From positions 1 through 58,248 of the IMG/VR virus record IMGVR_UViG_3300021197_000769: a stretch of 58,248 bases of DNA. One strand, written 5' to 3'. Positions 1-58,248 of the stretch are shown here, in pieces. Positions within the stretch are counted from its first letter, which is position 1. Every line of letters starts with the position of its first letter. Both the position numbers and the translations under genes were made by a program. The notes beneath the pieces are model-generated. The model ran no database searches, was not told the origin of the DNA, and saw only the letters and a program-made list of their open reading frames with translations. This stretch comes from a virus.

Positions 1-4
1 TAAT

Positions 5-38
5 AAAACGCCAGTGAACTTAATCACTGGCGTTTTTT
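5..38. terminator. Bidirectional hairpin terminator at the left edge
   Basis: A perfect 13-bp stem (5-17 with 24-36) encloses the 6-base loop ACTTAA. It is followed by a T run on the plus strand (33-38) and by four T on the minus strand (complement of 5-8). It sits 44 bases beyond the stop of the last leftward gene, so it probably ends the late transcript. The T runs on both sides would suit a junction between converging arms if the genome is circular or permuted. Confidence 0.85.
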
Positions 39-81
39 AGTTAGAAGCCTTAGGTATGGTACGCCTATTGTATATGCTTCT

Positions 82-441
82 TTACTTACCGCATTCTTCG
101 CCGGTTGCTACATTTACCCAGTTTTCTTTTTCGAACCAGTCTCTTAGAGTAGCTCCTTTCTTTCTAGCCCCTTTAACATTGCTTCTATCAGATCTTTCTC
201 TCTTGCCGCTTTTACCTGCCGTACGCTTAGCTCTTATTACAGCGTCTTTTTCTTTTTTACTCATAGATGCTACTTTAGCCGCTGGTAAACAGGCTTTTGT
301 TGTTCCGCCGCCTTTTGTTTTACTTTTCATTTTAGGCCCACCTGCTTTCGTACATTTTACGCCATATCCTGATGCGTATGCACTTGGCCATACCTTATAC
401 TTTCTTTTTGCTGCTGCTTTACATGCTGGTGATATTTTCAT
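82..441 (-). CDS. Small basic phage protein with DUF5872-type C-terminal motif
   Basis: This 119-residue, very lysine/arginine-rich protein begins with a cysteine-containing segment that includes WPSAYASGYGVKC (about residues 18-30). It ends with a WF...NWVNVATGEECGK motif typical of small viral and phage proteins of the DUF5872 type; that family name is from memory. No enzymatic motif is visible. It is the last gene of the leftward late operon, 8 bases after the giant internal protein gene, so a virion or DNA-packing role is plausible but not shown. The ATG at 441 follows an A-rich leader. Confidence 0.7.
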   Translation of the reverse strand: MKISPACKAAAKRKYKVWPSAYASGYGVKCTKAGGPKMKSKTKGGGTTKACLPAAKVASMSKKEKDAVIRAKRTAGKSGKRERSDRSNVKGARKKGATLRDWFEKENWVNVATGEECGK

Positions 442-449
442 AACTAATA

Positions 450-3400
450 TTACTTTATTTTTTTTGTTGTTACTTTTACTTTTTTTGATTGCATTTTTTT
501 CCCCCCTTTGCTAAAAAATTTAATCGATTTATCTTTCTTAGCCTTTTTTTCTGCCTCTTGCTCTTTCTTTGTTAACCCAAGTGACCACTTATCCCAGCCT
601 AGTACTAAACCTATTCTTTGATAAGTGTGCATGTCTTCAGTTATAGCAGCTTCAACATTTTGAGCTTTTCTAATTACCCTATCTAATGGAACATTTCCTA
701 CGGCTGCTACAGTGTTACCTACAGCTAAATAAGCTGGGTTTTGTATATCAAATCCCATTGTTTCCATTTTATCTTTATCCCATTCAAAAGCTTTACCAAC
801 TGATTTTATTTTGCTGTACTTAGAAGATATAGGTGGGGATATTTTTAATAGCTCATCAGCTACATTACTATATTTAGGTCTGTCTTTTTCGCTTTCTTTA
901 TAAATTTTAAGCCCTACATTTTTTATTGTAGATACTACAGCCCCGGCAATACCAGTACCTCTTAATATAGAATCTAGCATTGAGTTCGCAATATTGATAG
1001 TTTTGTCAGTTGTTAAACCTTCTTCGTCTTCATCATCAAATGCTAAGCCAATTAATGCTTGTTGTAAGGCGGTAAATATAAGGTTCTGTACAGCCATGTA
1101 ATAAACAATCTTAGATATATTTGTTTTAGCGTCCCCACGCCCATTCTTAAGGTCTAAGACGGCTTTTTTTGTTAATCTAGCATATTGAGATGGGGTATTT
1201 GCAAAAGCTAATATAATGCGTCCTAATGGACCCGCTTGTTGCTGACTAATTTTATCTGGCCGACTTGATTGCTGAGAATCTTCTGCAGCTTCTCTAAAAT
1301 CATCAAAAGCCATTTGTTCTGCTTCAGCTTGGCTTAGCGTATCATCAGCCTTCATTAATGAATTAATTCTATTTCTATAAAAAGTTGCGCCACCTGAAGA
1401 TATTGCAAAGCTATCAGCTATCTGCGTAGGTGTAAATCCAAGTTGTAGTAATCTTGCTATTACAGCTTTAGGCCCGCCTTTTTTAGCTAAGCTTGCTATT
1501 TCTGCCTCTTCTACTTCCATTTTAAGCCCACCTCTACGATCTACTAAGTAGTCAGAATTAAATAAATACTTAAAATCTTTCCAATATTGTTTTTGATTTG
1601 CGAATGCTTTCCCAGCCGCAATTGGGTTGTTATCTGACCAATTTATAAAGTTAATTGAAGATATTGTTTGCAGAATAGCAGATCTAGTATTGAAGAACAT
1701 AATAACACCAGTAGACGCATTAAGGTAATCCATAAACCTACCTGTTAATCTATCCATATTTGGAGATCTGTTTCTACCACTCTTCATTCTATCTAATGAA
1801 TTTTCAAGGGCTTCTCTATAGTTACTACCAAAAGCGGCTTGTAATTTATTAAGGTTATCACTTGAAAATATTTCATCAACATTATTTTGCCATACTTGTA
1901 AATATTTTGTTCTAGTATCTGTATTAAGAACCTCTAAAAGATCTGTGGTTATGGTTCCTGTGGTCCAACTTTTTTCTGGCTTAGCATATCCCTCATTTTT
2001 AGTAAGTGCTATCAATGTATTTGCAAATTGCTGAAGTTCAGGATTTTTATTCATAAACTCCCCAAGTTCTGCTTTATCTGAATCATTTATTCCAGGAATA
2101 GTATTGCCTTGCTTGGTCCATATGTGATACCGAACGGCTTGTTCTCTTGTAAAATCAGATCCTGGTATTTTTTTAGCTAAGTCTTTAGGTGTTATATCTA
2201 ACTTATCTACTAAAGCATTGTAGTTTTTCATCATAGATATTCTAGCAGCACTTATATTTCTCATTGCTGCCGCATAAGGATCTAACAAGTTTTCCTTGTA
2301 CCACGCCATTTGAGCATCTCCTACTTTGCCTTTACCTAAAGTTGTGTACAATAATCCTAAAAAATCTTCTGCACTAGGCGGTATAAAGAACTTAAACCTT
2401 CCTTTACCATCACCTCTTACTTTTGCTCTTGCTGCAGACACCTCTCTACTACTTGGTATACCTGTTTTGTTTTCTATTATGTCGTTAAACGTTTTATTAA
2501 GACTTTGTTTTTTGCTAAACTTTATTTGTTTGTCAACTTCGTCGTCATATATGGCTTCAGCATTATCAATAGTTTCTTGAACAGTAGGCTCACCCTCTAA
2601 TTGTGAATCTTTTGGTAAAGCTTTATTATTTCCTTCTGCTGCTTTCTCTTTGGATTTTTGTAATGCTTTTTCTTTTAATGACACCTTATTGCCAGAAGCA
2701 TCTATACCAATGTCTACAGCAAAGCTTTTACCATTTATATTTATTAATGTTGACGGGTCTATTCCCCCTTTTATTTTTGCAACTTCTGGATTAAAATACC
2801 TATCATACCAGTTTTTCCAGCCTTCTGGCATTAATAATTTAAACCCTGCAGCATTTACCTTATTATTACTATCCTCACTTAAAGCTATTATATTATAGTT
2901 GTCTTTTATTTTATTAAATTCCGTTTTAAAATCTTTTTTAGGATCTAATATAGATTCCATTAAATTAAGGTAAGCTAACTGAGATGGCACAGCGTGCTCA
3001 TAATATAATTTACCAGCGTTTAATTGATAGCCTGTTATAGGGGCCCCTATTCTATGGGGATTAGTAGACTCATTGATTGAGTTTTCTAAAAAGTACATTA
3101 TAGGAACAGCCATATTTTTGTCTTTGCTTATAATGTCATTTATGTCATTCCACATTTTGTCAAAAACTTTACTGTTCTTTTCGTTATACTTATCTATTTT
3201 ACCACTTTTTAAAGCTTTTTTAAATTTTTCTTCAGTAGACCCTATAGCTCTACTAGGGCCTGTTCTCCCAACTGTAACTCTTTTAGGTAAATTTAAAGCC
3301 GCTAACCTTTTTCTTAAATAATTAGATATAGCCTTGTCTCCGCCTAAAGCTTTTGACCTAAATTGTAGAACAGTTCTGTTTAAAAGCTTAAAGTCCTCTG

Positions 3401-6400
3401 TGTTAAAAATATTTATTAATGGAAGAACCATATTATTTATATAGTTGTCTACATCCTTTTCCGTTCTTATCTCTGTATAGTTTAAATTATACTTGTTTAA
3501 TAAGTCTTTGCTTGATTTACTAAACATTATGTCTGCTTTACCAGCAGCTATATCCTGTTTCTCTTGGACTGTAACATCACCATATTCTCTAATCAGTTGA
3601 TTTGCAGATAATCTAGCCATAAGGTTTATCATACCTTGTAGCGTCTTGCTTTCTCTACCTCTTCCTGACGCATCAACAGTAACCATTAAGTCACCATTTG
3701 CATCCATACCAAAAGCTCTTAGAACATCTGTTTTATCTAAACCTCTTTTTAATATAAATGGTGCTAACCCATTCTTCTTTGTGAACCTAGGATTCTTATT
3801 ATATAACTCTTGTAATATGTTATTAGGTAAGTTAGTAGCAGTTCCTTGTAATTCCTTGCTAGTTAAACCACCTGGAGGTATTGCACCCTTAGGCAATAGT
3901 TTTAATATTAGGTCAATGTTTTCATTAGCCCATGCTCTAGCCGAAGTGTAATCCGCTCTATTAAATACAGTTTTCTTATCGGATAACTTTTTAACCGATA
4001 TTTTTAGTTCTTCTGAAATAGGTTCCAAAACGGCTAGTAAGGCCGCATCGTTTTTTTTAACGCCTATCTTTGCAAAGGTTCTTTCCTTAGCCGGTATATC
4101 CTTAGTTACTTCTTCTATTGTATCGATTGTTTTGTTTAATGCAACTTCATCCGCAATAAATTCTTCAGCTGGTTTTATTAAATCTGCAACCCTAGCGTCT
4201 TCTTCTGCAATTTCTATTGCTGTGCTAGTGGATTCAAAAGGCAATACATCATCTGATGCAATACCTCGCATACCTTCACTTTCAATGTCTTTTGTAAAGT
4301 CTGTTCCTAATATTCTCTCCGATGCGGCTATTGCTCTTAATGGCAAATTTTTATTTATGTATGCTGCAAGCGGAACACCTGATTCAGGCTTGTAGGTTCT
4401 TATTAAATCTATTAAGCCTCCTTTACCTGTGTTTATTTCGTCAGTTAGCAATTGTCTATCAAACCCAGGAGCATTCTCCCTTTTGTTAACAAGCCCGGCA
4501 ACCATGCCTCCAAACTGTTGTATTATTTCAAAGCTTCCATCAACACCTTTTTCTTCGTATATTTTTTGTACTTTTTCAGATGCCGCTTTTCCTGCCTCTG
4601 TTACAGGCTTAGCTCCCTCTTTTGCTTTTGGCTTAGCCTTAACCTCCGTAGGTCCTTGCTCTTCTATCTGCTTAATTTTAGCTTCTAGTACTGCTTCTTG
4701 AGATTCAAACTCTTCAAAGCTTATTTCACCAGCATTTCTTTTATCAAATAGGTCATCTATTTGCTTGCCAATTTTATTGATTTCAGATTTTTGAGCAGAG
4801 GTTAATGCTTTTGAAAACTTTATTTTGTCTTTGCTTTTAGGCTTTTTAATGCCTGCAAGTTTCTTTTGGGATTTAGTTAATTTACCTTTTTTAATACTTT
4901 TGTTGTAGTCTTTTACAAAATTTAATACGTCTTGGCCTGTATCAAATTTTATCTTAACACCCATTTTTTGTAATATCTCTCTTAAAATATTACCTATTTT
5001 AGCTAAAGTACTTTCATTAATGTTAAAAGTACCCTCAGCTAAAGCGTCCGATGTTAATGTTAATATTTCTTCCCACTCTACATCAAAGTCACCCGAAGTT
5101 AGTATCTTATCAACGACCGCATCCCATCCTTCAGGGTTTACGAGTTCATTTGTTTTTTTGTTTTTTACATATTGGCTTATTCTTTTCCCAAGCTTACTAG
5201 TCTTCATTTGCTCAGGATTAGAATCGTATAAGAACTTAAATAATTTCTTGCCTAGTTCGGCGCTTTGGCCCTTTTTTGTAAAAGACTTAGCAAGTAAAGC
5301 GTGTAAAAATTCGTGTGCAGCAACATTAACGTCTTCCGCTACTGCTGAAGCGTCTTTATTAATTACTATTACATTAGATCCATCTTTAAGTGTTATAAGA
5401 AAGCCCTGTGCTTCTCCAACAGAGTCTATCATTCTTTCTCCCTCTTTCGCTTCCTCTTTATCTTTAAATGGTTGCCTTTTACCTTCCTTAATTAAGTTCT
5501 CAACATAGCTTCGTACTTCTTCCCCTGTTTGGAATGTTTTAACTTCTGTATTTTCAAATCCTTCTGTTAATTTTTCAACTGTTTCTAAAGTTTCTTCAAA
5601 CCCGCCTAAATCGTTAATTGTTTCATTTAGTGCATCAATCTTTTTTTCTAGCTTAGTAATCTCTTCAGGATCAGTTGCTTCTTCAATATCAAATTTGTAG
5701 TCTTCTCTTTCCTCAATCAATTCATTGATTTTTGCTCTATTATCTGCTTGTTCAGCAACTCCACCATCTATTAAATCCCCTCCTAAAAACACATTTCTAG
5801 TAACTTCTTCCCCATCTACAATTATGGTTTTCTTAGAAGATGGCTTAACTTTTTTCAATGCCTCAGGAATGTCACCATCTATTACAATCTTTTGATTCCT
5901 ATTCAACGTCGGCTTTTTAAATTCCCCCTCAAAAATAGGTCTTGCTTCTATCAACGCTAAAAATTTACTTTTATCCCCTGATACTTTGTCTAGTTTAGAT
6001 TGTAAATTTTCTACTGTTTCTTTAGTATTGCCCCTTGCTTCAAGAGCTTTTTCTAAAATAGCCTCCTGTGCAGTTAAATCAAGTATTGTTCTATTTTCAG
6101 CGGCAGTTGCTTTAGTAGCAATAGTTTCTGCTGTTTCAAAAGTATTTATAAACTCTTCTGTTAGTAAATTTATTTGCTCCTTAACATTTTTTGAATCAAA
6201 CCCAGGTTGGTTAGCATTTGCTTGTGACAATAAATTTTCAACGGTTTTGTTAATTCTATTTATATTTTTTAATTCATTATTTTTTAAATATAAATATTGT
6301 GCCCCTGGAATAGTTGCAAATGTTGCAGATGTTGGCAATGACGCCGAAGCTTCAATAGCCCCCTGCCTAGCGGCCTTAGTAAAGTCCAATTCTTTACCTT

Positions 6401-8255
6401 TTGCCCAATCGTCAATTAAGCTTTCTGAACCCCCTTGAAAAAGTTCAGTACCGGGCTCTACAAAAATTGCATTTACAGCATCTTTCCCAAGCTGTCTTTT
6501 TAGTCCCGGATCTATTCTAATGCCTTGTCTTGTTGCTGCAGAAATAGTTTTGTTAACCGAACCAAGGCTACCTTTTATCATTTTGCCAAATTGGAATGTA
6601 TCAACCAAACCAAGTGTTCCTACCAAGCCAGATGCAACTCCGGCGCGGCCTTTGCTAACACCTTCTTTTCTAAGATTGTAATATGTTTCTTTCTGAAGAG
6701 CATTAGCAACTATGTATTTACCCGCCACTGGTATTGCCGCCGCAGCCATATACGAAGCAGATTCAAAGCCTAGCTTTGCTGCACCATTTATAAATCCAGT
6801 AATATCTCCATTTGCTAGCCTATCAATAACATCCTCTGTTTTATATAATTGAGGCCCACTTATTGCCTTTGAAGTTCTGTCTAGCTCGTCATAGTATCTT
6901 CTTAAAAATACGTCGTCTATGTCTTCCCCTGTTTTTTTTGATTCTTTTTTTGCTGTAGCGTAAGCGTTTTTTGCAGAAATTGTTACCATTCCTGCACCAC
7001 CAATTGGGGCAGCTTCAAATGAGCCTAAAACACCCGATACCTGTTCCGCATCTAAAAACCAGTCTAAACCCTCCGCTGCAAGCATTTTTAGACCTTTACT
7101 AAAAACATTGTAAAATCCTGCCGCACTTGCTCTTGCACTTCTAGTATATTCACCAGTCTCGGCGGCTTCAATTTGTTGGTTATTTATAGCTTGTAAATAC
7201 TCGTCGTTTTTTATATTTAGTTTAACAGAACCTTCCCCATTTAATATATCTTCATATTTATTTGATCCTAAAAATTTTTCCATTTCAGAACGAGGCACAG
7301 CTTTATTATCTATATAATATTCTGCTCCAGCTTCGTAAAAATCAACATCTGTATTTTTCTTTATTAAGTCTGCTTTTAATTTTTCTATTGTTTTTATTTG
7401 GCCCTCTAAATTAGTTCTTTCAGGGCTATCAAGCGGGTTTGCAAAATCAGCCACTCCTATTGGTCTAAATGTAGCTTTAGGCGTAGGTAGGTTTTCTATT
7501 TCTTCTTTTAGCTTTGCTATACGCTCATCAAAGGCCTGCAGCTGTTCTGGAGTGGTTCTTTTAATATCTCCAAGTACCTCTTTTCTACCGGGTACAAGGT
7601 TTATGTTAGATTCCCTCCACTCTGTTATGTTGTTGCCATATTTAGCATTAAGATTAGTAAACTTTTCTGCATTTTCATTTAATATTTTTAGCTCTTTGTT
7701 CACCTCTTCCCGCATTGTATCATCAACGGATTCAGGATTTGCATTGGCGGCAAAGTTTAAAGCATCGAGTGCTGCTCTAGCGGCATTGGCTTTTTTAGCA
7801 TAAGAGCTTAAGCTATCTTGTGCTCGGAAAAATTCATCATTTATCAATGCTATCTCACTAACCTCCTTATCTGGATCTAATGCCCTATCAATAGCTAATT
7901 GTCTTTTTTGCTCTGGTGATATTGTAGACGGATCCACGATAACCTTTGGGGTTACTGGTTCTATTTTCGGTTCTAAATTTATTTTAAACTGAACTTTTGG
8001 ATCATACTTATCTTCATTATCCTCTTCTTGTGGCGCTAAAGGTCCAACCCCAGATGCTGAAACTTCTTCCGTTGCTGTGGCCACATCTTCCTCCACAACA
8101 ACATCTTTCTTTCCCGGCTTTTCAACTGCAAATTTCTCAAAAAAACTTTTAGCCATTGCATCTATATCCTCTTCGGAATATCCTTGTTCGTACATTAGCT
8201 TGGAATTGGCGTTAAGCCTATTTAGCATTTCAGGTGTTAATTCTTTATCGTTCAT
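450..8255 (-). CDS. Giant internal virion (polyvalent) protein, 2601 residues
   Basis: At 2601 residues this is the largest gene in the window. The first 370 or so residues are charged and coiled-coil-like. A hydrophobic Ala/Gly-rich stretch lies near 490-540. A zinc-peptidase-like HEFLH motif is at residues 981-985. A segment near 1270-1310 (LIRTYKPESG...AAYINK) resembles sigma region 2. The C-terminal part (about 2150-2500, with FANTPSQYARLTKKA) resembles domains shared by large polyvalent phage proteins (LPD38-like, from memory). Following a gp14-like protein and a 577-residue protein, it is best read as an ejected internal virion protein, like the large core protein of T7-type phages. Whether the HEFLH site is active is unknown. 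Confidence 0.7.
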   Translation of the reverse strand: MNDKELTPEMLNRLNANSKLMYEQGYSEEDIDAMAKSFFEKFAVEKPGKKDVVVEEDVATATEEVSASGVGPLAPQEEDNEDKYDPKVQFKINLEPKIEPVTPKVIVDPSTISPEQKRQLAIDRALDPDKEVSEIALINDEFFRAQDSLSSYAKKANAARAALDALNFAANANPESVDDTMREEVNKELKILNENAEKFTNLNAKYGNNITEWRESNINLVPGRKEVLGDIKRTTPEQLQAFDERIAKLKEEIENLPTPKATFRPIGVADFANPLDSPERTNLEGQIKTIEKLKADLIKKNTDVDFYEAGAEYYIDNKAVPRSEMEKFLGSNKYEDILNGEGSVKLNIKNDEYLQAINNQQIEAAETGEYTRSARASAAGFYNVFSKGLKMLAAEGLDWFLDAEQVSGVLGSFEAAPIGGAGMVTISAKNAYATAKKESKKTGEDIDDVFLRRYYDELDRTSKAISGPQLYKTEDVIDRLANGDITGFINGAAKLGFESASYMAAAAIPVAGKYIVANALQKETYYNLRKEGVSKGRAGVASGLVGTLGLVDTFQFGKMIKGSLGSVNKTISAATRQGIRIDPGLKRQLGKDAVNAIFVEPGTELFQGGSESLIDDWAKGKELDFTKAARQGAIEASASLPTSATFATIPGAQYLYLKNNELKNINRINKTVENLLSQANANQPGFDSKNVKEQINLLTEEFINTFETAETIATKATAAENRTILDLTAQEAILEKALEARGNTKETVENLQSKLDKVSGDKSKFLALIEARPIFEGEFKKPTLNRNQKIVIDGDIPEALKKVKPSSKKTIIVDGEEVTRNVFLGGDLIDGGVAEQADNRAKINELIEEREDYKFDIEEATDPEEITKLEKKIDALNETINDLGGFEETLETVEKLTEGFENTEVKTFQTGEEVRSYVENLIKEGKRQPFKDKEEAKEGERMIDSVGEAQGFLITLKDGSNVIVINKDASAVAEDVNVAAHEFLHALLAKSFTKKGQSAELGKKLFKFLYDSNPEQMKTSKLGKRISQYVKNKKTNELVNPEGWDAVVDKILTSGDFDVEWEEILTLTSDALAEGTFNINESTLAKIGNILREILQKMGVKIKFDTGQDVLNFVKDYNKSIKKGKLTKSQKKLAGIKKPKSKDKIKFSKALTSAQKSEINKIGKQIDDLFDKRNAGEISFEEFESQEAVLEAKIKQIEEQGPTEVKAKPKAKEGAKPVTEAGKAASEKVQKIYEEKGVDGSFEIIQQFGGMVAGLVNKRENAPGFDRQLLTDEINTGKGGLIDLIRTYKPESGVPLAAYINKNLPLRAIAASERILGTDFTKDIESEGMRGIASDDVLPFESTSTAIEIAEEDARVADLIKPAEEFIADEVALNKTIDTIEEVTKDIPAKERTFAKIGVKKNDAALLAVLEPISEELKISVKKLSDKKTVFNRADYTSARAWANENIDLILKLLPKGAIPPGGLTSKELQGTATNLPNNILQELYNKNPRFTKKNGLAPFILKRGLDKTDVLRAFGMDANGDLMVTVDASGRGRESKTLQGMINLMARLSANQLIREYGDVTVQEKQDIAAGKADIMFSKSSKDLLNKYNLNYTEIRTEKDVDNYINNMVLPLINIFNTEDFKLLNRTVLQFRSKALGGDKAISNYLRKRLAALNLPKRVTVGRTGPSRAIGSTEEKFKKALKSGKIDKYNEKNSKVFDKMWNDINDIISKDKNMAVPIMYFLENSINESTNPHRIGAPITGYQLNAGKLYYEHAVPSQLAYLNLMESILDPKKDFKTEFNKIKDNYNIIALSEDSNNKVNAAGFKLLMPEGWKNWYDRYFNPEVAKIKGGIDPSTLININGKSFAVDIGIDASGNKVSLKEKALQKSKEKAAEGNNKALPKDSQLEGEPTVQETIDNAEAIYDDEVDKQIKFSKKQSLNKTFNDIIENKTGIPSSREVSAARAKVRGDGKGRFKFFIPPSAEDFLGLLYTTLGKGKVGDAQMAWYKENLLDPYAAAMRNISAARISMMKNYNALVDKLDITPKDLAKKIPGSDFTREQAVRYHIWTKQGNTIPGINDSDKAELGEFMNKNPELQQFANTLIALTKNEGYAKPEKSWTTGTITTDLLEVLNTDTRTKYLQVWQNNVDEIFSSDNLNKLQAAFGSNYREALENSLDRMKSGRNRSPNMDRLTGRFMDYLNASTGVIMFFNTRSAILQTISSINFINWSDNNPIAAGKAFANQKQYWKDFKYLFNSDYLVDRRGGLKMEVEEAEIASLAKKGGPKAVIARLLQLGFTPTQIADSFAISSGGATFYRNRINSLMKADDTLSQAEAEQMAFDDFREAAEDSQQSSRPDKISQQQAGPLGRIILAFANTPSQYARLTKKAVLDLKNGRGDAKTNISKIVYYMAVQNLIFTALQQALIGLAFDDEDEEGLTTDKTINIANSMLDSILRGTGIAGAVVSTIKNVGLKIYKESEKDRPKYSNVADELLKISPPISSKYSKIKSVGKAFEWDKDKMETMGFDIQNPAYLAVGNTVAAVGNVPLDRVIRKAQNVEAAITEDMHTYQRIGLVLGWDKWSLGLTKKEQEAEKKAKKDKSIKFFSKGGKKMQSKKVKVTTKKIK

Positions 8256-8261
8256 TTTTTA

Positions 8262-9995
8262 TTAAATTAAAGGCCCAAACCCAGATTGTAAAATAACTTT
8301 TCCATTTTTATCAAATCTTATTGGTGCTGGCTTAGATACTGTCCTAACTTCTATTGGTACGAATTTTTCTTCTAAGTAAGTTTTTATCTTATCCATATCA
8401 TTAAATATATCGTATCCTTCATCTAATATTGGAACATAATCTTTAAACATTGTTTCTTCACCGTCTTCTACTTCTTTTCTTAGTTGTTCTCTAACAGGGT
8501 AAAATTTACCATCTTTTATTTCAAAGTTAATATTTGGCGTAATTAAACCACCCATTTCTTTTCTAAATGCATCTATTATATCCTTCTCATCTATATCTGA
8601 TGCTTTAATTGGAATGCCACTTTTGCCAGGTTTTGTTTTTCGTATTTTAGCAACATTGGATTCTAAATTTTCAAATGCTCTATCAATCTGGCCTTGTATT
8701 TGATTAGCTTTTAATTGTATGTCTCTAGGTTTATCAGCTTTGGTATCGCTAGCCATAGATTTTCTAAGCCTTTCAGTTGCGGCAGCATCAATTTCTCTTT
8801 TAGGGTCACTAAATGCGCCGGCCCCATTGGCAGATATCTCATGTACCATTCGCATAAAACCATCATATTCGTCGTCACTTAAAAAAGCTGTGCTTGGTGA
8901 ATTATTTTCTGTGTCCATAATAAATTCTCCAAATTCGTTAGTGATAGGGGTTACTTTATCTTCCCGCTCTGCTTTGCCCTCTGCATTCTTATATATAGAT
9001 CCATCTTTATTTCTTTTAAAAAATCTATATCCAACAGCATCGCTACCCGGAATTTTTTCTCCTATACCCTCCTCTTGGAGTAAATCTAGCATTGATTCCA
9101 CTCCATTTTTTATAATTAACTCGCCATACTCTGTTGCAGCGGGTTCAACAGAAGAATACAGCTTATCTGAATCAATACTTTCTATATTATATATGGAGCT
9201 TGCAACATTTTCAGTTGATTCTTTTATAAACATGTCAGCAGGAGTATTATTGGCCTTTAAAACATCTATCCCCTTTAAAATTTCTTGTGTACCCCCGATA
9301 ACATCAGGATTTATCCTGTAGCTTTGTCTATTAAATTTTGTTTCAGGGTTTTCGCCCCCTAAAAAATTAGCGTAATCTCTTATTGTAACTCCATCTTTTT
9401 TACGCTCAAGGTAGTCATGGTATTCTCCATCATCGCCTAACTCAACTCCATAACTTTTTTCCCATCCAGTTCCAGAGGAGTATGCTTCTAAAAAATTGCC
9501 TGTTGCAGAGGCAGGAGAGATTTGATTTGGTTTTGATCCAACCCCCTTTGATAGATCATTATTTATTTGTTCGTCCGAGGCCTCTAAGTTAGCTAAACTT
9601 GTTTGAAGTCCATTAAAATACTGTTGCCCCGCAGCAACTAATCTAGTTTCTTTGTTATATTCCTCCGTTCCAGTCTCTAATCCCCCTGGTAGGGTTCTTA
9701 TTCTTCCATTAGCGGTTTGCATGGAAACAAATTTAGTAGCGTCCGTAACGCTTTGAGCATTAAGGGAACTATTTTCAATATTTGAATTTCCAATAGAAAG
9801 GCGTTTAGCCTCCTCTGTATGAATTTTTCTTATAGCCTTATCAGTCTCTTCTTTTTGTTTAGCTCTTTTTTCGGATTGTTTTAATGAGGCTTGCAAAATT
9901 TTATTAAAATTAGCAGAAAGTCTATCTGTTGTAGCCCTAGATATTTTACCCGATTGTGTATCAACTAATGATGCTGGTTTTCTATATGTACCCAT
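8262..9995 (-). CDS. Probable internal virion/ejection protein, 577 residues
   Basis: I do not recognise a family. The first 75 residues are very charged and likely helical (repeated K/E/R/Q), followed by a long acidic, mixed helical region with no membrane segment and no catalytic signature. It lies between a gp14-like protein and the 2601-residue internal protein, with a gap of 6 bases to the latter. This matches the three-protein internal core or ejection cluster of podoviruses, so an ejection role is inferred from position only. Confidence 0.6.
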   Translation of the reverse strand: MGTYRKPASLVDTQSGKISRATTDRLSANFNKILQASLKQSEKRAKQKEETDKAIRKIHTEEAKRLSIGNSNIENSSLNAQSVTDATKFVSMQTANGRIRTLPGGLETGTEEYNKETRLVAAGQQYFNGLQTSLANLEASDEQINNDLSKGVGSKPNQISPASATGNFLEAYSSGTGWEKSYGVELGDDGEYHDYLERKKDGVTIRDYANFLGGENPETKFNRQSYRINPDVIGGTQEILKGIDVLKANNTPADMFIKESTENVASSIYNIESIDSDKLYSSVEPAATEYGELIIKNGVESMLDLLQEEGIGEKIPGSDAVGYRFFKRNKDGSIYKNAEGKAEREDKVTPITNEFGEFIMDTENNSPSTAFLSDDEYDGFMRMVHEISANGAGAFSDPKREIDAAATERLRKSMASDTKADKPRDIQLKANQIQGQIDRAFENLESNVAKIRKTKPGKSGIPIKASDIDEKDIIDAFRKEMGGLITPNINFEIKDGKFYPVREQLRKEVEDGEETMFKDYVPILDEGYDIFNDMDKIKTYLEEKFVPIEVRTVSKPAPIRFDKNGKVILQSGFGPLI

Positions 9996-10013
9996 GTTCC
10001 TTTATTATTTTTA

Positions 10014-10748
10014 TTACCCTAAGCCCCCGAAGCCTTTGCTTATATTTCCACTACCAAAGCCTGTTCTAGGCATAAAGGTTTTTCTAGGTATACTTATATT
10101 ACTTTTTTTGCCAAGGCTGCCAAGGTCAAACTGTCCACTACTAATTCCTGCCCCCGCTAAACTACCGGCCATATCTCCTAATGCGCCAAGGCCACTTGAA
10201 AAAGCCGCTCTTTTATCAATTGTCGATTGCATTTCTCTTGCTCTTTGCTCATCAGTTAATGATTGTGTTCTATCTAATTGTTCCACAATGCGAGCTTCTG
10301 CTCTTAACCCTTCTTCTAATTTTTTCTGTTGTAAAACCGCTTCTCCTTCGGCTCTTAATTTTTCGTTAGCCGCCTCTTGTTTTTCTATGCTAGCCGAAAC
10401 CCCCTTTTTACTTGATAAAGCTGCTTGTGCTAATGCCGTAGCCCCACCTGCTGCTCCGCCTGTTGCTCTGATTGTGTCTAATGTATTTGCTAAAGCAATA
10501 TCTGTTTGCTCAATTTGCATTTCTGCGGCTTGTGCTGCGACACCTAAGTTAGCATATGTGTTACTAAATTGTCCTTCAAAATTATTTACAAGATCTCTTC
10601 TTTCTTGCTCTAAATTTTTTAAAGTCCTTTCCAAAGCCTCTCTTTTGCCTTTAGCATCTGCTTTATCTTTTTTTGCATTAGCCATACCTACTATAGTATT
10701 AGTTATAGCTGATCCCGCTTGTACTAACATTGCTGCCATTAGTCCCAT
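10014..10748 (-). CDS. T7 gp14-like internal virion protein candidate
   Basis: The 244-residue product starts with a hydrophobic Ala/Gly/Met segment (residues 1-23), continues with a long coiled-coil rich in Ala, Glu, Gln and Lys (about 25-175), and ends in a Gly/Ser-rich tail containing AFSSGLGALGDMAGSLAGAG. A membrane-inserting N-terminus followed by a long helix is usual for the smallest podovirus ejection protein. Translation could instead start at Met4 (MAAM). The gene is 14 bases downstream of a beta-rich tail protein gene. Family assignment rests on shape and position. Confidence 0.6.
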   Translation of the reverse strand: MGLMAAMLVQAGSAITNTIVGMANAKKDKADAKGKREALERTLKNLEQERRDLVNNFEGQFSNTYANLGVAAQAAEMQIEQTDIALANTLDTIRATGGAAGGATALAQAALSSKKGVSASIEKQEAANEKLRAEGEAVLQQKKLEEGLRAEARIVEQLDRTQSLTDEQRAREMQSTIDKRAAFSSGLGALGDMAGSLAGAGISSGQFDLGSLGKKSNISIPRKTFMPRTGFGSGNISKGFGGLG

Positions 10749-10762
10749 ATTATTTTATTTTT

Positions 10763-12529
10763 TTAAGATTTAACATATTTTGAGGATACCGCAAATAATG
10801 TTTTAGTACCACCTACATCTGTGGTGCTGTCGGTACTAATTTTAACAGTTGCAAAGTATCCTTTTATTCCGCTCATGCTATCGTTTGATGCCACTTGCCC
10901 TGGCATACCGAATGGTATACTTTGGGAAACAGCCCCTGTTGAATCAACACCTTTATTTATTAGGTTAGCATAATATTTGTTTTCTTTTCTATCAAATCCT
11001 ACTCTATATGTTATTCCACCTTCAATATATGCGCCCTCATCGTAGCTATATACAAGTGATGTTTTATCTTGATAGTTAATTGATTCTATACTAAGTCCCG
11101 TTGGGTCTGATAAAAAGTAATCCGACTGCCAACCGTTAGACCCTTCGTAGTTTACTGTTTGGAAATTTTTAGAGATATAAACATCGGGATTAAAGGATAG
11201 TATAACCGATGTTGGGTAATACGTTCCATAGAAGTACCCTCTATTATTAATTACACTTTTATCGTAATGTTTCCAAATAGATGCACCTTTGCATGTGTAA
11301 TAACTGCTATTTAATGTACCGCCAAAGCTTGGGTCGTAATCCCAAAAACTTGTCCAAGCATTATTTGATTCATTAAATGATAGTGTGTTGTACGTTTCTA
11401 TATTATCCCCATCATTAAATACTTGTGTTGATACAACATACTTATCATGGTAGTTGTCGTATGCTCCAACAATTTTATCTTTAACATAACTAAATAAAGA
11501 TATTTCTCCAGTATCACCCCCCGACAATGGATTGTCAAAAATAATATCAATATCTGGGTCGGTTTTTCCAATATATATATAAGCTTCAGGTGTAGGAGTA
11601 CTACCGCTGTTAAAAAATATGCCCTTTACATAAAAATTATTAGGGGTTATTCCTAATATACCCATACCTACTTCTATAGTATTAGGAATTTCTGTAGTTC
11701 CCTCGGGTAAATCTAAAATAAGGTACTCATTGCCTGGACCTATTTTTGCCGTAAAAGTATTCTCTTTTGATTTATTTATAGTGGTAACAGTAGCTAAGTC
11801 ATCTCTAAAGAAGTCTCTCATTCCATATGAACTTATTTCCGTTATACCATCTCTTGATAGCCTTAAAATAGCTCCTCTGCTTCTGTCAGAAAAATACATT
11901 CTGTATCCTTTAAAGGCAAAAGATTCTGGGTTTTGACTAATGCCATATTCTCCAGTATATTGGTTAACCTGGCCTAAAACTAACCTTGACGCTGTCAATG
12001 CAGGGTTTCCATCTGCAGTGTATATTGCGTCCTTGTCTATTAAGGCATTACTAACTTTATCTTCCTGAAATATTATTAGGTTGGTATCAGTGGTGTATAA
12101 CTTTTGTATGCCTCCGTATCTTGGGTCAACTTCTTTTGTTATGTTTTCTCCTGTAGAAAAAACGTTAGTTTCGTTTAATCCAGTTAACCGATTGTATAGT
12201 CCAGAGTATATTATTCCGTTGCTAAGTATTAGTTCTGAATCTTCAGACTCTGTTATATAAGCCTTTACTCCAAAATCTACTGATGTATTATTGTATCCTC
12301 CTCGTATCCTAGACTCTTCTATGTACCAATACTTTGTTTGGTAACCCTCAAAAGTTTGCCCGCCTAAAGCATATAGTGGAAATCGGGGATACCCTTCTAT
12401 ATTACTCCATGCTAGTCCAGGCCAAACAGCAGCTCCAGATGATTGCTCAGCAATTACTGGACCAACCCCCGTTGCAACCTTTTTTAACAAAAAAGAATTA
12501 AAGTACTGTACTTCTGTAGTAGCGCTCAT
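10763..12529 (-). CDS. Beta-rich tail structural protein, 588 residues
   Basis: The protein is rich in Tyr, Gly, Ser, Thr and Asn, with many short alternating beta-strand patterns and no membrane segment or enzymatic motif. Repeated aromatic strands are compatible with a beta-propeller or nozzle fold. It follows the 1300-residue nozzle/stabilization protein by 24 bases and precedes the ejection proteins, which places it in the tail. I infer a tail nozzle, spike or adaptor role. Confidence 0.6.
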   Translation of the reverse strand: MSATTEVQYFNSFLLKKVATGVGPVIAEQSSGAAVWPGLAWSNIEGYPRFPLYALGGQTFEGYQTKYWYIEESRIRGGYNNTSVDFGVKAYITESEDSELILSNGIIYSGLYNRLTGLNETNVFSTGENITKEVDPRYGGIQKLYTTDTNLIIFQEDKVSNALIDKDAIYTADGNPALTASRLVLGQVNQYTGEYGISQNPESFAFKGYRMYFSDRSRGAILRLSRDGITEISSYGMRDFFRDDLATVTTINKSKENTFTAKIGPGNEYLILDLPEGTTEIPNTIEVGMGILGITPNNFYVKGIFFNSGSTPTPEAYIYIGKTDPDIDIIFDNPLSGGDTGEISLFSYVKDKIVGAYDNYHDKYVVSTQVFNDGDNIETYNTLSFNESNNAWTSFWDYDPSFGGTLNSSYYTCKGASIWKHYDKSVINNRGYFYGTYYPTSVILSFNPDVYISKNFQTVNYEGSNGWQSDYFLSDPTGLSIESINYQDKTSLVYSYDEGAYIEGGITYRVGFDRKENKYYANLINKGVDSTGAVSQSIPFGMPGQVASNDSMSGIKGYFATVKISTDSTTDVGGTKTLFAVSSKYVKS

Positions 12530-12553
12530 TTATATATATTTTTATAATAAGTT

Positions 12554-15500
12554 TTAAGGATTGTTAACTCTCAATATAAAAGAGAAATCCTCTATTTTTT
12601 TGGAGCCAACACCAGGGCTAGTAACAACTGTTGGAGTATTAGTTAGCGGAGTCGTAACTATACTGCTAGAGGCTGCATCAAATACTTCCATAGTTATTAA
12701 ATATTCTGTTTGTACATTTGTGTCTTGAGGATTTTGATTTGGTGTGTATAACCCTGGAAATTTAGTATATTCCCACTCAAGAGTAGTAAAATTATAATCA
12801 GCTTCAGTCCTTTCCTCTAAAGACGTAACTGTAGGATTAAATACCTTAACGTTATCTACATTTATTTGTAAAGACTCCTTTAAAGGACTTGCCTGCGTTT
12901 CTGGGTCAAAACTAAGCCTTGCATATTCTGATGCAGTCTTTCTACTATCATAAAACCAAGGATTTCCTGCAAAAAGCTGTGGTAACTTTATGTAAACACT
13001 TTTTATAACTATTGAAAGACCTTGCTTGTAAAGTAAATCGCTAAATGCCCCATTCCTAAAATCAAATGAAAGCCCTGTGTCAATAAACCCTGTACTGTCT
13101 TCTATTGGCAGTTGAAAGTCATATGTACCCCAAAAAGTTGTTGTGCCGCTCCTCGTGATTCTATTGCCACTGTTTAAGTCAGAGTTCATACCGTAAGTGA
13201 ACTGTGTTATATTTTGCTTGTTAGAAACAGAATTATCACCTGTATCAGATATAGGGGGTGAATTTTTTAATATACTTTTTGATGCGTTGACGGTTACATT
13301 GCTTTTTAATACTTCTGTAACACCAGATTGAGCAACCGCAAACTCTATTGTAAACTTGTATCTATCATTAACAGAACTATTGCTCGTATAAACAAAACTA
13401 GCATTTGTAGATGTTTTTATATACCACCCAGAAGTTCCGTTAGCTTCTAACTCAAAAAGATTACTACCTGTTATGTCTACATCGTTTCCTGAAAAAACAG
13501 AAACTATCTTTGCGGTAACAGTAACACCACTCACACCTTGTATATTTAAACCTTGATAATTTTTAACAATAAACGAACTTCCAGGAGTATTTAGTCTAGT
13601 GCCACCCTCAGTACTTTCGGTAAGATTAAAAGACCAATTTTCAATTGCAACAGCCGTTAGACCAGCATCTCCAAATTTTATATCCGTATTAAGCTCAGAT
13701 ATTAGCCCTGATGTACTTGTCTCATAAAATATATCTATTTCAGACCTTGTTGGAGCCGTTTCATAAACATTTAATGTTGTATTTTCAAATGTTATAGGGT
13801 AAGATGTGTCTACAACTGGAGAGAATCCTCCAATTGCACCAATTGTTTTTTGTGTGGATATTCTACCTATAAGCGGATTACGCCCTACCGCATCAAGTTT
13901 GGGCATACCATAAAATGGAGACTTATCATAAGGGCCCCCATCTACGTCTTTATCTAGCCCCGTTTCGTCTCTCAACCCTATACTTACAACCTTGTCTGGC
14001 GTAGTGCTAGGTATAAATTGGAATGATTCTGATATATTTGACTTGTATATTGAGTTAGTAACCCTACCAAATAGTCTTTCTGAACTTGAGAACTGTACTT
14101 GGTTTGGTCCTACCTCATTCAAATCTCTTGGAACTTTATTTATGTTGTCAGAAAATAAAGTTATAAATGCTACACTGTTTGATATTGTAGTAGATGTTTG
14201 TGGTGAATTATTTAGTATACTTGGTAGATATACGTTGTAGTATTCTTGTTCTTTTTGTTGCACTACTAACTTGTAACTGTACCAGCCCAATGGATTTTCT
14301 GAACTATATAATCCAGCATACCCTGGCGAAGAAATTTCAGATGGTATTAATTTATTCCACAAAGCTTTAATTGAACTACCTCTATATACATTAGGTCTTT
14401 CACCTTGCCCTGAAATAAATTCTGTATTAGCAACATTATACTTATTGTACCCTGTTGCAAACTCAGAAAGTATAACATCTGATTGCCTTCCATACCTATC
14501 AGATAATACCACACCAAGTGTGTAAGACCTGTTTTGCTTTAGCACGTGGTTTGGGTACTCTATTTCGCTGTAGGAGCCAAATTGTCCTAGCTTTGCTTTT
14601 TCTCCTAAAGATATACTATATCCTAAGGTTTTTGGTCTAGCAGTTCTTACCAAATAATTTCCATACATCACCCTATTACCGGCAACTTCTTGGGACTTAG
14701 CCCTAATTGGTACCTTGTCAGAGGCTCTTGATGTTTCGTTTGATGGTAAGGTTTTTATAGGTGCCTGAGATGTATAGTTGTATGTTATTCTATTTGTGTC
14801 TGTTATGGCTCGTAACTCTTCAGTCGTAATAGTGTTAACAACCTTGATAGCCACTTGATCTGACTCCTTATATAGAATATCAATTTCTTTTACATGTAAG
14901 TCGTCTGGCAAAGCACTAACAGTTGAAACACCCTCTGGCATAGTAATAACTATCCCCACAGTGTTCACTTTGTTTTCCATAAATGAAACTATCGTACTCT
15001 GCACAGCGTTAACTTCATCTGACTCTGCTGCGTCATCATTTATGTTAGTGGGTCCCCCGCCGGTATCATTTTGTTTATCTAGAAAATATCCATCCTGTTT
15101 TGGTATAAACGCCGCCTGCGTAAATGGTGCTGCAAGAGAGTACTCGTCGTTGTCGTACTTGAACCTATAGCTAAACCTAACAAACTTATCTGAAAGATAT
15201 TCGCTGTCCCCTTTAAAATTAGCATCATAGTACGGGTTAGCGCCTATAAGAACTTCTCCAGATATTGGAGCGGTTGATGCTGGGGAATATGTTATTGTAA
15301 ATGGTTGGTTAGGCCTATTAGTACCTGGTGTATTAGCGGTTACACCTGTTATTTTTGTTTTAGAGGCTAGGGTTATATCATCTGTAGTAATATATGTACC
15401 AATCCAATTATCTAATTGGTTGTAGTTAGCAGGCCCAAATTTAGGGTCTGCAATTTCAAATGTATTAGTAGTCGCATTTGAAACAGTCCAATATTGCATA

Positions 15501-16456
15501 CCAGGCAACCCTTCAGAGGTTACGTCCTTCATTGTGGAATCTTTAAAAAGATTGCCATCCCGAACTAATAGCTTTATCTCTCCTATCATATTAGACACAG
15601 GGCCTATTGCTTGGTCTAAAAGGGCGGCATCTATTGTAACTTCTTGACCCGCTGCGTAGCCACTGCCAGTTGTAAACGTAGGAAAGTTAGTAGCATATAC
15701 GGTTGCGGCTATTACTTCATTGTTAAGCGCATATATTGCGTACTGACCCTGTTGGCCAGTTCCAGACCCAAACGCTCCTAAATATGTTCCGTCATTGATA
15801 CTTGTTGGCTGCTGAATAACCCGCATTGGGCTGTTGTCCAATAGGCTGCCCACCGAACTGTTTGCCGCCAACATAGGAGGCTGCCATGGATAGTACTTAG
15901 CAACAGATATGTTGTCTTCATTACTATAATACCCAGGTGTTTCTAGCGCTTTTTTAACATTTATTTTTCTTGGTTGATTTCTGTCATCTGTAAAAAACAA
16001 TAAATCCTCTAATAGATTTATGCCAAGAACTGGTTTTGTTTTTGAGAAATTTAAAAATGCTCCACTGACAAGTATGCTACCTTGAGCTGTATTTACGTCG
16101 TACATACATATATAATGGCTTGAGCCAACAAAAGTAATTCCTGAAATTACCTCTGTATCTGATGCAAAGTTATCTAAACCACTAGCCGATGTATCATTCC
16201 AGTTTGTAATAAAACAAAATAATCTGTCCCCTGCATTGTCTATGTAAAATCCTATTATCTCAAGGCCTTTATCTGTAAGACCAAAATCTGTTTCTATTAT
16301 ATTTCCAGGAACATTTTGTAGCTGTCCTGAATCTCCTCCCTCAGAGTTTATTATAACAGCGTTTCTTGCATCTATATACTCTTTATTTGAAATTAATCTA
16401 GGGGTAAGATCCTTGTTCATCTTAGCCCCTAGAAAAAGATTTTTAACCTCTGCCAT
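12554..16456 (-). CDS. Tail nozzle/stabilization protein, 1300 residues
   Basis: The N-terminus (AKMNKDLTPRLISNKEYIDA, about residues 11-30, then RNAVIINSEGGDSG) is the opening seen in the large stabilization or nozzle proteins of crAss-like and related Bacteroidetes podoviruses. The rest is beta-rich and contains a TTGSGYAAGQEVTI patch like the GxxYxxGD inserts of phage structural proteins. It lies directly behind two connector-like proteins, with 3 bases between stop and start. The role, by family and position, is the tail tube/nozzle equivalent to T7 gp12 or P22 gp10. Confidence 0.7.
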   Translation of the reverse strand: MAEVKNLFLGAKMNKDLTPRLISNKEYIDARNAVIINSEGGDSGQLQNVPGNIIETDFGLTDKGLEIIGFYIDNAGDRLFCFITNWNDTSASGLDNFASDTEVISGITFVGSSHYICMYDVNTAQGSILVSGAFLNFSKTKPVLGINLLEDLLFFTDDRNQPRKINVKKALETPGYYSNEDNISVAKYYPWQPPMLAANSSVGSLLDNSPMRVIQQPTSINDGTYLGAFGSGTGQQGQYAIYALNNEVIAATVYATNFPTFTTGSGYAAGQEVTIDAALLDQAIGPVSNMIGEIKLLVRDGNLFKDSTMKDVTSEGLPGMQYWTVSNATTNTFEIADPKFGPANYNQLDNWIGTYITTDDITLASKTKITGVTANTPGTNRPNQPFTITYSPASTAPISGEVLIGANPYYDANFKGDSEYLSDKFVRFSYRFKYDNDEYSLAAPFTQAAFIPKQDGYFLDKQNDTGGGPTNINDDAAESDEVNAVQSTIVSFMENKVNTVGIVITMPEGVSTVSALPDDLHVKEIDILYKESDQVAIKVVNTITTEELRAITDTNRITYNYTSQAPIKTLPSNETSRASDKVPIRAKSQEVAGNRVMYGNYLVRTARPKTLGYSISLGEKAKLGQFGSYSEIEYPNHVLKQNRSYTLGVVLSDRYGRQSDVILSEFATGYNKYNVANTEFISGQGERPNVYRGSSIKALWNKLIPSEISSPGYAGLYSSENPLGWYSYKLVVQQKEQEYYNVYLPSILNNSPQTSTTISNSVAFITLFSDNINKVPRDLNEVGPNQVQFSSSERLFGRVTNSIYKSNISESFQFIPSTTPDKVVSIGLRDETGLDKDVDGGPYDKSPFYGMPKLDAVGRNPLIGRISTQKTIGAIGGFSPVVDTSYPITFENTTLNVYETAPTRSEIDIFYETSTSGLISELNTDIKFGDAGLTAVAIENWSFNLTESTEGGTRLNTPGSSFIVKNYQGLNIQGVSGVTVTAKIVSVFSGNDVDITGSNLFELEANGTSGWYIKTSTNASFVYTSNSSVNDRYKFTIEFAVAQSGVTEVLKSNVTVNASKSILKNSPPISDTGDNSVSNKQNITQFTYGMNSDLNSGNRITRSGTTTFWGTYDFQLPIEDSTGFIDTGLSFDFRNGAFSDLLYKQGLSIVIKSVYIKLPQLFAGNPWFYDSRKTASEYARLSFDPETQASPLKESLQINVDNVKVFNPTVTSLEERTEADYNFTTLEWEYTKFPGLYTPNQNPQDTNVQTEYLITMEVFDAASSSIVTTPLTNTPTVVTSPGVGSKKIEDFSFILRVNNP

Positions 16457-16459
16457 ATT

Positions 16460-17398
16460 TTATGATTTTATCCATTTAGATTTTCCTCTCATTACTTGGG
16501 TTATTTCCTCAAGCTTAATATTAGATAATCTTATTTTAGCATTCCTTAGTTTAGCACTTCTTTCTCTTTTTAATCGCTGAACAATATATTCTGGCTGATT
16601 AATACGTGTAGATATGATCGCATGGCTTATATGGGCATACATGGCGTCCTCTATCATTTTAGGGACCCTAGTATCCAAATCATAAGCTAAACCGTCTGAG
16701 ATGTACTCTATGACGATCAACTTATCTTTTAAGTTACTTGAGAATGTAAAGACTCCTCTTACGTCATCAACGCCAAACCATCCGTTCTTTTGAACTAATG
16801 CGGGATCTTCCCCATATCTTTGGCCATATGCTGCACCCCAATAAATATTCCCAACATATTCGTCAGCAAAATCATAGCCCTCATTTAAAGATTTCGCATC
16901 ATATAACCCTGTTATCTTTTTAGTATCAGCTTCTCTCCATCTTGATACTGTTTGTGGCGGGTCAGTGTCTATGTTTTCACCAGAATTATCTTGTATGGGA
17001 ACGCCCGTAGAGTCTTGCTCTAAGGCTTCTGCTGGATTTATTGTAAGGTTTGTATTTGGGTATATAATTCTTTTTACCCCCAACTTATCAATGTAAGATA
17101 ACCTAACATAATTTACATAGTCTTGGGGCATTATGGCTGTTAGACTCGGAGATATAGTTAACTCTTGAGACTTTATAGTCTTTAGTGTGTCGTAACTAAA
17201 TTCTTGCATCCCACGTTTTGCGTGAAATATTACATCAGTCCTTTTAACACTTGGTATTAATTTACCTGCTCCAACGTATGCAACAATAAAGTTATTAATA
17301 ACATCGTTTAAAGAAGTGTACTGATAGCCCCCATAATTATCGCCATCATAGTATTCTGCATTATTTTCGGTGATTAAACCACCATTTGGATTTGGCAT
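16460..17398 (-). CDS. Head-tail connector/ring protein (tail tubular A-like)
   Basis: This 312-residue protein contains the segment KRTDVIFHAKRGMQEFSYD (about residues 53-71), seen in ring or tail tubular A-type proteins of crAss-like phages and relatives. It ends in a basic helix (about 275-300, rich in Arg/Lys) that could contact DNA or the portal. It is followed after 3 bases by the nozzle gene and preceded after 6 bases by a second connector, so the pair likely forms the stacked rings below the portal. Confidence 0.65.
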   Translation of the reverse strand: MPNPNGGLITENNAEYYDGDNYGGYQYTSLNDVINNFIVAYVGAGKLIPSVKRTDVIFHAKRGMQEFSYDTLKTIKSQELTISPSLTAIMPQDYVNYVRLSYIDKLGVKRIIYPNTNLTINPAEALEQDSTGVPIQDNSGENIDTDPPQTVSRWREADTKKITGLYDAKSLNEGYDFADEYVGNIYWGAAYGQRYGEDPALVQKNGWFGVDDVRGVFTFSSNLKDKLIVIEYISDGLAYDLDTRVPKMIEDAMYAHISHAIISTRINQPEYIVQRLKRERSAKLRNAKIRLSNIKLEEITQVMRGKSKWIKS

Positions 17399-17404
17399 AT
17401 CTTA

Positions 17405-18484
17405 TTAGCTTTTTTCGTTTATTTCTTCTTTCTGTATTTGACTTGCAGCAACCTGTATAACTTGTGGGTCTTTTATTACAACCCCAAAGTAAAATAGCAC
17501 TTTCATAATAAAGCTTGTTTGCTCTGCTACATCTAACTCTATATCCGTAGAGCCGTATGTGCTACCAGAGTTTAAGTCTTGCGCCCTTAGAGTAATTGTT
17601 GGGCCTATAGATTCAGGTGGAGGATTAGGGCCAATAGGGGGATAAGATAAAGCCCCATTACTTACGGTGAGTATATCACCTGCTTGGTAGTTTTTACCAC
17701 CAGATACCACATTAATATCTGAAATTACTTCGTTACCAACTGTTCCGCTAACTATTATTGTAAACTCAAGTCCAGACCCTGCTGGATTAAGCTGTGTATA
17801 AGCTACCCCGTTATATGTACCTAATTGAATATTTGATGCTTCGGCCGTAATGCTGTCATTTAGTGTTCCAAGACCAACGTTAACTCCTGTCGCTTCATAA
17901 ACATTAGTATCATAAATATATTGTCCTACAGGTCCAATAGTATACCCCCATCTAGGGTCTTTTGGCTTTCTTAGAAAGTTAACAGATATGTCACTTGTTA
18001 TGGTATCAGGTTTTACAAATAGCTTGTCGTTTTCAAGCAAATAAGTTGGAAAAGATGTTGTTGATTTAGTTAGTGGGGATTTTTGAATGTTATAGAAATC
18101 CATTCTTTGCAGTCTCTGAAGCTCAGTTGTATCATTATATACTACAGAGCCTAACGAATAAAGCTCTACTTCATCACCATAAGAATCTGTTGTTGGCAAT
18201 GAAAAGTAAGCAGGTGTTGTTCCTACTGTTGGCACATAGGTTGATGTACCAAAGGTTTTAAATATGGAAAGATGCTCGTCAATAGCGGCAACTCTATCCG
18301 CATAATCTGTGTCAGACTGAGACACTCTTAATTGTTGGTTTAAAGAGTTGGTATAGTCGCCAAATATTTCTAGCTGTACCTGAGTGGCAATCTTATTAAA
18401 CTCATCTGGAGTTACATAACCTCTTTCCTCCTTATTAAGGATTAGCAGTACAGTCTTATATACGGTATTTACATTTATTGCCAT
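17405..18484 (-). CDS. Second head-tail connector/ring protein with an inserted domain
   Basis: The N-terminal segment (about residues 5-40, containing LNKEERGYVTPDEFNK) and the C-terminus (ending QIQKEEINEK) resemble ring proteins of marine flavophages and crAss-like phages. Between them, at about residues 195-315, is a Gly/Ser/Thr-rich insertion with SGGKNYQAGDILTVS, a GxxYxxGD-type beta module found in phage structural proteins. It is the first cistron after a leader hairpin (18508-18537) and a promoter-like box (18538-18553), which suggests separate transcription from the capsid genes. Confidence 0.65.
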   Translation of the reverse strand: MAINVNTVYKTVLLILNKEERGYVTPDEFNKIATQVQLEIFGDYTNSLNQQLRVSQSDTDYADRVAAIDEHLSIFKTFGTSTYVPTVGTTPAYFSLPTTDSYGDEVELYSLGSVVYNDTTELQRLQRMDFYNIQKSPLTKSTTSFPTYLLENDKLFVKPDTITSDISVNFLRKPKDPRWGYTIGPVGQYIYDTNVYEATGVNVGLGTLNDSITAEASNIQLGTYNGVAYTQLNPAGSGLEFTIIVSGTVGNEVISDINVVSGGKNYQAGDILTVSNGALSYPPIGPNPPPESIGPTITLRAQDLNSGSTYGSTDIELDVAEQTSFIMKVLFYFGVVIKDPQVIQVAASQIQKEEINEKS

Positions 18485-18507
18485 ATTTTTATTTTGTTTT
18501 ATTATAT

Positions 18508-18537
18508 GGGTAGACCAACGGTTAAGTTAGCCTACCC
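18508..18537 (-). promoter_or_regulatory. Leader hairpin in front of the ring protein gene
   Basis: Two 12-base arms (18508-18519 and 18526-18537) pair fully as minus-strand RNA with two G-U wobbles. On the plus strand the same two positions would be mismatches, so the structure belongs to the leftward transcript. It is followed by A-rich, not U-rich, sequence, so it looks more like a 5' stabilising or processing hairpin than a classical terminator. Confidence 0.6.
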
Positions 18538-18553
18538 TTATAAATATAGTTAC
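18538..18553 (-). promoter_or_regulatory. Candidate late promoter box (copy 1)
   Basis: Read leftward, the sequence is GTAACTATATTTATAA. Similar boxes occur at 33348-33361 and 40642-40655, each a short distance upstream of a leftward gene start. Function is inferred from recurrence and position only. Confidence 0.4.
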
Positions 18554-18556
18554 GTG

Positions 18557-19411
18557 TTATCCGAACTTTTTCTCTATGCTCGAATATACTTGCATGCCTT
18601 CATCAGTTTTAAACCAACGAGCCAGCGCAGAGTATGGGTGCTCTTCAAAAGGGACTGTCATAAGTTTCTTCCCATTTGATGCCCACATAAAGGTTTTTTG
18701 ATCCGGAGATATAGATAATATTCCAGCTTCAACCGCTCTAATGCCAAAACTTCTAAGCTCTACATTTTCGTCATTCGCTAGACTTATAAATAAAGCAGGA
18801 TTACTTTTAGCGAGTAACATTAAATCTCGCTTAAGCTCTTTACTTGTCATTTTATTAACAGAAGTTCCTAATTCTGTTCTAAGAATTGCTTCTGCGTGGT
18901 CTATGTCTAATCCTTGTGCCAATACTAGAGCTTCTATTTCAAGATTAATATCTTCTAATTCATCTACTGCAACAGCAACATCATCTTGCTCTTTATATGT
19001 CCTGTTTTTTTGTGGGTGGTATAAAGATAATAACTTTTGTAAGCTTTGTTTTTGCTTTGGAACCATTAATACACCATTTTTAAAAACAATATGAGCTAAT
19101 GTTGATGGGCCTTCTTGTTCATCAACAAATACTGACACTTGGTTTGTTGCATACCTAAGCTCCCTTTCATATCCTAACTTTTCGTCAAAGTACATTAAGG
19201 GGTGTCTTTGTGAGTGTTTTGCCGTTAAAGTAAATGTTAATGGAGAAACTCCATTAGCTAAATAGTACATTCTATCTTTAATCTCCCATCCAGATTTTAA
19301 TTCTTTTTTTTCAATAACCGGAACAACCATAACAGGTTCTTCTTGTATAATTTGTTTTTTAGGAGCTACATTTTTTGTAGCTGCCTTTATTTTTTTGGCT
19401 TTTGTTTCCAT
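18557..19411 (-). CDS. Unknown head-region protein, 284 residues
   Basis: I do not recognise a family. The first 35 residues are Lys/Pro-rich and probably disordered. The middle (about 40-130) is mixed beta, and the C-terminal half is helical, with an acidic stretch near 140-160. The gene lies between the major capsid protein and the connectors, the usual place for a head completion, decoration or head-tail joining protein. The ATG at 19411 follows an A-rich leader downstream of the post-capsid terminator hairpin. Confidence 0.65.
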   Translation of the reverse strand: METKAKKIKAATKNVAPKKQIIQEEPVMVVPVIEKKELKSGWEIKDRMYYLANGVSPLTFTLTAKHSQRHPLMYFDEKLGYERELRYATNQVSVFVDEQEGPSTLAHIVFKNGVLMVPKQKQSLQKLLSLYHPQKNRTYKEQDDVAVAVDELEDINLEIEALVLAQGLDIDHAEAILRTELGTSVNKMTSKELKRDLMLLAKSNPALFISLANDENVELRSFGIRAVEAGILSISPDQKTFMWASNGKKLMTVPFEEHPYSALARWFKTDEGMQVYSSIEKKFG

Positions 19412-19431
19412 AATATATAATAAAATTTAAT

Positions 19432-19478
19432 AAAAAAATAAAAGTAATAGTTACCCCCGCCTAGTTGACGAGGGCAAC
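19432..19478 (-). terminator. Hairpin terminator or attenuator after the major capsid gene
   Basis: Two 10-base arms (19450-19459 and 19469-19478) pair completely in leftward RNA, with two G-U wobbles, around a 9-base loop. Downstream in that direction the RNA is U-rich, with a T run near 19432-19438. It lies 18 bases after the capsid stop codon, so partial termination here would raise capsid mRNA over the genes that follow. Confidence 0.7.
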
Positions 19479-19495
19479 ATTACAATAATTAACTA

Positions 19496-20983
19496 CTATG
19501 ATTTTGTAAATAATACAAAGTTGTTAGCAGCTTGAGTAACTAAACATCTTTCAGATAAGAAGTTAACTGTCATTGCATCTAAATCAGAAGTATTGGCACC
19601 TCCAACAGATCCAGTAATCCAAGACTTCATTCTTCTGTCGTCAGCCTCTGAAGCTCTATAACGTACGTGTAAGAATGGTCGTCTGATGTTAGTACCTAGC
19701 ATTTGATCGTATACTGTGCTTGTTCCAGCAGGAACTAATACACCTTCTACATTATCAATTAAACCACGAGTTGTAGCATCATTTAAGTATTTCCAGTCAG
19801 TCTTGTAGAAATCGTAAGAACCTCTTCTGAAACCGTCAAATCCTAAGTTTAATGCCATTTCTTCAGAGTTTTCAAATACACCGTAAGATGTACCACCTGC
19901 TCCGTAAGAATTTTGTGCAGCTAACATATCATCAAAGTCTAAAGAAGTAGCTCTGTCTAAGAATAACATATTCTCTTCAATAGCTCCTTGCTTATCAAGA
20001 TTTGCTAAAATTAAATCAAAGTCACCTAAAGCACTTCGTGTTCCAGCACCACCAGCTCCAGCACCACTTGCGTAGTTTTGGTATACGTTACCTCTTGCTG
20101 TAATAGCAGCAAAAAGACCTTCAGTACCAGCAGAATCTTGCCCACCTACAGCAGCTTTAACAGCGGCGCTTGTAGCAAGCTCTCCTTCAACCATTGCCAT
20201 TTCTAAATAGTCTTGGAAACGTAATCTTGTTTCTCCTTCAGACTTCAAGTACCATAGATATCCTGATGTTCCATCTTCAGCAGCAACTTCAACCCATCCA
20301 ATTTGTGCAGCATCAGAACCATTTACCTCATAAGTGTCCTTAATAATAATTGGTTTGTTACTGTACTGCTGGAATGAAGCCTCTAAAGAACCTTGCATTC
20401 CGAATGTTCCTTTAGCAAATTCAGAGCCATAAACAAATACGCTAAATTCTGCATCAGCTGTTAAGGCTGGAGTAGATATTGCGGCTAAAGAAGCAGCAGT
20501 ATAAGGAAGCACAGTAAAAGTAAGGGCATCTACAGCGCTAACGTAGCAAGTTACAGTTGTTCCAACTCCGTTAGTTCCGCCAGTAACTTGCAATACTACA
20601 GTATTACCAACTCTCATAGCATTTTTAGAAGCTAATCCATCGTCCCCTAATGCTGGCAACTCAAGTACTCCATTTGCTAATTCACCAGTAGCAACAGTAA
20701 CATCCGAATATCCAATGTGCAGCCTGTTTTGCTCAGACCATACAACTTGGTCAGAAGTCATTGGCATTTCAGCGCCTACCATTCTTAAGAATCCTGATAG
20801 AGTTCTGTTACCATATCGCTCTACCTCAGCTTCATAAAGTTCTGGTAAATACTGTTGTGAAAAGTCATTACCAGCTTCGCTAGTAAAATCTAAATAATTG
20901 TAAGGTGATGCACTCTTAGAAGGCATCGGGCTTAAATTGAATTTCCCTAAAGGGTCATTCGGTGTTGGAAAAAATTGTCCCAT
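19496..20983 (-). CDS. Major capsid protein
   Basis: The 495-residue protein lies directly downstream of a scaffold-like protein and two genes after the portal. Length, position and composition (few Cys, many Ala/Gly/Val, long N-terminal arm with NRTLSGFLRMVGAEMP at about residues 59-74) fit an HK97-fold capsid protein of Bacteroidetes podoviruses. There is no sign of a fused protease. The leader AAAAAAACAAAACAAA before ATG is typical of strongly expressed Bacteroidetes-phage genes. A terminator-like hairpin follows. Assignment is by position and resemblance. Confidence 0.8.
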   Translation of the reverse strand: MGQFFPTPNDPLGKFNLSPMPSKSASPYNYLDFTSEAGNDFSQQYLPELYEAEVERYGNRTLSGFLRMVGAEMPMTSDQVVWSEQNRLHIGYSDVTVATGELANGVLELPALGDDGLASKNAMRVGNTVVLQVTGGTNGVGTTVTCYVSAVDALTFTVLPYTAASLAAISTPALTADAEFSVFVYGSEFAKGTFGMQGSLEASFQQYSNKPIIIKDTYEVNGSDAAQIGWVEVAAEDGTSGYLWYLKSEGETRLRFQDYLEMAMVEGELATSAAVKAAVGGQDSAGTEGLFAAITARGNVYQNYASGAGAGGAGTRSALGDFDLILANLDKQGAIEENMLFLDRATSLDFDDMLAAQNSYGAGGTSYGVFENSEEMALNLGFDGFRRGSYDFYKTDWKYLNDATTRGLIDNVEGVLVPAGTSTVYDQMLGTNIRRPFLHVRYRASEADDRRMKSWITGSVGGANTSDLDAMTVNFLSERCLVTQAANNFVLFTKS

Positions 20984-20997
20984 TTTGTTTTGTTTTT

Positions 20998-22191
20998 TTA
21001 ATTTTTAAATTGTGATTTTTTAATTTTTAATCTTGAAGAATCTGCTCCGGTTACGGACTTAATCCTAATGCCATTTACAAATACAGCATCACCAGCTGTT
21101 TGTCTTGGAGTGTCTGATACGTTCTTAGAACTATCTACAACCTCCTTAACAGCGTCTGCTTTGCCTTGTTCATAAAAGTGATTAGCAATCTGATCCATAT
21201 TTTGAGCAGCATACATTGCCTTGTGATAACCTTCGTGATTGACTATCTCGCCTTGCCCGTCGACAAACTTTTTTACAAAATTATCAATACTAGATTGTTG
21301 CTCAGCAACTTTACTTGGGTTATTAATGCCATATCTAAATTTCTTTCCTCCGACTTCGTATTCAAAACCTTTGAAATTGTCGTTTAAAAGATTAGATGTA
21401 GCTTTCTTAAACCTTTCGTGCCTCTGCTCGGTTAAGCTTGCTTCTTCGTTGTATCGGTTGAAGAACTCCATTGCTTTTTGCTGCTCTTGGGTTACGCCTG
21501 GTCTTAACTTAATCTCATCGTAATATTTACCCTTCAAGTTTTCTAAAAAGCTTTTGGCTTCTGCAACTTCTTCTTTATACGCTAATTTTCTTTTACGTAT
21601 ATCTCTTTCTTCATCAATGTCTTCGTCATACGAAAAATTGTCTTCCAAAAGGAATTTTATTTCTTCATCGTTTAGATGAGGTTTACTTTTTTTATAGTAC
21701 TCTTTTAAAAGTACATCATTATCCACGTTTGAGTAATCTGCATTAAGTCTAACATAGTCTTCAACAGTTCCCCCCGTTTCTTCCATAAAAGCAACAAGCT
21801 TTTCAACATTTTCAGGCAACGGCTTACCCGTTATTTTTTCATCCCTGATTGCTTCTTTAGCTTCCTTTACAACTTCTTTTACTTCTTTAGCTTCCTCTTC
21901 AGTTATTTCTTGGATGCCAGCAAACCCTTCATCTTGAACGGCGCTTTCCCCTGATGGTACTTCTGTATCCACTTCTTGTACAGTTTCGGCTGGTTTATCT
22001 GCAACCACTGTTGTTGTTTCTTGCTCTTTATCGGCATTGTCTTTTGTTAAATCAACTTTAATAGGCTCTTCCTCTACCTTATCTTTAGCAGATAAATCCA
22101 CTTTAATAGTTTCGGCTTGCTTATTAAACTTTTTCATTTTAGGCTTACTTTTTATTTTAAAGTCGCCTTCTTGTTTTACTTCTTCTGACAT
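20998..22191 (-). CDS. Probable scaffolding protein
   Basis: The 397-residue product is highly charged and acidic in the first half (many Glu, Asp, Lys, Val), with helical and coiled-coil character throughout, and ends in a basic tail (about residues 375-397). It has no enzymatic motif. It sits between portal and major capsid genes, the usual position of a scaffold. The upstream spacer consists of AT-rich TATAA-like repeats. No protease gene is evident next to it. Confidence 0.7.
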   Translation of the reverse strand: MSEEVKQEGDFKIKSKPKMKKFNKQAETIKVDLSAKDKVEEEPIKVDLTKDNADKEQETTTVVADKPAETVQEVDTEVPSGESAVQDEGFAGIQEITEEEAKEVKEVVKEAKEAIRDEKITGKPLPENVEKLVAFMEETGGTVEDYVRLNADYSNVDNDVLLKEYYKKSKPHLNDEEIKFLLEDNFSYDEDIDEERDIRKRKLAYKEEVAEAKSFLENLKGKYYDEIKLRPGVTQEQQKAMEFFNRYNEEASLTEQRHERFKKATSNLLNDNFKGFEYEVGGKKFRYGINNPSKVAEQQSSIDNFVKKFVDGQGEIVNHEGYHKAMYAAQNMDQIANHFYEQGKADAVKEVVDSSKNVSDTPRQTAGDAVFVNGIRIKSVTGADSSRLKIKKSQFKN

Positions 22192-22219
22192 AATATAATA
22201 TAATATAAATTAAAAAATT

Positions 22220-24625
22220 CTATCTAGGCCCGAACTTCTCTAGCCCAAAGCCCCCTAATACATCATTACCTGAACTTTCAAAGTTTTTCGGTAATAGGTT
22301 ATTTTTTCTTTGGTCAATCATTTCAGACTGCTGTGTACCTGTTATTTTTACACGCTTATCTTTCCTGTCCTCTATTTCTTTTTCTCTTTCAGATTCAGAC
22401 TTGATTCGCGCTTGGGCTAATTGCATGTTAAAGTTAAACTCTTCAGCCATAAGCTCTCGCTTAATTTGTGCCTCTGTTTGCATTCTTTGTATTTCAAACT
22501 GAGATTTAGCTTGCTCAAGATTTACTTTTTCTGCTGTCAATGCTTGCTGCTTTTGAACTTCTGCCATTGCGGTCTGTTCTGCTAGCTGTGCATTAGCTTG
22601 TGCTTGTGCCTGTATATTAGCTTGTTGCGCTTGTTGTGCAGCGGCTGCTTTTTCTTTTCTTCTAGTCTTTAATATCTCATTTGCTAACTGAAGATTTTTT
22701 ACTTGCCTAATGTCTATTGCATCCTCTAAATCAATACCACCTGATTGCAAAGCAACTTGAATATTTTGTTCTAGCTGTGCCTTTTCTTCTTCATCTGGTT
22801 CTAACTCTAAGAATATACCAAAGTCATGTAGGTTAAGTTCCTTTATGCTATCTAACGTAGCAACATTAAAATGCGTTATACTGTTCTTTAATGAGTTCGC
22901 AGTTAAAGCATATTCTAATGAATCAGCTATTCTTCTCGAGACGTTTTCGCACGTTCTAAGAGCTAAATAACAACTTGCTTGCAATATATGTCTTGTTGCT
23001 ACATTGGATTGGTTAGCGGCCATCTTTTGCAGCCCTACGAGTGCATCTTTAGCTGGAGCAGAACCGTCTCTTGCTTCATTCAGCCCAGTCACATCCCGTA
23101 TCATTTGCAAATAGTATTGATATGTTTGGATTAGTGATTGTATTTTTGCCCCTCCACTCGATGTCTGTAGCTCTTGAATCGGCACCTTGCCTCTATTCAA
23201 TTCACCATCTTGCGTCATAGACCTACCTAAAACACTACCCGTTTGGAAATACATATTAAGTGCTTCGGCAGGATTGTAGTTTGTTCCGTTACCTAAATCA
23301 ACTTCTGCTAAGCCGTCAACATCTAAGAATACTCCGTCAGGAACCATTCTAGACATTACTTGCTGTAACTTAAGGTGAGTTAACTGAATCATATCCGCAA
23401 ACCCAGTAATTCTATTTACTAATGAATCAATTCTTCCATTATAAATTCTAGGGGCACATATAACATAATTCATATCTACCTTAGTAGTATCTGCAAATGG
23501 TCTTGTCATATTTTCCGCAAGCTTCCATTCTAGCATTTGGTTATTGCCTAATACTTTTGCTCCACTATATAATACCTCTATGCTTCTTGATACTCTTTTA
23601 AACGTATCATTTTCTGGCGGATTAAAGCTATCTGTCTTTTGTATTGCTTTTTCTAATCCATTTGCGCCTTGCTTTATTTTAAATACTTGATTGTTGTATG
23701 TCTTGTATTCAAAATATAATATTTGTACTGTATTCTCGTCATACCCTTGCCAGCCTGTAATGTAGTTTCTATTGCCTGGCATTTCCTCAATACGCTTAAG
23801 CTCATCTTCCGGTATATTTGGAAATTGCTTTTTTAACTCAGGTATTGATACTGATCTCACTTCCCCTACATAATATATGTCTTCAAAGTTTGGATCATCT
23901 GTATAAGAATAAACCATATTAGCTGGATCACAATACTCTGTAACAACACCATTTGCTTTGTTCCAAGTTGTTTTTACTGCCCCTATGCCTAATACGGTTA
24001 AATCGTAATTGTATCTTTTCCTAACCTCATTAAACTTGTTTTTAGCAAGTACTTGGTTTATAACTTCTTCTTCCGCTATTTCTATTGATTGCTTATAGTC
24101 AAGCTGCATATGAGTAGCTAACTCTTCCGGCGTATCAGGAAGCTTATCAGGATTGTCTGTATTAAATGCGTCAATTCCTGTTTCTTCTTTAAGCTTAAGA
24201 AGCTGCTCTTTCATTATGATGTCTTGCAACATCTTTTGAGCATAGTCAGTTCTTTTCTTTGTAGAGCCAGGGTCTTGTGCATAAGCTTTTATCTCGTACT
24301 CTTTTTCTGTAATACCATTAGACACTATATCTACAAACTTTGAAATTACAGGAACTGGCTTCCAATCAAGGTTTAAGTAAGATAGATCGCCATTTATTGC
24401 TAGCTCATCTTTATATTTTTGCACGGGCTGTTCGCCTCTTGCATATAATCTAAGTGTATGGAAATGATTGTAATTTGTAGCAAATCTATTGCCAACTCCT
24501 CCTTGCTGGAACCATTCTGCTTCAATTGCTCTACCAACCTGAACGCCATATTCATAGCTTGATTTTTCCTCATCACTAACAACTTGGCTAGGGAATACAC
24601 TGTTTGGATTTGCGCCTACGTTCAT
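22220..24625 (-). CDS. Portal protein
   Basis: At 801 residues this matches the long portals of crAss-like and related podoviruses. The body (about 1-620) is mixed alpha/beta. The C-terminal 160 residues (about 630-790) form an Ala/Gln/Glu-rich coiled coil with low-complexity Ala-Gln segments, as expected for a portal barrel or crown. It begins one base after the TerL stop, and terminase-portal-scaffold-capsid is the classical order. No protease or nuclease motif is seen. Confidence 0.85.
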   Translation of the reverse strand: MNVGANPNSVFPSQVVSDEEKSSYEYGVQVGRAIEAEWFQQGGVGNRFATNYNHFHTLRLYARGEQPVQKYKDELAINGDLSYLNLDWKPVPVISKFVDIVSNGITEKEYEIKAYAQDPGSTKKRTDYAQKMLQDIIMKEQLLKLKEETGIDAFNTDNPDKLPDTPEELATHMQLDYKQSIEIAEEEVINQVLAKNKFNEVRKRYNYDLTVLGIGAVKTTWNKANGVVTEYCDPANMVYSYTDDPNFEDIYYVGEVRSVSIPELKKQFPNIPEDELKRIEEMPGNRNYITGWQGYDENTVQILYFEYKTYNNQVFKIKQGANGLEKAIQKTDSFNPPENDTFKRVSRSIEVLYSGAKVLGNNQMLEWKLAENMTRPFADTTKVDMNYVICAPRIYNGRIDSLVNRITGFADMIQLTHLKLQQVMSRMVPDGVFLDVDGLAEVDLGNGTNYNPAEALNMYFQTGSVLGRSMTQDGELNRGKVPIQELQTSSGGAKIQSLIQTYQYYLQMIRDVTGLNEARDGSAPAKDALVGLQKMAANQSNVATRHILQASCYLALRTCENVSRRIADSLEYALTANSLKNSITHFNVATLDSIKELNLHDFGIFLELEPDEEEKAQLEQNIQVALQSGGIDLEDAIDIRQVKNLQLANEILKTRRKEKAAAAQQAQQANIQAQAQANAQLAEQTAMAEVQKQQALTAEKVNLEQAKSQFEIQRMQTEAQIKRELMAEEFNFNMQLAQARIKSESEREKEIEDRKDKRVKITGTQQSEMIDQRKNNLLPKNFESSGNDVLGGFGLEKFGPR

Positions 24626-26884
24626 TTAATTTATTATTTTTGAATAACTTCCAGAATTGTCATATCTTTTCATTCCTAGATTTATATTTTTTCTTACTAC
24701 TTTATTTATTGGCGCATAACGGTTTCTGTTACAAGCCATAATGGCCAAGCCAGAGCTAATAGAAGCATCATGCTTTGTTCTATTATTTATATTAAATCTT
24801 GCCCAGTCTTCTAACGTTCTTTGAAAGTAAACGTCCCCCATTTCATCATCACCTAAAATTCCAACAAGTTCCTCTATATATGTTTCTATTGCAGCAGCAT
24901 GAGCCTGAATAATATCTTGACTTGAGTTAGGTATACCACCTATTTCTCTTTCTGTAACTGATAACTTATTATACGCTTTATCTGGTCTATTCATTGAATA
25001 CCCTCTATAGCCTCTATTTTTAAAATGGTATAATAGTCTAGGCTTATTGTTCTCTGCTAATATTGGCATACCATAAAATACGCAAGCCATTAATACATCC
25101 TCAAAAAACATTTCTGCCGTTTGAGGCCTAGCAATATATTCTAAAAAGAAATGATTAGCAGGAGCTTCTTCCATACTAAACTTTGTTAGCCCATGCAAAG
25201 CGCCATTAGAGCCCCTACTATCCACTGTTCCTGATATATCGTAACTATCACACCCAAACGCTCCTAAGTGTTCATTACCCGGATAATTTGTTCCGTGCTT
25301 AGATATAATCCTATTTTGTAAACTAATAGGAGGTATCCATGAAACATGAAACCTTCCGTCTTTATTTGGCATAAACATCACTTTAGTGTCTTTAATACCA
25401 TTTTCCCATTGAAAGTTTCCCCTTGTAACTAATGTACTTGCAGCCATAGATTCATTGTGGTCTATTTGCTGGTATATTTTTGTTAGATTAAACAGAGACT
25501 CCTTCGCTTCATCTCTAAAAGCGTGCTGTTCTGTTCTTGGAAACTGTCTATAAAATTCATTCAACCCATCTTGGTCGTCTTTTAAACCTGCAACTTCATT
25601 GTCCCAAAACTCAATAACGCCCTGTTTAATAGGCATACCATAAGGGTCCTCTACTTTGCCTTCTGGTTTATCGAATACAGGTAGCCCATAAGAATCGATG
25701 TATCCTTCGTAATTCCATTCCATAGGTATGAACAAAGAATATAGTCCTGAGCTAGTCTGTCCATTGCTGTTCCTTCTTGTAACGTCTGACGCATAATATA
25801 ATTTTTTAAAATTATCTCCTCCCTTGTCTAAAGCATTTGATGTTGAACCCATCATGCACTTCCCTATTATCCTGCTACCTAATCTAAGACAAGTCTTTGT
25901 AACTCTCCAGTTATTTAGTATATTATTAGGTTTCTCCCATTTGCCGGATTCATCGTGTACAAGTAGTTTTAATTTTTCTCCATCATAGGAGTTATCACCT
26001 GTATTTTTCCAGTCAATCGTAGTATCCAGTCCTTTGAGATCTTCCGGGTTCTCATTAGCATCAAGTTTCCTCCTTGTAAGCTTTGAGGCCGGTATCCTAT
26101 ATGCAAGCTCTGTCTTTGGTCTGTCCATACCATCTTGTATGGGCTTAAAGAAGAACGGGTAGTTAACCGAGATTGGTACAACCTTGTCGGTAAACATCTT
26201 TTTTGCATCAGGCCCCGACTTCGAAAGTATTCCGTATCTGGAATCAACTGATATTGTAGCAAGGTTGACTGTCTCTCCTGACGACATAAAGGAGAATCCA
26301 CTCCGTCTATTTTTAAGATAACACATTCCAAAGGATCTATAATCCGCTTTGCAGGCTTCCCAGAATATATAGAATAATCTGTTTGATTCCCTAAAGTCTG
26401 GTGGTCCAACATCAATCTTTGACCATTGCAGGTACATATAATGAGTCCCAGTAATGTAAGTAGGATTACCCTTATTATTAAACCAAAATCCCTGCTCTCT
26501 TCTTTCAAATTCTTTTTCAATGTAATCGTACCATTTTTCTTTAAATTCTTCAGGATACTCCTTCCAATCAAAAATTGTTTTTATTCTACTTAATTCTTTT
26601 GGGTACTCTGTATGGGACCACTTTTTGTCTTTAAAGTTATGAGTTTCAAACTCAGCAGGTAAGGCTATTTTAAGATTTTGTATTTCATAAATCTCTCCTA
26701 TCTTACCAGTTTTACTTATAATGACCATGTCATGATCCTCATCATAACCATACTTCCAGGTCTTGTGCCTGTTTTTCTTTTTTATGGTGGATGCCTTTAT
26801 GTAGTTGTCTAGAACTTTATATAGTGTCTGCTCGTACATATTAACTGAATTTGGCTCTACCTTCTGCAAACCCTTTAAACTCAC
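24626..26884 (-). CDS. terL: Terminase large subunit
   Basis: The 752-residue protein has a deviant Walker A (LKNRRSGFSF, about residues 188-197), as in crAss-like terminases, and a Walker B with catalytic Glu (LLVHDESGKW, about 308-317). A C-terminal RNase H-like nuclease begins at GCDSYDIS (about 546). It powers DNA packaging through the portal and cuts concatemers. It overlaps the preceding small gene by 44 bases and abuts the portal gene. It is longer than typical TerL because of an N-terminal extension of about 100 residues. Confidence 0.9.
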   Translation of the reverse strand: MSLKGLQKVEPNSVNMYEQTLYKVLDNYIKASTIKKKNRHKTWKYGYDEDHDMVIISKTGKIGEIYEIQNLKIALPAEFETHNFKDKKWSHTEYPKELSRIKTIFDWKEYPEEFKEKWYDYIEKEFERREQGFWFNNKGNPTYITGTHYMYLQWSKIDVGPPDFRESNRLFYIFWEACKADYRSFGMCYLKNRRSGFSFMSSGETVNLATISVDSRYGILSKSGPDAKKMFTDKVVPISVNYPFFFKPIQDGMDRPKTELAYRIPASKLTRRKLDANENPEDLKGLDTTIDWKNTGDNSYDGEKLKLLVHDESGKWEKPNNILNNWRVTKTCLRLGSRIIGKCMMGSTSNALDKGGDNFKKLYYASDVTRRNSNGQTSSGLYSLFIPMEWNYEGYIDSYGLPVFDKPEGKVEDPYGMPIKQGVIEFWDNEVAGLKDDQDGLNEFYRQFPRTEQHAFRDEAKESLFNLTKIYQQIDHNESMAASTLVTRGNFQWENGIKDTKVMFMPNKDGRFHVSWIPPISLQNRIISKHGTNYPGNEHLGAFGCDSYDISGTVDSRGSNGALHGLTKFSMEEAPANHFFLEYIARPQTAEMFFEDVLMACVFYGMPILAENNKPRLLYHFKNRGYRGYSMNRPDKAYNKLSVTEREIGGIPNSSQDIIQAHAAAIETYIEELVGILGDDEMGDVYFQRTLEDWARFNINNRTKHDASISSGLAIMACNRNRYAPINKVVRKNINLGMKRYDNSGSYSKIIN

Positions 26885-27125
26885 TTTTCTTTTTAGTGCT
26901 GTCTTTGGGTTTATCTTCTAACATTTCTTTTTCTTGCTCAATTCTATTTAGAATTTCAAAAGCATCAAAAATCGCTAGCTTCTTAGTTGCTGCGGCATTC
27001 TTTAACTTATCCGCGGCTAAGTCGTCGTCTGAATCAACAATAGCTTCTTTAGCTACTTTTATTAATTCTTCAACCGCTCTTTGTCCAGCTTGGATTATAC
27101 TCTTCTTCGTTTCCTTTACGTTCAT
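26841..27125 (-). CDS. Terminase small-subunit candidate
   Basis: The product is about 94 residues, helical and charged, with an acidic DDDLAADKL segment and a following helix, and ends in a basic tail. It lies immediately upstream of TerL and overlaps it. Position and size fit a small terminase subunit, but no clear HTH is visible. I start at ATG 27125 (MNVKE); an upstream in-frame ATG at 27134 adds MRS and enlarges the overlap with the previous gene. Confidence 0.6.
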   Translation of the reverse strand: MNVKETKKSIIQAGQRAVEELIKVAKEAIVDSDDDLAADKLKNAAATKKLAIFDAFEILNRIEQEKEMLEDKPKDSTKKKSEFKGFAEGRAKFS

Positions 27126-27666
27126 GCTTCGCAACGATATTAATTAATTTCATACAATATAATAGTTCGCCATCAATGATAAACTCAAACTCTGACGCTG
27201 GTCTAAAGGAAACTAAATCCTCTTCATTTATTCCAAGGCCAACCAAACCTTTGTTGCCAAACTTTAATATTCCTATAAGTGGCTTTTCCGAATCTAAAGA
27301 AAATATATCGTGATTTACTAAAGGCTTTACAAAACAATAATCAAGATGAGTCTTGTTTGCTCCATACATATATATTTGATCAGGTGAACAAACATACATA
27401 TCTTCTTTAATAAAACTTCTACTGTTTTTCTCGTTGCCTCTAATATCATAGAACCTTCTAAATACATTGTGATGCACTATAACCTTATCCCCAACTTTTA
27501 TGTCAGTTTTTATAGCTAACGGTAAAGCAACAACTTCTGCTACTTTACTTACACTTTTAAATTCTTCAATTCTTGTATTGACTATTAGGTCAACCTCATC
27601 AATCTTTACAGTATTATTGTATCGACCCTCTATGGGTTTTACGATAAAATCGTGAATACTTTTCAT
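27070..27666 (-). CDS. Double GroES-fold (Cpn20-like) protein candidate
   Basis: The 198-residue protein appears to contain two Cpn10-type repeats. Repeat 1 (about 7-101) has FIVKPIEGR, then KVAEVVALP, IKVGDKVIVHHNVFR and a closing FIKEDMYVCSPDQIYMY. Repeat 2 (about 111-182) has CFVKPL, PLIGILKFG, INEEDLVSF and IIDGELLYCMKLINIVAK. Each ends like GroES (a strand pair with G-E, then D-I-hydrophobic). The phage also encodes a normal GroES at 31202-31462, so this may be a second, specialised co-chaperonin. The fold call is by eye; it could instead be another SH3-like beta barrel. Confidence 0.6.
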   Translation of the reverse strand: MKSIHDFIVKPIEGRYNNTVKIDEVDLIVNTRIEEFKSVSKVAEVVALPLAIKTDIKVGDKVIVHHNVFRRFYDIRGNEKNSRSFIKEDMYVCSPDQIYMYGANKTHLDYCFVKPLVNHDIFSLDSEKPLIGILKFGNKGLVGLGINEEDLVSFRPASEFEFIIDGELLYCMKLINIVAKHERKGNEEEYNPSWTKSG

Positions 27667-27893
27667 TAATACTGTAAATCGTACTCAACTGAAATAGCCA
27701 TATTGCTATTAAACTTTTTCCAACGTAGTACTTCGTCACCTTTACTTATGTAGATGTTGTAAGAACTATCTTTCTCGTCAAGGAGAATGTCAGATATTTC
27801 GTGACCGCCATACACTTGCTGTCCTATAGAATAGTGCATTGCGTCATTTTTGTAATCAGATCCTATACTGATTTTTCTTACAACACCACTCAT
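27666..27893 (-). CDS. Small unknown protein, 75 residues
   Basis: I do not recognise a family beyond a similarity, from memory, to short unknown proteins of marine phages beginning MSGVVRKISIG. Alternating hydrophobic and polar residues suggest beta structure. No Cys pairs, membrane segment or signal are present. It overlaps its downstream neighbour by one base (TAATG-type junction), as does the gene before it, so the group is translationally coupled. Confidence 0.65.
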   Translation of the reverse strand: MSGVVRKISIGSDYKNDAMHYSIGQQVYGGHEISDILLDEKDSSYNIYISKGDEVLRWKKFNSNMAISVEYDLQY

Positions 27894-28129
27894 TACTTAG
27901 ATTCTTCTTCCTCAACAGCAGTATAAGTACCATCATCAAGGTTAATGTTTACACGACCATACTTTTCTTCTAAGCTGGTTTTTGTTTCTTCGACTTCTTG
28001 ATTTACATCAAGCATTACACCCATAACCTCGTGCTTCCTAAGTTCTAGTGTCCCAATGTCTTGTTTAATTTGAGCAATTTTTGTTTGTTGCTCTCTGATG
28101 AGCTCTAGCTCTTCATCTGTTATTCTCAT
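27893..28129 (-). CDS. Small coiled-coil protein, 78 residues
   Basis: Residues 4-58 form a continuous heptad-like helix (ELELIREQQTKIAQIKQDIG and following), and the tail is acidic. No family is recognised. It starts the short tightly packed group that leads through the double GroES-like protein to the terminase genes. An AT-rich 50-base spacer separates it from the holin-like gene upstream. Confidence 0.65.
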   Translation of the reverse strand: MRITDEELELIREQQTKIAQIKQDIGTLELRKHEVMGVMLDVNQEVEETKTSLEEKYGRVNINLDDGTYTAVEEEESK

Positions 28130-28179
28130 TATATTAAATTTAATTTGATTACTTACTTCTTATTATCACTCGCTTTTTA

Positions 28180-28623
28180 CTATTTTTCTGCACTGCTGCC
28201 ATAGTAGTATGCGAAGATGTTACTAATAACAACTCCTTCAACCATACCCATTAGATGTACAAAGAGCTCATTGTGTAAAACACCCTCCTCGTAAACTACT
28301 GCATATATAATAAACATAAACGACAACAACCCAACAATACCTGTTAGCATCATCATTATATCCTTGTTGCCTGTTTTCTTTACCTCAACCTCTCTACTTC
28401 TTGCTGAGTCCCTGTCTTTAACCTCTAGCTCGTACATCTCTTTTGTCTTTGCTAACGCTACTTTTTTGTCCTCAGGCTTAATTTTTTCGTCTTTTTCAAT
28501 GAGGTTCTTTACCATCCCTAATACGCCTGCATCTGGCAATAAGTCCCCAGCTATATCTAATATGTGCGGGGCCGTATTACCTAAAAATGCGCCTAGCTTT
28601 GTATCCTTAAATTTTTTAGACAT
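28180..28623 (-). CDS. Holin-like membrane protein
   Basis: The 147-residue protein has a charged N-terminal half (about 1-88) followed by two clear membrane segments (about 89-110 and 120-142) and a short polar tail. The layout resembles the three-TM holins of gene-transfer-agent and phage type, in which the first amphipathic part contributes a weak segment. Its neighbours are a small HExxH peptidase and, further upstream, an M15 endolysin, which supports a lysis role. The start overlaps the stop region of the peptidase gene by 8 bases. Confidence 0.65.
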   Translation of the reverse strand: MSKKFKDTKLGAFLGNTAPHILDIAGDLLPDAGVLGMVKNLIEKDEKIKPEDKKVALAKTKEMYELEVKDRDSARSREVEVKKTGNKDIMMMLTGIVGLLSFMFIIYAVVYEEGVLHNELFVHLMGMVEGVVISNIFAYYYGSSAEK

Positions 28624-28966
28624 TATATTTTGTATCTTTATATTTAGTTTTAGATTTTTTATAAGCCTCTTTTTCCCAAGGCGAATTAGCGGGACTAGCC
28701 ATAGCTATTTTAGGATTATTTTTTGAATACTTTTTACCCTTCCAATAGATATTATTGTCGTCGTAATCTAGGTCGCCTCGTGACATTTGATTAATATGAA
28801 CGGCTTCGTGCCTAATAACTTCCTTATGAAATTTAGGATCTAGCTTCTCATTTATTACAATAGTGCCGTTGTTATTGCTTTGACCAAGAACGCCCTCCCC
28901 CAAGTCTGCTTGATAGACTGGAGTAGGTTCATTCTTATATGGTGGGTTAGATAACTTAAAAGCCAT
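28616..28966 (-). CDS. Small zinc-metallopeptidase-like protein (HExxH)
   Basis: The 116-residue product carries HEAVH (residues 53-57), a zinc-peptidase signature, and a downstream PWEKEAY (about 96-102) whose Glu could be the third ligand, as in gluzincins. No signal peptide is visible. It is embedded in the lysis and minor virion region, overlapping its upstream neighbour by one base and the holin-like gene by 8. The substrate is unknown: cell wall, virion maturation and host protein are all possible. Confidence 0.65.
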   Translation of the reverse strand: MAFKLSNPPYKNEPTPVYQADLGEGVLGQSNNNGTIVINEKLDPKFHKEVIRHEAVHINQMSRGDLDYDDNNIYWKGKKYSKNNPKIAMASPANSPWEKEAYKKSKTKYKDTKYNV

Positions 28967-29178
28967 TACTTGCCGTAAGTATTCTTACTCATCATTGAAA
29001 CACCTCTGCCACCCATATGTTTACCTATTTGGCAACCACACTTCATCATTAAACCACTTTCTTTCATCATAGGTTTTTTATCACCCATCATCATAGGTTT
29101 TTTATCGCCCATCATCATAGGTTTCTTATAAGAACCCATAGAGGTTCCTGCCATATTAATCATGTTTCCCTTTTCCAT
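28966..29178 (-). CDS. Methionine-rich repeat protein, 70 residues
   Basis: The protein contains three tandem copies of KKPMM(M)GD-like units (about residues 18-41), encoded by near-identical DNA repeats at about 29066-29132, then a CGC motif and a Gly/Met-rich tail. Nearly a quarter of residues are Met. No family is recognised. Met and Cys clusters can bind copper or soft metals, but no function is shown. The ATG at 29178 lies after an AT-rich spacer. Confidence 0.6.
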   Translation of the reverse strand: MEKGNMINMAGTSMGSYKKPMMMGDKKPMMMGDKKPMMKESGLMMKCGCQIGKHMGGRGVSMMSKNTYGK

Positions 29179-29200
29179 TTTTATATATATTTATTTATTA

Positions 29201-29521
29201 TTAACAGTTCCATCTTCTTCTTGCGGCAAGTCCACGTTCGCTCTTCCAGCTTTTAGATCTAGCACAAAATGCTTTTCTACGCTTTGCTGCTTTTCCCCCT
29301 GGCTTCAGCTTAGAAGGATCCTTAGTTACGGCAGTTTGTAGTTTGCTTCCAGGATTATCTCTTTTATATTTTTCAACACCTTTTTTAGTCATGCCACCTC
29401 CAGCGGCAGCACCTGTTCCAGTTTTGTTTGCTTTGTTATAGTATCCTAAAGATTTCTTTTTTGATGGAGCCGGTGGTTTGCTTTTTGCAAATAACGGACT
29501 TGATGGTTGTGTATATGCCAT
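29201..29521 (-). CDS. Small basic protein with DUF6321-like C-terminus
   Basis: The 106-residue protein ends in a basic Cys-containing domain (KAAKRRKAFCARSKSWK ... ARRRWNC, about 77-106). This is preceded by GGMTKKGVEKYKRDNPGSKL, a pattern common in small marine phage proteins; the DUF6321 name is from memory. The N-terminus is Pro/Lys-rich and likely disordered. It overlaps the endolysin stop region by one base. A DNA- or virion-associated role is possible; no catalytic motif is present. Confidence 0.65.
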   Translation of the reverse strand: MAYTQPSSPLFAKSKPPAPSKKKSLGYYNKANKTGTGAAAGGGMTKKGVEKYKRDNPGSKLQTAVTKDPSKLKPGGKAAKRRKAFCARSKSWKSERGLAARRRWNC

Positions 29522-29982
29522 TATATTATTTTATATCGTGTTCTGCCGTGCTCCTTATAAGCTGCTAAACATCTGTTCCTATTTTCTTTTGAGGAAACGT
29601 AAGATACGTGTACCCAATCTGGGTTCTCATCGTTACCAAACTCCCATATCATCTGATCAAAGTCTAAATTCTTTTTTATAAACTCATACATTTCAGCATT
29701 AGTTGCATGACCGTATGAATCATCTAAATCCATAGCTTGACCTTTACAGTGCTGTGAGGTTGTACTACCTCCGACAGATTTGTTTAATTCAGGAGAACGA
29801 AAGAAGCTATTAATCCGTATAGGGCCTCCTACGTGCTTTCTAAGGGGTTCAAATATCTTTTCTGATAAAATACCCATACATTCAAGTTGAGTCTCATCAG
29901 GGGCGTTATTTAAGCCCATTCGTGCAGCTGTTGCACTTCTTGTAGCTTCTTTATAAGATATGTGTTTACTTATCTTATCCAT
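29521..29982 (-). CDS. M15-family peptidase endolysin
   Basis: This 153-residue protein matches the peptidase M15_3 / D-Ala-D-Ala carboxypeptidase-like fold. It has SQHCKGQAMDLD (His78 and Asp85 as zinc ligands) and WVHVSY (His125 as third ligand). Family members cleave peptide bonds of peptidoglycan, so this is the probable endolysin that acts with the holin-like protein. It has no signal peptide. It lies in a compact run of small late genes. Confidence 0.85.
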   Translation of the reverse strand: MDKISKHISYKEATRSATAARMGLNNAPDETQLECMGILSEKIFEPLRKHVGGPIRINSFFRSPELNKSVGGSTTSQHCKGQAMDLDDSYGHATNAEMYEFIKKNLDFDQMIWEFGNDENPDWVHVSYVSSKENRNRCLAAYKEHGRTRYKII

Positions 29983-29987
29983 AGCTT

Positions 29988-30131
29988 TTATTTTTTCTTT
30001 TTAGCTTTAGCTTTTAGAATTGCTTTCTTTAATGCTGGCGGCAACTTATCTAGCTTTTTATTGGCTACTGCTTTTGTAGCTTTTTTTGCACCTGCTTTTG
30101 CGCCTTTTTTTACTACTTTCTTATATGGCAT
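29988..30131 (-). CDS. Very basic 47-residue protein
   Basis: The protein is almost wholly Lys, Ala, Val and Leu, with repeated KKxxKK patterns, resembling a histone-tail or DNA-condensing peptide. I start at ATG 30131 (MPYKK). A longer frame up to 30170 would run into the preceding gene. It could help condense DNA in the virion, but nothing in the sequence proves that. Confidence 0.6.
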   Translation of the reverse strand: MPYKKVVKKGAKAGAKKATKAVANKKLDKLPPALKKAILKAKAKKKK

Positions 30132-30135
30132 AATA

Positions 30136-30306
30136 TTATTTTTTATTGTGTTTTTTATATTTTTTTGCAATTGAAACCCATTTAAAAGCGGTATACCCTA
30201 TGGTTACCAATAATAAAAGTATTTTAAGTATTACTTCTATATCCGACATGGTAACCATCATTACCACCATATTGGCTATATACAATTTTAAATCTCCCAT
30301 TTCCAT
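30136..30306 (-). CDS. Small membrane protein, 56 residues
   Basis: The start codon overlaps the stop of the upstream gene in a TAATG junction at 30304-30308, strong evidence for a real coupled gene. The product has a hydrophobic patch at about 8-20 and a clear membrane segment at about 24-44, with a Lys-rich C-terminus. It could be an accessory holin, an antiholin or a membrane anchor. A shorter start at 30249 (MSDIE) would retain the membrane segment. Confidence 0.6.
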   Translation of the reverse strand: MEMGDLKLYIANMVVMMVTMSDIEVILKILLLLVTIGYTAFKWVSIAKKYKKHNKK

Positions 30307-30527
30307 TAGTTCATACCCATTCCATTCTTGCCTTTAGCAATTTTTGAAATTGGACCTGGAATGTATTCTGGCATATTTTTGGCTAATAGCTGGATGCCTT
30401 TGCAACCACTACTAGATCCATAGCCTCGTGGCTGGTTATCCATATTTAATGGGCCATCCCATAATATATTACTGCCTTGCTCGGCACCATACATTCTTTT
30501 TGTTTTTACCATTTTTTTACTTTTCAT
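30306..30527 (-). CDS. Small unknown Gly/Asn/Lys-rich protein, 73 residues
   Basis: I do not recognise this 73-residue protein. It has a basic N-terminus, a middle with SGCKGIQLL and a C-terminus of Gly, Lys, Met and Asn. There is no membrane segment. It forms a translationally coupled pair with the downstream membrane protein (TAATG junction) and follows a 70-residue Pro/Ala-rich protein after a 9-base gap. Confidence 0.6.
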   Translation of the reverse strand: MKSKKMVKTKRMYGAEQGSNILWDGPLNMDNQPRGYGSSSGCKGIQLLAKNMPEYIPGPISKIAKGKNGMGMN

Positions 30528-30536
30528 AGCTTTTAT

Positions 30537-30749
30537 TTATACTAGCCCCCTGTCACTTGTAGTGCCAAAAATATTATTAGCTGCAAGTTGGGTTCGTGGT
30601 GAAAAATTTGTATTAGTTGCTTGTACTAGTGGATCAACAATGGGAGTCATAGGTGCTATTGGTGGAATTGCAATCTCTGAGTTTGCTTCGCCCTGTACGG
30701 CTTTTGCCATAGCATCTAGCCTGGCTTGCTCCATTTCAAGTTCATTCAT
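30537..30749 (-). CDS. Small unknown Ala/Pro-rich protein, 70 residues
   Basis: The first 20 residues form an acidic helix, the middle is Ile/Pro/Ala-rich (IAIPPIAPMTPIVDP) and the C-terminus is Asn/Thr-rich. No family is recognised and no membrane segment is evident. It lies in the cluster of minor late genes between the winged-helix protein and the endolysin. Confidence 0.6.
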   Translation of the reverse strand: MNELEMEQARLDAMAKAVQGEANSEIAIPPIAPMTPIVDPLVQATNTNFSPRTQLAANNIFGTTSDRGLV

Positions 30750-30758
30750 AATAATTAT

Positions 30759-31205
30759 TTATATTGATTTATCGTTGTTTACGTTTTTAATAGATTTTAT
30801 AAGGACCTTATCAGAATATCTTTTGCCCTTCATTATAACATTCCTTTTTTTACTGGTTGGAATGTCTTCTTCTCCTAACATTATGCGGTATATTTTATTT
30901 ATTAGTTGCTTCCCTTTAAAAGAAACTTTATATACGTTACTTTTTGTTGTAGTTCTATTTCTTTTAGCAAATACGTTTATCCAGTCATTTGCTTTTAATC
31001 TTGCCCATCTTCTGTTGTCCCAACTATAAGAATAAGCTCCATCTATAAAATCAAGTCTGTTGAAAAGACCAATGCAGTCTAGGTAAATTAATAACTCTAG
31101 ATCTGCATCAGAAAGTCCATTGTTTCTGCAAGCCCACCGCCTGATAATGCGGTAATGCTTTAGTAGACTTAAATTCTTTATATCATTGGCCTCCAAACGT
31201 TTCAT
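30759..31205 (-). CDS. Winged-helix (MarR-like) DNA-binding protein candidate
   Basis: The 148-residue protein has an N-terminal helical part with LSLLKHYRIIRRW (about 12-24). This is followed by helices typical of a winged-helix domain (LSDADLELLIYLDC, about 31-44; a WINVFAKRN recognition-helix-like segment, about 75-83; then VYKVSFKGKQLINKIYRIML as wing and last helix). The C-terminus is basic. It overlaps the groES stop by 4 bases. It may regulate late genes, or be structural as in other marine phages where it is unannotated. Confidence 0.6.
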   Translation of the reverse strand: MKRLEANDIKNLSLLKHYRIIRRWACRNNGLSDADLELLIYLDCIGLFNRLDFIDGAYSYSWDNRRWARLKANDWINVFAKRNRTTTKSNVYKVSFKGKQLINKIYRIMLGEEDIPTSKKRNVIMKGKRYSDKVLIKSIKNVNNDKSI

Positions 31206-31462
31206 AAAACAACAACAACGTCAAATTCTTTAATAACCTTATATATCACTTTATCAATCTCCATATCAAACCCCGCGTGTCTATCGTAGTAAATAGTGTC
31301 TCCATCTTGTACTCCTTCAACTAGCGTTCCTATGGTCTTCACTTTAGCTTCCCTGTACCTTATATCTTCTCTGTGGCTCTCTCCTAAAATTAAACCACCT
31401 TTAGTAGATACTTCTTTCTCCTTTACAGGCTCTATCAACATATACTTCCCTACTGCCTTCAT
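31202..31462 (-). CDS. groES: Co-chaperonin GroES (Cpn10)
   Basis: The 86-residue protein has the Cpn10 outline: an N-terminal strand (GKYMLIEPV), a mobile loop with GGLILGE where the hydrophobic tripeptide LIL docks to GroEL, a GTLVEGVQDGDTIYYDRHAG core and a closing strand. It is close to the usual 95-residue length. Its ATG overlaps the groEL stop by one base, so it is translated with groEL. The order groEL then groES is reversed relative to bacterial operons. It probably caps the phage GroEL to fold virion proteins. Confidence 0.85.
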   Translation of the reverse strand: MKAVGKYMLIEPVKEKEVSTKGGLILGESHREDIRYREAKVKTIGTLVEGVQDGDTIYYDRHAGFDMEIDKVIYKVIKEFDVVVVL

Positions 31463-33000
31463 TATGCTCTTAAGTTATTAATTACACAATCGGTTGCTAG
31501 TATCGTATTGGCTACAGATGCCGCATTCTTTAATGCACTCTTTGTAACAAGTAGTGGGTCAACAATTCCTGCCTTAATCATATTGACTAATTTTCCTGTA
31601 ACTACATTGTAACCATACCCTTTTTTAGTAGGGTATTCAAATTTAGTGATATCAGCATTGGACATTATAACATCAAATGCAGCTCTAATAGCCTTTAAAA
31701 GTATTTCTTCTCCTATGTTAGATGGTGTTATCTTATCACTAGCATTTAGTAAAGCAATTCCTCCACCTGGAAGTATACCCTCTTTAATAGCTGCCTTAGT
31801 AGCACAGATTGAATCCTCAACCCTGTCGGCCTTCTCTTTTAATTCAACCTCTGAGTTAGCTCCTACTTTAACGACACCAACCTTACCTCCAAGTCTTGAA
31901 AGCCTTTTTTCAAGTAAGTGCTTCTTTCCGTTAATCTTTGTAGTCTTTAATTCTTTCTTAAGTTGCTTAATTAAGTCTTTAACGTCATCACTCATCCCAT
32001 CCACTTGGATGATTGTTTCGTCAGATGTAGTTGTTGACTTTAAGCACGTTCCTAAGTGACTCACATCAATTAGGTCCATATCGTCTCCAAGGTCTTCGTT
32101 TATTACTGTAGCTCCTGTTAGAACTGCGAAGTCTTGTAGTGTTTGCTTTTTATTTATGCCAAAGTCAGGTGCATCAATAATGTTTGCCTTGATGTTACCC
32201 TTTGATACATTCATTGAAATTGCTGTAACTAATTGTTCGTCAGCATCTCCAATAATTAATAGTTCTTTCTTGTTTTTAATAACGTGTTCAAGAATGCTTT
32301 GAACCTTTCTTACGTTGGGTATCTTGCTCTCTACGATTAGTACAAGCGGGTTATTTAACTCACAAGCACCTTTCTCTTTGTTATTGATAAAGTGGTGGTT
32401 TTTTAATCCTTTATCTAACGAAGCTCCATCAACTATTTCAACCGATGTTTCTTCGTCATTAGATATTTCCATACTTACCACACCATTCTCACCAACGTCT
32501 TCGAAAGATTTAGCTATCATTGACCCTAAGTTAGAGTCGTTGTTAGAAGATATTGTAGCAACCTGCTTTAGCATATCACCACTTACGTCTACAGCCTTAC
32601 TTTCTAAGTACTTAACAACCTTTTCAACGGCAGAGCTTATTCCATCTCTTACCTCTCTTGAGTTGTAGTCCTTTGTTTCAAATGCCTCTTTTAAAATAGA
32701 GTGCGCTAGCACCGTAGCAGTTGTTGTTCCGTCCCCTGCTTCCTTAACGGTTTGTCTAGCTGCTTCCTTTAGAAGCGTAGCACCCATATTTTCAACAGGG
32801 TCTAGTAGCGTAATTGAATTAGCTACTGTCACCCCATCCTTTGTGATTAATGGTTTTCCAGATGAGTCCTCAAGCATAACGCACTTACCGCTTGCTCCTA
32901 GCGTGGAGCTTACTGCCTTAGTTAGCTTTGATACACCTTCAAACACTTTATTTTTACCTTCGTCTCCGAAGTTTAGATTCTTAACGATTTCGTTAGACAT
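31462..33000 (-). CDS. groEL: Chaperonin GroEL (Cpn60)
   Basis: The 512-residue product has the ATPase motif GDGTTTATVL (Asp90), an RVED segment with the conserved catalytic Asp, PGGGIALL and the C-terminal equatorial motif GIVDPLLVTKSALKNAASVA. It is about 30 residues shorter than bacterial GroEL, with a reduced apical domain, and lacks the Gly-Gly-Met tail. It is followed directly by groES. Both catalytic aspartates are present, so it is probably active and dedicated to folding capsid or tail proteins. Confidence 0.93.
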   Translation of the reverse strand: MSNEIVKNLNFGDEGKNKVFEGVSKLTKAVSSTLGASGKCVMLEDSSGKPLITKDGVTVANSITLLDPVENMGATLLKEAARQTVKEAGDGTTTATVLAHSILKEAFETKDYNSREVRDGISSAVEKVVKYLESKAVDVSGDMLKQVATISSNNDSNLGSMIAKSFEDVGENGVVSMEISNDEETSVEIVDGASLDKGLKNHHFINNKEKGACELNNPLVLIVESKIPNVRKVQSILEHVIKNKKELLIIGDADEQLVTAISMNVSKGNIKANIIDAPDFGINKKQTLQDFAVLTGATVINEDLGDDMDLIDVSHLGTCLKSTTTSDETIIQVDGMSDDVKDLIKQLKKELKTTKINGKKHLLEKRLSRLGGKVGVVKVGANSEVELKEKADRVEDSICATKAAIKEGILPGGGIALLNASDKITPSNIGEEILLKAIRAAFDVIMSNADITKFEYPTKKGYGYNVVTGKLVNMIKAGIVDPLLVTKSALKNAASVANTILATDCVINNLRA

Positions 33001-33062
33001 AATTATATTGAATTAAATTAAATTAAATTGTTACTCCTTTGACCTGGAGTTAAGGTTTATTA

Positions 33063-33323
33063 TTATCCTAAGTCTACAGAAACCCAAGTCGCTTCACCCG
33101 CAGCTCCAGTCTCAGTACAGACATATATTCCACCATTAAAAAAAACCATATCTCCTTTTACTCCAGCCCCCTCTAATGGGTCTACATCTACAATCTTAAT
33201 AAACCCTGCGATGTCATTGATTTTTACACCTTGGTTGTTTGTTCTTGTGTTCTTTGGTTGTAAGTCTGTTCCACTATCGAAACCACTAAATACCGTGTCT
33301 AAGTTAATTTTTTCGTTTGCCAT
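33063..33323 (-). CDS. Small unknown beta-rich protein, 86 residues
   Basis: The product has a polar N-terminus and a C-terminal beta-type domain with GDMVFFNGGIYVCTET, a pattern often seen at ends of tail-fibre-associated or decoration proteins. I do not recognise a family. It follows a promoter-like box (33348-33361) by about 25 bases and precedes groEL after 62 bases that carry AATTA repeats, so it may be a well-expressed minor virion protein. Confidence 0.6.
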   Translation of the reverse strand: MANEKINLDTVFSGFDSGTDLQPKNTRTNNQGVKINDIAGFIKIVDVDPLEGAGVKGDMVFFNGGIYVCTETGAAGEATWVSVDLG

Positions 33324-33347
33324 TTTAAATTTTGTTTGTTATTGTTG

Positions 33348-33361
33348 TTATATATAGTTAC
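33348..33361 (-). promoter_or_regulatory. Candidate late promoter box (copy 2)
   Basis: Read leftward it is GTAACTATATATAA, 25 bases upstream of the ATG at 33323 and upstream of the groEL-groES genes. It matches the boxes at 18538 and 40642. Recurrence is the only evidence. Confidence 0.4.
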
Positions 33362-33369
33362 TTATTTTT

Positions 33370-33630
33370 TTACTTTTTTACTCTATTCTTTGCAACGTGT
33401 AGCATTCTTTCTTCTAATTTAGATACCCTAACCGTTAACTCAAGTATAGTTTGATTTGCTTCTTTCAACTCATCCTCTAATTCTTCTATTCTTTTTTGTT
33501 TGTAGCTACTATGGCTTGAGGACACAGAGTGGCTTATATCCATCTTCTTTTTTATGATGCTCCAAACCTCTTTAATCCCAAACGAACCAGCTAATCCACC
33601 TACTATTAATATAAGGTTTTCACTATCCAT
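33370..33630 (-). CDS. Membrane-anchored coiled-coil protein, 86 residues
   Basis: The first 25 residues contain a hydrophobic segment (LILIVGGLAGSFGI). A Ser-rich linker (about 34-43) and a leucine-zipper-like coiled coil with a basic end (about 46-86) follow. This resembles small phage proteins near lysis genes (spanin-like or holin accessory). No lipobox is seen. A 115-base AT-rich gap separates it from the fibre genes upstream. Confidence 0.6.
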   Translation of the reverse strand: MDSENLILIVGGLAGSFGIKEVWSIIKKKMDISHSVSSSHSSYKQKRIEELEDELKEANQTILELTVRVSKLEERMLHVAKNRVKK

Positions 33631-33745
33631 ATGATTTTTTTTTATTGTTTATGTCATAGAGTAGATTTAATTAGATAGGATTTTTATGGTATTATATTAT
33701 AATATTCCTTTATGTTTGTTTTGCCTAAAGACACTTTTTAATTTT

Positions 33746-33946
33746 TTAACTTAGTTTTGTTTCGTCTAGTAAAATATCTTCCTTTGTTATTTGCTCGTAG
33801 CTCACACCTTTAACTGTTAGTTCTGAGGCTTTGTTGTCGCCAAAATAAAAGCCTGTTCTATTATCTTTTAAAGTGCAAGGTCTTGGATTTCTAAAAAATC
33901 CTTCATCGTTAATGTATATCCCTAAATTGTCTGTAAAAAATATCAT
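33746..33946 (-). CDS. Small unknown protein after the LamG adhesin, 66 residues
   Basis: The ATG overlaps the stop of the LamG-type gene by 4 bases, indicating coupled expression. The sequence is mixed polar with aromatic residues in the first half (GIYINDEGFFRNP) and an acidic C-terminus. It has no membrane segment and no known family. It might be a fibre chaperone or a small tail component, by position alone. Confidence 0.55.
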   Translation of the reverse strand: MIFFTDNLGIYINDEGFFRNPRPCTLKDNRTGFYFGDNKASELTVKGVSYEQITKEDILLDETKLS

Positions 33947-35355
33947 ATACTTATAAATTGTGGTGATGTAAAATTGTACAGTGTTGCGTTTTCTCCATCA
34001 GCTCCAGTGTCGATTAATTCTGTTGTAGAATCATCCCCTGTGCCTGCATAGGCTCTAGTTGGTGTTCCAAGTATAGATGTTGGGTCGATAGGTGTACCCG
34101 AATTATATAAAGATAATGCTTCCGCAGGCGTAGCAACTGTCCCCTCATAAATAGCTGAATAAGCCATTACACCATTTTGAACATTAAACCCTAACAATTC
34201 GCCTATTACTAATTTTTGCGTTGTTAAGGAAGGCATTACTGCAGCCGTTGTAGAAGTTAGTGCCTGCGATACTCCATTAATATATATTTTTACCCTATTG
34301 GCTTCTGCTAAAGAACTATCGTAAGTGAACATCATTAACGACATACCGCTAGTTGTTCCATCTAAAGCGTTTGTAGCAGCGGTATTATTATTTCTTATGT
34401 TTACTGAAATAAAATTATTATCCTTCCAACTAAAATTCCATCCATATCTAAAGGTTGAATCCATACAATTAATGGTATTATTTCCGTTAACTCTCCGATT
34501 AGTCCACATAAAAACGGTTAACTTTGTTGCTCCCATTCCTACTGCAGATGCTTCTGCATAAGCGTCTACATTATCAACCTTAAAGTTTAACGCTTGCGTT
34601 AGCGGAAATAAATGAGCCACCCAAAATTCAGGAGGTCTTGTAAAATTATTTAATGTTAAATCTTCTCCTGCGCTTCCTTCGTCAATTGCTGTTAAATCCC
34701 CATCGCTTCCATTTAATCTATAATAGCTTGTCGGTGTTCCTAAACCTATGCCATTAGCGAATTGACCGTTACCTGAATTGTAAGCCGCAACTGCTTCTGT
34801 TCCTGTTCCTGCAACTCCATCCCAAATTGCTACTTCGTCATATTTAGAAGCCCCGTAAATTGGTGAAGATGTAGCACCGCCAATCTCAAAGCTATTTCCA
34901 ACATTTGATGCTAAAGATGTAGGTATTGTGCCTGTTATGCTTAAAGCAGTTAAAGTTCCATTTATCCATATTTTAAGTCTATTTGCTTCGCTTAAAGTTC
35001 CGTCATAAACAACAAAATAGTGATTCCATTCGTTAAAGTTAGGTACATTGCAAAATGCTAAACTAGAATCTGTATTCCTAAACACTAAAATCATAGTTGA
35101 GTTAGCGTCATTAGTTGTCATTAACCAACTATTATCCGCTGATACCCTACTACCTAAAAATGCTCTACTACCTATTGAATCTATCCAACAAGATATAGTC
35201 ATTTTATTAGAATTATTCCCTATCTGACCCCCTCGACTTGCATAATCATTTACGCCATCTGTTAGCAAAGCATTACCAAAAGTAAAAGCCTTTTCCCCAA
35301 CTAAATTTAAATTAACATTATATGGGCTTATTGCTGATGCTGATATAAATGGCAT
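33943..35355 (-). CDS. Tail adhesin with two LamG/concanavalin A-like domains
   Basis: The 470-residue protein consists of two tandem beta-sandwich domains (about 20-240 and 245-470). Each has the LamG_3 pattern of a DGxxDYA-type opening, NxWxHYxxxYDGT-like strands, a KIWINGT turn and a closing Y-x-R-L-N-G-type segment. Such domains bind carbohydrates and often sit on fibre tips. It is the last of five linked fibre genes, overlapping the previous stop by one base. Host-surface glycan binding is inferred. Confidence 0.75.
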   Translation of the reverse strand: MPFISASAISPYNVNLNLVGEKAFTFGNALLTDGVNDYASRGGQIGNNSNKMTISCWIDSIGSRAFLGSRVSADNSWLMTTNDANSTMILVFRNTDSSLAFCNVPNFNEWNHYFVVYDGTLSEANRLKIWINGTLTALSITGTIPTSLASNVGNSFEIGGATSSPIYGASKYDEVAIWDGVAGTGTEAVAAYNSGNGQFANGIGLGTPTSYYRLNGSDGDLTAIDEGSAGEDLTLNNFTRPPEFWVAHLFPLTQALNFKVDNVDAYAEASAVGMGATKLTVFMWTNRRVNGNNTINCMDSTFRYGWNFSWKDNNFISVNIRNNNTAATNALDGTTSGMSLMMFTYDSSLAEANRVKIYINGVSQALTSTTAAVMPSLTTQKLVIGELLGFNVQNGVMAYSAIYEGTVATPAEALSLYNSGTPIDPTSILGTPTRAYAGTGDDSTTELIDTGADGENATLYNFTSPQFISI

Positions 35356-35657
35356 TACTTGTATACTATTATAGCACCACCAGTACCTACTGTAATGCTT
35401 TGAAACAACTCACCTGCTGGGGCTTGTATTAATGAACCCTGCTTTAATGTAACACCCGACAAGTTCATTGCCGTCAAGTAGTTATCTGTATCTACTGCTG
35501 TACTTGCATCCCCACCTAACAATGTTGTTATTTCGGTGTCGGCTTGTACAATAAACGCATAAGCATTTACTTCTGTGTGCGCCCCTGCCGCCAAATACTC
35601 AGAGCCGAATGTACCTATTAATCTACTTGGATTTACACCCTTACTTTTACTTGCCAT
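35355..35657 (-). CDS. Short fibre-associated protein, 100 residues
   Basis: This protein corresponds to the N-terminal domain (about 100 residues) of the two large fibre genes upstream (35721-36833 and 37026-38999). All three share a GS(K/E)YL...TEVN..(E/A)F(I/V)xQ(A/E)DT opening, a GGDAS turn and SGVTLK(Q/K)G. It looks like a single-domain paralog, perhaps a free copy of the attachment module. It ends one base into the LamG gene start. Confidence 0.7.
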   Translation of the reverse strand: MASKSKGVNPSRLIGTFGSEYLAAGAHTEVNAYAFIVQADTEITTLLGGDASTAVDTDNYLTAMNLSGVTLKQGSLIQAPAGELFQSITVGTGGAIIVYK

Positions 35658-35720
35658 ATTTTTTTATTTTTTATATAATTTTATCTTGTACTAGAAACAC
35701 CCCTGTTCCTTTTATGTAAT

Positions 35721-36833
35721 TCATTCGTATACTGAGTAATAATCATTAATATTTGTTTCTATTCCTACTCTATTAGCTGATTGGTTTGTTGGATAGAATA
35801 CACCCATCTGAAAAGACCCATTAAACTCAAGGCCTAAGGCTCCGTGAGCGTTACCTATATTGAACAATCCAATAGTGTTATTTAAAGCTATTGAAGAATT
35901 ATTATTTTCAACTCCATTTATATAAGATTTAGCGTTAGTTGTACTTTTTTGAGCATAAGTTATTTTCTGAGATATTGTTGCAGCTATTGACCCTGCTAAA
36001 AATGCCCCGTCAAAAACTAATACGTTGGTAGGTGTTATAGCAAATGTGTTTTTGTTACTACCACCAAGAGTATCTCTAACGCCAAACGGTCTAGTATTGT
36101 CGTTTTGATAATTTTTATAAACAGACACAAAAGACGCAATAGGCTCATTGAAGCCATTTTGAGATTCCAAGTAGTCATTTACGCCATCAAACACAGCGCA
36201 GGGTTTCCCGTTCTCTAATTCAATAACTCCAGAGCTTACTATCTTAGGTTGTCTACTACCTTCAACTTGCGTTGCGTCATTACCTCCCCCACTTTGGTCA
36301 TACCAAGTTACTACAAATCCATCGCCTGAACCAACAAAAGCAAGTAGAGCAGCAGTATCTAATTCTCCATCGCTATTAAAACCGATGTTTTGATTGACTG
36401 GAGTACCAACACTTCTTCTTACTTCAATAGCGTCTCCTTCATAGTTAGCTCTTAGTTTTCTTAAAGAATAAGCAGCCGAAGCATTTGGATATAAATCTAG
36501 CAGTCCAACAAAAGGTCCAGGCTTCTCACCTTTAAATACAGAGTTGTAAGCCAATGCAGAGCCTTCACTAATGTTTATGTTTTGAAATGCTTCCCCTGCG
36601 GGAGACACTATTAACGCCCCCTTCTTAAGGGTCACCCCGTCAAGATTCATTGAAGACTTGTAGTCTACATCAGTAGCAGTCACAGAAGCATCTCCACCCT
36701 CAAGCAATGTTATAATTGTATCCTCTTGAGTGACAAACTCAGTGCAATTAACCTCCGTGTGGTCAGTCGCACTTAAGTACTTAGAACCCAAGGGCTGAGA
36801 AAGTCTATTTTGTATTACACCTTTACCTGCCAT
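35721..36833 (-). CDS. Tail fibre with arabinofuranosidase-B-like domain (one copy)
   Basis: The 370-residue protein has the shared N-terminal module (about 1-105). Then comes a domain with AAYSLRKLRANY, IGFNSDGELDTAALL and WYDQSGGGNDATQ, the pattern of the ArabFuran-catal / LamG-like beta-sandwich seen in many Bacteroidetes phage fibres. Family members in fungi hydrolyse arabinan; in phages the fold is probably used for binding. DNA near 36180-36220 is almost identical to the partner gene near 38335-38375. Confidence 0.75.
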   Translation of the reverse strand: MAGKGVIQNRLSQPLGSKYLSATDHTEVNCTEFVTQEDTIITLLEGGDASVTATDVDYKSSMNLDGVTLKKGALIVSPAGEAFQNINISEGSALAYNSVFKGEKPGPFVGLLDLYPNASAAYSLRKLRANYEGDAIEVRRSVGTPVNQNIGFNSDGELDTAALLAFVGSGDGFVVTWYDQSGGGNDATQVEGSRQPKIVSSGVIELENGKPCAVFDGVNDYLESQNGFNEPIASFVSVYKNYQNDNTRPFGVRDTLGGSNKNTFAITPTNVLVFDGAFLAGSIAATISQKITYAQKSTTNAKSYINGVENNNSSIALNNTIGLFNIGNAHGALGLEFNGSFQMGVFYPTNQSANRVGIETNINDYYSVYE

Positions 36834-36835
36834 TT

Positions 36836-37036
36836 TTAAATTATTTCGTCTTCTATCGCAGGTAGTTCTGTAACAGTCGTTAGTGTTGTTGGGTATTTAT
36901 CGTGAACTATCATATAATGGTATCCATCAATTTCTATAGGCTTTGCCCATCTAATTGTTCCACCTGTGTAGTTTTCACCTGCTGTTACTTCAGCGTCATA
37001 CGCAAGGCACTCCGCCTCTGTTCCTTTAATATACAT
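36836..37036 (-). CDS. Small unknown protein between fibre genes, 66 residues
   Basis: The 66-residue protein starts 11 bases inside the end of the double-domain fibre gene and ends 2 bases before the next fibre gene. It has two short beta segments with a central GGTIRWAKPIEIDGYHYMIV. No family is recognised. Its position suggests a fibre assembly or capping accessory. Confidence 0.55.
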   Translation of the reverse strand: MYIKGTEAECLAYDAEVTAGENYTGGTIRWAKPIEIDGYHYMIVHDKYPTTLTTVTELPAIEDEII

Positions 37037-38999
37037 TGTAAAAATTATTAATGTTTGTTTCTATTCCTGTTCTGTTTGCCGATTGGTTTGATTCGTACAT
37101 TATCATTTCTTGAATATTTCCATCCATTGCGAAATAACTTCCTCTTGAGCCGATACTTTTTTCATGAAAGTTTGACCTAGCTAAGTTGCTACTTACTCCT
37201 TCAACTGTGTTGTTAAATGTTTTAGAACTCGGACTTATAGCAAGAGAACTAATTATATTTTGCCCTGTAATATTTCCACCTATTGTTCCATAATTTGCAC
37301 CTACAAAACCATAGGTGTTATTACCTGAACGATTATATGTTAATGCGTAAATATCTCTTGCGTCTGCAATGTTGTATAAATTTTGATTCACCGTAGAATC
37401 ATTTTCTGCCACTGCAAATATTGACTTTTCTGTTGCACTTCCACCTGATGTAAATGGATATTGTGATAAATTTAAGTCCGTTAAGAAAGGAGCTAAAAAT
37501 TTTATAGAAGGTCTTTCGTTTAACTCATTTACCACTCCATTGCTTACAATTATAGGTTGTCTTGCTGCACTAGTTTGTGTTGCATTAATACCATTACCAC
37601 TCTGGTCATACCACTTATAAACAAAAACATTATTAGAACCTGCAAAAGAAAGCAAAGAATCTGTGTCTAAACTACCATCATAAAGTAAACCAATATCTAA
37701 AGTAGAGGTAGTATTATCAACTGTTTTCCTAACTTGTATCGCAGCTCCTGTGTATGCTGAGTTCAATGCTCTTAAAGAGTAGGCTGCTGAAGCATTAGGA
37801 TAGTCATCTAGTAATCCTGCTTGGCTGCCATCCCAATATAGATTATAGTGTTTATTAATATTTGTTTCTATGCCACTTAGGTTACTTGCTTCATTTGAGG
37901 TGTAAATAATTAAAGATTGTTGATTTCCGTCAAAATATTGACCTCCATCTGCTCCCGAACCAATAGCAAAACCTGCTGAACCACTAGAGCCAATAGTACC
38001 TGCCCAGTTACTTACTGTTTTTGATTCATATTGTACTCCGTTTTGTCGACTTATTGCAATTCCAGTAGTGCCATTAAATGCCAAAGTGCTTAATGAATTT
38101 ACGCCACTTGTTGCAGGCGTATTACTTGCAGACTCATAGCCGTCACCATCGTTTATAAAAACTCCATTAACTCCTAAATATGGTCTATTAATTATATATC
38201 CCTGCGTACCTATTATGTCGTCTGCCCATATTCTGCCATTTACTGACCCGTTATTTTTATTAACCGAAAATGAATAAATATTATTTTCTGAGTAATCTAA
38301 TGAGTTACCGACACCTAAAGTTAAAAAGTCATCTACTCCATCAAACACAGCGCAGGGTTCCCCGTTCTGTAAATTAATGCTACCACTATTTACAATTTGT
38401 GGTTGTGCAGATGCGCTACCTTGCGTTGCGTCATTACCTCCACCGCTTTGGTCATACCAAACAGAAACGTGAGCATCATCAGAACCTGCTTTAGATAATA
38501 AATCAGCTGTATCTAAATTTCCATCTGAATCAAACCCTATATCGTAAGTGGGTTGAGGATTTGTTGCTGTATCAATTCTTACTTGAATAGCTGAACCTGC
38601 ATAGTCAGCTCTTAGTTTTCTTAGCGAATAAGCTGCCACAGCATCAGGGTAATCATCTAATAGCCCAACAAAAGAGCCAGGCTTTGTTCCGCCAACAACA
38701 CAGTTGTAAGCCATTATAGAGCCACTATCAATAGTTATACTCTTAAACGCTTCACCTACAGGTGCAACTATTAATGCCCCCTTCTTTAGTGTAACGCCAC
38801 TAAGGTTCATTGATGTCTTGTAGTCAATACTGTTTTCAGATATAGAAGCATCCCCACCTGTAAGTACTGATATAACAGTGTCCTCCTGGACAATAAACTC
38901 ATTAGAGTTTACATCCGTGTATACCCCTGAAGGTAAGTACTTAGACCCAAATGGGTTTAGTAGTAACTCCTCGTCTTGTTGATATATTGGGTTTACCAT
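37026..38999 (-). CDS. Tail fibre with two arabinofuranosidase-B-like domains
   Basis: The 657-residue protein contains the shared N-terminal module (1-105) and two tandem copies of the AAYSLRxLxxxY...WYDQSG domain (about 112-390 and 396-657). The second copy starts again with GLLDDYPNASAAYSLR. It is the longest of the paralogous fibre proteins and probably arose by domain duplication. The fold is a carbohydrate-active or carbohydrate-binding sandwich; hydrolase activity is not evident. Confidence 0.75.
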   Translation of the reverse strand: MVNPIYQQDEELLLNPFGSKYLPSGVYTDVNSNEFIVQEDTVISVLTGGDASISENSIDYKTSMNLSGVTLKKGALIVAPVGEAFKSITIDSGSIMAYNCVVGGTKPGSFVGLLDDYPDAVAAYSLRKLRADYAGSAIQVRIDTATNPQPTYDIGFDSDGNLDTADLLSKAGSDDAHVSVWYDQSGGGNDATQGSASAQPQIVNSGSINLQNGEPCAVFDGVDDFLTLGVGNSLDYSENNIYSFSVNKNNGSVNGRIWADDIIGTQGYIINRPYLGVNGVFINDGDGYESASNTPATSGVNSLSTLAFNGTTGIAISRQNGVQYESKTVSNWAGTIGSSGSAGFAIGSGADGGQYFDGNQQSLIIYTSNEASNLSGIETNINKHYNLYWDGSQAGLLDDYPNASAAYSLRALNSAYTGAAIQVRKTVDNTTSTLDIGLLYDGSLDTDSLLSFAGSNNVFVYKWYDQSGNGINATQTSAARQPIIVSNGVVNELNERPSIKFLAPFLTDLNLSQYPFTSGGSATEKSIFAVAENDSTVNQNLYNIADARDIYALTYNRSGNNTYGFVGANYGTIGGNITGQNIISSLAISPSSKTFNNTVEGVSSNLARSNFHEKSIGSRGSYFAMDGNIQEMIMYESNQSANRTGIETNINNFYNVY

Positions 39000-39013
39000 A
39001 TTGTATCTTTGTT

Positions 39014-40336
39014 TTATGCTAGGTCTCCGTATATTACATAATTATCATCAGCTATTTTCTTTACTGTAGCCTGCCCGTATCTTTCTGTTATTAATACGCT
39101 TGCTGTGCCACCATTTAAAAAAGTTCCAGATGTTACACCTACTGTAATTTGAGACAAAGGGTTTATTAGGTTGACTTCTGTTCCAACAGCAATATCAGAA
39201 GAATCTGTTATGCTAAAGTCTGTATTTATTGCTGCTGATAATACTAATGTTTTACCAAAGTATTCATCTGATAGTGAAACAGCGGGGTCAGATAAGGTTT
39301 CTACTGGGCTGTACCCTTGTATAGATACATTACCATCAATGCCCGTTACCTCAGTAACACCTGTGTTAGATATGGTAACTTCACCTGACATTGCAACTGA
39401 CTGCCCCACATTAGATGCGTCACCTACAATGATTTGTGAATTTGGTACATTAGGTATACTAGCCCCTTGACTCACCGTAGCCACTTGAAGTACACCTGCT
39501 CCAAGACCTGCTAATTTTAATATAACAGCAACAGGTTGAATAATGTTAGTTCCTGTTGGTCTTGTACCCGTAAGTCCTCCGCCTGGTGCTACATACAGTA
39601 CATCCCCTACATCTACACCATAATTGTTTGTTCTGATTTCATCTAATACTCCTACAATTAGTGAATGACCAATATGTCCTGCTGGAATATCGTTTTCCGC
39701 TAGGCCAATACAAGGCATTAAATCAGTAGTTCCATTAGTAGCGTTAGCAGGTTCAACCTCAGCAACTCCCTCAGACTCATTCCATCCTGTAGCGTGTAAA
39801 GGTGTTCCTTTAAGGATTGTTGATACGGTATCATTTTTTACCGTTTCTATAATAGTAGTATCTTTATACTCTAAAGCAGTACCTGCTTCATTTACAGTGG
39901 GTACTTGATGCGGTGTACCTATAGCTGTTAATCCCGTACCACCTTTTGTAGTCGGTACTGTACTTAAACTCAATTCAGCAATTCCATCTGTCGTGCTTAC
40001 CGCTATTGGTTCCCCTATTCCTGGATTAACCTCTCTAATAGCAGTTGACCAAGTGTTATCACCCCTTAAAAAATTAGTTGCACCAGGAGTTCCCGTTGCA
40101 GATAAGTCCCCTGTCAATGTTACTGTCCCTGTGACAGGATCATTTGGGGAGTAATTTATAAAAATACCATCAGTAGCTTGGAATGTGCTAACTCCTATAT
40201 CGCCTCCTGACCCTAAATCTAAAATACTATCTACTGTAACTCTTTTTGTTGCGTTTCCATCTTGTGTGTCTACAATTAAAAACTCATCCTCTATTACGGG
40301 TTGGCCCTTTACTGGGTATGTATAATTTATTGCCAT
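39014..40336 (-). CDS. Tail fibre protein, 440 residues
   Basis: The protein is rich in Gly, Thr, Val and Asn, with phage-fibre motifs GTPGATNFLRGDNTWS (about 81-96) and TKGGTGLTAIGTP. It has long beta repeats and ends in a hydrophobic strand-rich domain. The N-terminal 60 residues probably attach to the tail. It precedes the domain-duplicated fibres by 14 bases and overlaps the small basic protein stop by one base. Confidence 0.75.
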   Translation of the reverse strand: MAINYTYPVKGQPVIEDEFLIVDTQDGNATKRVTVDSILDLGSGGDIGVSTFQATDGIFINYSPNDPVTGTVTLTGDLSATGTPGATNFLRGDNTWSTAIREVNPGIGEPIAVSTTDGIAELSLSTVPTTKGGTGLTAIGTPHQVPTVNEAGTALEYKDTTIIETVKNDTVSTILKGTPLHATGWNESEGVAEVEPANATNGTTDLMPCIGLAENDIPAGHIGHSLIVGVLDEIRTNNYGVDVGDVLYVAPGGGLTGTRPTGTNIIQPVAVILKLAGLGAGVLQVATVSQGASIPNVPNSQIIVGDASNVGQSVAMSGEVTISNTGVTEVTGIDGNVSIQGYSPVETLSDPAVSLSDEYFGKTLVLSAAINTDFSITDSSDIAVGTEVNLINPLSQITVGVTSGTFLNGGTASVLITERYGQATVKKIADDNYVIYGDLA

Positions 40337-40611
40337 TATTTCTTTATTTTTTTACCTTCTTTTTTAGTTCCGTTACCGTCATTACCACGGTTACGCTTTA
40401 CTGACTCAAACTTACCATCCTCGTGATCGTAGTCTTTACCCTTTATATTCACGCCGTTCTTCTTAGCCTTATTTCTCTTTCTTTGGTTCTCCGCCTTCAT
40501 CTTCGTTCGCCTATCCGTAAGAGCATACTTTAAGTCTCTCTCTTCTTTTCTTTTTCTAGCACCTGGACTTAACTTCTGTTTAGGTCCACCGGGTTTACGA
40601 GGCTTAGCCAT
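40336..40611 (-). CDS. Very basic 91-residue protein, first late gene
   Basis: The product is rich in Lys, Arg, Asn and Gly. It has a DYDHEDGKF patch followed by SVKRNRGNDGNGTKKEG, a pattern common in small proteins of marine phages. No enzyme motif is present and nucleic-acid binding is plausible. It is the first gene of the leftward arm, about 30 bases from a promoter-like box at 40642-40655 and 76 bases from the inverted repeat at 40687-40734. Confidence 0.75.
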   Translation of the reverse strand: MAKPRKPGGPKQKLSPGARKRKEERDLKYALTDRRTKMKAENQRKRNKAKKNGVNIKGKDYDHEDGKFESVKRNRGNDGNGTKKEGKKIKK

Positions 40612-40641
40612 ATTATCGATGTTTAATTTTGTGTTCTATAC

Positions 40642-40655
40642 TTATAAATAGTTAC
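40642..40655 (-). promoter_or_regulatory. Candidate late promoter box (copy 3)
   Basis: Read leftward it is GTAACTATTTATAA, about 30 bases upstream of the ATG at 40611. It is the box closest to the start of the whole late arm. Confidence 0.45.
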
Positions 40656-40686
40656 ACAGGAAACACAATACTTACATAGACAAAAC

Positions 40687-40734
40687 GTGACAATAGCCTG
40701 TTATTATATATACTTAATAACCTAACGTCACACT
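40687..40734 (-). promoter_or_regulatory. Long inverted-repeat operator candidate, copy 1
   Basis: Read leftward it begins AGTGTGAC-N2-TAG and ends TAACAGGCTA-N2-GTCAC, 48 bases in all, with an AT-rich middle. It is one of three copies (others 43013-43060 and 47957-48003). The arms GTGAC-N2-TAG and CTA-N2-GTCRC are mutually inverted. It faces the first late gene. Confidence 0.65.
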
Positions 40735-40758
40735 ACCTGGCGTTTTGATTTTTTTTTT
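40724..40758 (+). terminator. Rightward hairpin with T run
   Basis: AACGTC (40724-40729) pairs with GGCGTT (40739-40744), including one G-U, and is followed by TTGA and ten T. It overlaps the right arm of the inverted repeat. No rightward gene lies just before it, so it might stop stray transcription or belong to the origin structure. Confidence 0.4.
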
Positions 40759-40773
40759 AAAAAAATTTTTTTT
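40749..40773. other. A/T homopolymer block (unwinding element candidate)
   Basis: Ten T, seven A and eight T follow each other directly and abut the three direct repeats. Such easily melted DNA next to iterons is typical of replication origins. Confidence 0.5.
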
Positions 40774-40833
40774 AGATATAGAGATATTTAGTTAGATGTA
40801 GAGATATTGGGTTAGATATAGAGATATTTGGGG
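40772..40833 (+). repeat. Three tandem 20-bp direct repeats (iteron-like)
   Basis: Copies start at 40772, 40792 and 40812 with an exact 20-base period and the core TTAGATRTAGAGATATT. They abut the A/T block. Two helical turns per unit would place three proteins on one DNA face. The initiator is unknown; the DnaA-domain protein at 46210 is one candidate. Confidence 0.7.
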
Positions 40834-41026
40834 TTATACATATATTTTTTTACAAATTTTCAAAAAGGAAATGATTTTCATTTTACCCAGCCCCCCAGGT
40901 TTTTTCTGGATCGGCGTATATATACCGGGTTTTTACGATTTTCCTGCCACATATTTGAGTTTTTCTGGGGCAGCACACGACAGCGAGCGCAGCGAGCGGA
41001 GCGAAGCGGAGGGGGTGTATAGCACC

Positions 41027-41067
41027 GCAGACATAATACGTGGTTGACATGATAATAATAGTGTAAC
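41027..41067 (+). promoter_or_regulatory. Early promoter-like element P1
   Basis: GCAGACATAATACG is followed at exactly 23 bases by TGATAATA and then GTGTAAC. It is the first of nine copies and lies in tandem with P2, 79 bases upstream of it. Confidence 0.65.
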
Positions 41068-41105
41068 AAATGATAAGAATACGATCAATGTAAGTAAAGA
41101 ATTTC

Positions 41106-41146
41106 GCAGACAAAATACGTAGTGTATTTGATAATAATAGTGTAAG
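41106..41146 (+). promoter_or_regulatory. Early promoter-like element P2
   Basis: GCAGACAAAATACG is followed at 23 bases by TGATAATA. It lies 76 bases before the ATG at 41182. Confidence 0.7.
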
Positions 41147-41181
41147 TAAGTTAATAAGTTAATAATTAAATAATTAAAATT

Positions 41182-41520
41182 ATGAGTAATCAAGAGATCA
41201 TTGCAAAAGCAATAAGTAAGTTAAGTGACGAAGAGAAAGCCGTAATCTACCCACCAGTGTTCAGAAAGAACTTCGTAGTCCGCAAGAGTTGGATGGGACG
41301 TAACCAAGTAATAACATTCGACACTAAGCCGACTAAGACTAAGCCAAGTGTGCGAGTAACGTACAACCACGACGAGGTGTTGGAAGCGATGTTGCCGAGA
41401 CTCAACCTGATGCCATGCTGGGCAAAGCGAGAATACTGGTCACAGAGCACAGACATGCCGAGCACAGTAAAGCATCTGGGCAAGCGTGAAGCAATCGAAG
41501 CTGAGGTTACTGAAAAGTAA
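41182..41520 (+). CDS. Unknown early protein, 112 residues
   Basis: This is the first gene of the rightward arm, placed behind tandem elements P1 and P2. The protein is basic in the middle (KNFVVRKSWMGRNQ, about 29-42) and mixed at the ends, with one Cys. No family is recognised. Its DNA is clearly richer in G and C than neighbouring genes, suggesting different codon pressure or a more recent arrival. The leader AATAATTAAATAATTAAAATT before ATG is typical of the arm. Confidence 0.65.
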   Translation: MSNQEIIAKAISKLSDEEKAVIYPPVFRKNFVVRKSWMGRNQVITFDTKPTKTKPSVRVTYNHDEVLEAMLPRLNLMPCWAKREYWSQSTDMPSTVKHLGKREAIEAEVTEK

Positions 41521-41575
41521 TCTTAGCACCCCTCGGGGTACAATTAATCAAGTATATACCATTAAAATTAGACAA

Positions 41576-41923
41576 ATGGCAACAGAATTAAAGAAATTTG
41601 CAAGTGTAATGCCTGCAACGTCAACCACACCCTTTACAACCGTAGCAACCATGGGCCTGACAAGGTTCTCAGGAGGCTCAGCCGGGACAAAACTTCAGAT
41701 AACGATCCAAAACGGTGTTACCCAACACGGGATCACATGCACGACTCTGAATAGAGCACAGGTCAAAGACCTAGTAAAGACACTCCAAGAAGCTTTCGAG
41801 CTCACAGACGAGCCGGATGACGACCAGGACGAGGAAATCCTAAGCGACTGCTGCGGCGCGGACTCTTGGTGGAGCGACAGAAGCCTCTGCGGGGAGTGCC
41901 TTGAGCACGCGGACTTCACCTAA
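41576..41923 (+). CDS. Small protein with C-terminal zinc-ribbon motif
   Basis: Starting at ATG 41576 gives a 115-residue protein (an upstream in-frame ATG at 41486 overlaps the previous gene). Residues 1-70 form a Thr/Ser-rich beta part. The C-terminus has SDCCGADSWW and LCGECLEHADF, a CC...C-x2-C...H arrangement that fits a zinc ribbon seen in many small phage proteins. GC-rich like its neighbour. Nucleic-acid or protein binding is possible. Confidence 0.65.
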   Translation: MATELKKFASVMPATSTTPFTTVATMGLTRFSGGSAGTKLQITIQNGVTQHGITCTTLNRAQVKDLVKTLQEAFELTDEPDDDQDEEILSDCCGADSWWSDRSLCGECLEHADFT

Positions 41924-41948
41924 CCTGCAATATAGCCAGGGCTGTAGG

Positions 41949-41975
41949 CAACTGTTGCGATTTTTGCAACAGTTG
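41949..41975 (+). promoter_or_regulatory. Perfect 10-bp stem-loop
   Basis: CAACTGTTGC (41949-41958) pairs exactly with GCAACAGTTG (41966-41975) around the loop GATTTTT. It follows the zinc-ribbon gene by 25 bases and has no trailing T run, so it could be a processing or stability hairpin, a weak terminator or an operator. Confidence 0.5.
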
Positions 41976-42051
41976 AAATACGACCAGCGCGGAGCGCGGG
42001 GAGGGCAGCCGAAGGCTGTATAGCATATAGCATTTTCGGTATATATAGTTC

Positions 42052-42092
42052 GCAGACAAAATACGTAGTTATTATGATAATATATGTGTAAC
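42052..42092 (+). promoter_or_regulatory. Early promoter-like element P3
   Basis: GCAGACAAAATACG and TGATAATA are 23 bases apart (start to start), followed by ATGTGTAAC. It lies 72 bases upstream of the ATG at 42124. Confidence 0.7.
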
Positions 42093-42123
42093 AAAGTTAA
42101 TAATTAAACAAACAAAAAAAGTT

Positions 42124-42441
42124 ATGAAAAGTAATATGACATTAACACGGGAACAAGTAATAGCTATCGCGGATCGATTAGATGATGTAATCGGCGATCA
42201 CTTTTATGACTCTATTATAGCTGAGGTAGATGAAGAGATTGAAGACGCGGACGTATATGAAATAAAAAAAGAGTTAGCCCTAGGCTATCTAGAAGAATGT
42301 ACTAAATCCCAAAAACAAATAGAATATCGCTCCGATGTACTAGCGGAGATTGACAATCTAAACCAGTACTTAGCAGGTAATGTAACTAAGATGGGGTTGA
42401 TAGAGGGTCTAGAAGGATTGCTAAGAACAATAAGAAAATAG
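42124..42441 (+). CDS. Unknown acidic helical early protein, 105 residues
   Basis: The protein is mostly helical and acidic (about residues 25-50 carry EVDEEIEDADVYEIKKE). It has two Lys-rich ends and no Cys pair or membrane segment. No family is recognised. It has its own upstream element (P3) and is followed by a short GGGG...CCCC hairpin with five T (42451-42470), so it is probably a single-gene transcription unit. Met5 is an alternative start. Confidence 0.65.
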   Translation: MKSNMTLTREQVIAIADRLDDVIGDHFYDSIIAEVDEEIEDADVYEIKKELALGYLEECTKSQKQIEYRSDVLAEIDNLNQYLAGNVTKMGLIEGLEGLLRTIRK

Positions 42442-42450
42442 CAATATAAT

Positions 42451-42470
42451 GGGGTGAAACTCCCCTTTTT
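42451..42470 (+). terminator. Short hairpin terminator
   Basis: GGGG (42451-42454) pairs with CCCC (42462-42465) and is followed by five T. The stem is short, so termination may be partial. Confidence 0.5.
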
Positions 42471-42571
42471 CTCTAAATGCTATACGGTCTGGCCCTGCAA
42501 TAAGGTCGAAAGAGTAGACTCCGCTGCGCTCCGTGCTATATGCTATACGGTGAAAGCGGATCAATAGGTTC

Positions 42572-42612
42572 GCAGACAAAATACGTCACCTAAATGATAA
42601 TATATATGTAAC
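42572..42612 (+). promoter_or_regulatory. Early promoter-like element P4
   Basis: GCAGACAAAATACG and TGATAATA are 23 bases apart, followed by ATGTAAC. It lies 66 bases upstream of the ATG at 42638. Confidence 0.7.
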
Positions 42613-42637
42613 GAATAAATAACTAAATAAATAAAAA

Positions 42638-42820
42638 ATGGAAAATTCACTAAAGCACTACGGCTATTACGATGTACTCACTGTTGGTACCTTCAATCTC
42701 TATATAATGAACGAAAAATTCTATACGAAAGACGAGTTTATGAAGAAGATGTTCGGTGAAGAGTTTATGAATAGCGAAAACAAAGGAGAAAAGGTGCAAT
42801 ACGAAGATCTGGAAGGTTAA
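42638..42820 (+). CDS. Unknown small early protein, 60 residues
   Basis: The protein has an aromatic-rich N-terminal half (HYGYYDVLTVGTFNLYIMN, about 7-25) and a charged C-terminal helix. No family is recognised. It is flanked by P4 upstream and P5 just beyond its stop, so it is a one-gene cassette. Confidence 0.6.
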   Translation: MENSLKHYGYYDVLTVGTFNLYIMNEKFYTKDEFMKKMFGEEFMNSENKGEKVQYEDLEG

Positions 42821-42826
42821 CACCGT

Positions 42827-42867
42827 GCAGAAATAATACGTCACTGTAATGATAATATATGTGTAAC
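42827..42867 (+). promoter_or_regulatory. Early promoter-like element P5
   Basis: GCAGAAATAATACG and TGATAATA are 23 bases apart, followed by GTGTAAC. It lies 55 bases upstream of the ATG at 42882. Confidence 0.65.
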
Positions 42868-42881
42868 GAAAATTAAACAAA

Positions 42882-42977
42882 ATGAATTTAGAGGAAATTA
42901 GAGACGATATTGCAAATAGTGAGTTCGGTATGGATTACTGTCAACTCGGTGTACTAGAGAAAGAATGGGTAGATGAC
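42882..42977 (+). CDS. Tiny early ORF, 31 residues, possibly frameshifted
   Basis: The frame gives a 31-residue acidic peptide ending EKRMGR. If one A of the run at 42960-42963 were absent, it would continue as EKEWVDDEIDGCDF to a stop near 43002, acidic like the start and like other small proteins here. Either the short form is real, or there is a frameshift, a programmed slip or an assembly error. The 55-base distance to P5 supports the start. Confidence 0.45.
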
Positions 42978-43012
42978 GAGATCGACGGGTGCGATTTCTA
43001 ACCAAAAAAACT

Positions 43013-43060
43013 GCGACGATAGCCTGTTATATTATTAACTTAATAAGCTAATGTCACACT
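43013..43060 (-). promoter_or_regulatory. Long inverted-repeat operator candidate, copy 2
   Basis: It matches copy 1 closely: read leftward AGTGTGAC-N2-TAG, an AT-rich middle, then TAACAGGCTA-N2-GTCGC, 48 bases. It lies between two early cassettes, with P6 about 90 bases to the right. Confidence 0.65.
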
Positions 43061-43149
43061 TTTCCAAAGGTTAAACAGAGAGAGAGTGTGTGTTATCTAA
43101 ACACTATTATTTGAAGGTATTTTTATACTGAAATATAGTTACACTCTTT

Positions 43150-43188
43150 GCAGACAAAAAACGTTACTGAATTGATAATAAATATGAA
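43150..43188 (+). promoter_or_regulatory. Early promoter-like element P6
   Basis: GCAGACAAAAAACG and TGATAATA are 23 bases apart. It decides the start of the next gene, because the spacing of 54-58 bases seen for P5, P7, P8 and P9 points to ATG 43205. Confidence 0.7.
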
Positions 43189-43204
43189 TTTAAAATTTAA
43201 TAGA

Positions 43205-43387
43205 ATGAAGGAGTTAGAAAGTAGATTAGAGGACTTTGATTGGTGGTTCAATATGGCTGACGATTTTAGCAAGTACAAGGCGGGGAATGCGGAATACACT
43301 CGACTTAGAGAGTACATGAAGACCTTACCAGATCAAGAAGCGGTCGATGACCTCTACAATAAACATTGTCCTTGGGGTAAAGAGTAA
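43205..43387 (+). CDS. Unknown small early protein, 60 residues
   Basis: With ATG 43205 the protein is 60 residues, helical and charged, with WWFNMADDFSKYK in the middle and HCPWGKE at the end. An upstream in-frame ATG at 43184 would lie at the edge of the promoter-like element, and earlier TTG reading runs through it, so 43205 is preferred. No family is recognised. Confidence 0.6.
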   Translation: MKELESRLEDFDWWFNMADDFSKYKAGNAEYTRLREYMKTLPDQEAVDDLYNKHCPWGKE

Positions 43388-43592
43388 AAACGATGTCTTA
43401 CAAAAGTCGGTAATAAAAGCCGCAGGTGAAAGCTACCTACCTACTATGCAAGTGGTAGCTGAAATAACACGAAATCTGGTGTTATGGATTAACAAACAGT
43501 ACATACAGGGAGTTATTAACTTCCGGAGGTTATGGTAGTAAATACTACTGGGATAGTATTTATGAGGGGTTCGATTCCCCTTGCTTCCACTA
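43388..43592 (+). ncRNA. Structured RNA with a tRNA/tmRNA-like 3' end
   Basis: The stretch contains five strong stems: 43431-43437/43454-43460 (7 bp), 43464-43470/43479-43485 (7 bp), 43517-43522/43527-43532 (6 bp, CCGG loop), 43539-43547/43554-43562 (9 bp) and a T arm 43565-43569/43577-43581 with loop TTCGATT. TGCTTCC (43582-43588) plus A and CTA resemble an acceptor end. GGGAGTT at 43508 could pair with it (6 of 7, two G-U). The D and anticodon arms are aberrant, so it is not a standard tRNA. A tmRNA fragment or tRNA mimic is possible. Confidence 0.5.
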
Positions 43593-43612
43593 AAATTAAT
43601 AAATAAATAACT

Positions 43613-44185
43613 ATGAAAAAGATTAAAAAAGTAAGTGAGCAGCAGAGTTGCCAATACACCACTACGTACAAAGTAGACTATGGTATGTTTCAAGTAGATG
43701 TAGAGGTGTACTCAGATGAATTTGAAATAGCGGATTTAAGTAACAAGCTATTTTCGTGTGAAATTCAGGATGTGGGGTTTGAGTTTAGTATAAACGGCAA
43801 ACGATGCAAATATGAAGGATTTAAAGAGCTATATAACAAGCTACACGGTGAAGGTTCTTACCTTGATTTAAACAAAGAATTAGCTGACTATATAGAAGTG
43901 CAGCACCAAAATCTATCTGATAGACCCTATGTACAGAATCTTAGCGTTGACAAAGCAACTGAGTATCTTTCAGAATTACTAACTGACTCTACTTATGCAA
44001 CAGGTACAACTATGTTAGGCAATAAGGAAATAGTATACACAGATAAATGGGCTATTATAGAACTAGCTAAAATTGCAGAACCTAATAAAGTCCATCTAGT
44101 AAAGTGCAAACGAACTAATTGCTCTTCAGGCAAGGAGTATGCTCACTCTATATTCGATCTAAGCGAATACTTTGTTGGCGAATAA
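43613..44185 (+). CDS. Unknown protein, 190 residues
   Basis: The N-terminal half is beta-rich (YKVDYGMFQVDVEVYSDEFE, about 20-39), the C-terminal half is helical, and a basic CKRTNCSSGK patch lies near 164-173. No membrane segment and no clear family. It is the largest of the early cassette proteins and follows the structured RNA by 20 bases. P7 begins just after its stop. Confidence 0.65.
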   Translation: MKKIKKVSEQQSCQYTTTYKVDYGMFQVDVEVYSDEFEIADLSNKLFSCEIQDVGFEFSINGKRCKYEGFKELYNKLHGEGSYLDLNKELADYIEVQHQNLSDRPYVQNLSVDKATEYLSELLTDSTYATGTTMLGNKEIVYTDKWAIIELAKIAEPNKVHLVKCKRTNCSSGKEYAHSIFDLSEYFVGE

Positions 44186-44191
44186 TCGGTT

Positions 44192-44232
44192 GCAGATTAA
44201 ATACGGCACCGCAATGATAATAAATATGTAAC
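44192..44232 (+). promoter_or_regulatory. Early promoter-like element P7
   Basis: GCAGATTAAATACG and TGATAATA are 23 bases apart, followed by ATGTAAC. It lies 56 bases upstream of the ATG at 44248. Confidence 0.65.
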
Positions 44233-44247
44233 AAATAATAAATAAAA

Positions 44248-44397
44248 ATGGGATTAACAAAAGAATACGTAGAAGAGCTAGTTAATATTTCGGATCCTGA
44301 TGGCGTCTGGGCAATGATGCAAGGTCTAGAAATGTGGGAGGAGGTCGAATATATTGAAGAAAAATACTTTAATAATAATGAAACAAATAATAATTAA
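44248..44397 (+). CDS. Small acidic early protein, 49 residues
   Basis: The product is acidic and helical, with DPDGVWAMMQGLEMWEEVEY in the middle and an Asn-rich end. No family is recognised. The Asn-rich tail is encoded by part of a leader sequence (TGAAACAAATAATAATTAA) that is repeated exactly before the gene at 44664, so the tail may reflect that duplication. Confidence 0.55.
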   Translation: MGLTKEYVEELVNISDPDGVWAMMQGLEMWEEVEYIEEKYFNNNETNNN

Positions 44398-44414
44398 ATA
44401 CTATGAAAAATAAA
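44379..44414 (+). repeat. Duplicated leader, copy 1
   Basis: A 36-base segment running from TGAAACAAATAATAATTAAA through the start codon and first codons (ATGAAAAATAAA) is identical to 44640-44675. Each copy is the leader and start of a gene. Confidence 0.75.
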
Positions 44415-44642
44415 TCAGATCTATGGAGTCCATATCAAAAAGCTGATATTTTAGCAGGTAACATGTTTGGTGAAATGGGATTATTCTCATTAAGAGACGA
44501 CCAATTAGATCAGATCATAGATCTAAAGAAAGCAGATAAATTGGCTAAGAAACAGTTTGGTGAGTTTGGATTTAAAACTTTAGCTGTAAAAGAAATGGAA
44601 GAGCTGATTGATAATAATTCTAAACTACTACGAGTTAGTTGA
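44403..44642 (+). CDS. Small protein with an internal duplication, 79 residues
   Basis: The protein contains two copies of a motif of about 27 residues: KADILAGNMFGEMGLFSL...DQIID (about 13-40) and KADKLAKKQFGEFGFKTL...EELID (about 43-70). This points to two similar helix-turn units. No family is recognised. It starts in the first of two identical leaders and is followed by a gene starting in the second. Confidence 0.6.
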   Translation: MKNKSDLWSPYQKADILAGNMFGEMGLFSLRDDQLDQIIDLKKADKLAKKQFGEFGFKTLAVKEMEELIDNNSKLLRVS

Positions 44643-44675
44643 AACAAATAATAATTAAATACTATGAAAAATAAA
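44640..44675 (+). repeat. Duplicated leader, copy 2
   Basis: Identical to 44379-44414, including the start codon and first codons of the following gene. It probably arose by duplication of a leader-gene cassette. Confidence 0.75.
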
Positions 44676-44918
44676 AAACACAATGGTTACTTTAACTACG
44701 AAACGTGGCGAGTAATGCTAGAGATATTAGGAGACATCGAATGGGATGCTGATGAAGAAGTAACTGCAGATCTTCTTGAAGAAATTGTAAACGACGTTGT
44801 CTTCAACAATACAGTTGAAAAAGATTGTCTCGCTGCTAGCTATGCAAGATCCTTCTTGTCTAACGTAAACTACTACGAATTAGCTGAAACAATAAACGAA
44901 GATAGAGTTGCAGACTAA
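44664..44918 (+). CDS. Small NYETW-motif protein (DUF7249-like), 84 residues
   Basis: The N-terminus NGYFNYETWRVML (about 7-19) is a hallmark of a small family found in phages and plasmids; the DUF7249 name is from memory. The remainder is acidic and helical with a Cys near 53. Function is unknown. P8 overlaps its stop codon, so the next cassette begins immediately. Confidence 0.6.
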   Translation: MKNKKHNGYFNYETWRVMLEILGDIEWDADEEVTADLLEEIVNDVVFNNTVEKDCLAASYARSFLSNVNYYELAETINEDRVAD

Positions 44919-44949
44919 ATACGCAAACTTATTGATAATATATATGAAC
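44910..44949 (+). promoter_or_regulatory. Early promoter-like element P8
   Basis: GCAGACTAAATACG overlaps the previous stop codon and is followed at 23 bases by TGATAATA. It lies 58 bases upstream of the ATG at 44968. Confidence 0.7.
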
Positions 44950-44967
44950 ATTAAATAATTAAATACT

Positions 44968-45204
44968 ATGAAACAAACAGAAATGAATGTAATATTAGCT
45001 CAGCTAAAAACTACACATATGATGGATCAAGCTATGGACGGCTCACACAGTGCTGAGTGGGCAATGAGAAAGTTCGAACCACTACTTGAAATAGGTTACT
45101 CCTATGAAGACATTGCTACCTATGTTGCAATTAAATTACAAGAACTCACAATTAAAGACGAAAGTTTTGCTAAAGATAGACCAAGATATAATGAAGATAA
45201 ATAA
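44968..45204 (+). CDS. Unknown early protein, 78 residues
   Basis: This is a helical protein rich in Met in the first third (MMDQAMDGSHSAEWAM, about 17-32) with a C-terminal charged tail. No family is recognised. It overlaps the next gene by 14 bases and starts a longer co-transcribed group running to about 46551. Confidence 0.6.
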   Translation: MKQTEMNVILAQLKTTHMMDQAMDGSHSAEWAMRKFEPLLEIGYSYEDIATYVAIKLQELTIKDESFAKDRPRYNEDK

Positions 45205-45448
45205 CCTAAAAAGCTTTGTCGGTACTAATATATTTAGTATCACATTTACCAAGAAAGATGGATCAACACGTAAAATGGTCGCTAGGCTGGGAGTAAAATC
45301 CCACCTACGTGGCGGCACAAAAAAGTTCTCTGATGAAGAGCGAGATCTAATAACCGTATTCGATATGAATAACAGAGGTTACCGATCATTCAAAACCACA
45401 AACGTGATTAACCTAAAATGTAACGGAATAACAATTAATTTTAAATAA
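45191..45448 (+). CDS. SH3-like beta-barrel phage protein, 85 residues
   Basis: Starting at ATG 45191 (not the longer frame from 45104), the protein has FSITFTKKDGSTRKMVARLGVKSHLRG... followed by LITVFDMNNRGYRSF. This matches a small phage family described as an SH3 beta-barrel fold protein, from memory. It is about the normal length. The role is unknown; possibly nucleic-acid or protein binding. Confidence 0.65.
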   Translation: MKINNLKSFVGTNIFSITFTKKDGSTRKMVARLGVKSHLRGGTKKFSDEERDLITVFDMNNRGYRSFKTTNVINLKCNGITINFK

Positions 45449-45455
45449 TAATACC

Positions 45456-45830
45456 ATGCAAAAGACTAGAGAAGAAATAGAAAAAAGATTAGCTCAGATT
45501 GATGTGTTTATTACTGAATCAGATATTAGTACAAAAAGACATAATAATGAGAAAGCAATGTTAATCAATGAGTTACAAGATATAAACAAACCAGTGATTG
45601 ATGATGAGATACTAGACCAGATATATGAGGTGATACAAAATCACATGGAAGATATAAACGAAATAGAACCTTGCGACTGTGAGTTTAATTTCGAAATAGA
45701 CCGCGATAATATGGTATATGTTGATTCAATGCAAGTACTAAAGAATCAAGATTATTTTGCTGAATCACTATATAATGACCTTAAAACTTTATTCAAAGTA
45801 AACAAAGAAGAAGATGAAGGTAGCGTTTAA
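45456..45830 (+). CDS. Unknown acidic protein, 124 residues
   Basis: An N-terminal coiled coil (about 3-45) precedes an acidic part with a CDCEFNFEID segment (about 73-82). No known family. It overlaps the next gene by 17 bases, which supports coupled translation. Confidence 0.6.
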   Translation: MQKTREEIEKRLAQIDVFITESDISTKRHNNEKAMLINELQDINKPVIDDEILDQIYEVIQNHMEDINEIEPCDCEFNFEIDRDNMVYVDSMQVLKNQDYFAESLYNDLKTLFKVNKEEDEGSV

Positions 45831-45999
45831 TCAAGACACAATAGATTATTTTGCTACTAAAGCTGAGTACCTTGAAGATTCATTAAGAGATGAAATACAG
45901 TTATTTGTAGAAGAGAACTGTCAACCAGAAGGAATAGAAACGTACGAAGACATAGCTGAAGAATTATATAACCAAGTAACACAAAATAAAAATGTATAA
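45814..45999 (+). CDS. Unknown small acidic protein, 61 residues
   Basis: The protein is acidic and helical (about 30% Glu, Asp and Gln), with no membrane segment or Cys pair. It overlaps both neighbours (17 and 8 bases), fitting a compact polycistronic unit. No family is recognised. Confidence 0.6.
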   Translation: MKVAFNQDTIDYFATKAEYLEDSLRDEIQLFVEENCQPEGIETYEDIAEELYNQVTQNKNV

Positions 46000-46213
46000 C
46001 GAAAAGAAAACATGGGTATTTTATGGTGCAAATAATAATGGTGATATAATTATCCACTTTATAAAAGACTGTAAGATCCCACACAAAACAAAAGAACAAG
46101 CAACTATGCTACAATTACTAAACGACGATGTATACTGGGCTATAGGTTACGAGACATCCTCTAATTGGAATTTATATAACCGTCAAAATATATCTAACAT
46201 AAGAACATTATGA
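45992..46213 (+). CDS. Unknown small protein, 73 residues
   Basis: The N-terminal half is beta-rich with aromatic residues (TWVFYGANNNGDIIIHF, about 7-23), the C-terminal half polar with Trp and Asn. It overlaps the DnaA-domain gene by 4 bases (ATGA). No family is recognised. Confidence 0.6.
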   Translation: MYNEKKTWVFYGANNNGDIIIHFIKDCKIPHKTKEQATMLQLLNDDVYWAIGYETSSNWNLYNRQNISNIRTL

Positions 46214-46551
46214 ATAAAGAAAAACAAATATTAAATACCGTGTTATATATGGTATGCACATATTACGGAGTAGAACCAGATGACGTTAAAGGAAAGAGTA
46301 GAGAGCGGCACTTAGTAATTGCAAGACAAGTATACTGCCACTTAGCGAGAACATATACTAGATCCACATTTAAACAGATAGGTTCTATTATAAACAGGGA
46401 TCATGCAACCGTAATCCATAGTAATAATCTAACTAAAGTTTTATCTACTATAGAGAAAAAAACAGCATACGATATTCGATCTATTATACAATTAAATCCT
46501 GAAATAAAAGAATTGTTTCAAATTGGGAATGCTATGCTATACACTATATAA
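46210..46551 (+). CDS. Stand-alone DnaA domain IV-like protein, 113 residues
   Basis: The protein carries the DnaA C-terminal DNA-binding signature INRDHATVIHS (residues 61-71), preceded by helices typical of domain IV (RERHLVIARQVYCHLARTYT, about 31-50). It has no AAA+ ATPase part. Such small proteins could bind origin DNA, recruit or block host DnaA, or regulate transcription. It overlaps its upstream neighbour by 4 bases, and P9 starts 9 bases after its stop. Confidence 0.8.
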   Translation: MNKEKQILNTVLYMVCTYYGVEPDDVKGKSRERHLVIARQVYCHLARTYTRSTFKQIGSIINRDHATVIHSNNLTKVLSTIEKKTAYDIRSIIQLNPEIKELFQIGNAMLYTI

Positions 46552-46559
46552 GATCGGTT

Positions 46560-46597
46560 GCAGACAAAATACGATCTAATATTGATAATAATAATGA
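46560..46597 (+). promoter_or_regulatory. Early promoter-like element P9
   Basis: GCAGACAAAATACG and TGATAATA are 23 bases apart. It lies 54 bases upstream of the ATG at 46614 and is the last of the nine copies. Confidence 0.7.
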
Positions 46598-46613
46598 ATA
46601 TAAATTAAATCTA

Positions 46614-47105
46614 ATGAATATATTTTACCTACACAAAGATCCTGTGCAAGCTGCTAACATTCAGTACAATAAGCACGTTGTTAAAATGATACTTGAGTCC
46701 GCTCAAATGCTATCTACTGCTCACCACCACTATGCTGAAACCTTAGGCTACGATGCTACTTATATACCATATAAAAAAGCACATTACAACCACCCATCCT
46801 CTATATGGGCACGAGAAAATAGCAGACAATACTATTGGTTATTCAATCATATGTTAGCCCTCGGTAATGAGTATACAAAAAGATATGGCAAAATACACTT
46901 AAGTATTCAAAAATGTTTCGCATCTTTACAGAACTGTCCAGTTGGCATGCCTCTTGGCGGATCCTTTTCAGAGCCTCCACAGTGTATGCCTGATGAATAT
47001 AAAGTACCAAACGATAGTGTTCAAGCTTACTGGAATTATTACATTGGTGATAAACACTCAGTAGCTAATAAAGATGAAAAAATATTTACTAAAAACCCAT
47101 TTTAG
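46614..47105 (+). CDS. Pyrimidine-dimer glycosylase-like (Pyr_excise) protein
   Basis: The 163-residue protein begins MNIFYLHKDPVQAANIQYNK and continues HVVKMILESAQMLSTA, the opening seen in small phage proteins annotated as pyrimidine dimer DNA glycosylases. Two Cys, several His and many aromatics follow. If the family call is right it would act on UV-damaged DNA, useful in surface waters. Function is unproven; it could be a related protein without glycosylase activity. Confidence 0.6.
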   Translation: MNIFYLHKDPVQAANIQYNKHVVKMILESAQMLSTAHHHYAETLGYDATYIPYKKAHYNHPSSIWARENSRQYYWLFNHMLALGNEYTKRYGKIHLSIQKCFASLQNCPVGMPLGGSFSEPPQCMPDEYKVPNDSVQAYWNYYIGDKHSVANKDEKIFTKNPF

Positions 47106-47106
47106 A

Positions 47107-47391
47107 ATGACTGAAAAACAAATGAGACAACTAACTGAAATGATTATTGAAGCAATAGACAATAAACAACGTGAGTTAGATAAAGAATTCTATGCTAATA
47201 TAGATAACCGTGTAGATATTGCGTATAGTCCACACCCTTTAGAACAAACAATGTCTGAAAATGAGCGGGTGCTAAATAAGCTGCATGAACTTTATAGTAT
47301 GCAATTAACCTTGATATCAGAAGAAAAGTTTGAGCTAGCAGAAGAAATTAAACAAACAATAAAAGCAGTTAAAGAAAATTATAAGTTATGA
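47107..47391 (+). CDS. Unknown coiled-coil protein, 94 residues
   Basis: Starting at ATG 47107, just after the previous stop, gives 94 residues (the frame is open from 47074). Helices at 1-35 and 50-94 have heptad-like Leu/Ile spacing. No family is recognised. It overlaps the following gene by 4 bases. Confidence 0.6.
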   Translation: MTEKQMRQLTEMIIEAIDNKQRELDKEFYANIDNRVDIAYSPHPLEQTMSENERVLNKLHELYSMQLTLISEEKFELAEEIKQTIKAVKENYKL

Positions 47392-47594
47392 GAAAATTTA
47401 ATAGATATAAACAAAATTTAACAAGAATTGGTAATGATATATATTCTTACGACACACATGTAGCTGAGATAAAAGACGACAAGTTATATAAATTAAGATG
47501 GAGAGTAAGAGGTATGTCTTCAAGCCCAACAACCTCAAAGCATATTAATTATGTTGCTAATGAATTAAACTTAACTATAATAGATTATGATTAA
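47388..47594 (+). CDS. Unknown small basic protein, 68 residues
   Basis: The protein is basic and beta/turn-rich (KLRWRVRGMSSSPTT, about 34-48). It overlaps both neighbours slightly. No family is recognised. Confidence 0.55.
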   Translation: MRKFNRYKQNLTRIGNDIYSYDTHVAEIKDDKLYKLRWRVRGMSSSPTTSKHINYVANELNLTIIDYD

Positions 47595-47739
47595 ATTTAT
47601 GATATATAATAATGACGAAGTAACATTTATACTTAAAGAGTCATTAGATGAAGCTAAGCAATTTGCAATAATGTACTGTGATCATTCTCACGAGATCATA
47701 GTCAGACAAGTAAACGATATTAAATACATCGGATTTTAA
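47587..47739 (+). CDS. Unknown small protein, 50 residues
   Basis: A 50-residue frame with mixed helical pattern and a CDHSHE patch (about 31-36). It overlaps the stop of the previous gene by 8 bases and its own stop overlaps the next ATG by one base (TAATG), which supports real coupled translation. No family is recognised. Confidence 0.55.
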   Translation: MIKFMIYNNDEVTFILKESLDEAKQFAIMYCDHSHEIIVRQVNDIKYIGF

Positions 47740-47924
47740 TGAAAAGTATAATTATGAAAAATAAAAAGTATTGCAGGGTAAGACATCATATATGGTTTTT
47801 AGAAAATCGTATAAAAGAATTAAAATATATTATTCTGAATGGTGCAATAAATCATAAGATAATGTTTACTGAAATAATGTTATTTAAAAAATATAATCGA
47901 AGATTATCTTTAATAAAAATGTAA
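47739..47924 (+). CDS. Unknown small basic protein, 61 residues
   Basis: A Lys/Arg-rich helical protein with no Cys pair or membrane segment. Met6 is an alternative start. It ends a run of overlapping small genes; a perfect 8-bp hairpin (47928-47947) follows. Confidence 0.55.
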   Translation: MKSIIMKNKKYCRVRHHIWFLENRIKELKYIILNGAINHKIMFTEIMLFKKYNRRLSLIKM

Positions 47925-47927
47925 ACA

Positions 47928-47947
47928 AACAATATAAAAATATTGTT
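47928..47947 (+). terminator. AT-rich hairpin after the small-gene run
   Basis: AACAATAT (47928-47935) and ATATTGTT (47940-47947) pair perfectly around AAAA. There is no T run, so termination would be weak. It sits just before inverted-repeat copy 3. Confidence 0.35.
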
Positions 47948-47956
47948 ACAATAAAA

Positions 47957-48003
47957 AGTGTGACAATAGGTATTATATATAAAGAGTAACAGGCTAATGT
48001 CGC
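47957..48003 (+). promoter_or_regulatory. Long inverted-repeat operator candidate, copy 3
   Basis: It has the same layout as copies 1 and 2 but in plus orientation: AGTGTGAC-N2-TAG, AT-rich middle, TAACAGGCTA-N2-GTCGC, 47 bases. The start codon of the HTH gene (47997) lies inside the right arm, which is a strong layout for autoregulation. Confidence 0.65.
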
Positions 48004-48617
48004 ATGAAAGAAACCTCGATTATTTAAATCGAAGACGTATAATTTACAGGAGGCATCCAATAACAGATGAACCAACAACAGTCTATGACTGGGGTATGTA
48101 CTACGAGAATGGCACATATGAGTGTTTTGAATTATTTAGAACAGATGCAAAGATTAATACGTTTAAGTCTCTTAAATGGCATTTATTAGTGTTATGGTAT
48201 CTCAACTCTGACATGGATCAAGATGAGTTAAATAGTTTAGCAAAATTTATTTGTATTAAATCAAATGGTTTTGTTACATTTGAAGTGTCAGAATATATTC
48301 TAAAGAATATTATATATGAAGTTAGCATGTGTGATTTAGATATACAGCCTAAAAATAAGATTAGAAAGATAATCTTTAAACCATTCTGTGGATTAACTAA
48401 AAAAGAAAAGTTAAGTATAGTTGGCAAAATGATAGGTAGAAGTAAACAAATAAATCAAGATAATATATATGAATGTATGCTGGAGATTAACGATAATAAA
48501 AATAAAATAACAATAACTGGCCTTGCAAAGATGTTATCTTGCAGTACAAGAACGATCTATAGGACTATGAGTAATGAGTTAAAAAAAGAAAAAGAACTAT
48601 TAAATCAGGGATTATAG
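47997..48617 (+). CDS. Putative HTH transcription regulator, 206 residues
   Basis: The C-terminus has an HTH-like segment (ITGLAKMLSCSTRTIYRTMS, about 172-191), with an acidic or hydrophobic start, turn and recognition helix rich in Arg/Thr, followed by a charged tail. The N-terminal 150 residues are unassigned. The start codon overlaps inverted-repeat copy 3, suggesting the protein binds these repeats and controls itself, the late gene start at 40611 and the early cassettes. Family is not recognised; the link to the repeats is inference. Confidence 0.65.
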   Translation: MSHERNLDYLNRRRIIYRRHPITDEPTTVYDWGMYYENGTYECFELFRTDAKINTFKSLKWHLLVLWYLNSDMDQDELNSLAKFICIKSNGFVTFEVSEYILKNIIYEVSMCDLDIQPKNKIRKIIFKPFCGLTKKEKLSIVGKMIGRSKQINQDNIYECMLEINDNKNKITITGLAKMLSCSTRTIYRTMSNELKKEKELLNQGL

Positions 48618-48626
48618 ATTGAGTCT

Positions 48627-48648
48627 GGCTATGTTATAATTAATAGCC
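48627..48648 (+). promoter_or_regulatory. Hairpin over the ribosome-entry region of the sigma gene
   Basis: GGCTAT (48627-48632) pairs with ATAGCC (48643-48648), ending two bases before the ATG at 48651. It could limit translation of the sigma factor. Confidence 0.45.
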
Positions 48649-48650
48649 CT

Positions 48651-49406
48651 ATGAAAAAATACAGTGTAACAAATTACATTCGGTACAAAGAAGATTTAAA
48701 AAAATCTATGCCAGACGATAAACTATGGAATGAATATAGTAGAGATGAAATGATAATAAAGTTCTTACCTTTAGTAGAAAATTTAGCAAGAAAGTTTGCT
48801 ACATCACAGCAAGCTAGTGGTATACTAACTATAAATGATCTTATACAGATCGGGTCTGAAGCTTTAATCAGAGCAACAGATAAGTTAGATTACAACAAGC
48901 TTAATGAATCTGAAGATATTGAAAAGACTTTAAAGTCATTTCTTAGTAAAAGAATTAAAGGAGCAATTAGACGTAGAATAGATATGAATAGTGGAGGAAT
49001 TAAAATACCAGAGCATAAAAGAAGTCAGATGCGAAAAAATCCAGATGATAAAAGTATGGTACAGATGTTTTTTAATTCTATATTCTTAAGTATCGATGCC
49101 GTAAATATGGATGAAGATGGTAACACACTATACCATAATATAGTTGACAAGTCAGAACCATATAATATTAATATATTAAATGCTTATTTGAAAGGATTAA
49201 TGCAGAAACATTTAACAATAAATGAATATCAAGTATTACGATTATCTTATGGACTAGACTGTGAGAAGCACTCGGCTAAAGAGATAGCTCATATATTAGG
49301 GCTTAAAGGTATCAGTAATCACGTAAGAGTTTCAGAGCTAAAGAAACAAGCAGTTAATTCACTTGTAGATAAAGTTGATCACGAGCAAGTTATTGATTAT
49401 TTATAA
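48651..49406 (+). CDS. Phage-encoded sigma-70-family factor
   Basis: The 251-residue protein has a region 2 (about 40-115) with VENLARKFA, the core-binding motif INDLIQIGSEALIRATDK and KSFLSKRIKGAIRRRID. It also has a region 4 (about 185-240) with YQVLRLSYGLD and the HTH SAKEIAHILG...VRVSELKKQAV. Region 1.1 and a normal region 3 are missing. It would redirect host RNA polymerase to phage promoters, most likely those of the late arm, since no phage RNA polymerase is seen. A hairpin covers the translation start region. Confidence 0.85.
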   Translation: MKKYSVTNYIRYKEDLKKSMPDDKLWNEYSRDEMIIKFLPLVENLARKFATSQQASGILTINDLIQIGSEALIRATDKLDYNKLNESEDIEKTLKSFLSKRIKGAIRRRIDMNSGGIKIPEHKRSQMRKNPDDKSMVQMFFNSIFLSIDAVNMDEDGNTLYHNIVDKSEPYNINILNAYLKGLMQKHLTINEYQVLRLSYGLDCEKHSAKEIAHILGLKGISNHVRVSELKKQAVNSLVDKVDHEQVIDYL

Positions 49407-49436
49407 TTGATAATTCAAATAAAATAACTAAATTTG
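49407..49436 (+). promoter_or_regulatory. Bacteroidetes host-type promoter
   Basis: TTG (49407-49409), 19 bases, then TAAATTTG (49429-49436) match the Bacteroidetes primary sigma consensus TTG-N19-21-TAnnTTTG. It lies in front of the ERF gene (ATG 49461) and would start transcription near 49443. It lacks the GCAGAC element. Confidence 0.7.
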
Positions 49437-49460
49437 TAAACAATAATAAATTATATATCC

Positions 49461-50003
49461 ATGAAATTAAATGAGAAACTGGCAACTGTCCAGACTAAGT
49501 TCAAATCCAAAAAGAGTAGATATAATTCTTTTGGCAAGTATTACTTCAGATCTGCTGAAGACATTTTAGAAGCAACAAAACCATTCCTATTGGACCTCGG
49601 CGTTTCTGTTGTAGTAAAAGAAACTTTAATAAGTACTGACCCATTCCCTGTATTAGAAGTAACTGCAACAATATCAGATGGTAGTGATGCTATACACTCA
49701 AGTGCTATTGTTGGTATCGATCTTGTTCAAAAAGGTATGCAAATGCCTCAAAAGTTTGGTAGTGCTTCATCATATGGCAAAAAATATGCTTTAGGTAATT
49801 TATTTTTAATAGATGACACTGCAGATAGTGATGCTAGCAATACTCACGATAAAAGCAGCTCTACTAAAGCATCCTTAAGTACAACTAAAGATCCTGCATT
49901 TGCTAAAGCAAAAGAATACATAAAATCAGGTGGTAAAATTGAGGCAATCAAAGCTAAATATTCTTTGTCTAAAGAAGTTGAATCGGAACTAACAACCCTA
50001 TAA
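49461..50003 (+). CDS. ERF-family single-strand annealing protein
   Basis: The 180-residue protein matches the ERF family: an N-terminal segment with YNSFGKYYFRSAEDI (about 21-35), a central core and the hallmark GSASSYGKKYALGNLFLIDD (about 107-126). The C-terminus is Ser/Lys-rich. ERF proteins anneal complementary strands and pair with exonucleases in phage recombination; an exonuclease and an SSB gene follow at once. A host-type promoter lies upstream. Confidence 0.85.
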   Translation: MKLNEKLATVQTKFKSKKSRYNSFGKYYFRSAEDILEATKPFLLDLGVSVVVKETLISTDPFPVLEVTATISDGSDAIHSSAIVGIDLVQKGMQMPQKFGSASSYGKKYALGNLFLIDDTADSDASNTHDKSSSTKASLSTTKDPAFAKAKEYIKSGGKIEAIKAKYSLSKEVESELTTL

Positions 50004-50004
50004 T

Positions 50005-50742
50005 ATGGACAAGAAAAATAAAAAAGAAATACTTAAACGTCTACAAAACGACGAAGATTACTATGGAGACTTCGGTAAACAATTCTTAAGTAACTCTAAT
50101 ATAAGTACTTTAATGAATAACCCTCTTGCTTTAGGCAATGACATAATTAAGTCAAACGCTTTGGTAATAGGTAGTTACTTCCACGTAGCAATACTTGAAC
50201 CAGATAAACTTAAGAAGTTTAAAATTATCGACGCTACCACTAGGAATACTAAGGCTTATAAAGAATTATCTGGAGGCGAGATATGCTTATTACAACACGA
50301 GGTAGATAAGATAGACCTTATGATTGAAAAAGTTTTAGAAAACGATGTGTGTACTAGCTTAATTCGTGGTAATGTTGATTATGAAGTGCCTGGTATAACG
50401 GAAATAGAAGGTAATTTTTGGAAAGGTAAAGCTGATATACTTAATCACGATGATAAACTTATAATAGACTTAAAAACTACTGGGGATATTAATTCATTCC
50501 AATATAGTGCTAAAAAATATAACTACGACAGTCAAGCTTACATATATAAACATATCTTTGGATATGATATGATTTTCTTAGTTGTAGATAAAACAACTCA
50601 TCAGATAGGTTTATTTGATTGCTCAGAAGCTTTTTATGAAAGAGGCTATAATAAAGTTATAGCAGCTAGCAATATTTACGATCTATTTTATAAAACAGAA
50701 GATTTTGAACCAAAACAATTCTTTATATCAAAAACTTTGTAA
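50005..50742 (+). CDS. RecE/exonuclease VIII-like PD-(D/E)XK nuclease
   Basis: The 245-residue protein carries GKADIL (about 138-143), IIDLKTTG (about 151-158) and SQAYIYKH (about 171-178), matching the PD-(D/E)XK-type exonuclease motifs D...D-x-K...Q-x-x-x-Y. It starts one base after the ERF stop. It probably makes 3' single strands for ERF to anneal. Confidence 0.8.
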   Translation: MDKKNKKEILKRLQNDEDYYGDFGKQFLSNSNISTLMNNPLALGNDIIKSNALVIGSYFHVAILEPDKLKKFKIIDATTRNTKAYKELSGGEICLLQHEVDKIDLMIEKVLENDVCTSLIRGNVDYEVPGITEIEGNFWKGKADILNHDDKLIIDLKTTGDINSFQYSAKKYNYDSQAYIYKHIFGYDMIFLVVDKTTHQIGLFDCSEAFYERGYNKVIAASNIYDLFYKTEDFEPKQFFISKTL

Positions 50743-50780
50743 CTTTAACCCCTTAATATAAATTAAAAACAATTAAAATT

Positions 50781-51098
50781 ATGGCATCAATTATTAATGC
50801 AAGTATCAATTTAAATAATATTGATAAAAGTAAAATCATCGAAGGTAAGAAAGGTAAGTACTTACCAATAAGTATTGTTATAAACGATGAAGTAGATCAG
50901 TTTGGTAATCAAGGACCAATAACGATTGCTCAGTCCAAGGAAGAGCGTGAAGCTAAATCAGCTAAGACTTATTTAGGTAATGTAAAAGTTGTTTGGACTA
51001 ATGGTGATAATGTAGCTGCGGCTCCTAGAGAAGGTCAACAAGCACCTGCTCCTGCAAGACAGTCTGCTCCAGCTCCATCAGATGATCTACCATTCTAA
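50781..51098 (+). CDS. Single-stranded DNA-binding protein with SSB-type C-terminal tip
   Basis: The 105-residue product has a beta-rich N-terminal domain (about 1-72), a Pro/Ala/Gln-rich linker and the acidic-hydrophobic tip SDDLPF. That tip matches the DDIPF motif by which SSBs recruit partner enzymes. It follows ERF and the nuclease, completing a recombination set. OB-fold membership is inferred from layout. Confidence 0.75.
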   Translation: MASIINASINLNNIDKSKIIEGKKGKYLPISIVINDEVDQFGNQGPITIAQSKEEREAKSAKTYLGNVKVVWTNGDNVAAAPREGQQAPAPARQSAPAPSDDLPF

Positions 51099-51193
51099 TG
51101 ACAGTTTGCGAATTATGCGGAGATGATATGATTCAAAGTGATTATGACTTCTCCGATATATGTATAAATTGTTTAGAAGACTCAGATTATTAA
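51098..51193 (+). CDS. Tiny zinc-ribbon protein, 31 residues
   Basis: The ATG overlaps the SSB stop by one base (TAATG). The 31-residue peptide has CELC (4-7) and CINC (22-25), a zinc-ribbon pair of C-x2-C motifs, in an otherwise acidic context. It may bind nucleic acid or a partner protein. The overlap and conserved Cys spacing support it being real. Confidence 0.6.
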   Translation: MTVCELCGDDMIQSDYDFSDICINCLEDSDY

Positions 51194-51210
51194 TACTTAA
51201 ATTAAATTAA

Positions 51211-52926
51211 ATGAATATAGAACATACGGAAATTAATGGTTTCCAGATTGATAAGTTTAACCAGTATGATCTTGAAGCGGGTAAAACACAGGGGAGTTGT
51301 CCTCTGTGTTCCGCCAATAGAAAAGCTAAAAACCAAAAAGCTAAGTGTGCTAGCTATGATTGGGAGCGTGGACTTGGAACTTGTCATAATTGCAATAGTA
51401 GTTTTCAATTACATACCTATAAGCGTAAAGGCAAAGCTGAAAAAGTATACTTAAAGCCTGAACCTTACGTGCTACAAACACCTGGAACTAAAGTTGAGGA
51501 GTGGTTTAAAAAAAGAGGTATATCTAAGAAAACACTAGAAGATCTTAAGATTAATGAAGGCACAGAATTTATGCCGCAGACTGGTAAAACAGAAAACGTT
51601 ATTAAGTTCAATTACTTTATGGGTGGGGAGTTAACCAACATTAAGTCTAGAGATGGTAGAAAGAATTTTAAATTACATAAAGGAGCTGAAAAAATATTTT
51701 ATAATATTGATAGTATAATAGGTCATCCTGAATGTATTATAGTAGAAGGTGAGATGGACGTCTTAGCACTACACGAAGCTGGTATAACTAACGCAATATC
51801 AGTGCCTAATGGAGCAACGCTCAACAATAACAATTTAGATTACTTAGACTCTTGTATTGATTACTTTGAGGATAAAGAAAAAATAATATTAGCAGTAGAT
51901 TCTGATGAAGCCGGGCAAGCCTTACAAAAGGAATTAGTTAGAAGGCTTGGTGCTGAGATCTGTTATCTAGCTACTTTTGATGACTGCAAAGATGCTAATG
52001 AATATTTATTAAAATATGATAAAGATAAACTCGCTAATAGGATTAGAAAAGCTTCGCCTGTTCCGCTTGAAAATGTTACTACATTTAAAGATATTGAAGA
52101 TGATATTACGGATTTTGTACGTAACGGTTTTAAACCTGGATTTCAAATCGGCTTACCAAATTTTGATAGCATATTCTCAACTTATACTGGTCAGTTTATT
52201 ACTGTCACTGGCATACCTTCTTCCGGGAAATCTGATTTTGTCGACCAAATGGTTGTGGGATATAATAAAAATTATGGATGGAAGACGGCTTTTGCTTCGC
52301 CAGAGAATCAACCTACTTATTTGCATGCACATAAGCTAATGAGAAAAACTTGGGAGGGTATGCCTTCTGCTACAGATATTGGAGGGGATAAATGGGAACA
52401 AGTAGCGGATCATTGCAATAGTAATTATTTTCATATAGATATGGAGAAGTATACTTTAGAATCTGTATTACGCAAGGGGGCTGAGCTAGTAAAGCGGAAA
52501 GGAATTAAATGTTTAGTTATTGACCCGTTTAATAAAGTAAGAGATGTTGACTGCAAGACAGAAGATGTTAATAGATATACTATGGAATATCTAATGAAGA
52601 TTGAAATTTTTGCTAAGAAATATGATGTACTTGTTTTTATTGTTGCTCACCCAACTAAGATGTACAAAGATAAAGATGGTAAAATTGAAGAACCTACAAT
52701 GTATAACATTAAGGGTGGTGGTGAATGGTATGATGCTAGCTATCATGGGCTGTTGGTGCATAGAGATTACGAAGCTAAAACTGTTAAAGTAAAAGTTTTA
52801 AAAATAAAGTTTCAAAACCTTGGTGAGAATGGGGCATCGGCTAATTTTACTTGGGAGCCAAATTCTGGATGTTATGTTCCACACATATCAGATACAGTTG
52901 TTAATGAACCTATGCCCTGGGAATAA
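51211..52926 (+). CDS. Bifunctional primase-helicase (T7 gp4/Twinkle-like)
   Basis: The 571-residue protein has an N-terminal zinc finger (Cys30, Cys33, Cys58, Cys61), a TOPRIM primase domain with IIVEGEMDVLALHEAG (about 177-192) and LAVDSDEAGQAL (about 225-236), and a RecA-type helicase with Walker A GIPSSGKS (about 334) and Walker B CLVIDPF (about 432). This order equals T7 gp4. It unwinds and primes at the fork; no DNA polymerase gene is in the window. Confidence 0.9.
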   Translation: MNIEHTEINGFQIDKFNQYDLEAGKTQGSCPLCSANRKAKNQKAKCASYDWERGLGTCHNCNSSFQLHTYKRKGKAEKVYLKPEPYVLQTPGTKVEEWFKKRGISKKTLEDLKINEGTEFMPQTGKTENVIKFNYFMGGELTNIKSRDGRKNFKLHKGAEKIFYNIDSIIGHPECIIVEGEMDVLALHEAGITNAISVPNGATLNNNNLDYLDSCIDYFEDKEKIILAVDSDEAGQALQKELVRRLGAEICYLATFDDCKDANEYLLKYDKDKLANRIRKASPVPLENVTTFKDIEDDITDFVRNGFKPGFQIGLPNFDSIFSTYTGQFITVTGIPSSGKSDFVDQMVVGYNKNYGWKTAFASPENQPTYLHAHKLMRKTWEGMPSATDIGGDKWEQVADHCNSNYFHIDMEKYTLESVLRKGAELVKRKGIKCLVIDPFNKVRDVDCKTEDVNRYTMEYLMKIEIFAKKYDVLVFIVAHPTKMYKDKDGKIEEPTMYNIKGGGEWYDASYHGLLVHRDYEAKTVKVKVLKIKFQNLGENGASANFTWEPNSGCYVPHISDTVVNEPMPWE

Positions 52927-53180
52927 TGCCAAATATAAAAGGAAAGGGGGCGTGGGACATGGGTAAGTACTTTATTACTTCAAAAGAGTATAAAGCGAGT
53001 GCTTGGTGTATTAAAAACAATATATTTGTTTGTGTTGTTCCAATAAGACCTGGAGAGTGGGGTATAGAGATTAGCATCGCAGGAAAAATAAGTAAGTCTC
53101 CATATATATATAAAAAAAATATTATATGGGCAAAGTTACACGAATATTATACATACTACTATGATAAATATGCAAAATGA
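52926..53180 (+). CDS. Unknown small protein, 84 residues
   Basis: The ATG overlaps the primase-helicase stop by one base. The protein is basic and Tyr/Trp-rich, with many Lys and a beta-rich middle (IFVCVVPIRPGEWGIEIS, about 29-46). No family is recognised. It overlaps the thymidylate synthase start by about 20 bases. Confidence 0.6.
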   Translation: MPNIKGKGAWDMGKYFITSKEYKASAWCIKNNIFVCVVPIRPGEWGIEISIAGKISKSPYIYKKNIIWAKLHEYYTYYYDKYAK

Positions 53181-53985
53181 ATATAAAAAATTATTAGCCG
53201 ATATACTATCTAATGGCGCTGAAAAGCCAGATAGAACAGATACAGGCACAAAAGCTTTGTTTGGTAAAACAATTAAACACGATATGGCTTTAGGCTTTCC
53301 AGCTTTGACTAGCAAGAAAGTATTTTTTAACTTAGCAAGAACAGAATTGCTTTGGATATTAAATGGTCGAACAGACTTAAAATATTTAGAGGATAATGGT
53401 GTTAAGTACTGGAGACCAGACTACAACCGTTCTGGAAGAATAGACGAAACATTAGGCCCAGTATACGGAAAGCAATGGCGCGATTTTAATGGAGTAGACC
53501 AGCTCAAAACTCTTGTGGCTAATATTATTAAAGATCCAAGTTCAAGACGTCTTATGGTTAGCTCATGGGCTCCACACGAGATGAATGATATGGTTTTACC
53601 TCCTTGTCATTATGCTTTTCAAGTTTTTATTAATGATGGAACTTTAAGTCTATTGTGGATGCAGCGGTCTGCTGATGTGTTCTTAGGTTTACCTTACGAT
53701 ATTATGATGTATGGGTTATTATTAGAATTGTTAGCTAAAGGTGCAAACTTAAAACCTGGACAATTAATAGGGCAGCTTGGCGATTGTCACTTGTATAGCA
53801 ACCATATAAAGCAAGCACAAGAGTTTCTAACAAGAAAAAATAGAAAGTTACCTACATTACAATTAAATAATGGAATAAATATGACTAACTTTAATGAGTT
53901 GTATATTCCTAATATGACTGAAATAAAATTAAATAACTACAATCCTTATCCTGCTATAAAAGCAGAGCTTAGCGTTGGTAAATAA
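53161..53985 (+). CDS. thyA: Thymidylate synthase
   Basis: The 274-residue protein is a canonical ThyA: KPDRTDTGTKALFG near the start, the catalytic Cys in LPPCHYAF (Cys149 from this start), a QRSADVFLGLPYD dUMP/folate region and the QLGDCHLYSNH strand. It converts dUMP and methylene-THF to dTMP. A start at 53170 (MQNEY) is equally possible and would cut the overlap with the previous gene to 11 bases. It works with the ribonucleotide reductase downstream. Confidence 0.95.
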   Translation: MINMQNEYKKLLADILSNGAEKPDRTDTGTKALFGKTIKHDMALGFPALTSKKVFFNLARTELLWILNGRTDLKYLEDNGVKYWRPDYNRSGRIDETLGPVYGKQWRDFNGVDQLKTLVANIIKDPSSRRLMVSSWAPHEMNDMVLPPCHYAFQVFINDGTLSLLWMQRSADVFLGLPYDIMMYGLLLELLAKGANLKPGQLIGQLGDCHLYSNHIKQAQEFLTRKNRKLPTLQLNNGINMTNFNELYIPNMTEIKLNNYNPYPAIKAELSVGK

Positions 53986-53992
53986 AACAACT

Positions 53993-54766
53993 ATGAAATA
54001 TTATTTATATCACATTCCCGGTAAAAAAATAGGTGTAACTACTAACCTTAAAAGTAGAGTTACAGAACAGCAAGGCTATAAAGAAGGCGAGTACGAAGTA
54101 CTAATGGCCTCTGACAATATTGACTTTATATCTACAATGGAGGTTGAGCTCCAGGCTAAATATAATTATACAGTTGATAGGCAATTATATAAAAATGTAA
54201 TCAATAATAATAACATGAAAATAAATGTAACTGAGGCAACAACTACTTTTCCCGTGCCGGCTAATAAGCTAAAGGGTAATTTAATGGATATGATAGGCTT
54301 AAAGTGGGATACTCACTTAGGCGAGTTTGAACTTACAGTCGATAAGATTCCTTGGATTCTTAAGAATATTACTGTTTCTATGTTTAATTCTAATAGATGC
54401 TACATATATAACAAAGCTTTCTATGAAGAGTTTATTAATAATCCTGAACCATTTAAGCAAGCAGAAACTTTAGAAATGTTTAATAACATTAGAGCATGGG
54501 CTAAGGAACGAGGCTTATATGACAAGGGAGATGCTAAGACCCAATACTTAAAACTTCAAGAAGAGGCTGGAGAGTTAGCTAGGGCTTTATTAAAAGATGA
54601 TCAGGTAGAAGTTGTTGATGCAATAGGAGATATGGTTGTTGTGTTAACTAATCTTGCTCATTTAAGAAATTTAACTATTGAAAGCTGTACAAAATCGGCA
54701 TATAACGTAATTATGAATAGAACCGGCTCTATGGTAAACGGTACGTTTGTTAAAGACAATAAATAA
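53993..54766 (+). CDS. Fusion of GIY-YIG-like and MazG-like domains
   Basis: Starting at ATG 53993 gives 257 residues. The N-terminus (YYLYHIPGKKIGVTTNLKSR, about 2-21, then QQGYKEGEY) resembles a short GIY-YIG domain. The C-terminal part (about 160-250) has LQEEAGELARALLKDD and EVVDAIGDMVVVLTNLA, the E-x-x-E...D pattern of MazG-type all-alpha NTP pyrophosphohydrolases. The catalytic residues of the GIY-YIG half are not clear. It probably cleans nucleotide pools, fitting its place between thyA and nrdJ. Confidence 0.65.
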   Translation: MKYYLYHIPGKKIGVTTNLKSRVTEQQGYKEGEYEVLMASDNIDFISTMEVELQAKYNYTVDRQLYKNVINNNNMKINVTEATTTFPVPANKLKGNLMDMIGLKWDTHLGEFELTVDKIPWILKNITVSMFNSNRCYIYNKAFYEEFINNPEPFKQAETLEMFNNIRAWAKERGLYDKGDAKTQYLKLQEEAGELARALLKDDQVEVVDAIGDMVVVLTNLAHLRNLTIESCTKSAYNVIMNRTGSMVNGTFVKDNK

Positions 54767-54767
54767 T

Positions 54768-54983
54768 ATGAAGAAGAAAGAAATAGAATTTCGTGATCCT
54801 GTTGTTGAGCGAGTAGTAGATAAGTTTATATCTAGATCCGATGTAGGTTACAAAAAGTACGGCATAACTCTTAATGATGATCCATCTGAAATTATTGAAT
54901 GGCTTAATCATTTACAAGAAGAACTTATGGATGCTGTATTGTATTTACAAAAAGCTAAAGAGTCGCATGAAAAAAATGTATAA
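54768..54983 (+). CDS. Small all-alpha MazG/dUTPase-like protein, 71 residues
   Basis: Starting at ATG 54768 gives 71 residues with RSDVGYKKYGITL (about 22-34) and WLNHLQEELMDAVLYL (about 45-60), the helical pattern of small all-alpha NTP pyrophosphatase-type phage proteins. It follows the MazG fusion by one base and overlaps the next gene by 17 bases. Confidence 0.55.
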   Translation: MKKKEIEFRDPVVERVVDKFISRSDVGYKKYGITLNDDPSEIIEWLNHLQEELMDAVLYLQKAKESHEKNV

Positions 54984-55425
54984 AAAAAGAAGTAAGAAAC
55001 GTGGTCCTGTCGTAGCAAAGAAAGTTGTTTACGACGGGATTAAGTTTGCTTCTGGTCTTGAAAAGTATATGTATATAGCTTTGAAAAAAGCTGGTATAAA
55101 GTTTCAATATGAATATAGATCATTTGAGTTGCTTCCTGGATTTAAATTTGACCAATGCTGTTATGAAAGGCAATCTAATGGTAAGGGAGAATATAGAGAT
55201 AGAGGTAATAAAAAGATTATTGGTATAAAATACACACCAGACTTTGAGGGAGAAAACTTTATAATAGAAACAAAAGGCAGGGCAAATGATTCATTCCCAC
55301 TAAGATACAAATTATTCAAATCATTATTAGCAGAAACAGAGCCTAATATTGTATTATATAAACCACAAAATCAAAAAGAATGCGACAGGACAGTAGAATT
55401 GATACTCGATTCCAGAAAGAACTAG
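54967..55425 (+). CDS. PD-(D/E)XK nuclease, T7 endonuclease I-like
   Basis: The 152-residue protein starts at ATG 54967 (the longer frame from 54874 overlaps the previous gene). Its motifs ASGLEKYMYIALK (about 26-38), IKYTPDFEG (about 91-99) and IIETKGRAND (about 102-111) fit a PD-(D/E)XK nuclease of the DUF1064/T7 endonuclease I type, which cuts branched DNA. It likely resolves junctions during recombination and packaging. Confidence 0.7.
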   Translation: MKKMYKKRSKKRGPVVAKKVVYDGIKFASGLEKYMYIALKKAGIKFQYEYRSFELLPGFKFDQCCYERQSNGKGEYRDRGNKKIIGIKYTPDFEGENFIIETKGRANDSFPLRYKLFKSLLAETEPNIVLYKPQNQKECDRTVELILDSRKN

Positions 55426-55550
55426 CCCGCAAAAAATATGCTGAGAGGCAATTTGACAAGTGGGTTAAATGGAGTATAGCCCATAGAGGTAAAGTTCTTT
55501 TTAAAGAAGTAATTGAAAAGCAAATAGAATATAACGTAACAAAATTATGA
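55380..55550 (+). CDS. Unknown basic protein, 56 residues
   Basis: This frame overlaps the nuclease end by 46 bases and the next start by 4 (ATGA). It is basic and helical, with RRKY-like and WVKW patterns. Coupling at the end supports it; the large overlap makes it less certain. No family is recognised. Confidence 0.45.
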   Translation: MRQDSRIDTRFQKELARKKYAERQFDKWVKWSIAHRGKVLFKEVIEKQIEYNVTKL

Positions 55551-55699
55551 AACAAAACGAAGATGAAGCAGCCTGGTATTTAGAGCTGGGATTATATCCT
55601 GGAATTTTATTAGGATTTAGAACATACGATCAAGGAGATATAAATACACATGTGTTATACTTTCCATTTATTGAACTAGCATTATCAATTTATAAATAA
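55547..55699 (+). CDS. Unknown small protein, 50 residues
   Basis: An acidic first third and a hydrophobic C-terminal part (LGLYPGILLGF, about 14-24, and LYFPFIELALSI, about 37-48) suggest a small membrane-associated protein or a folded peptide. The start overlaps the previous stop by 4 bases. No family is recognised. Confidence 0.5.
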   Translation: MKQNEDEAAWYLELGLYPGILLGFRTYDQGDINTHVLYFPFIELALSIYK

Positions 55700-55703
55700 A
55701 GAA

Positions 55704-55916
55704 ATGAAAGGACAAAAACAAAGTAGGATAGATCTAGTAGAAAAAAAGATTAAAGCTTTAACAAATGTTATGCAAGGCATAATGAATGAGATGGCTCAAA
55801 TGAAAGATCTATCAGTAGGCACATTAGAAACAATTAAGTTAATGCCAGATTATGAAGAGGCACTTAACAAATTAAAAGAAAACTTAAAAAAAGAAGAAGA
55901 TGATGATAGCAATTAA
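55704..55916 (+). CDS. Small coiled-coil protein, 70 residues
   Basis: Heptad-like helix through most of the length (about 8-58), with an acidic end. No family is recognised. It overlaps the next gene by 17 bases. Confidence 0.55.
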   Translation: MKGQKQSRIDLVEKKIKALTNVMQGIMNEMAQMKDLSVGTLETIKLMPDYEEALNKLKENLKKEEDDDSN

Positions 55917-56058
55917 AATATTTATAGCTTTATCTATTGTTTCAATTATTACAACAATAGGAGTAATATTTACAGCGTGGATGCTTATAAAAGATATTAA
56001 AGAAAATAAAGAAGATATAATTTCAGAACAATTAAAAGAAATATTAAACAGACTATAA
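55900..56058 (+). CDS. Small membrane protein, 52 residues
   Basis: One clear membrane segment (about 6-30) precedes a charged C-terminal helix, with two adjacent ATG codons (55900 and 55903) as starts. It ends 3 bases before the reductase gene. No family is recognised; it may be a cell-envelope accessory. Confidence 0.55.
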   Translation: MMIAIKIFIALSIVSIITTIGVIFTAWMLIKDIKENKEDIISEQLKEILNRL

Positions 56059-56061
56059 AAA

Positions 56062-57924
56062 ATGGAAATATCAAACAAAATATTATCAGACATCACGGTG
56101 TATATGAAGTATGCAAAGTATAAGCCACTATTAAATAGACGAGAAGATTGGTATGAGCTTGTTACTAGAAATAAAATGATGCACACTAAAAAGTATCCTC
56201 ATTTAAAAGAAGAAATAGATGAGGCATATAAATTAGTTTATGATAAAAAGGTTTTGCCTTCAATGAGATCATTACAATTTGGTGGTAAACCAATAGAAAT
56301 ATCCCCTAATAGAGTTTATAATTGTGCTTACTTGCCTATTGATTCTGTTGATTCTTTTAATGAAACAATGTTTTTATTGCTCGGCGGAACTGGTGTTGGA
56401 TATTCTGTACAACAGCATCACGTTAACCAGCTGCCATCAATTAGTAAACCTCATGTTAAAAGAACAAAAAGATTTTTAATTGGTGATTCTATTGAAGGTT
56501 GGGCAGATGCCATTAAGGTTTTAATGAAGTCTTATATGGGTGACAAAAGAAGTTCTAATATACAATTTGATTATTCAGACATTAGAGCTAAAGGGGCACA
56601 GCTAGTTACTTCAGGTGGTAAAGCGCCAGGACCTCAGCCACTTAAGGAGTGTATATTCAAAATTACAGGTATATTAGATTCTAAATCTGATGGAGATAGT
56701 TTAACCACGTTAGAGGTGCATGATATAATATGTCATATTGCAGACTCTGTATTGGCTGGAGGTATTAGACGTGCTGCATTAATTAGTTTATTCTCTGCCG
56801 AAGATGATCAAATGATTAGCTGTAAATCTGGCCAGTGGTGGGAATCAAATCCCCAAAGAGGTAGAGCTAACAACTCAGCTGTGCTTATGAGACACAAGGT
56901 AACTGAGTCTTTCTTTATGGACTTATGGAAACGTGTTGAGCTTAGCAATGCAGGTGAGCCCGGTATATATCTTAATAATGATAAGGATTGGGGTACTAAC
57001 CCTTGTTGTGAGATTGCTTTAAGACCATTCCAGTTTTGCAACTTGTGTGAAGTTAATGCATCGAATATTGAGTCTCAAGAAGACTTAAATAATAGAGTTA
57101 AGCATGCTGCTTTTATTGGGACACTACAAGCTGGATATACCGAGTTCCATTACTTAAGAAGCATATGGAGAGAGACTACTGAAAAGGATGCTTTGATTGG
57201 TGTATCTATGACAGGTATTGGATCAGGTGTTGTACTCGGTTATGATATGGGTGAAGCCGCTGAAGTTGTAAAGAAAGAAAATTCAAGAGTAGCAAAGTTA
57301 ATTGGTATCAATCCTGCGGCACGCACAACAACCGTTAAGCCTGCTGGGACGACTTCTCTTGCGCTTGGAACTTCTTCTGGCATTCATGCTTGGCATAATG
57401 ATTATTATGTCCGTAGAATACGCGTAGGCAAGAATGAATCAATGTATAAATACCTTGCTAAGAATCACCCCGAGTTAATAGAAGATGAATATTTCCGACC
57501 TCACGACACGGCTGTAATTAGTATACCGCAAAAAGCGCCTAAAGGTTCTATACTTAGAGATGAATCGCCATTTGATTTACTTGAAAGGATAAAGAAAGTT
57601 GCACAAGAGTGGGTTGTACCAGGTCATAGAAAAGGATCTAATACACACAATGTATCTGCAACGGTATCTTTGAAAGCTGATGAGTGGGACAAAGCCGGTA
57701 AATGGATGTGGGAAAACAGAAATCATTATAATGGTTTATCTGTATTACCTTATGATGGTGGTACTTATATGCAAGCCCCATTTGAAGATATAACAGAACA
57801 AGAGTATAACGATAGGTTGAAGCACCTAGTTAATGTTGATCTTACTAATATAATAGAGGTAGAAGATGAAACAGATCTAGCGGGCGAGATTGCTTGTGGT
57901 GCTGATGGTTGTGAAATTAAATAA
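56062..57924 (+). CDS. nrdJ: Class II (B12-dependent) ribonucleoside-triphosphate reductase
   Basis: The 620-residue protein has the N-terminal redox Cys88 (YNCAYLPIDS), the radical Cys315 in NPCCEI and redox partner Cys326, with spacing 11 as in Lactobacillus RTPR. The C-terminal pair Cys612/Cys617 (CGADGCEIK) mirrors the RTPR tail. GTTSLALGTSSGIHAWHN carries the substrate-binding segment. It reduces ribonucleoside triphosphates using adenosylcobalamin, without a beta subunit or oxygen. It is about 120 residues shorter than the Lactobacillus enzyme. It supplies dNTPs together with thyA. Confidence 0.9.
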   Translation: MEISNKILSDITVYMKYAKYKPLLNRREDWYELVTRNKMMHTKKYPHLKEEIDEAYKLVYDKKVLPSMRSLQFGGKPIEISPNRVYNCAYLPIDSVDSFNETMFLLLGGTGVGYSVQQHHVNQLPSISKPHVKRTKRFLIGDSIEGWADAIKVLMKSYMGDKRSSNIQFDYSDIRAKGAQLVTSGGKAPGPQPLKECIFKITGILDSKSDGDSLTTLEVHDIICHIADSVLAGGIRRAALISLFSAEDDQMISCKSGQWWESNPQRGRANNSAVLMRHKVTESFFMDLWKRVELSNAGEPGIYLNNDKDWGTNPCCEIALRPFQFCNLCEVNASNIESQEDLNNRVKHAAFIGTLQAGYTEFHYLRSIWRETTEKDALIGVSMTGIGSGVVLGYDMGEAAEVVKKENSRVAKLIGINPAARTTTVKPAGTTSLALGTSSGIHAWHNDYYVRRIRVGKNESMYKYLAKNHPELIEDEYFRPHDTAVISIPQKAPKGSILRDESPFDLLERIKKVAQEWVVPGHRKGSNTHNVSATVSLKADEWDKAGKWMWENRNHYNGLSVLPYDGGTYMQAPFEDITEQEYNDRLKHLVNVDLTNIIEVEDETDLAGEIACGADGCEIK

Positions 57925-57930
57925 ATTGAT

Positions 57931-58230
57931 ATGAGCATAAAAAAAATATCCTCAGAATATAAGTCTTTACCTAAGAAAGATATGCGTAACGCAGTGATAG
58001 AAAACTTTGTGTTTGGAATATTAGGGTCTACTATTGTAGTGTTTATATCTCTTAGGATTGACATAGCAGTCCTTATAGCTTACTTAGTGTATTATTTTTA
58101 TGTAGGTCGTGTTATTAATAGACCTAAGTATGTAACATCAATAGGTAAATTTATATTGTTCCCAATACCAACGGCTCTTGGAGCTTTTACGGGTTACAAA
58201 ATAGCTGGGCTATTAGCAGAGTATATCTAA
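57931..58230 (+). CDS. Small membrane protein, about three TM segments, 99 residues
   Basis: Hydrophobic segments occur at about 24-42, 45-62 and 73-96, with a charged N-terminus (about 1-20). No family is recognised. It starts 6 bases after the reductase stop, so it is co-transcribed. A role in membrane takeover or nutrient uptake would be guesswork. Confidence 0.6.
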   Translation: MSIKKISSEYKSLPKKDMRNAVIENFVFGILGSTIVVFISLRIDIAVLIAYLVYYFYVGRVINRPKYVTSIGKFILFPIPTALGAFTGYKIAGLLAEYI

Positions 58231-58248
58231 TAAACATTAATGCTATAC

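Follow-up and report, generated by a model that had tools for sequence, protein, structure and literature searches.

Putative promoters repeated in a Bacteroidota-type phage and the divergent phage sigma factor proposed to read them

We showed by sequence comparison that a promoter-like element and a divergent sigma-70-family factor encoded by the same phages diverge together between phage lineages. Nine copies of the element are present in the window (the whole stretch of viral DNA analysed, 58,248 bases; the source virus record has the same length). It is quite probable that these copies act as promoters of the small-gene region and that the host core RNA polymerase reads them with the phage sigma factor encoded at 48651-49406.

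The phage and its nine sites

The phage is of the Bacteroidota type and podovirus-like, and its hosts are marine Bacteroidota-type bacteria. Its terminase shares 65% identity with that of MW202828 (uncultured, "complete genome") and about 45% with those of Flavobacterium elemo phages; further relatives infect Cellulophaga, Tenacibaculum and Maribacter, and a Crassvirales muzzle-protein domain is present. The phage collection contained no near nucleotide relatives of the window, and its searches with the sigma and helix-turn-helix (HTH) proteins gave no matches. The minus-strand arm encodes the portal, terminase and virion proteins and GroEL, while the plus-strand arm carries the nine sites, small genes, the sigma factor, an ERF recombinase, a primase-helicase, thymidylate synthase and ribonucleotide reductase. 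A 2601-aa protein (450-8255, minus strand) contains an HExxH-like stretch (AAHEFLHALL) and has no family match; still larger proteins are encoded near the ends of the late arm of elemoF and MW202828.

A pattern search of all 58,248 bases (both strands, up to three mismatches) recovered nine plus-strand GCAGACAAAATACG-N9-TGATAATA sites and no further match on either strand, and dinucleotide shuffles of the window yielded 0 matches. The sites are as follows:

41027..41057, plus strand: putative promoter site 1; one mismatch; in tandem with site 2; matrix score far above the shuffled maximum
41106..41136, plus strand: putative promoter site 2; exact; before ORF 41182-41520
42052..42082, plus strand: putative promoter site 3; exact; before ORF 42124-42441
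42572..42602, plus strand: putative promoter site 4; exact; before ORF 42638-42820
42827..42857, plus strand: putative promoter site 5; two mismatches; before short ORF 42882-43001
43150..43180, plus strand: putative promoter site 6; one mismatch; before ORF 43184 or 43205-43387
44192..44222, plus strand: putative promoter site 7; two mismatches; before ORF 44248-44397
44910..44940, plus strand: putative promoter site 8; one mismatch; before ORF 44968-45204
46560..46590, plus strand: putative promoter site 9; exact; before ORF 46614-47105; heads the unit toward the HTH and sigma genes

All nine starts listed in the first-pass annotation were therefore recovered, each with the exact 23-base start-to-start spacing claimed there, and both pattern and matrix searches confirmed that the late arm is free of copies. 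Equally good matches scattered through coding regions, which had been named as grounds for doubting the element, are absent from the window. The motif search proposed in the same annotation was run de novo on 40900-47000 with no prior, and returned seven sites (seven requested) as its top motif.

Other details had to be revised. The shared box GCAGACAAAATACG is exact in four of the nine copies and carries one or two changes in the remainder. The trailing "TATGTGTAAC", described as usual, is exact only at 42052 and 42827; TGTAAC follows the site in five copies and TGTAAG in one. A distance of 54-76 bases to the start codon applies to most sites, but not to 41027, which has no gene of its own and lies 79 b before site 41106, nor to 43150, with possible starts 34 or 55 b downstream. 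The quoted consensus captured a promoter-type element, but the true motif is wider (GCAG becomes ACAA, CGAA or others in relatives). The suggested division of the small genes into cassettes is supported insofar as the sites precede gene groups. GC-rich stretches ending in TATAGCA/TGCTATA strings were also observed in AT-rich surroundings directly upstream of sites 1, 3 and 4 (40960-41020, 41985-42040 and 42510-42560, respectively).

Distribution and placement in related phages

A degenerate pattern detected other IMG/VR contigs with 1 to 9 sites per record. When a matrix built from the window sites was refined per clade, most relatives were found to contain 6-9 sites, clustered together on a single strand. 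Generalised, the consensus reads TTACARACaaAATACG-N10-GATAATATAATAAA, of which C1, A2 and GATAATA are nearly invariant, the near-invariance of GATAATA being partly due to the detection threshold. Lineages of the window, G007 and G001 have GCAG or ACAG in place of ACAA, and the -35 part of L228, L244 and L226 reads TTCGAAAC. No prior description of this motif was found in literature searches.

The placement of the sites is that of promoters. Across 86 sigma sequences (84 IMG/VR loci, some of them near-duplicates, plus the window and G001; about 1.5 Mb), the sigma gene has 404 sites on its upstream side and 8 on its downstream side, while the opposite strand has 0. Only 6 of the 344 distinct sites (1.7%) are located inside ORFs, compared with 193 of 344 random positions (56%), and 69% have a start codon 15-70 nt downstream (12.5% of random positions); GATAATA and the next ATG are separated by a median of 32 nt. 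On the strength of this placement we take the nine sites as members of a promoter family shared across these phages. The ACARAC block would constitute the -35 region and xGATAATA the -10 region, and transcription would start about 12-14 b past the G of GATAATA. If GATAAT or TAATAT is taken as the -10, the start would fall near element position 36-38, with ACARAC at about -35.

Recognition by a phage RNA polymerase, either virion-packaged (crAss-like) or single-subunit (T7-like), is highly unlikely. Distant crAss relatives carry a virion polymerase, the muzzle domain points to a distant relationship with such phages, and some copies of the element contain TAATACG, as in the T7 promoter. However, no polymerase was found in the window: its large proteins have no polymerase match and the 2601-aa protein has no DxDxD, although parts of the genome may be missing from the record. 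The spacing of -35 and -10 fits recognition by a sigma factor, and AATACG was lost in several lineages while GATAATA was kept. The T7-like identity was rejected, as TAATACG is not conserved in relatives and no such polymerase was found.

The candidate sigma factor

The first-pass annotation had guessed that a specific factor may be needed; a candidate that co-varies with the motif is encoded in the same arm:

48651..49406, plus strand: predicted phage sigma-70-family factor, 251 aa (phrog_351, E 3.4e-20; family matches, fold match, co-variation)

Matches to Pfam Sigma70_r2 (22.7 bits; curated cut-off 24), Sigma70_r4 (16.8; 24.1) and TIGR02937 (41.7; 42.9) are just or somewhat below the cut-offs, and the two Pfam regions occur in the right order along the protein. 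The best-scoring named family is FliA/WhiG (TIGR02479), but with 42.7 bits against a cut-off of 189.6 the protein falls outside this (sigma-28) subfamily; the nearest PDB sequence is sigma-28 of entry 1rp3. The 50 Foldseek matches listed for the predicted model (E 7.6e-6 to 2e-4) are all RNA polymerase structure chains, which are sigma-A wherever a name is given; sigma-A chains of initiation complexes are among them. The TM-scores are low (0.28-0.36), which means that single domains match and not the whole arrangement, and the AlphaFold model itself is only moderate (pLDDT 77, pTM 0.47). Judged from these matches, the protein is likely a divergent sigma-70-family factor, and we propose it as the reader of the nine sites.

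Sigma gene and motif occur together. Among the 54 sigma loci for which 8 kb or more of upstream DNA is available, 53 have two or more sites, and when contigs were collected by motif first, 24 of 34 encoded the sigma factor. Six of the ten sigma-less contigs were read whole; five of them are site-rich and end inside or near the cluster, so that the sigma region is missing, and these five also have no primase-helicase gene. The 83.7-kb contig G055 (no TerL, single site) was rejected as a motif carrier and represents a chance match. Neither sigma (by profile search) nor motif is present in the outgroups, whose terminases are 65% and 45% identical. Even a barely recognisable sigma (G044, profile E 5.6e-15) is accompanied by its own version of the motif, GTACACAACAA-N13-GTGATAATATA, in which the ACA + GATAATA register is that of the window and the upstream box is changed. 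A phage sigma gene is present in genomes that carry the motif, a logic like that of SPO1. The exception is L179/L180, whose sigma is 71% identical to that of the window, with no recognisable motif in 9 kb upstream. A different repeat was observed in the right arm of the sigma-less MW202828 (L037/L038; about 43600-52000), where many copies of the perfect palindrome GTGTCGTTAACGACAC occur, often directly before start codons.

Co-variation of sigma factor and promoter

In 33 phages whose sigmas are non-redundant, distances between promoter matrices were compared with distances of five nearby proteins. Distances in the -35 part correlate with those of sigma (r 0.57), and the partial correlation given the other four proteins is 0.44 (0/1000 permutations). 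For the PD-(D/E)XK protein the partial value is 0.18 (p 0.06), and for the HTH, ERF and primase-helicase proteins there is no correlation with the -35 part in these 33 phages. The base preceding GATAATA behaves in the same way as the -35 part (partial r with sigma 0.45, 0/1000 permutations), while the spacer control gave 0.14. Omission of the window lineage or of any single phage changed the result little. Permutation tests do not fully remove phylogeny, for which the other proteins serve as a control; moreover, the HTH gene lies nearer the motif cluster than the sigma gene, and physical linkage therefore does not explain the co-variation. These comparisons show, at the sequence level, that sigma factor and promoter diverge in step from one phage lineage to the next.

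Within a genome, 91% of sites agree in the base before GATAATA (shuffled labels would give 48%), whereas between genomes this base may be A, C, G or T (T in the window). Most spacer positions do not behave like this private base, which makes recent copying of promoters an unlikely cause. None of the single sigma residues considered accounts for the private base. An association at column 184 of the HTH protein (z 6.8) was also rejected: the position lies before the HTH, and the whole-protein distance gave a null result. One contig (IMGVR_UViG_3300047157_000162, 129,537 b; L187 and L238) contains two sigma-promoter regions with differing private bases (mostly C, and A in 10/10), and is either a joined assembly or a double phage.

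Bacteroidota have an unusual primary sigma factor and promoter. It might be supposed that the sites are early promoters of this host sigma alone and that the phage sigma serves other (later) genes, since the genes concerned precede the sigma gene, in the arm that is usually the first to be expressed, and phage early promoters often use the host holoenzyme. Part of the sites have TAnnnnTG after GATAATA, loosely like TAnnTTTG. We consider this improbable. The expected host class is that of the Bacteroidota sigma-A promoters (TTG, TAnnTTTG), the -7 box of which is absent from the nine sites: none contains a plus-strand TAnnTTTG, so the difference from the host consensus noted in the annotation is real. 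The element is also unlike the six classes of promoter motif that have been mapped in Flavobacterium psychrophilum, which comprise sigma-A variants, sigma-54 and ECF promoters. Furthermore, the motif divergence tracks the phage sigma, which is not expected of a host-read promoter, and the late arm, in the part searched, yielded no second promoter class that this sigma might serve (indeed no distinct motif, only coding-like repeats). Scans of the window for TAnnTTTG (77 found, 83 expected) and for E. coli sigma-70 promoters (85 found, 85.6 expected; uninformative) gave no excess.

The HTH gene and a possible positive loop

Next to the sigma gene lies an HTH gene, and inverted repeats are found at three positions:

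47997..48617, plus strand: predicted helix-turn-helix protein, 206 aa (HTH_11, E 9e-5, just below cut-off); adjoins sigma
40687..40731, no strand assigned: inverted repeat of 45 b ahead of the first promoter; possible operator
43013..43057, no strand assigned: second inverted-repeat copy
47960..48003, no strand assigned: third inverted-repeat copy, overlapping the start of the HTH gene

A homologue of the HTH gene is present in 77 of the 86 sigma loci, and in many relatives its stop overlaps the sigma start. The inverted repeat (44-46 b, GTGACAWTAGCC...GGCTAWTGTCAC) was observed in 72/86 loci, usually with one copy that sits 34-42 b ahead of the HTH gene and overlaps its start codon, and a second 210-430 b ahead of the first promoter site. 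It may be the operator on which the HTH protein acts, or an RNA hairpin that hides the HTH start codon. A second, single-copy promoter-like element (TGTAAAAC-N12-TGTGTAATTATA) occurs in 66 relatives between sigma and ERF, about 780 b past the sigma start; at the same place in the window (49407-49436) a host-type TTG-N19-TAAATTTG precedes the ERF gene instead.

The proximity of an HTH gene to a repeated element might suggest that the nine sites bind a repressor, an activator or a partition-type protein and are not promoters. This is very doubtful: the element is not palindromic, occurs in a single orientation and lies close to start codons, and the HTH protein, which does not co-vary with it, has a candidate palindromic element of its own.

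Under the preferred reading, recognition by the phage sigma factor, the host core RNA polymerase would carry the 251-aa protein to the nine sites. The unit that starts at 46560 runs through 46614-47924 and continues into the HTH and sigma genes; no other site intervenes. Since sigma would lie at the end of this unit, and the HTH and sigma genes overlap in many relatives, a positive loop in which sigma boosts its own expression is plausible; the first sigma would then have to be supplied by leak, by a host promoter or by the virion. Should the phage sigma be required, the sites would become active only after its synthesis (delayed-early or middle), except where the protein is injected or arises by leakage from a host promoter.

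Comparison with known systems and significance

SPO1 (gp28/gp34) and T4 (gp55) provide known examples of phage sigma factors with cognate promoters. The proposed system resembles them in that a phage sigma-type factor would redirect the host core polymerase to phage promoters of shared sequence; it differs in the host phylum and in a promoter sequence that is different and lineage-specific, and its sigma dependence is a prediction from sequence. The nearest known promoter core is the sigma-28 consensus -10, GCCGATAA. The complete sigma-28 (FliA/WhiG) promoter, TAAAGTTT-n11-GCCGATAA, shares with our sites GATAA in the -10 and a -35 block at a similar distance, but GCC before GATAA is replaced by the lineage-specific base and the -35 is ACARAC, not TAAA; with GCC and TAAA absent, the sites fall outside this class.

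We give about even chances to the proposal that the sigma-promoter pairs within a large family of marine Bacteroidota-type phages are evolving and mutually distinct. Each phage would employ one divergent sigma and about 5-12 matching promoters, and the -35 box and the base before GATAATA would make up a lineage-private code that possibly separates the transcription of co-infecting phages. A sigma-dependent phage promoter class for Bacteroidota has not been described in the literature searched, and while the principle of a phage sigma with cognate promoters is already known, a lineage-private code in Bacteroidota-type phages appears to be undescribed.

At least 281 relatives of the phage sigma were detected, many of which adjoin their promoters and form a natural data set on changes of sigma/promoter specificity. 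If confirmed, the pairs could serve as orthogonal parts for gene expression in Bacteroidota, and transcription units in uncultured phages could be predicted from them. Each lineage of these viruses seems to have a gene switch private to itself.
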